From positions 1 to 21,412 of IMG/VR virus record IMGVR_UViG_3300025732_001973: DNA of 21,412 nt; one strand, written 5' to 3'. The notes beneath the pieces are model-generated. The model made no database searches. It was not told the origin of the DNA and saw only the letters and a list, made by a program, of their open reading frames with translations. This document shows positions 1 to 21,412 of the stretch, piece after piece (position 1 is the first letter of the stretch; every line of letters begins with the position of its first letter). The DNA comes from a virus. The position numbers and the translations under genes were made by a program.

Positions 1-1
1 T

Positions 2-64
2 GGTGCTACATGTATAAAAATTGATACAAACACCTGGATTTTAATTGGTGATTTGACGGCTTAG
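2..64 (+). CDS. C-terminal end of a phage fibre/collar protein (partial)
   Basis: This is an open frame running in from the left edge to a TAG at 62-64. The last residues read NTWILIGDLTA. The complete fibre protein at 7322-8755 ends in NTWIVTGDLTA, so the two share the same C-terminal module and this fragment is the end of a paralogous or module-sharing fibre. The stop codon overlaps the Shine-Dalgarno sequence (AGGGGA, 63-68) of the next gene. In both places the fibre is followed directly by a gene for a Hint-domain protein. Only about 20 residues are visible, so the rest of the protein is unknown. Confidence 0.75.
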   Translation, partial: GATCIKIDTNTWILIGDLTA

Positions 65-72
65 GGGATCTA

Positions 73-1512
73 ATGCTCGGATTTTTAGGTAAATGGGCTG
101 GATCAAAGGGTATGGCAAAGATGCCAGACCTTTCAGGACTTACAAGACAAGAAGCAAAAGATGCTATTGAGGCTGCAGGCTTTAAGTTTAGAAATGAAAC
201 TGAAAAAACAGATAATGATGGAGCCAATTCATCTAATAATGGTAAGATCAAGAGTCAATCAAAATCAAAAGATGAACTTTTAGACTACGAAACTGAAATT
301 GATTTTGAATATTATACATATATTCAAAACACACAAAATACACAAAATGTTCAGAATACTCAAGCAACACAGAATACTCAAAACGTGCAAAATGTACAGA
401 ATACCCAGGCCACTCAAAATACACAAAACGTTCAAAATACAGCATCAACATACTGGAGCGCATGGGAAGACTTTGGGCCATATGAAATTGAAACTGGTTG
501 TGACGGAACCTACACAACATTTGAAATTGGTATAACTCAGTTATCTTTTGAATACTACACTGGAACCACAACATGGACCTATGGAGTAAAAAGCCAAAAG
601 AAACCAGGAAGCGTTTCAACAAACTCTGCACAAGTAGATGGCAAGTGTGGCTATGTTTCTCAAAATACCCAGAATACACAGAATACACAAAATACCCAGA
701 ACACACAAAATACACAAAACACTGTTTGTTTAGAAGACTATATTCCGTCTGGAACAGTTTATCGTTCAGAGTGTTGTGGAAATGCGGTAAAACTAAGATA
801 TGTTGATTGTAATGGTCAATTAACTAATACATATACTTATGAATGTATTAGCCAGTGTTATGCACAAGATACACAAAATACACAGAACACTCAAAATACC
901 CAAAATACACAGAACACTCAGAATACCCAGAATACTCAGAACACCCAAAATACACAAAATACACAAAATACTCAAGCAACACAAAACACTCAGGCTACTC
1001 AGAATACACAAAATTCTGGTGGTGGAGGTTATGGAGGATGCTTTGTTTACGGAACGAAGGTTTTATTGGCAGACGGTACATGGAAGAATGTAGAAAATTT
1101 ACAAATTGGAGACGAACTAAGATCACTATCAATTCCAGATCTTCCATTAGAAGAAAATCCTACATACTTTAACACCTGGTCTACAGATAATATTAATGAC
1201 ATTTCATATTCAACAACATTTGTTACAAATACAAAGCATGATGGGTATACATCTTATTATAAGATCAATGATTCTATCGAGGTAACGTTTGAGCACTATG
1301 TTTTTGCTAAAAAGAACGGTACTTGGGCATTTAGACAGGTACAGTCATTAGCAATCGGTGATAGCATTTTGAATGAAGATTGTGATGTAGTGGATATTAC
1401 ATCCATTGAAATTATTGATGGTGTTGTACAGACAGTAAATATTGACACAGAAATCAGTGACGTTTACTTTGTTCAAGGGATGCTTGCCCACAACTTTATG
1501 ATAGCCAAGTAA
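73..1512 (+). CDS. Modular surface protein: PASTA-like domain, NTQ repeats, Cys modules, C-terminal Hint domain
   Basis: A 479-aa protein with SD AGGGGA about 4 nt before the ATG. A short Gly/Lys N-terminus is followed by a PASTA-like domain (about 17-83: MPDLSGLTRQEAKDAIEAAG, then a SQS segment and a beta-strand end). Three NTQ/NVQ/ATQ tripeptide-repeat linkers (86-123, 197-217, 266-314) separate a roughly 73-aa module with Cys143 and Cys192 from a roughly 50-aa module rich in Cys (219, 234, 235, 246, 258, 262). A GSG-type linker leads to a Hint domain (323-474): Cys323 at its first position, block B TFEH (Thr405, His408) and a C-terminal block ending LAHN (His473, Asn474). Only FMIAK follows, so there is no Cys/Ser/Thr at the +1 position and ordinary protein splicing is not expected; self-cleavage or ligation as in Hedgehog or bacterial intein-like domains is more likely (inference). 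It is probably a virion surface or host-binding protein. Target and processing are unknown. Confidence 0.85.
   Translation: MLGFLGKWAGSKGMAKMPDLSGLTRQEAKDAIEAAGFKFRNETEKTDNDGANSSNNGKIKSQSKSKDELLDYETEIDFEYYTYIQNTQNTQNVQNTQATQNTQNVQNVQNTQATQNTQNVQNTASTYWSAWEDFGPYEIETGCDGTYTTFEIGITQLSFEYYTGTTTWTYGVKSQKKPGSVSTNSAQVDGKCGYVSQNTQNTQNTQNTQNTQNTQNTVCLEDYIPSGTVYRSECCGNAVKLRYVDCNGQLTNTYTYECISQCYAQDTQNTQNTQNTQNTQNTQNTQNTQNTQNTQNTQNTQATQNTQATQNTQNSGGGGYGGCFVYGTKVLLADGTWKNVENLQIGDELRSLSIPDLPLEENPTYFNTWSTDNINDISYSTTFVTNTKHDGYTSYYKINDSIEVTFEHYVFAKKNGTWAFRQVQSLAIGDSILNEDCDVVDITSIEIIDGVVQTVNIDTEISDVYFVQGMLAHNFMIAK
328..441 (+). repeat. NTQ tripeptide-coding repeat, block 1
   Basis: Nine-base repeats encode N-T-Q, N-V-Q and A-T-Q triplets (residues 86-123 of the protein starting at 73). 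Third codon positions vary freely (aca/acc/act, caa/cag, aat/aac) while the amino acids are kept, which points to selection on the protein rather than very recent DNA slippage. Confidence 0.9.
661..723 (+). repeat. NTQ tripeptide-coding repeat, block 2
   Basis: About seven near-perfect Q-N-T units (residues 197-217), linking the two Cys-containing modules of the same protein. As in block 1, codons for Thr, Asn and Gln alternate between synonymous forms. Confidence 0.9.
868..1014 (+). repeat. NTQ tripeptide-coding repeat, block 3
   Basis: The longest block (residues 266-314, about 16 triplets), mostly N-T-Q with two A-T-Q units near its end. It connects the Cys-rich module to the glycine linker in front of the Hint domain. 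Confidence 0.9.
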
Positions 1513-1524
1513 CGGAGATATAAA

Positions 1525-2115
1525 ATGAAAAAAGAAATATTAGATGATAGGATAGTTGCCTATACAGATTTTATCGATAATCCCATGTCATTAGTTGATG
1601 ATATTAATGAGTTACGTGCTAAATATAATCTACCATTTGTACCAAGTACAATTAATAATTATGAAATTGATCATGAAAAAATATCATCTTCTGCATTTTG
1701 GCTTCATGAGCACCCCACAGATTATTCTGTTGGACCAGATTTTACAAAAGATAAACAAGCCCTAAATGCAAAGATTGATCGAGTAATATTTGAGCCATCA
1801 ATTGACTACGTAAAAACTTATTCACCAGGAATATCTAGCCGTGAGCGTTGGGGTTTAATTCGTTATGATGGAGAACAATTTATTACCTGGCATACTGATG
1901 GAAACGATTCAAACAAACGTAAGGTTTCTTTTGTTTTTTATTTAAACGATGATTATGAAGGTGGAGAGATTGAATTTAAGGACTTTGCAGGGCAAAAGCC
2001 ATACAAACCTAAAGCAGGTACCCTGTTAATGTTTCCATCGTATCCAGAGTACCTGCATAGGGTAGTTCCAGTAGTTAGTGGAACTAAGTATGTATTTATT
2101 TCTTTTGCTGTTTAA
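1525..2115 (+). CDS. 2OG-Fe(II) oxygenase, prolyl-4-hydroxylase-like
   Basis: A 196-aa protein with SD GGAG 7 nt before the ATG, 12 nt after the Hint gene and so probably cotranscribed with it. The C-terminal half has the double-stranded beta-helix signature of the P4H-like family: His123-Thr-Asp125 (HxD), distal His178 (YLHRV) and Lys188 in SGTKY, the position that binds 2-oxoglutarate in prolyl hydroxylases. YLNDDYEGGEIEF and AGTLLMFPS are typical strands of the fold. The expected reaction is hydroxylation of an amino-acid side chain (or another substrate) with 2-oxoglutarate and O2, in the cytoplasm. The substrate is unknown; position suggests a virion protein such as the preceding repeat protein (inference). 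Its stop overlaps that of the converging lysin gene (TTAA, 2112-2115). Confidence 0.85.
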   Translation: MKKEILDDRIVAYTDFIDNPMSLVDDINELRAKYNLPFVPSTINNYEIDHEKISSSAFWLHEHPTDYSVGPDFTKDKQALNAKIDRVIFEPSIDYVKTYSPGISSRERWGLIRYDGEQFITWHTDGNDSNKRKVSFVFYLNDDYEGGEIEFKDFAGQKPYKPKAGTLLMFPSYPEYLHRVVPVVSGTKYVFISFAV

Positions 2116-2669
2116 TTTGGAAATTGTTTCATTAACTGCTTTGTTTTTGCAGTGATTCCGTGCCAAGCCGTCCAGTTTTTTCCACCTTGGGACATATAGA
2201 ATGCAATCTCTGCATTTAAAACTGGATTAAAAAGTTCTGCATTTGCTGTTAGTTCAAACTTGTCTCTTCTATCTGGACCAAGATCACCAATCATATTTAT
2301 TTGGAATAGCCCATAAGAACTGTCACCAGTTCTAGTGCTATTGTTAAAGGCATGTGGTCGTCCACCAGATTCTTTCTTAGCAACTGCCCAAGCCTCAACT
2401 AGATTTTGTCCACGGAAGCCCACACCCCATAGCAATTCCTTGAGTTGTAGGTCAGTAAGAGAAAATGCATTTTTATATTTTTCTAAAATGTTTTCTGCCT
2501 TAGAAACACTTAAAGCCTCTTGCGAGGCTACAGGCGCAACTGAAGGCTGATTCGTACTTAAATTATTAGTCACATCCGCTGCGTTTGCGGTATTTGACCA
2601 TACAGCAAACATAACTAGAATGCTGAGTATCCCAATGATTTGCTTCTTTTCGTTCATAAAGTTCATCAT
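2112..2669 (-). CDS. Secreted lysozyme/lytic transglycosylase-like lysin
   Basis: The only reverse-strand gene, 185 aa. The start was chosen at 2669 because AAGGAGG (2675-2681) lies 5 nt upstream; an in-frame ATG at 2696 has no such site. Residues 1-30 form a signal peptide: Lys-containing N-end, hydrophobic core IIGILSILVMFAVW, and a probable cleavage after ANA. A Ser/Thr/Pro-rich stretch (about 35-55) and a helical segment precede the transglycosylase-like domain (about 88-172), with candidate catalytic Glu100 in AKKESGG followed by DSSYGLFQIN and, later, SQGGKNWTAWHG, a pattern typical of transglycosylases in actinophages. It should cleave peptidoglycan glycan strands outside the membrane, which suggests a Gram-positive-type host. 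Export by the signal peptide means it may not need a holin. It has its own promoter. Confidence 0.85.
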   Translation of the reverse strand: MMNFMNEKKQIIGILSILVMFAVWSNTANAADVTNNLSTNQPSVAPVASQEALSVSKAENILEKYKNAFSLTDLQLKELLWGVGFRGQNLVEAWAVAKKESGGRPHAFNNSTRTGDSSYGLFQINMIGDLGPDRRDKFELTANAELFNPVLNAEIAFYMSQGGKNWTAWHGITAKTKQLMKQFPN

Positions 2670-2690
2670 AGTTTCCTCCTTAGAAACATA

Positions 2691-2712
2691 AAACACCTTT
2701 TTAGGGGTGTTT
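2691..2712 (-). other. Leader hairpin of the lysin mRNA
   Basis: AAACACC (2691-2697) pairs with GGTGTTT (2706-2712), extendable by two G-U pairs to a four-base loop. Given the promoter at 2724-2753 (minus strand), the hairpin starts a few nucleotides after the predicted transcription start and upstream of the SD, so it may protect the 5' end. No U-tract follows in either direction, so it is not a good terminator. Confidence 0.55.
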
Positions 2713-2723
2713 ACTTACTGTTT

Positions 2724-2753
2724 AGTATAACATCATTTGGATTCCATTGTCAA
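2724..2753 (-). promoter_or_regulatory. Near-consensus sigma70-type promoter for the lysin
   Basis: On the minus strand, TTGACA (2753-2748), an 18-nt spacer and TATACT (2729-2724), preceded by TGT to form an extended -10. The predicted start is near 2717, giving a leader of about 48 nt that contains a hairpin and a strong SD. This is the best promoter in the window. Confidence 0.8.
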
Positions 2754-2769
2754 CTACTAAAATGAAATA

Positions 2770-2778
2770 TGGTATAAT
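2770..2778 (+). promoter_or_regulatory. Extended -10 promoter of the 2788 gene
   Basis: TGG followed by TATAAT (2773-2778). The ATG at 2788 comes 9 nt after the -10 box, so transcription should start within about three bases of the start codon and no SD is present. The -35 region (TTGTCA, 2747-2752, or TCAACT) overlaps the -35 of the divergent lysin promoter. Confidence 0.7.
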
Positions 2779-2787
2779 GAAAACACT

Positions 2788-3318
2788 ATGCCTGAAGTGT
2801 CATCTAACTTTCAAATGCCCTATCCAGTAGCAAATGATCCAGTTAACGTGCATGGAGACATTAAAAATCTTGTAGATAGATTAAATGTTATCCTTCCACC
2901 ACTTGGCATATCAGCATTTCAATTAGAGGTAGTTAATGTGACAGAAGTCACAATTCCAGCAGGGTATCCAGTATATATAACAGGATATTCAAATACATCA
3001 AACAAATCAACAGTAGAACCATCTCTTCCAAGTACAACAAAGCCAGTTCTTGGAATTACAAAATCAAGCATTACCCCAAATAATAGTGGAACAGTTGTTG
3101 TGGCAGGAGTTCTTGAAGGTGTTAATACATCTGCATTTCAAAATGGAGATGTTTTGTATGTAAAGGCTGGAGGAGGTTTGACTAATGTTAGGCCTGAAGG
3201 TGGATCTGGAGCAGTAGGAGTTGTTGCACATGCAGAGACTGCAGTCAACAATGGCATTATAATTGTAGAAGCAAAAGGGAACGGTACTTGGGGAGCATTA
3301 AAAGATGGTCTCGCATAA
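2788..3318 (+). CDS. Phage fibre/decoration-type beta protein
   Basis: A 176-aa protein with no SD; its start is fixed by the -10 box just upstream. An N-terminal segment (PVANDPVNVHGDIKNLVDRL) is followed by a beta-rich domain (about 45-170) of the kind seen in phage fibre and neck proteins: VTIPAGYPVYITGY, then KPVLGITKSSI, then GTVVVAGVLEGVNTSAFQ, a GDVLYV strand and GAVGVV. This pattern of a value, its origin and a later shift is common in tail-fibre attachment domains. It begins the fibre gene cluster and is probably structural, near the baseplate or collar. No enzymatic motif is visible. The family assignment rests on remembered similarity only. Confidence 0.6.
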   Translation: MPEVSSNFQMPYPVANDPVNVHGDIKNLVDRLNVILPPLGISAFQLEVVNVTEVTIPAGYPVYITGYSNTSNKSTVEPSLPSTTKPVLGITKSSITPNNSGTVVVAGVLEGVNTSAFQNGDVLYVKAGGGLTNVRPEGGSGAVGVVAHAETAVNNGIIIVEAKGNGTWGALKDGLA

Positions 3319-3325
3319 TCGTTAA

Positions 3326-3334
3326 TGGTATAAT
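3326..3334 (+). promoter_or_regulatory. Extended -10 promoter, leaderless start at 3341
   Basis: TGG followed by TATAAT (3329-3334), then exactly 6 nt and ATG at 3341. A start 7 nt after the -10 box would fall on the A of the ATG, so the mRNA is predicted to be leaderless. No SD is present. Confidence 0.7.
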
Positions 3335-3340
3335 TAAACT

Positions 3341-3745
3341 ATGGTCACACTAAGAACAACTACAGTAACATCAACACAAGCAACTAACGCTGCTGGTGAA
3401 ATTCCTGTTGGTGCAATTCCACCAAAGGTAAGATGGACTGTTGTTAAGGGAGATAGTGCATCATTTAGAATTTATGTTGAGGATGATACTGCAAATGCAA
3501 TTGATCCAACAGATTATAATATCAAAGCAGACTTCCGAAGAGGAACTCAGTTGTTATTTTCAACAACACCAGAAAAAACAGAATTTGATGGCAGTGGTGA
3601 ATTTACAGTTTACCTAACTCCAGCACAATGTAAGCAACTAGCAACAAATGATCTTTTTGACGTTCAATTATCTGATGCAGTAGTTGTTTGGACTGTGTGT
3701 AGAGGAGTTATGACAGTTATTGATGAAGTAACTGATCGTGAATAA
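3341..3745 (+). CDS. Small baseplate/fibre-associated protein, family not recognised
   Basis: A 134-aa protein starting directly behind a -10 box. The N-terminal 30 residues are Thr/Ala-rich and probably flexible. The remainder alternates short beta strands (WTVVKGDSASFRIYVED, YNIKADFRRGTQLLF, GEFTVYLTPAQ, VVWTVCRGVMTVI), a layout that resembles the N-terminal domains of baseplate upper or fibre-anchoring proteins that take a polynomial-like input segment. That comparison is weak. Its stop shares one base with the next start (TAATG at 3743-3747), so the two genes are translationally coupled. Function unknown; a structural role is inferred from the fibre genes on both sides. Confidence 0.6.
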   Translation: MVTLRTTTVTSTQATNAAGEIPVGAIPPKVRWTVVKGDSASFRIYVEDDTANAIDPTDYNIKADFRRGTQLLFSTTPEKTEFDGSGEFTVYLTPAQCKQLATNDLFDVQLSDAVVVWTVCRGVMTVIDEVTDRE

Positions 3746-4002
3746 TGGCAAAACAATCATTTAAAAATATAAGTGGCGCAACTTTAATTGGATTAGCAAC
3801 ATTAAATCCAATTGGTGAAATTACAAATCTTGATGGAAGATATGTAGAAGTAGAATTAGCACAAGCACCAAAAAAGGTATTAGTTAATGAACACTTACCT
3901 TTTAAACTTAGAATTTCCAATGTAGTCCTTGACGGATATACAAGGAAAAATCCAGCAGGAATCGGAGTGGCAATTATTGGACACAGCAATTATATTCTGT
4001 GA
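3745..4002 (+). CDS. Small uncharacterised phage protein
   Basis: An 85-aa protein starting in a TAATG overlap with the preceding gene and without its own promoter, so it depends on readthrough or reinitiation. It looks like a single beta-rich domain: an ISGATLIGLATLNP strand-turn-strand, GRYVEVELAQAPKKV, then LPFKLRISNVVLDGY. There is no signal peptide, membrane segment, Cys pair or known catalytic motif. The location between fibre-type genes suggests a small structural or assembly protein. I do not recognise the family. Confidence 0.6.
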   Translation: MAKQSFKNISGATLIGLATLNPIGEITNLDGRYVEVELAQAPKKVLVNEHLPFKLRISNVVLDGYTRKNPAGIGVAIIGHSNYIL

Positions 4003-4009
4003 AAAATAA

Positions 4010-4018
4010 TGCTATAAT
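4010..4018 (+). promoter_or_regulatory. Extended -10 promoter, leaderless start at 4025
   Basis: TGC followed by TATAAT (4013-4018), 6 nt (tcaatc) and ATG at 4025. The geometry is identical to the site at 3326-3334, and again there is no SD. Confidence 0.7.
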
Positions 4019-4024
4019 TCAATC

Positions 4025-4471
4025 ATGGCAAAGTTATCCCTATCTACAGTCAAGAATAAGTTTCAAACTGGTGATCGTCCAACACAGGAAGATTACGAAG
4101 ACTTAATTGACTCAGCATCTGCTCAAGCAACAGACCTTGGTACAGCAGGTAATAATGAAAATACAGTACAAGGAATAGAGAACGCTACAGTAATCGATAA
4201 CTTTAGCGCAACAGAGTGGCGTATGGTCAAGTACCTTGTTTCTCTATCCATGACAGCATCAGGCAACAATAAGTTCTATGCTACAGAAATCACAATTTTA
4301 GTTGACGGATCTAATATTAACGTCAGCGAATACGGCACAATAGACAATGATGGGAATATTGGCACCATTAGCGTCTCACGGACTGGAAATACCGTGGCTT
4401 TAACAGTCACTCCAGATCCTGCAATTACGCCAGTCACAGCACGTTATGCACGTATTGGACTTAAGGCATAA
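4025..4471 (+). CDS. Fibre-type protein with a T4-like attachment helix and beta C-domain
   Basis: A 148-aa protein. The N-terminus (FQTGDRPTQEDYEDLIDS, about 12-29) is the short motif that precedes many phage fibre proteins. The C-terminal domain (about 62-148) resembles the C-terminal domain of the 766-aa fibre encoded just downstream: both contain a conserved core with an E-I/V-strand-D-G pattern, an EY motif and a later G-I/L-G-x-I segment. The two proteins thus share a distal module, here on a minimal shaft. It is probably a short fibre or tip protein that assembles with its neighbours. The start is set by the -10 box at 4013-4018. Receptor unknown. Confidence 0.65.
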   Translation: MAKLSLSTVKNKFQTGDRPTQEDYEDLIDSASAQATDLGTAGNNENTVQGIENATVIDNFSATEWRMVKYLVSLSMTASGNNKFYATEITILVDGSNINVSEYGTIDNDGNIGTISVSRTGNTVALTVTPDPAITPVTARYARIGLKA

Positions 4472-4485
4472 AAAAGGAGATAAAG

Positions 4486-6786
4486 ATGGCAACAGTAAAT
4501 AAAAACTTCAAAATCAAGCAAGGTCTTATCGTTGAAGGTACAGAAGCAACAGTAAACGGTAATGATATTCTTACAAAGGCACAAGCAGATCAAGACTACA
4601 TTGTCAATCTTGCTGGTGGCGGAGCAACAACTGCTAACGAACCAAATAAGGTTGTTAAGCGTGATGCAAATGGTAATTTTGCAGCAGGAACAATTAATGC
4701 AGACCTTGTAGGTGATGTAACTGGTGACTTAACTGGTAATGCAGATACCGCAACTGCTCTTGAGACTGCTCGTACAATCGAATTGACTGGAGATGTAACT
4801 GGTTCTGCATCATTCGATGGTACTTCAAATATTCAAATTCAAGCATCACTAGATGCAGACTTTGCAACAGATGCAGAAATTGCAACAGCAAAGTCAGAAG
4901 CAATTACCGAAGCAGGAACATATACAGATACACAAATTTCTACAGAAGTTACAAACCGTAACTCTGCAATTGCTACAGCAAAGTCAGAGGCTATTTCAAC
5001 AGCATCTACAGATGCTACAAATAAGTCTAACGCTGCAGAAGCAGGTGCAAATTCATACACAGATGATGAAATTACCGCACTAGACCTTTCTTTAAAGGCA
5101 TATGCAGACCAAGCAGAATCTGACGCAATCAGCGCAGCAGCAACTGATGCAACATCAAAGGCCAATGCAGCACAGGCTGCAGCAGAAGCAACTGCCTCAG
5201 CAGATGCAACTACTAAGGCTAACGCTGCTCAAGCAGCAGCAGAAGCAACTGCAGCATTAGACGCTACCACAAAGGCCAATGCAGCACAGGCTGCAGCAGA
5301 AGCAACTGCCTCAGCAGATGCAACTAGCAAGGCAAATGCAGCACAGGCTGCAGCAGAAGCAACTGCACAGGGGTATGCAGATACAGCAGAAGCAGATGCT
5401 AAATCTTACGCAGACTCATTGATTAGCGACTCAACAACCACAACAACCAACACATGGTCAGCATACAAGATTGATGCTGAAATTGATGCAGCAGTTGCAA
5501 ATGTTGTTGGAGCAGCACCAGAACTTCTTAATACACTTGAAGAACTTGCTACAGCACTTGAGAACAACCCAGATATTATTTCTGACCTTGAAACAGTTGC
5601 AGCAGGTAAGCAAGATACACTGACACCTGGCTCAAACATTGACATTACAGGATCAACAATTTCTGTAACTGGTCTTGACTCAGCAGATATCTCAGACTTT
5701 AACACAGCAGCACTTTCTGCAACATCAGCAGCATACGATGCAGCAGGATCTGCAGATACAGCAGAAGACAATGCAATCGCTGCAGCAGCACTAGATGCAA
5801 CATCAAAGGCTGACGCAGCAGAGGCAGATGCAATCGCTGCAGCAGCACTAGATGCTACTGATAAGGCAAACACTGCATATACAAACGCAGTTGCAGCAGC
5901 AGCATCAGATGCTACTAATAAAGCAGATGCAGCAGAAGCAGCAGCAAACTCATACACAAATGCAGAAATTACACAAGAAGTTGCAGATAGAAACTCTGCG
6001 ATTTCATCAGCAATTTCTGACGAGGTAACTAATAGAAATTCTGCAATCTCTGCAGCAATTCAGCAAGAAGTTACAGACAGAGACTCTGCTATTACATTGG
6101 CAATTGGCAACCTAGATACATCAGTTGCTGATGATATTAATAATGCAATTAGCCAAGAAGTTTTCAATAGAAATGAAGCAATTGCAACAGCAGTTGACGC
6201 ACTAGATACAGATGATATCGAAGAGGGTACAAATCACCTATACTTCACAGATGCTCGTGCACAGTCTGCAGTTGCTGGTAATATTGCCACAGCAGTATCA
6301 GATGCAGTAAATGCAATCACTACAACAGATATTGAAGAAGGAACTAACCTATACTTCACAAATCAGAGAGCAATTGATGCAGTAGGTGGAAACATCAACG
6401 ACGCAATTGCTGCTGGTGATTCAAATGCTTCACCAACATATCAAGAAATTAACTTTACATGGGCAACCAAGCAAATCGGTACATATACATGGGTTCCTAA
6501 CTCAGGAGTAACTACTGTATATGAGTGGAGCGGATCACAATATCCAGCAGCAAAGTTCCTTGTAAGAGTTCGTGAGGGACAACATTCACAGGTTTCTGAG
6601 GTTCTTGTAACCAAGGATGATAATGGAAATGTTGCTATCACAGAATATGCAATCGTTCATACAAATGGAATTCTTGGAGATATCTCTGCAGGATTTGCAA
6701 ACGGTACATATTCATTGACAGTAAATGCAGTAAATAATTCAACAGAGGTTATCGTATCAGGCATGTTGCTTGCATACGGTGACTAA
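4486..6786 (+). CDS. Long tail fibre, Ala-rich repeat shaft
   Basis: A 766-aa protein with SD GGAG (4476-4479) 6 nt before the ATG. The N-terminus MATVNKNFKIKQGLIVEGT is shared with the next gene and is probably the attachment module. The region from about 80 to 520 is a very Ala-rich helical shaft built from 19-residue units (core DATxKANAAQAAAEATA) and from SYTD-type and VTNRNSAI-type units, probably a trimeric coiled coil. An APELLNTLEELATALENNPD linker is typical of phage fibres. Two DIEEGTNxLYFT repeats (about 576 and 615) are a well-known fibre motif, and the last ~125 residues form a beta tip domain related to that of the 148-aa protein before it. Its role is most likely host recognition, with the tip binding the receptor (inference). 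Confidence 0.8.
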   Translation: MATVNKNFKIKQGLIVEGTEATVNGNDILTKAQADQDYIVNLAGGGATTANEPNKVVKRDANGNFAAGTINADLVGDVTGDLTGNADTATALETARTIELTGDVTGSASFDGTSNIQIQASLDADFATDAEIATAKSEAITEAGTYTDTQISTEVTNRNSAIATAKSEAISTASTDATNKSNAAEAGANSYTDDEITALDLSLKAYADQAESDAISAAATDATSKANAAQAAAEATASADATTKANAAQAAAEATAALDATTKANAAQAAAEATASADATSKANAAQAAAEATAQGYADTAEADAKSYADSLISDSTTTTTNTWSAYKIDAEIDAAVANVVGAAPELLNTLEELATALENNPDIISDLETVAAGKQDTLTPGSNIDITGSTISVTGLDSADISDFNTAALSATSAAYDAAGSADTAEDNAIAAAALDATSKADAAEADAIAAAALDATDKANTAYTNAVAAAASDATNKADAAEAAANSYTNAEITQEVADRNSAISSAISDEVTNRNSAISAAIQQEVTDRDSAITLAIGNLDTSVADDINNAISQEVFNRNEAIATAVDALDTDDIEEGTNHLYFTDARAQSAVAGNIATAVSDAVNAITTTDIEEGTNLYFTNQRAIDAVGGNINDAIAAGDSNASPTYQEINFTWATKQIGTYTWVPNSGVTTVYEWSGSQYPAAKFLVRVREGQHSQVSEVLVTKDDNGNVAITEYAIVHTNGILGDISAGFANGTYSLTVNAVNNSTEVIVSGMLLAYGD
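5158..5390 (+). repeat. 19-codon tandem repeats in the fibre shaft
   Basis: Four copies of a 57-bp unit encode K-A-N-A-A-Q-A-A-A-E-A-T plus a variable end. Copies one and three are identical over 55 bases (5158-5212 and 5272-5326, 114 bases apart), while the copy between them has many silent changes (aacgctgctcaagcagca). A related 57-bp pair lies at about 5767-5880. Confidence 0.85.
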
Positions 6787-6806
6787 TCAAAGGTAAGGGG
6801 TAGATA

Positions 6807-7262
6807 ATGGCTACAGTAGATAAGGACTTTAGAGTAAAGAACGGACTACAGGTTAATGGAACTGGTAGTTTCGGAGGTGCTGTAGTAGTTGGCACACCAA
6901 GTATTGCATCACATGCTGCTACAAAGGAGTATGTAGATACAAATGCTGGTGGAGTTAGAGCAGGATCTACCCCACCAGAAAATCCAACTGATGGAAAGAT
7001 GTGGTTGGATACACTTACAAAAAGAGTTAATGTTTATTATGACGGTGTTTGGTATACACAAGCAACTGTTGATGATACATTAAATCTTCCACAACACATC
7101 CACGATACAGCAATCGATGGAACAGGATTTATTGTTACTACCTTCCGTGAGGGTGGAAGTTTCAATAGCCCACTGGGTCAGGGTTTTGACGGTGGCGGAC
7201 CAAGCACAACTTCTTGGGATGTAACTGCAGATGGTGGCTCACCAATTGATAACTTCAACTAA
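6807..7262 (+). CDS. Short fibre protein sharing the N-terminal attachment module
   Basis: A 151-aa protein with SD AAGGGG 6 nt before the ATG. MATVDKDFRVKNGLQVNGTG matches the start of the 766-aa fibre. A SIASHAATKEYVDT segment is a common phage fibre motif, and GSTPPENPTDGKMWLDTLTKRVNVYYDGVWY resembles the short beta segment found in many tail proteins that precedes the tip. The C-terminus is Gly-rich (GQGFDGGGPSTTSW) with no long shaft. It is probably a short fibre or adaptor that competes or co-assembles with the longer fibre through the shared N-terminus (inference). No catalytic motif is seen. Confidence 0.7.
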   Translation: MATVDKDFRVKNGLQVNGTGSFGGAVVVGTPSIASHAATKEYVDTNAGGVRAGSTPPENPTDGKMWLDTLTKRVNVYYDGVWYTQATVDDTLNLPQHIHDTAIDGTGFIVTTFREGGSFNSPLGQGFDGGGPSTTSWDVTADGGSPIDNFN

Positions 7263-7269
7263 AAACTGA

Positions 7270-7278
7270 TGTTATAAT
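7270..7278 (+). promoter_or_regulatory. Extended -10 promoter of the Mtd-like fibre and Hint cassette
   Basis: TGT followed by TATAAT (7273-7278). The predicted start is near 7285, giving a leader of about 37 nt that contains a small hairpin (7293-7307) and the SD AAGGAG (7308-7313). Unlike the leaderless sites, this promoter drives an SD-dependent gene. Confidence 0.65.
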
Positions 7279-7292
7279 AAGAAAAGTAAAAC

Positions 7293-7307
7293 ATGGGCAG
7301 CACCCAT
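7293..7307 (+). other. Leader hairpin next to the SD of the fibre gene
   Basis: ATGGG (7293-7297) pairs with CCCAT (7303-7307) around the loop CAGCA, immediately before the SD AAGGAG. It could tune translation or protect the mRNA. Short, so of modest weight. Confidence 0.4.
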
Positions 7308-7321
7308 AAGGAGATATAAAT

Positions 7322-8755
7322 ATGGCAACAAGAATGCAACAGCGAAGAGGTACAGCACAGCAATGGACTGATGCGGACCCAATTTTAGCAGCAGGAGAAA
7401 TCGGATTTGAAACCGACACTGGTCAATTTAAAATTGGTGACGGTACCAATCACTGGGCAGACATCTCCTACTTCAAGAACCTAGAAGACCTTGGTGGTTC
7501 TCTAGATGACTACATTTTGCTATCTGAAAAGGGACAAGCAAATGGTGTAGCAACACTTAACGCACAAGGACGCATCCCTCTAGGACAACTTGCTGACCTA
7601 GTTAGCGGAGCACCAGAAGTATTGGATACATTAGGTGAAATTGCAGATGCTGTTCAAGCAGCACAAAATGCACTTACAACAACTGAAGGTGCACTATCAA
7701 CACACAATGCACTAACAGAAAATGTACACGGTATTCCAAATACAGCAGAATTAGTAACAAATGACACCTTAACATCAGCAATCACAGGTGCAATTGCAGA
7801 TGCAGCAACTGCTGCTAATAGCACAATGGCAACACACACTGCTGACACAACAAATGTCCACGGCATTGCTGATACATCAGTATTAGTTACAACAGAAGCA
7901 ATGAACACATTGGTAGATGCTGCATTAGCAACAGCAGCAGCAGATGCTTCAACAAAGGCTACAAATGCACAAACAGCAGCAGGTGTAGCATCAGCAGCAG
8001 CGATCTCAGATCACAATGCTGATAAGACAAATGTTCACGGAATTACAAACACAGAAGATCTTGTTTATACAAATGATGCAAGACTATCTGATGCAAGAAC
8101 ACCTTTAGACGGTTCTGTTACAGATGCAAAGATTGATCAGGCAGCATTGCTTTCACAATCATCTATTGCAAATCTCACAACAGACCTATCTGCTAAGGCA
8201 CCTTTGGTATCACCAGAACTTAGTGGAACACCAACTGCACCTACAGCAGCAGCAGGAACAAATACTACTCAAATTGCAACTACAGCGTTTGTTGGAACTG
8301 CAGTAGCAGCACTCGTAGCATCTGCACCTGAAACATTAAATACATTAAATGAAATTGCAGCAGCAATTAATAATGATGCAGATTTTGCAACAACTATTGT
8401 CGCAGATCTTGCAACAAAGATTACACAGGAAGATCTTGATGCAGCAACTCTTGTAACATTTAATGAGCAAACATCAAGTTATACACTAGCACTTGCAGAT
8501 AACACAAACTTGGTTGAAATGAACTCATCATCTTCAAACACAGTAACAATTCCTGCAGACTCTGCAGTTGCATTCCCTGTAGGGGCTGCAATTGATATCT
8601 TCCAGCGTGGAACTGGACAAACAACTTTGGTAGCAGGTTCTGGGGTAACACTACTTTACACACCAGGATTGAAGTTACGTGCACGTTATTCAGCAGCAAC
8701 CGCAATTAAGCGTTCTGCAAATACATGGATCGTAACAGGCGACCTAACTGCTTAA
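7322..8755 (+). CDS. Phage fibre with Mtd-like N-terminal domain
   Basis: A 477-aa protein with SD AAGGAG 8 nt before the ATG. The N-terminus (MATRMQQRRGTAQQWTDADP then ILAAGEIGFETDTGQFKIGD) matches the N-terminal domain of the major tropism determinant family. The shaft holds APEVLDTLGEIADAV and APETLNTLNEIAAAI linkers and three repeats built around N/T-VHGI-x-N/D-T (about 138, 179 and 238). YTNDARLSDARTP is another fibre motif. The C-terminal ~95 residues (from SSYTLALADNTN to NTWIVTGDLTA) form a beta domain whose end matches the truncated gene at the left edge. It is followed 28 nt later by a Hint protein, as at the left edge. It probably binds the host. There is no C-type-lectin variable region or reverse transcriptase nearby, so diversification is not indicated. 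Confidence 0.8.
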   Translation: MATRMQQRRGTAQQWTDADPILAAGEIGFETDTGQFKIGDGTNHWADISYFKNLEDLGGSLDDYILLSEKGQANGVATLNAQGRIPLGQLADLVSGAPEVLDTLGEIADAVQAAQNALTTTEGALSTHNALTENVHGIPNTAELVTNDTLTSAITGAIADAATAANSTMATHTADTTNVHGIADTSVLVTTEAMNTLVDAALATAAADASTKATNAQTAAGVASAAAISDHNADKTNVHGITNTEDLVYTNDARLSDARTPLDGSVTDAKIDQAALLSQSSIANLTTDLSAKAPLVSPELSGTPTAPTAAAGTNTTQIATTAFVGTAVAALVASAPETLNTLNEIAAAINNDADFATTIVADLATKITQEDLDAATLVTFNEQTSSYTLALADNTNLVEMNSSSSNTVTIPADSAVAFPVGAAIDIFQRGTGQTTLVAGSGVTLLYTPGLKLRARYSAATAIKRSANTWIVTGDLTA

Positions 8756-8783
8756 TAAAATTTAGACAATAAGGGGAAGATAA

Positions 8784-10148
8784 ATGGGAATTTTAAGACG
8801 TGGCGGTAAGGCTGGTAAGGTTGGTAAGGCTGCCAAGCAAGCAACAAGATATTGGGGTATTGCTCCATCACAACCTACAATTACACAGGTTACAAGAGTA
8901 GGAGTTTCATATCTCAGTGGAGATTATGATGTTTACTTTGTTCCAGGAACTGGTGTTGGTGCAACTGCTTCTAGTTTTACTATTACAGCAAACAACCCAT
9001 CATACGGCGATAGAACATTCACAGCAACATCTTCCCCTTATCGTGTAACAGGACTAAGATCTGGAGCAACATGGACCTTTAAGATTAAGGCTAATGCAAC
9101 AATTGGTCAAACTGATACTTCTGTTGTATCTCCAGAGGCAGAAGGAGGTTCACAAGATGTTGTTGGACTTCCAGGAAAGCCATCTGCTCCATCTGCATCA
9201 TCACCATCAAACGTATCATATGATACAATTTCTTGGGGTGCACCAGAAAACGGTGGTTCTGCAATTCTAGATTACCAATGGGAATCAAATGATGGGAAGT
9301 CTGGAACAGTATCTGGAACATCTACAAATGTTAGCCAGGAAGCAGGAACAGCACAAGCATACCGTGTACGTGCTAGAAATGCTGAAGGATATGGTGAATG
9401 GTCCGACTATTCATCAAGCACTACAACATTTTCATTCGTTCCGTTTTCAGTATTCGGCTTCTCACCATTCGGTGTATTCGGATTCTCACCATTCGGCTTC
9501 TCGCCATTTGGTGTATTCGGTTTCTCACCATTTGGTGTATTCGGGTTCTCACCATTTGGATTCTCTCCATTCGGAGTGTTTGGATTCTCTCCATTTGGAT
9601 TCTCACCATTTGGTGTATTTGGTTTCTCACCATTTGCATTCAGCGGATGTATCCATGAAGACACACTAATCCCAACAGTAGGACCAGATAATACATGGGT
9701 TAAGAAGGCAGCAAAGGATGTTGAGCCAGGCGATGAAGTTTGGTCAGTAACATTTAGCGAACTTGTCGATGAAGATGTACTTAATCCAGAAGATTGGTCA
9801 GCAACAACACTAGGTAATATGACTATTACAAAGACAAACGTTGTTTCAAAGGTTCTTTCTCAGAAGACATCAGTTATGACAATTAATAATGATCCTTCAA
9901 AGAAGTACTCGCTTGTACAGCCAGTACTCACAAAGAGAAATGGAACATATTTCTTTATGCACACAGGAGCAATTGAAGTTGGTGACGCTGTGATTGAATA
10001 TTTATACACAAATGACACATTTACTGAAACTCCAGTAACATCTGTAGAAGTTATTGAAGCAGACTCAACAACATATCGTTTTGACTGCGAAGGAACAGAT
10101 ACATACATCGCAGGTGATCTTGTGATGCACAACCTACGTAAGTACTAA
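8784..10148 (+). CDS. Modular surface protein: FnIII-like domains, FG repeats, C-terminal Hint domain
   Basis: A 454-aa protein with SD AAGGGG 7 nt before the ATG. After a Gly/Lys-rich N-terminus come two fibronectin-III-like domains (about 30-117 and 131-213; the second has PSAPS, ISWGAPENGG, YQWES, YRVRARNAEGYGEWS). Residues 221-284 are a belt of FSPFG and VFG units: nine FSPF and fourteen FG dipeptides. The Hint domain follows at 289-450: Cys289 first, CIHEDTLIP, and a C-terminal block ending VMHN (His449-Asn450) with only LRKY after it. The block B motif TxxH of the first Hint protein is replaced here by SLVQ (376-379), a missing key residue that may weaken or alter N-terminal cleavage. 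It probably sits on the virion surface. The downstream enzymes may act on it (inference). Confidence 0.85.
   Translation: MGILRRGGKAGKVGKAAKQATRYWGIAPSQPTITQVTRVGVSYLSGDYDVYFVPGTGVGATASSFTITANNPSYGDRTFTATSSPYRVTGLRSGATWTFKIKANATIGQTDTSVVSPEAEGGSQDVVGLPGKPSAPSASSPSNVSYDTISWGAPENGGSAILDYQWESNDGKSGTVSGTSTNVSQEAGTAQAYRVRARNAEGYGEWSDYSSSTTTFSFVPFSVFGFSPFGVFGFSPFGFSPFGVFGFSPFGVFGFSPFGFSPFGVFGFSPFGFSPFGVFGFSPFAFSGCIHEDTLIPTVGPDNTWVKKAAKDVEPGDEVWSVTFSELVDEDVLNPEDWSATTLGNMTITKTNVVSKVLSQKTSVMTINNDPSKKYSLVQPVLTKRNGTYFFMHTGAIEVGDAVIEYLYTNDTFTETPVTSVEVIEADSTTYRFDCEGTDTYIAGDLVMHNLRKY
9444..9635 (+). repeat. FSPFG / VFG repeat-coding region
   Basis: Repeats of 15 and 24 bases encode FSPFG and FSPFGVFG. Codons vary silently (ttc/ttt, tca/tct/tcg, gga/ggc/ggt) while the protein pattern is almost invariant. 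The dense FG dipeptides recall FG-nucleoporin repeats, although no relationship is implied. Confidence 0.9.
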
Positions 10149-10160
10149 GAATACTGTGTG

Positions 10161-10874
10161 ATGATTTTTTATCACCACCATATTCCAAGAACTTCAGGTA
10201 TGTTTATACGATACCCTCTTACTTCATTATTGACTAGTAAGGGGGTAAAGTATTTATCCGTATATCAGTTAGAACAAATAAATAAAGAAGAATTTTACAA
10301 TGTTAATTATATCTTTGGTCATATTGGTGGATATCCAATAAGATTATTAGATAATGTATTTGAATTTGGAATAGTAAGAAATCCAATAGATAGATTTTTA
10401 AGCACATTTAACTTTTTTTCTAAAGAGGTTTTATCAGTACATCCAACAAATGAATTTTTAGATGAATGGTTATATTCAGATACTTATTCCCTGCCACATT
10501 CAAATTTGCAATCTAAGAGTATTACTGGTACAATTGATGAAGATAAATGGAATAAGTCTAACAGGATCCAGCGTGTACTTGATGGATGGATGTTTGAAGA
10601 TTATAGTCTAGATATCAATAAAATCAAGGAACGAATAGACAGTGCACATTTTTGTTCTTTAGAAAATAATAACCTGTTGCTAGATAAACTATCTAGTATA
10701 CATGAAAAAGAGTATAATTTTACACTATATAAAAGACGGAATAAAATTAATGAGTCAGAACCATTACAGTTTATTCCAACAAAATCACAGATAGATCGTA
10801 TAGAGGAACTCAACCAAACAGATCTTGAACTATATGAGTATGTAAAGACTACAGAAAATAAGGTTTTTAAATAG
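10161..10874 (+). CDS. Sulfotransferase-family protein
   Basis: A 237-aa protein. The ATG at 10161 was preferred; a GTG at 10158 is in frame, and neither has a clear SD, so translation may be coupled to the Hint gene ending 12 nt upstream. HIPRTSGMF (residues 7-15) fits the 5'-phosphosulfate loop (family form H-x-PK/R-T-x-G), and FGIVRNPIDRFLSTFNFF (69-86, Arg73, Ser81) fits the 3'-phosphate-binding motif of carbohydrate and protein sulfotransferases that use PAPS. The protein is low in GC and Asn/Ile/Lys-rich. It would transfer sulfate to a hydroxyl group on a glycan, lipid or tyrosine; the acceptor is unknown. Its place directly behind a virion-type gene suggests modification of the virion or of the host surface (inference). 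Confidence 0.75.
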   Translation: MIFYHHHIPRTSGMFIRYPLTSLLTSKGVKYLSVYQLEQINKEEFYNVNYIFGHIGGYPIRLLDNVFEFGIVRNPIDRFLSTFNFFSKEVLSVHPTNEFLDEWLYSDTYSLPHSNLQSKSITGTIDEDKWNKSNRIQRVLDGWMFEDYSLDINKIKERIDSAHFCSLENNNLLLDKLSSIHEKEYNFTLYKRRNKINESEPLQFIPTKSQIDRIEELNQTDLELYEYVKTTENKVFK

Positions 10875-10876
10875 TG

Positions 10877-10882
10877 TATAAT
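10877..10882 (+). promoter_or_regulatory. Candidate -10 box of the paired oxygenase genes
   Basis: TATAAT at 10877-10882, overlapping the end of the sulfotransferase gene's 3' side, with no TGN extension. A start near 10889 would give a short leader with the SD GGAG (10896-10899) 5 nt before the ATG. Confidence 0.45.
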
Positions 10883-10904
10883 AGTAGAGTCGAATGGAGT
10901 TAAT

Positions 10905-11570
10905 ATGATGGAAGATTTTCCAACACAAGGTTTGCAAAGCGTTAGCAAGTCTGCACAACCACACAGATTTTTTGAGAGATATCTCGATAATGATTTAAAT
11001 AGTTTAGCAGTTGCATTACAAGATAGATATGCAAAGATCGAGCAGGCAAAGGTAACTGGTGTTACACCTGTTACAGATAATGAAGTTTGGAAGTCATCAA
11101 ATAGCGTATCAACTATGAAGTGGAGACAATACAATGTGTTCCAGTTCCATATTGAAGAAATTTATAATCTATATCTAGCCGTATCTGACATGGTAAGAGA
11201 AGCCTGTGATTATTATGAAATTGATTTTGATGAGCAAAAATATATGCTACAGGGTTGGTTTAATATTAATTATGCCAAAAAGGGTAAGTTAGAGTGGCAT
11301 GATCATGGTCCTTTTGGAGCACCAAACTTTCACGGGTATTACTGTGTAAGTGCAGAACCATCTGTAACACACTACAAGGCATTTGACAATTATGTTGAAA
11401 ACTATAATACAAACAATAGAGCCATCCTATCCGAGATGGGACACCCACACGCTATGGCTGATTGGGAATGGGATGGTCCAAGAATTACAGTTGCTTATGA
11501 CGTAATTCCACTCAAGGATGTTATGCGTTTCGGATCTGATCAGGAACAGCATTGGATTCCTTTGGCATGA
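10905..11570 (+). CDS. 2OG-Fe(II) oxygenase-like protein, tandem copy 1
   Basis: A 221-aa protein (start 10905 or the adjacent ATG at 10908). The fold pattern matches phage 2OG-Fe(II) oxygenases with the W-F-N-x-N/D-Y lead: GWFNINY (117-123), a metal-type WHDHG (His132, His134), FHGYY (142-146), then RAILSEMGHPH (His180/182) and PRITVAYDV with Arg193 where the 2-oxoglutarate-binding residue is expected. The first motif reads H-D-H, so ligand assignment is tentative. It is clearly paralogous to the next protein (shared HRFFER-LDN, FHGYY, NNRAILSE and GHPH blocks). It should use 2-oxoglutarate and O2 to oxidise an unknown substrate. Its stop overlaps the next start (ATGA). Confidence 0.7.
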   Translation: MMEDFPTQGLQSVSKSAQPHRFFERYLDNDLNSLAVALQDRYAKIEQAKVTGVTPVTDNEVWKSSNSVSTMKWRQYNVFQFHIEEIYNLYLAVSDMVREACDYYEIDFDEQKYMLQGWFNINYAKKGKLEWHDHGPFGAPNFHGYYCVSAEPSVTHYKAFDNYVENYNTNNRAILSEMGHPHAMADWEWDGPRITVAYDVIPLKDVMRFGSDQEQHWIPLA

Positions 11571-12205
11571 TTGCAATGAATAAACCAGAGCATAGATTTT
11601 TTGAAAGAATTCTTGATAATAATCTAGAAGATTTATCTAAGTTTTTATTTGAAAAACAAGATGAAATCCTAAGTGGGAAAATAGGAAATATACCTGCAGA
11701 CCTACTTGCTAACTTTAATGCTACCAATGGAGCAGCAACACAACTTGGAACCTACTACAATGTCTTTACATTTGAAAATGAAGGTATCCAGAAACTCAAG
11801 TCAGCACTTAAAGATATGACTATTGAGGCATGTAATTATTACGGTATTGATTTTTCATCAAATGATTTTAAAATACATGGTTGGTTTAATGTTGACTATA
11901 AGTTTGATAGCGTATCCATTTCCCCTAAACAGGATAATAGGTTCTATCATGACCATATGAATGGCGAGGGTGCTCCAGTATTTCATGGATACTATTCTAT
12001 AAATGCTGAACCATCTATTACCTATTATAAGATCAATAACCTAAATGATTTTGAAAATGTAAATGTAAATAATAGAGCAATTTTATCAGAAACAGGTCAT
12101 CCTCATGGTAGAGATGACTGGTATCAGGATACACCTAGAATTACACTTGCATATGACATTGCTCCATCAAGTTATAACGTTGGAGAAAAATGGATACAAC
12201 TATGA
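11567..12205 (+). CDS. 2OG-Fe(II) oxygenase-like protein, tandem copy 2
   Basis: A 212-aa protein. The start at 11567 was chosen because ATGA overlaps the previous stop; in-frame ATGs at 11552 and 11576 also exist. It shares with copy 1 EHRFFERILDN, GWFNVDY (105-111), YHDH (His128, His130), FHGYYSINAEPSITYY, NNRAILSETGHPH (His178/180) and PRITLAYD (Arg191). Compared with copy 1 it has an extra loop before the metal site (about 113-127). A tandem duplication followed by divergence is the simplest explanation. Role and substrate are unknown; two tandem paralogues suggest two related substrates or a heteromer (inference). Its stop again overlaps a start (ATGA at 12202). Confidence 0.7.
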   Translation: MIAMNKPEHRFFERILDNNLEDLSKFLFEKQDEILSGKIGNIPADLLANFNATNGAATQLGTYYNVFTFENEGIQKLKSALKDMTIEACNYYGIDFSSNDFKIHGWFNVDYKFDSVSISPKQDNRFYHDHMNGEGAPVFHGYYSINAEPSITYYKINNLNDFENVNVNNRAILSETGHPHGRDDWYQDTPRITLAYDIAPSSYNVGEKWIQL

Positions 12206-12333
12206 AAAAGATGATCTGTTTTATATTTGGTCACAAAGTTGTAACATCAGAATGCCCCATCACCCATATTAAATTAAGCACATGTGCTAGATGTACAAAC
12301 GAAAAGCATCATAGCACCATGAGTTTTAATTAA
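12202..12333 (+). CDS. 43-aa Cys/His-rich mini-protein
   Basis: ATG at 12202 overlaps the previous stop (ATGA) and the frame ends at TAA 12331-12333. The protein begins MKKMICFIFGHK and contains Cys6, His11, Cys18, His22, Cys28, Cys31 (CARC) and His36-His37, consistent with a small zinc-ribbon or zinc-knuckle fold. Phage genomes often carry mini-proteins beginning MKK-x-x-C-x-x-FGHK, but I cannot name the family. Translational coupling to the oxygenase pair suggests co-expression. Function unknown. Confidence 0.6.
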   Translation: MKKMICFIFGHKVVTSECPITHIKLSTCARCTNEKHHSTMSFN

Positions 12334-12379
12334 CTCTCAACTAACACTTTAGGTAGAGTTTTACTTTTTTAAAAACTCT
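12332..12379 (+). other. Two mutually exclusive hairpins before the RNR gene
   Basis: AACTCT (12332-12337) can pair with AGAGTT (12355-12360), which is followed by a T-rich run and could act as a weak terminator. Alternatively AGAGTTTT (12355-12362) pairs with AAAACTCT (12372-12379), an 8-bp stem with a 9-nt loop directly before the -10 box of the next promoter. The central strand is shared, so only one can form. Confidence 0.4.
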
Positions 12380-12387
12380 GCTATACT
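12379..12387 (+). promoter_or_regulatory. Extended -10 promoter of the ribonucleotide reductase gene
   Basis: TGC followed by TATACT (12382-12387). The -35 region is poor (TTTTAC). The predicted start is near 12394, giving a leader of about 34 nt with the SD AAGGAG (12409-12414), set unusually far (13 nt) from the ATG. Confidence 0.6.
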
Positions 12388-12427
12388 TTGTTTATTACAG
12401 TTTCTATTAAGGAGAATCTCTACTATT

Positions 12428-14458
12428 ATGTCCGATTTTTTTAGTTTCCGTCTTTCAGATGATTTTGTTGCTTCATATGCACAAACAGAAAGTCCATTTG
12501 GCTTTGTTGATGCAGGCAATAACTCTTTGGGAGAAATTACGTTTATACGTACATATTCACGAGTCAAGGAGGACGGAACTAAAGAACGTTGGCATGAAGT
12601 ATGCCGTCGTGTAATCGAAGGCATGTATTCAGTACAAAAGAATCATGCTAAGGAAAACCGTCTGCCATGGAATGATTATAAGGCTCAGAAGTCAGCACAA
12701 GAAGCATTCCAGAGAATGTTTGAACTCAAGTGGACACCACCAGGAAGAGGTATGTGGACATTTGGAACAGCAATGACAATGGAGAAGCGTAACTCTGCAG
12801 CACTCCAAAACTGTGCAATGGTATCAACAAAGGATCTTGATAAGAATGATCCAGGAGCATTATTTGCTTGGGTAATGGATGCCCTTATGCTTGGTATTGG
12901 AGTAGGGTTTGATACAGTAGGACAGGAAAAGGGTTTCCAGATCTATGCCCCTACCGAACCAGCAGTGATTTATGAAATTCCAGACACTCGTGAAGGCTGG
13001 GTAGAATCGGTTAGACTTTTGCTAAACTCTTACCTACGTCCTAATCAACCAATTCAGAAGTTTAACTATGACGTTATCCGTCCTCTAGGAGCACCGATTA
13101 AGGGCTTTGGAGGGGTTGCTAGCGGTCCAGCACCACTTATCCAACTACATAGCCAGATCGACAAGGTAATCGGCGGTAGAACTGGAGAAATCCTAGATTC
13201 CCGTGCTATTACTGATATCGTCAACCTAATTGGTACCTGTGTGGTATCTGGTAATGTGCGTCGTTCTGCAACACTTGCTTTGGGTGCAGCAGGAGATGAA
13301 GATTTTATTAATCTTAAAAATTCTGAAGTATTCCCAGAAAGAAACTCATTTGATCCAGAGAACCCAGGATGGGCATGGATGTCAAATAACTCAATTTCTG
13401 CAACAGTCGGAATGGATTATGAAAAATATACAGATCTGATTGTTAACAATGGAGAGCCAGGTTTTATTTGGCTTGATGTTGCTCGTAACTATGGTCGTCT
13501 AGCAGATCCAGCAGATGGAAAAGACTATCGTGTTATGGGCTTTAATCCTTGTGCGGAGCAGCCATTGGAGTCGTATGAACTTTGTACACTTGTAGAAGTT
13601 CACCTAAATCGACATGAATCCAAGGAGGACTTCCTCAAGACATTAAAGTTTGCTTACCTCTATGGTAAGACTGTTACATTGCTTCCAACACATTGGCAAC
13701 AAACAAACGGTATCATGCAACGTAATCGTCGTATTGGTACATCACTAACTGGCATTGCATCATTTGCAGATCAAAAAGGTTTGCCAGCAGTACGTGAATG
13801 GATGGATGAAGGATACAATACAATTCGTAAATACGATAAGCAGTATTCAGAGTGGCTATGTGTTCGTGAGTCAATCCGTGTAACAACAGTTAAGCCATCT
13901 GGATCAGTATCGATTCTTTCTGGTGCAACACCTGGTGTTCACTGGGGTCCTGGAGGAAACTACTTCCTTCGTGCTATTCGCTTTGGCGATACAGATTCTA
14001 TGTTGCATTTGTTTAAGGCAGCAGGGTATAAGATTGAAAAAGATCTTGTATCAGCAAATACCCAGGTAGTATACTTCCCTGTAAAATCTGGACATCCGAG
14101 ATCTGAGAAGGATGTAACTTTATTTGAAAAGATTGCCTTAGCAGCAACTGCTCAAAAGTATTGGTCAGATAATGGTGTTTCTGTAACACTATCATTTGAC
14201 AAAGAAACAGAGTCAAAGCATGTTGCTCCAGCACTTCATATGTATGAAGGACAACTAAAGGCAGTATCGTTCCTGCCTATGGGAAATACTGTTTATCCTC
14301 AGCAGCCTTATACACAGATTACTGAAGAAGAGTATAATAGTTATGTTGGACAAATCAAGAAGATTGATTTTTCTGCTATTTACGATGGTGTAGATAATCT
14401 AGAGGCCATGGGCGAAGCCTATTGCACAACAGATGCATGTGAACTAAAGATAGGATAA
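12428..14458 (+). CDS. nrdJ: Adenosylcobalamin-dependent ribonucleoside-triphosphate reductase (class II)
   Basis: A 676-aa monomeric class II RNR of the Lactobacillus leichmannii type. It reduces ribonucleotides (probably triphosphates) to deoxyribonucleotides for phage DNA synthesis, using coenzyme B12 and no oxygen. Residues match in order: PPGRGMW (104-110), QNCA with Cys129, NPCAEQ with radical Cys375 and Glu377, ELC with Cys386, and a C-terminal Cys666-x4-Cys671 redox pair. Spacing of 375/377/386 equals that of 408/410/419 in the model enzyme, but the stretch from 129 to 375 is about 43 residues shorter, suggesting a reduced allosteric region. TVKPSGSVSILSGATPGVHW (487-506) is typical. 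The host must provide or import B12. It lies between oxygenase genes rather than with replication genes, an unusual position. Confidence 0.93.
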   Translation: MSDFFSFRLSDDFVASYAQTESPFGFVDAGNNSLGEITFIRTYSRVKEDGTKERWHEVCRRVIEGMYSVQKNHAKENRLPWNDYKAQKSAQEAFQRMFELKWTPPGRGMWTFGTAMTMEKRNSAALQNCAMVSTKDLDKNDPGALFAWVMDALMLGIGVGFDTVGQEKGFQIYAPTEPAVIYEIPDTREGWVESVRLLLNSYLRPNQPIQKFNYDVIRPLGAPIKGFGGVASGPAPLIQLHSQIDKVIGGRTGEILDSRAITDIVNLIGTCVVSGNVRRSATLALGAAGDEDFINLKNSEVFPERNSFDPENPGWAWMSNNSISATVGMDYEKYTDLIVNNGEPGFIWLDVARNYGRLADPADGKDYRVMGFNPCAEQPLESYELCTLVEVHLNRHESKEDFLKTLKFAYLYGKTVTLLPTHWQQTNGIMQRNRRIGTSLTGIASFADQKGLPAVREWMDEGYNTIRKYDKQYSEWLCVRESIRVTTVKPSGSVSILSGATPGVHWGPGGNYFLRAIRFGDTDSMLHLFKAAGYKIEKDLVSANTQVVYFPVKSGHPRSEKDVTLFEKIALAATAQKYWSDNGVSVTLSFDKETESKHVAPALHMYEGQLKAVSFLPMGNTVYPQQPYTQITEEEYNSYVGQIKKIDFSAIYDGVDNLEAMGEAYCTTDACELKIG

Positions 14459-14460
14459 CG

Positions 14461-15066
14461 ATGAAGATTATTGGAAACTTTATCAGTTCTGAAGATCTCA
14501 AGACTGTACAAGAGTATATTGCTACAATCAAATTCAATACAAAAGAAGACCATGTGCCTTTACACGATGCCTTATTTGCAAACGAGGGAACTAAGTTTGA
14601 TATCCACACACGTGGAGAAATGCCAGATCATATTTTAGAAATTTTTTCTAAGTACTCAAAAGGCTATTACGAAGCAGTGCAATCAGAATCCGACCTAGAC
14701 TATCATCCACCAATGTTTTCAAAGCATTACATTGCAAGATATAGAACTGGTGCAGAATCTGAGCCACACTTTAATATGGAAAAGCCTGCACACACATATG
14801 GCTCATACATAGTTTGGCAAAATGCAAAGTCTGGTGGACATATCCTATTTCCTAATCGTGGAGTAGACTTAATTGCAACACCAGGAGACTTAATCATTTT
14901 TGAAGAATCAGAAAATGATAAGCACGGCATTAGTAAAATTACAGAAGGTGAAATGTTTATATCTGAAGCCTGGATGGGAACAAAGGGACAACTTTGGATG
15001 CCGAATAGAACACCTTATGAGCAAGTAGAATGGGATGATTGGGAGATCAAGGGATTCTATGAATGA
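14461..15066 (+). CDS. 2OG-oxygenase-like protein with altered active site
   Basis: A 201-aa protein, 2 nt behind the RNR stop with a weak SD (AGGA). Strand pattern and spacing match the P4H-like fold: SKHYIARYRTGAESEPHF (87-104), SGGHILFPN, ATPGDLIIFEES, KHGISKITEGEMFISEAWM. The metal motif reads His103-Phe-Asn105 where HxD is expected, distal His155 is present, and the 2-oxoglutarate-binding position carries Glu164 in TEGEM instead of Arg/Lys. Two changed positions suggest it is a degenerate or repurposed member, perhaps non-catalytic. The fold assignment is moderately sure; activity is doubtful. It overlaps the next gene by 8 nt, so the two are coupled, and they may work as an inactive/active pair (inference). 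Confidence 0.65.
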   Translation: MKIIGNFISSEDLKTVQEYIATIKFNTKEDHVPLHDALFANEGTKFDIHTRGEMPDHILEIFSKYSKGYYEAVQSESDLDYHPPMFSKHYIARYRTGAESEPHFNMEKPAHTYGSYIVWQNAKSGGHILFPNRGVDLIATPGDLIIFEESENDKHGISKITEGEMFISEAWMGTKGQLWMPNRTPYEQVEWDDWEIKGFYE

Positions 15067-15568
15067 TCTTGTGAAGTTTGTAAAAAGTTTTGTTCCGTAT
15101 GACGATGCACGAAAGATATCTGAATATGCTCGTTTAAATAGTGATAAGTTTACAAATTTTGGTAATACAGAACAAGAGTTTACATTTCATGCAGAGTTTA
15201 ATAATAATGAAATTAAAGACCTACTACAAAAATATCAAAGACTTGTTTATGAGTTTGTAACTAGCAACTATCCTGGACCATTTCATGAATATGACGAATC
15301 AAAAATGCATATTGCAAAGTTTGAAACTGGTCACGGTATGCATGAGCATTTTGACTCAACAAAGCCAAATGATATAACCACTCTTATTTATCTTAACGAA
15401 GACTATAGTGGTGGAGATATCTATTTCCCAGAGTTAAATATTTCTATAAAGCCACAAGAGGGTGATTTACTCTGTTTTCCAGATACCCCAGATTTTGTGC
15501 ATGGTGTAAAGCCAATTACTAGTGGAACAAGATATACTGCCCCAAGATGGTTCACACGCATTGTGTGA
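15059..15568 (+). CDS. 2OG-Fe(II) oxygenase, prolyl-4-hydroxylase-like
   Basis: A 169-aa protein. The start at 15059 was chosen because AAGGG (15049-15053) lies 5 nt upstream and the N-terminus then resembles the preceding protein; an ATG at 15035 is in frame but lies deeper in the previous gene. Active-site residues are intact: His97-Phe-Asp99 in HEHFD, distal His148 in FVHGV, Arg158 in SGTRY, with YLNEDYSGGDIYFPE and EGDLLCFPD strands. It should hydroxylate a protein or small-molecule substrate with 2-oxoglutarate and O2. Its TGA stop (15566-15568) is also the TGN element of the next promoter. Substrate unknown. Confidence 0.82.
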   Translation: MNDLVKFVKSFVPYDDARKISEYARLNSDKFTNFGNTEQEFTFHAEFNNNEIKDLLQKYQRLVYEFVTSNYPGPFHEYDESKMHIAKFETGHGMHEHFDSTKPNDITTLIYLNEDYSGGDIYFPELNISIKPQEGDLLCFPDTPDFVHGVKPITSGTRYTAPRWFTRIV

Positions 15569-15574
15569 TAAAAT
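15566..15574 (+). promoter_or_regulatory. Extended -10 promoter of the large tail gene
   Basis: TGA followed by TAAAAT (15569-15574). The TGA is also the stop codon of the upstream oxygenase. ATG follows 9 nt later at 15584 with no SD, predicting a leader of about 3 nt. Confidence 0.6.
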
Positions 15575-15583
15575 AGATGTACT

Positions 15584-18500
15584 ATGGCAAGCCCATCTAA
15601 TCTATACGCAGAAAAAATATTTTCAGAGCATCCAACTGTTCTTTGGGCTTTAGATGATCAGGCTGACTACGTATCTATTTTAAGTGATAGAAATTACCTA
15701 AGTTGGCAAATTGGTGGATCAGACTCAGAGTCATTATTATCAAATAAGGGCGATGCTCCATTTTTAGACAGCAATCTTCTTTCTGTAAAGGGTCTAGTTC
15801 CATCTGGTACATCTGGCGTTATAACACTAATCAGTACAGATGTTATTAATTTTAAAGACTTAAACCAAAACCTATCAACATTTTCAATAGGAACCTATAT
15901 TAAAGCACTGAATACTTTTATGACAAGTGTTGAGATTGGTTATGAATATTTTGATAGCACCATAGGAAGTATGGTTCAGCAACTAACACTTTCAGAAATC
16001 TCTGTAAGTAATAAGTGGATCTTTGTATCAGATACCTTTGCAATACCAAATGAAGATGTTAACTTTAGAATTGTTATTAAAGTAAGATACCTTTCTGGTG
16101 GAAATGATCCAGATGATTATGAGTTTTTATTTAATGGAGTTTCAGCAGGTCAATGGTGTGAAGAGTTTAGTTCAACCTCACTTGGCGTAGACATTGTTGA
16201 TTTACCAACTAATATTGCATTATCAGAAACAAAGGGTATTGTTGCAAACGCTTATGGATTATCGGACAATTCTGGTTATTATTTAGTTGAAAATAATTCT
16301 TTAGTTGCAAAAAATGCAGGTGTGCCACTGGTTTTTGGTTCTAAGAATACAACTGTTATTTATCCAAATAATACTAGCCCATCTTTAATTATTCCAGGTC
16401 AAGGATTTTTAAATAATCTTGGAAGATATAAAGAGTATACCGTAGAGATGTGGATGAACATTACTTCAGACACAAAAGAATACAAAAGGGTTTTTGGTCC
16501 AATCAGTTCTACGGATGGACTATATGTCTATGGACCTTTTCTTGTTTTAAAGATTGGCTCTACAACAGGATCTCACTATGTTGGTGAGTGGTCTAAGCCA
16601 ATGCTGTTACACATTAGAGTTACTGGGAATTCTGCATCATTATTATTAAATGGTGATCAGGTAATATCGTTTACTATTAATAACACTACATTATCTTTAC
16701 CAGACGAATATAATAGCACCACATCAAAGCACCAAGACTGGCTTGGTTTCTACTCCTACGACGATGTATCTCCAGTCATGTTAGACTGTGTTGCAATTTA
16801 CCCATATCAAGTTTCATCAGTATTGGCAAAACGTAGATTTGTATATGGTCAGGGAGTTGAGTTTCCAGAAGTAATTAATCAGGCTTACGGAGGTACATCA
16901 GTATACGTAGACTATCCTTTTGCACAATACACTAGCAACTATATGTACCCAGACACTGGTGATTGGAATCAGGCCACAGTAGACAATCTTATTGCGACTA
17001 ATGGAATTTTATCTACACCAAATTATGAACTTCCAGTGTTTACATTTTCAAATAAAACAAAAGATCAACTATATTTGGATTGTGCTGCTCCAGGCGTTCA
17101 GGCAGAAGACTATAAGTTTATAACATTTAGACCTAATTCAGGCTGGAATCAAACTCAGGGTTATATTTATTTTAATAAGTTGAATATGATTTCTGAAGAA
17201 ACTCGTGGAATATATGGTATCTTCAAAATTAAAGAAGATGCAGTAACTATTCCACAAGTTCTTATTAGGGTTGAAGATATCGTCAATGGAAACTACTTTT
17301 CAATAGAGGTTCGTGATCACAGGATAGAATATATATTAAAGTATTTTGGAGAAACAGAAACAATCTATACTGCTCTTGGCATTCAGGTTGGAGAAATGTT
17401 TGCTGCAGGAATTGACATTGATACTTTTGTTTCACATTTTGGTAAAAATCTTTTATCATTTTTTGGTAATAAAAATCAATTATCGGTATATGTTGGTGGA
17501 ACGAAAAACCTAACAAATACTTTCACTGGTAATATTTATAAGGTTGGCTTTGCATCAAACAGAAATATAAAAAATATAGATTCTGCTTTTAACTTTATGG
17601 GAGTTCCACTAGACTACGAAAACATCTTTAATTATTTTACTGAGGATCCAATCGATGCTGGATACCATTCAGATGTATATCAATACACATTAGATGGAGG
17701 AACCCCATTTGACTTTGCAGTAACAAGACTTACAGACCATGTTGCAAGTTACACACTAATTACAAAAGATCTCTTCGGCTCTTTAAAGCCAGATATTGCA
17801 GTTAATGGATATTGGGAAGACTATATACCTCTTACCTATTTTGCAAAATACATCCAAACAAATTCTGGCAAAAACTATTACGACTTAGACTTTTTGCAAT
17901 TCAACATAGATTATCCTGCACCATCAAAGTATGTTGAAAGCGAAACAACTGGTACTTGGCAATACTGGGAATTAAAGGAAGAGTATGAACTTCCTACGCA
18001 AAAAACATATGCATTTCTAGATAATCACCTGTATACAAATTATTTAGATTACCAAGATTTAGCGCAGCGTTCTGTTAAGACATACGATTATGATACAACT
18101 GGCTCATTGGTCAAATCTTATGTTACATTTCAGTATGTATCAACAGGGGCAAATGCAGCAAGTGGATTTTTTACAACAACACAAAATGCTCCAAAGTTAG
18201 GGGTAATTGAGCCAGGCACTGATTGGCTTCATACTAAATATGAAGTTGTAGATAACATGATTGTTTATCCACCAAAGGGCATAGACTTTAATGATTTAGC
18301 CGTGGTAGTACATTTAGATTTTGAGATTGATGGAGTATTTTCAAATCCTATTAAACTAAGATCATTACAGTTAGCATCACAGGCTTTTAATGAGAACCTC
18401 TTTAACCCAATTGGAACTCGTTTTGGTGCAAAGGTATATCCATACAAAAAAGATGGATTCTATTATGACTATAAGTCACATAATCCTTTTACAATTTATA

Positions 18501-19267
18501 AGAAGAGTATGCCTTACCTATACTTAACAAGAAACAGCGGTCTTGAAGTTAGAGGAACATATGATCCATTAGTAGATCGTGGTTTGTCTATTCCAGTTAA
18601 TCAGACTCAGGCACAAGATTTCCAGGTTATGGCAATGCAGTTATTTTTAAAATACGACAAAGACTTTTTCCCATATTCACCAACACAAATTTTTGAGGTA
18701 GAGGGCAAGAACTCTGTAATTAAATTCTTTATGGTGGCAGATAGTTCGGATGGACAACGTGCCAAGGTTTATGCTATTAATGCTAACACTGGTAGATTAG
18801 AAAACGGTATTGCGTTTTACTTAAATGGAAAACTAGTAAAGAATCCTGTTTTAACTATTAAGGAATGGTCTGTAATTGGACTATCTTTTGCTAACATTAT
18901 TGACTTCACAGAGTACGTTGGAGAGATTAAGATAACTGGTCCAGTTTTAGTCAATAACATTTCTTATTATCAATCGACAACTCTTCAGGAAGTAAAGACT
19001 GTTGTTAACCGTCAGTGGTTCCAGGTACTTAATGATGGATTATCTATCCAAGACTGGGAATACTGGGTAGATGCTGGAAACTGGGAAAATGTGCTCGTTC
19101 TATCAACAACAAGTTTTTATGGGGTTAACCCACAAAATGTGTATGATGCGTTTGCAGGAACTAATAAGATTATCGTTGATGATGAGAGGCCACTTTTGTT
19201 TGGCAAGTACGAATATCTCTTTAATACGGATGTAATCTGGCAGTCTAGAGTATCAAACCCAGTATAG
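15584..19267 (+). CDS. Large LamG-like minor tail protein
   Basis: A 1227-aa protein, the largest here; its start is set by the -10 box just upstream. It is rich in Tyr, Asn, Ser and Thr with many short beta strands and no Cys-rich region. At least three concanavalin/LamG-like regions can be seen: about 268-401 (YTVEMWMNITS, LVLKIG, PMLLHIRVTGNSASLLLNGD), 546-661 (GIFKIKEDAVTIPQVLIRVED to TGNIYKVGFAS) and 1013-1129 (FQVMAMQLFLKYD to GEIKITGPVLV). A beta domain of similar type lies at about 85-190. MASPSNLYAEKIFSEHPTVLWALDD resembles the starts of minor tail proteins in actinophages. It probably forms part of the tail tip or fibre and may bind host glycans. No hydrolase motif was recognised. 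Confidence 0.75.
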   Translation: MASPSNLYAEKIFSEHPTVLWALDDQADYVSILSDRNYLSWQIGGSDSESLLSNKGDAPFLDSNLLSVKGLVPSGTSGVITLISTDVINFKDLNQNLSTFSIGTYIKALNTFMTSVEIGYEYFDSTIGSMVQQLTLSEISVSNKWIFVSDTFAIPNEDVNFRIVIKVRYLSGGNDPDDYEFLFNGVSAGQWCEEFSSTSLGVDIVDLPTNIALSETKGIVANAYGLSDNSGYYLVENNSLVAKNAGVPLVFGSKNTTVIYPNNTSPSLIIPGQGFLNNLGRYKEYTVEMWMNITSDTKEYKRVFGPISSTDGLYVYGPFLVLKIGSTTGSHYVGEWSKPMLLHIRVTGNSASLLLNGDQVISFTINNTTLSLPDEYNSTTSKHQDWLGFYSYDDVSPVMLDCVAIYPYQVSSVLAKRRFVYGQGVEFPEVINQAYGGTSVYVDYPFAQYTSNYMYPDTGDWNQATVDNLIATNGILSTPNYELPVFTFSNKTKDQLYLDCAAPGVQAEDYKFITFRPNSGWNQTQGYIYFNKLNMISEETRGIYGIFKIKEDAVTIPQVLIRVEDIVNGNYFSIEVRDHRIEYILKYFGETETIYTALGIQVGEMFAAGIDIDTFVSHFGKNLLSFFGNKNQLSVYVGGTKNLTNTFTGNIYKVGFASNRNIKNIDSAFNFMGVPLDYENIFNYFTEDPIDAGYHSDVYQYTLDGGTPFDFAVTRLTDHVASYTLITKDLFGSLKPDIAVNGYWEDYIPLTYFAKYIQTNSGKNYYDLDFLQFNIDYPAPSKYVESETTGTWQYWELKEEYELPTQKTYAFLDNHLYTNYLDYQDLAQRSVKTYDYDTTGSLVKSYVTFQYVSTGANAASGFFTTTQNAPKLGVIEPGTDWLHTKYEVVDNMIVYPPKGIDFNDLAVVVHLDFEIDGVFSNPIKLRSLQLASQAFNENLFNPIGTRFGAKVYPYKKDGFYYDYKSHNPFTIYKKSMPYLYLTRNSGLEVRGTYDPLVDRGLSIPVNQTQAQDFQVMAMQLFLKYDKDFFPYSPTQIFEVEGKNSVIKFFMVADSSDGQRAKVYAINANTGRLENGIAFYLNGKLVKNPVLTIKEWSVIGLSFANIIDFTEYVGEIKITGPVLVNNISYYQSTTLQEVKTVVNRQWFQVLNDGLSIQDWEYWVDAGNWENVLVLSTTSFYGVNPQNVYDAFAGTNKIIVDDERPLLFGKYEYLFNTDVIWQSRVSNPV

Positions 19268-19269
19268 TA

Positions 19270-19278
19270 TGGTATACT
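19270..19278 (+). promoter_or_regulatory. Extended -10 promoter ahead of the portal cluster
   Basis: TGG followed by TATACT (19273-19278). The first ATG (19280) would lie upstream of any start made from this site, whereas the second in-frame ATG at 19286 lies 7 nt after the -10 box, the normal distance of a start site. This decides the start of the next gene. Confidence 0.65.
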
Positions 19279-19285
19279 AATGGTT

Positions 19286-19672
19286 ATGAATCCATTAGTT
19301 AATCGAAAAACTGGTAAGCCAATTGTAGGTAATGTCCGTCGTAAGGTAATTGAAAAGAACTACGACTGGGGTCTTTATGTATACAAAAAGTCAAACGGAA
19401 AGTGGTTTACGGACGGTCAGGGCTCTGTATTAAATATTCCATCAATGCGAGGAGACATTGGACAAATCGCAAAGTTAAAAGAAGCAGCGCAGTATTTTGG
19501 AGATCCAGGTGATGGAGAATGTATCTTTGTTGCTGGACTTACAAGAATTTCTGAAGAAGAATTCTCAGAACAAAAGGAAAGACTTGCAGAGGGACTGATC
19601 CCATCAATGAATGACTTGGGTGCATGGAAGGCTGCTAAGGATACTTATGACAAGTATGGAAGTGACGAATAA
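19286..19672 (+). CDS. Small portal-associated protein, family not recognised
   Basis: A 128-aa protein starting at MNPLVNRKTGKPIV, chosen because it matches a leaderless start; ATG 19280 would add two residues. The N-terminal half is basic and beta-rich (WGLYVYKKSNGKWFTDGQGS), the C-terminal half acidic and helical (EEEFSEQKERLAEGLIPSM, then AWKAAKDTYDKYG). No catalytic, membrane or Cys motif is visible. It overlaps the portal gene by TAATG and so is translated together with it, suggesting a role in capsid or DNA packaging (inference). Confidence 0.7.
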   Translation: MNPLVNRKTGKPIVGNVRRKVIEKNYDWGLYVYKKSNGKWFTDGQGSVLNIPSMRGDIGQIAKLKEAAQYFGDPGDGECIFVAGLTRISEEEFSEQKERLAEGLIPSMNDLGAWKAAKDTYDKYGSDE

Positions 19673-21255
19673 TGGATGAAACCAAGATTTATGCACGGGT
19701 AGATGACTTAAAAGAAGAAGTCAATGCATTTGCAGATGCAGACCCATTTACAAAAACATGGGATGACCTGAAGGCTTTCTCTGGACTAGAGAATAACTTT
19801 AAGCGAAGAGCAGCAAGAATGTCAAAGGTTGATATAACCCAACAGTATTTAGATAATGCCCTTGCTGATAATATGGGCGTTAACGGTGCACGTTCTAAAG
19901 AGATTAATCCTGGAACGGTATATCGCAATGGATATGGTTTGTTTGATGTTATTACACCGCCATGGAACTTATATGAATTAGCAAACTATTATGATACATC
20001 ATTTGCTAACCATGCAGCGATTGATGCTAAGGTAGAAAACATTGTTGGATTAGGATATGACTTTGAGGTTTCTAAGAGAACACTTCTTAAGTTAGAGGCA
20101 AGCGAAGCAAAGACTGCTGAAAATGCAAGAAGAAGAATCGAAAAAGCAAAGATCGAATTACGTGACTGGTTAGAATCTCTTAATGACGAAGATTCTTTTA
20201 CAACTACAATGGAAAAAGTATTTACAGATGTTCAGGCAACTGGAAATGGATATCTAGAAGTTGGAAGAACCATTCGTGGTGAGATTGGATATGTTGGTCA
20301 TATTCCTTCAACTACAATGAGAACACGTAGATTAAAAGACGGGTATGTACAAATCATTGGTCAAAAGGTAGTCTACTTCCGTAACTTTGGTGCAAAGAAT
20401 GCTAACCCTATTACGTCAGATCCAAGACCAAATGAGATTATTCACTTTAAGCAATACTCACCACTTAATACATTTTATGGTGTTCCAGATATTATGTCTG
20501 CAATTTCTTCATTGCATGGAGATCAATTAGCATCGCAATACAACATTGACTACTTCAGTAATAAGGCTGTCCCACGATATGTTGTAACACTAAAGGGTGC
20601 ACAGTTATCTGCAGATGCAGAAGATAAGATGTTTAGATTTTTACAAACTAACCTTAAGGGTCAAAGCCATAGAACCTTGTATATTCCGCTACCAGGAGAC
20701 ACTGATCAAAACAAGGTTGAGTTCAAGATGGAACCAATCGAGAATGGTGTTCAGGAAGCATCATTTGAAAGATATAGAAAACAAAATCGTGACGATATTT
20801 TGATCGCTCATCAGGTTCCTCTTTCAAAGATTGGTGGAGGCGACTCATCTGCTATTGCAGCAGCCCTTGCTCAAGATAGAACATTTAAGGAGCAAGTTGC
20901 ACGACCAGCACAGAGAACCCTAGAGAAGATGATCAATAAGATCATACGTGAGAAGACAGACATCCTAGAATTTAAGTTTAACGAACTAACTCTAACAGAT
21001 GAGATTGCTCAGTCACAGATTCTTGAGCGATATGTCAAAACACAAATATTATTACCAGACGAGGCTCGTGAAATCTTGGGAATGCCACAACGCCCAGATG
21101 GTGAGGGTAATTCTCCACTTCAGATGAAGCCACAGGATACAGCAAATGAAACAGCAAATAGACAGCGTGATAGCGAGAGAGCAAACAACGCATCTGACAG
21201 CCCAGCAACGGTATCTGGTAGGAATCCAAAAGGAGAAGGTAGATCTACTCAATAA
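19672..21255 (+). CDS. Phage portal protein, PBSX family
   Basis: A 527-aa protein starting in the TAATG overlap. The portal is the dodecameric ring through which DNA enters and leaves the capsid. Signs of the PBSX-type family: PPWNLYELANYYDTSFANHAAIDAKVENIVGLGY, DVQATGNGYLEVGR, IIHFKQYSPLNTFYGVPDIMSAISS, then a long helix-rich region with NRDDILIAHQVPLSKIGGGDSSAIA and a C-terminal half ending in a Gln/Asn/Ser-rich tail. Length fits the family. The following gene looks like the prohead protease, the normal order for this module. A terminase is not in view upstream, so the packaging genes must be elsewhere; the tail and receptor genes lie before the portal, an unusual order. Confidence 0.9.
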   Translation: MDETKIYARVDDLKEEVNAFADADPFTKTWDDLKAFSGLENNFKRRAARMSKVDITQQYLDNALADNMGVNGARSKEINPGTVYRNGYGLFDVITPPWNLYELANYYDTSFANHAAIDAKVENIVGLGYDFEVSKRTLLKLEASEAKTAENARRRIEKAKIELRDWLESLNDEDSFTTTMEKVFTDVQATGNGYLEVGRTIRGEIGYVGHIPSTTMRTRRLKDGYVQIIGQKVVYFRNFGAKNANPITSDPRPNEIIHFKQYSPLNTFYGVPDIMSAISSLHGDQLASQYNIDYFSNKAVPRYVVTLKGAQLSADAEDKMFRFLQTNLKGQSHRTLYIPLPGDTDQNKVEFKMEPIENGVQEASFERYRKQNRDDILIAHQVPLSKIGGGDSSAIAAALAQDRTFKEQVARPAQRTLEKMINKIIREKTDILEFKFNELTLTDEIAQSQILERYVKTQILLPDEAREILGMPQRPDGEGNSPLQMKPQDTANETANRQRDSERANNASDSPATVSGRNPKGEGRSTQ

Positions 21256-21291
21256 ATTAGTGATTTTTAACACACTTGTTTAAAAAGGGTC

Positions 21292-21297
21292 TATAAT
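21292..21297 (+). promoter_or_regulatory. -10 box before the prohead protease gene
   Basis: TATAAT, 9 nt before the ATG at 21307, with no SD. The TGN extension is absent here. A TTAACA-like -35 lies at 21267-21272 with a 19-nt spacer, longer than ideal. Confidence 0.5.
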
Positions 21298-21306
21298 ATT
21301 ACTAGT

Positions 21307-21412
21307 ATGACTATTTCTAAAGCCCATTGGGACACAGAGGGCGAGAATGTTCGCCTATCGATGCCTTTCAGTAAGGTAGATAAAGAAAAACGTCTTGTTA
21401 CAGGTTTTGCGT
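21307..21412 (+). CDS. Probable prohead (capsid maturation) protease, N-terminal part
   Basis: ATG at 21307, open to the right edge (35 residues). VRLSMPFSKVDKEKRLVTGF is the typical start of phage prohead or XkdF-like serine proteases, in which a K/E-x-D-x-E-x-R-x-V-x-G-x-A pattern forms the first beta strands. Position behind the portal agrees. The catalytic residues are beyond the window, so the family is probable, not proven. Confidence 0.7.
   Translation, partial: MTISKAHWDTEGENVRLSMPFSKVDKEKRLVTGFA

Follow-up and report, generated by a model that had tools for sequence, protein, structure and literature searches.

The 21,412-nt stretch of viral DNA analyzed here (positions 1 to 21,412 of the IMG/VR record IMGVR_UViG_3300025732_001973, hereafter the window) twice contains the end of a tail fiber gene followed by a gene whose product has an intein-like C-terminus. 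Hint/BIL domains and phage tail fibers are each well known. The locus raises the question of whether this gene order is more than a coincidence and, if so, what a Hint domain might do at the end of a protein encoded next to a fiber.

Two Fiber–Hint Cassettes in the Window

All features described below are located on the plus strand. The gene of fiber 1 is truncated at the window edge, and its C-terminal end is encoded by bases 2–64 (20 codons and a stop codon); the last 20 residues are GATCIKIDTNTWILIGDLTA and terminate in NTWILIGDLTA. The whole counterpart of this fiber in close relatives (L002/L228, 2858–3493) is 211 aa in length and has the identical 20-residue end. The next gene (73–1512) encodes companion protein 1 (479 aa), a putative tip protein. 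Its N-terminal hydrophobic/basic stretch MLGFLGKWAGSKGM precedes a PASTA domain (residues 16–79, positions 118–309; Pfam PF03793, E-value 1.4e-8), which is followed by an arm of TQN/NTQ repeats (325–1014) in three tracts (325–438, 661–719, and 863–1014), a glycine linker, and a Hint/BIL domain (1039–1512). There is no proline in this arm. A PHROGs search linked companion 1 to phrog_38766, a family of virion structural proteins. Located 13 nt past companion 1 is a gene of a prolyl hydroxylase-like 2OG-Fe(II) oxygenase (1525–2115; PF13640, E-value 3.7e-16).

The second cassette begins with a fiber of 477 aa (7322–8755), which has an Mtd-type start (Mtd_N, PF18454, E-value 2.4e-14) and ends with NTWIVTGDLTA; according to the alignment, its C-terminal GDL module of about 100 aa occupies positions 8447–8752. 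Companion 2 (8784–10,148; 454 aa), also a putative tip protein, consists of a basic start, an FnIII part, an arm of FGFSPFGV repeats (9449–9641), and a Hint domain (9648–10,148). The best-scoring FnIII stretch corresponds to residues 133–211 (9180–9416; PF00041, E-value 6.4e-6), and another FnIII stretch is also above the Pfam cut-off. A sulfotransferase gene starts 10 nt past companion 2 (10,158–10,874; PF03567, E-value 7.3e-6). Further downstream, a weak relative of 2OG oxygenases (14,461–15,066; E-value 6e-7 to a custom 2OG profile, no Pfam match) and a second Pfam-supported copy of 2OG-Fe(II) oxygenase (15,035–15,568; PF13640, E-value 1.1e-12) are encoded. Thus, both cassettes of the original prediction are present, with PASTA and NTQ modules in one companion and FnIII and FG modules in the other, as it had described.

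Fold and Class of the C-Terminal Domains

Pfam gives weak Hint/intein matches for both ends (for companion 2, an E-value of 0.003, below the cut-off). The AlphaFold models are confident where the sequence profiles are weak (pLDDT of 88.5 for Hint 1 and 91.6 for Hint 2), and in the PDB they are best matched by BIL and intein domains; on these models, the identity of both ends as Hint domains can be considered settled. The closest match of Hint 1 found by Foldseek and VIA-align is the BIL2 domain 6y75, which comes from the BUBL1 locus of T. thermophila (Z 20.3 and an rmsd of 1.6, with 137 residues aligned), and the comparison of Hint 1 with the C. thermocellum BIL domain 2lwy gives a Z of 18.2. 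Hint 2 matches the same BIL domains and mini-inteins (6y75, E-value 4.8e-7; 6fre, TM 0.70). The match of the family profile to 2lwy has an E-value of 6e-14. The Hint end had been described as conserved between the two cassettes, and unrelatedness of the two ends on structure prediction had been named as a refutation. The models indicate that the two domains are indeed homologous; however, their identity is about 23%, and protein 2 has no block-B histidine.

In Hint 1, Cys1 is encoded at 1039, the block-B motif TFEH at 1285–1296, and the HN dipeptide at 1489–1494, after which a five-residue tail, FMIAK, remains. In Hint 2, Cys1 (9648) is preceded by Gly, SLVQ (9909–9920) stands in place of the block-B TxxH, and HN (10,128–10,133) is followed by the four-residue tail LRKY. 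Both domains therefore combine the Hint fold with a Cys nucleophile at position 1 and a C-terminal HN without a +1 Cys/Ser/Thr, the next residue being F in protein 1 and L in protein 2. Since protein 2 lacks the block-B T-x-x-H, we assign only Hint 1 to the BIL type. The set of Cys1, T-x-x-H, and His–Asn is complete in protein 1, while in protein 2 the block-B His is replaced by Gln, as in most of its clade. Judging by these residues, the self-processing suggested earlier is plausible for protein 1 and doubtful for protein 2.

Compared with the BIL domains 2lwy and 6y75, Hint 1 is similar in fold (Z 18–20), and both window Hints share with them Cys1, the C-terminal HN, and the lack of both a +1 nucleophile and an endonuclease. 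In contrast to these examples, the Hint domain here terminates a putative phage tail-tip protein, and most of its relatives lack the block-B His.

Other classes of Hint domains were considered. A canonical intein was rejected: five and four residues are present past HN, starting with F and L, and there is neither a real C-extein nor a +1 nucleophile. A pretoxin PT-HINT was also rejected, as no toxin domain is found, the proteins end 4–5 residues past HN, and the PF07591 match is below the cut-off. As for the Hedgehog Hog domain, no sterol-recognition region is located downstream of either Hint.

Recurrence of the Gene Pair in Other Phages

When IMG/VR was scanned with the GDL module, 80 loci were obtained. 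Using a simple gene caller, the Hint gene was found to be the next gene after the GDL fiber in 13 of 61 cases, compared with 2 of 824 among other genes (Fisher p 2e-14, odds ratio 111); both of the latter are 5′-cut. Scans starting from Hint domains revealed 90 loci. A GDL-type fiber, scored by profile or end-motif, is located directly upstream in 41 of 42 assessable IMG/VR Hint clusters (80% identity), all of uncultured phages, a figure that is not fully independent because the Hint queries came from loci found via GDL. The single exception is the 885-residue L113 type. The pairing in related genomes, proposed with the original prediction as its check, is thus observed, and since dozens of independent viral contigs show it, the gene order of the cassette is beyond chance.

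Besides the window, two Hint copies are present in 12 of the 50 Hint contigs, and in ten of these a GDL fiber precedes both copies; near-duplicates occur among the ten (L228/L239, L231/L234, and L237/L238). In L230 and L236, no GDL fiber was found before the first Hint copy, and in L236 the gene at this place is truncated at the end of the contig. The idea that the GDL module is a Hint-specific partner was rejected: the module is a common one, with 259 phage records (mostly Gordonia) containing it, and Hint proteins make up only 13 of 48 distinct GDL neighbors. No relatives of Hint 2 were found in bacterial genomes, and no FnIII or PASTA companion starts were found in cultured phages at the cut-offs used.

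The nearest cultured relatives of Hint 1 are the collagen-like tail proteins of phrog_38766 from phage NCTB and Erwinia, Yersinia, and Alcaligenes phages. These proteins are similar to those of the window in having a C-terminal Hint with the full motif set, a short tail, a location in the tail-gene region, and, in several cases, a Gly-rich lead-in. They differ in their collagen-like arm, in the preceding gene, which is not a GDL fiber, and in the absence of 2OG genes from the flanks examined. In the NCTB record, one such protein is already named 'putative phage tail protein, contains intein domain'. The same Hint end (TM 0.81–0.93) occurs in BFVD proteins of uncultured Caudovirales whose record names mention FnIII or PASTA, such as A0A6J5MFV5 ('Fibronectin type III') and A0A6J5NY54 ('PASTA_pknB domain containing protein'). 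These names are automatic. In the open-access literature searched, no description was found of the cassette, of phage tail Hint/BIL systems, of PASTA/FnIII fibers of freshwater phages, or of tail proline hydroxylation.

Exchange of Modules Between Cassettes

In the usual two-slot layout, slot 1 contains a short AARYSG-type fiber with a PASTA companion and slot 2 a longer fiber with an FnIII companion; L235 deviates in the fiber type of slot 1. PASTA companions accompany AARYSG fibers in 6 of 6 cases and other fibers in 4 of 52 (p 5e-6). When the arm repeats of nine distinct two-slot genomes are compared, those of the two slots are more alike within a genome than between genomes (p 5e-5), the exceptions being the window lineage (NTQ vs. 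FGFSP) and L235. Given the PASTA–fiber association and this likeness of arms between slots, the sequences indicate that the N-terminal module follows the fiber, while the low-complexity arm together with the Hint behaves as an exchangeable block in which the Hint is optional. The earlier picture of a constant Hint end with exchangeable surface parts is therefore partly reversed.

In many GDL companions, a Hint is absent and the C-terminus consists of aromatic-proline repeats. Six Hint-less FnIII companions share 52–74% identity with Hint-bearing counterparts across about 200 residues; the companions of L061 and L119, a pair in which only one protein has a Hint, are 74% identical over 205 residues. 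As close companions end in the arm without a Hint, the sequences most simply suggest the Hint to be a cap and the arm the working end.

We propose that each cassette would encode a distal tail-fiber assembly in which the fiber ends in the common GDL module. The tip protein would consist, in this order, of a short docking peptide, PASTA or FnIII, a repetitive arm, and an optional C-terminal Hint/BIL domain; its N-terminal part would fit the fiber, and the arm would be the working end. We give an even chance to this reading as a whole, that is, a fiber with a tip protein, a Hint serving as a removable cap, and an arm that is perhaps modified. A similar arrangement is known in T-even phages (T2, S16), where the fiber gene 37 is followed by the gene of gp38, an exchangeable tip adhesin with low-complexity motifs; gp38, however, has no Hint domain. 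No match to gp38-type PHROG families was found at E ≤ 1, a level at which distant homology is still possible.

Active Site, Selection, and the Role of the Hint Domain

As a removable cap, the Hint would use Cys1 to break the bond after the arm by an N–S acyl shift followed by hydrolysis or attack of a nucleophile, and the final Asn could release the tail of 4–5 residues. With the Hint shed, the arm would become the mature C-terminus. Cleavage is predicted for protein 1 because its active site is complete; slow, conditional, or no cleavage is predicted for protein 2 because its block-B His is lost. Such maturation would be akin to that involving the intramolecular chaperones of tailspikes and of the T5 L-shaped fiber, where a C-terminal domain is also removed from a tail protein, although these chaperones differ from Hint in fold and cleavage chemistry. 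For T5 pb1, the removal of the C-terminal domain is described in PMC4690869.

Of 51 Hint clusters, 48 have Cys and three have Ser at position 1, 45 retain the terminal Asn, and the tails are mostly short. Eleven clusters keep the block-B His, and Glu (30) or Gln (10) is found instead in the others. L064 has Ser at position 1 and also lacks the terminal Asn; in L069, Cys1 or Asn is lost too. With no block-B His in 40 of 51 clusters, window protein 2 included, and Ser in the place of Cys1 in three, some of these Hints may, judging by their residues, be inactive or purely structural. This can be extended to the suggestion that the Hint is a folding or trimerization cap, i.e., an assembly chaperone that usually stays on, its self-cleavage being lost or incidental. 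The preservation of the fold with Glu or Gln in block B and the losses in L064 and L069 agree with it, but the retention of Cys1 and the terminal Asn in most clusters goes beyond the needs of a purely structural cap, and many close companions do without a Hint. Moreover, according to Friedel et al. (PMC6333167), a bulky residue before Cys1 can substitute for the block-B His in the N–S acyl shift, and natural inteins without this His also have such a residue. A non-small residue precedes Cys1 in 31 of 40 clusters lacking this His, compared with 3 of 8 that have it (p 0.04), which is a lead only, the sequences being kin. We consider a permanent folding cap rather doubtful. The bulky-residue rescue would not apply to protein 2, since Gly precedes its Cys1.

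The first chemical step and the residues involved would be identical if the Hint turned the C-terminus of the arm into a thioester passed to a nucleophile of a tail protein, glycan, or host surface. The nearest structural match, the BIL2 domain of the BUBL1 locus, is in line with such covalent coupling; nevertheless, no acceptor or acceptor-binding region was identified. Hedgehog, which passes its thioester to cholesterol, needs neither HN nor a short tail, whereas both are retained here. In favor of coupling, BIL domains have no +1 nucleophile, and their products are mostly cleaved (PMC7664689). On balance, coupling appears unlikely.

Selection was estimated by comparison with the nearest relative, with all dS values above 1 and hence approximate. 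Hint 1 is strongly conserved (dN 0.117, dS 1.33), and Hint 2 evolves faster (dN 0.44, dS 1.35). The FG arm of companion 2 (dN 0.015, dS 1.09, dN/dS about 0.014) is under the strongest constraint among the parts measured. Purifying selection on Hint 1 also bears on whether these domains are remnants of selfish inteins that were inserted at gene ends and are now being lost. Their patchy presence and the decay of the active site in some members could be understood in this way; however, there is no homing endonuclease, the C-extein comprises no more than a few to some 45 residues, and the position in one gene class is constant across 41 clusters. A selfish origin of this kind is very improbable.

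Neighboring 2OG Oxygenases and Sulfotransferases

The PF13640 domain is encoded in 46 of the 50 Hint contigs. It is found in 17 of 18 armed contigs vs. 0 of 12 contigs with an arm-less companion (p 1e-10), the latter being shorter and fewer. In 21 contigs longer than 45 kb, 81 of 109 2OG copies are found no more than 8 kb downstream of a Hint gene, as against 17 expected (rotation p 5e-5). In 21 of 51 listed cases, the gene right after the companion encodes a 2OG oxygenase, and a Pfam-supported sulfotransferase occupies this place in the window and five relatives. From this neighborhood, 2OG oxygenases and the sulfotransferase probably modify the arm.

It is also quite conceivable, with a probability somewhat short of even, that these enzymes are unrelated to the tip and represent host-takeover genes that one phage group keeps in its late operon. 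The arm–2OG link may reflect the common ancestry of such a group and not function. The PHROGs class of the 2OG genes is auxiliary metabolic or host-takeover, and 28 of the 109 copies are located elsewhere in the contigs; the clustering of the other copies downstream of the Hint gene and the absence of PF13640 from the contigs with arm-less companions argue the other way. Two observations count against modification of the arm itself: the lack of proline in the NTQ arm and the absence of a 2OG gene from the examined flanks in jumbo phages with collagen-like Hint proteins. This alternative concerns the modification step alone and is compatible with any of the above readings of the Hint domain.

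Significance of the Cassette

In the literature searched, we found no account of a two-gene cassette that recurs in phages, occupies two slots per genome, and places a Hint domain at the end of a likely tip protein. As a generalization that we hold to be less likely than not, it may represent a widespread operon type of aquatic phages, which encodes a fiber, an arm protein with a self-cleaving Hint cap, and arm-modifying hydroxylases and sulfotransferases. Aromatic-proline arms are suggested as the substrate of phage 2OG oxygenases; if this is true, a chemically matured fiber tip would give the abundant 2OG-Fe(II) oxygenases of phages a substrate. The cassette may be a self-maturing host-recognition device, and it provides a defined test of the role of a C-terminal intein-like domain in phages.

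Genes Adjacent to the Probable Fibre-Tip Cassettes

Three genes for 2OG-Fe(II) oxygenases or their candidates lie by the cassettes in the window: one adjoins a cassette (1525-2115), and another (15035-15568) and a weaker candidate (14461-15066) are located near them. In related contigs, these genes are strongly clustered 3' of the Hint genes; none was found in the 12 contigs with an armless GDL companion. A sulfotransferase gene (10158-10874) is located immediately 3' of companion 2, and several relatives carry one at the equivalent place, directly after the companion. Two proteins without Pfam or PHROG matches (10905-11570 and 11552-12205) are conserved alongside the cassette, and in some relatives one of these types directly follows the companion. 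The related loci L062, L064, and L126 have a DUF6065-like gene just 3' of the companion, replacing the oxygenase or sulfotransferase; it has a Pfam match in L062 and L126 and matches phrog_7084 in L062, while the L064 gene is likened to these by its similar start.

In the stretch that separates the two cassettes, the minus strand carries a lysozyme-like SLT_3 gene (2112-2696), which is also kept in L002, a close relative.

Further Hint Proteins

A third type of Hint protein, with the N-terminal pattern IFxGSSWxxxKxxKLxxxxxW, is encoded by the related loci L113 (2838-5495) and L230 (3753-6497); no GDL fibre was detected 5' of either gene. Phage NCTB (L005) encodes a nearly stand-alone Hint-like protein of 153 aa (16698-17159, minus) with a divergent start, which adjoins its Hint-ended tail protein.
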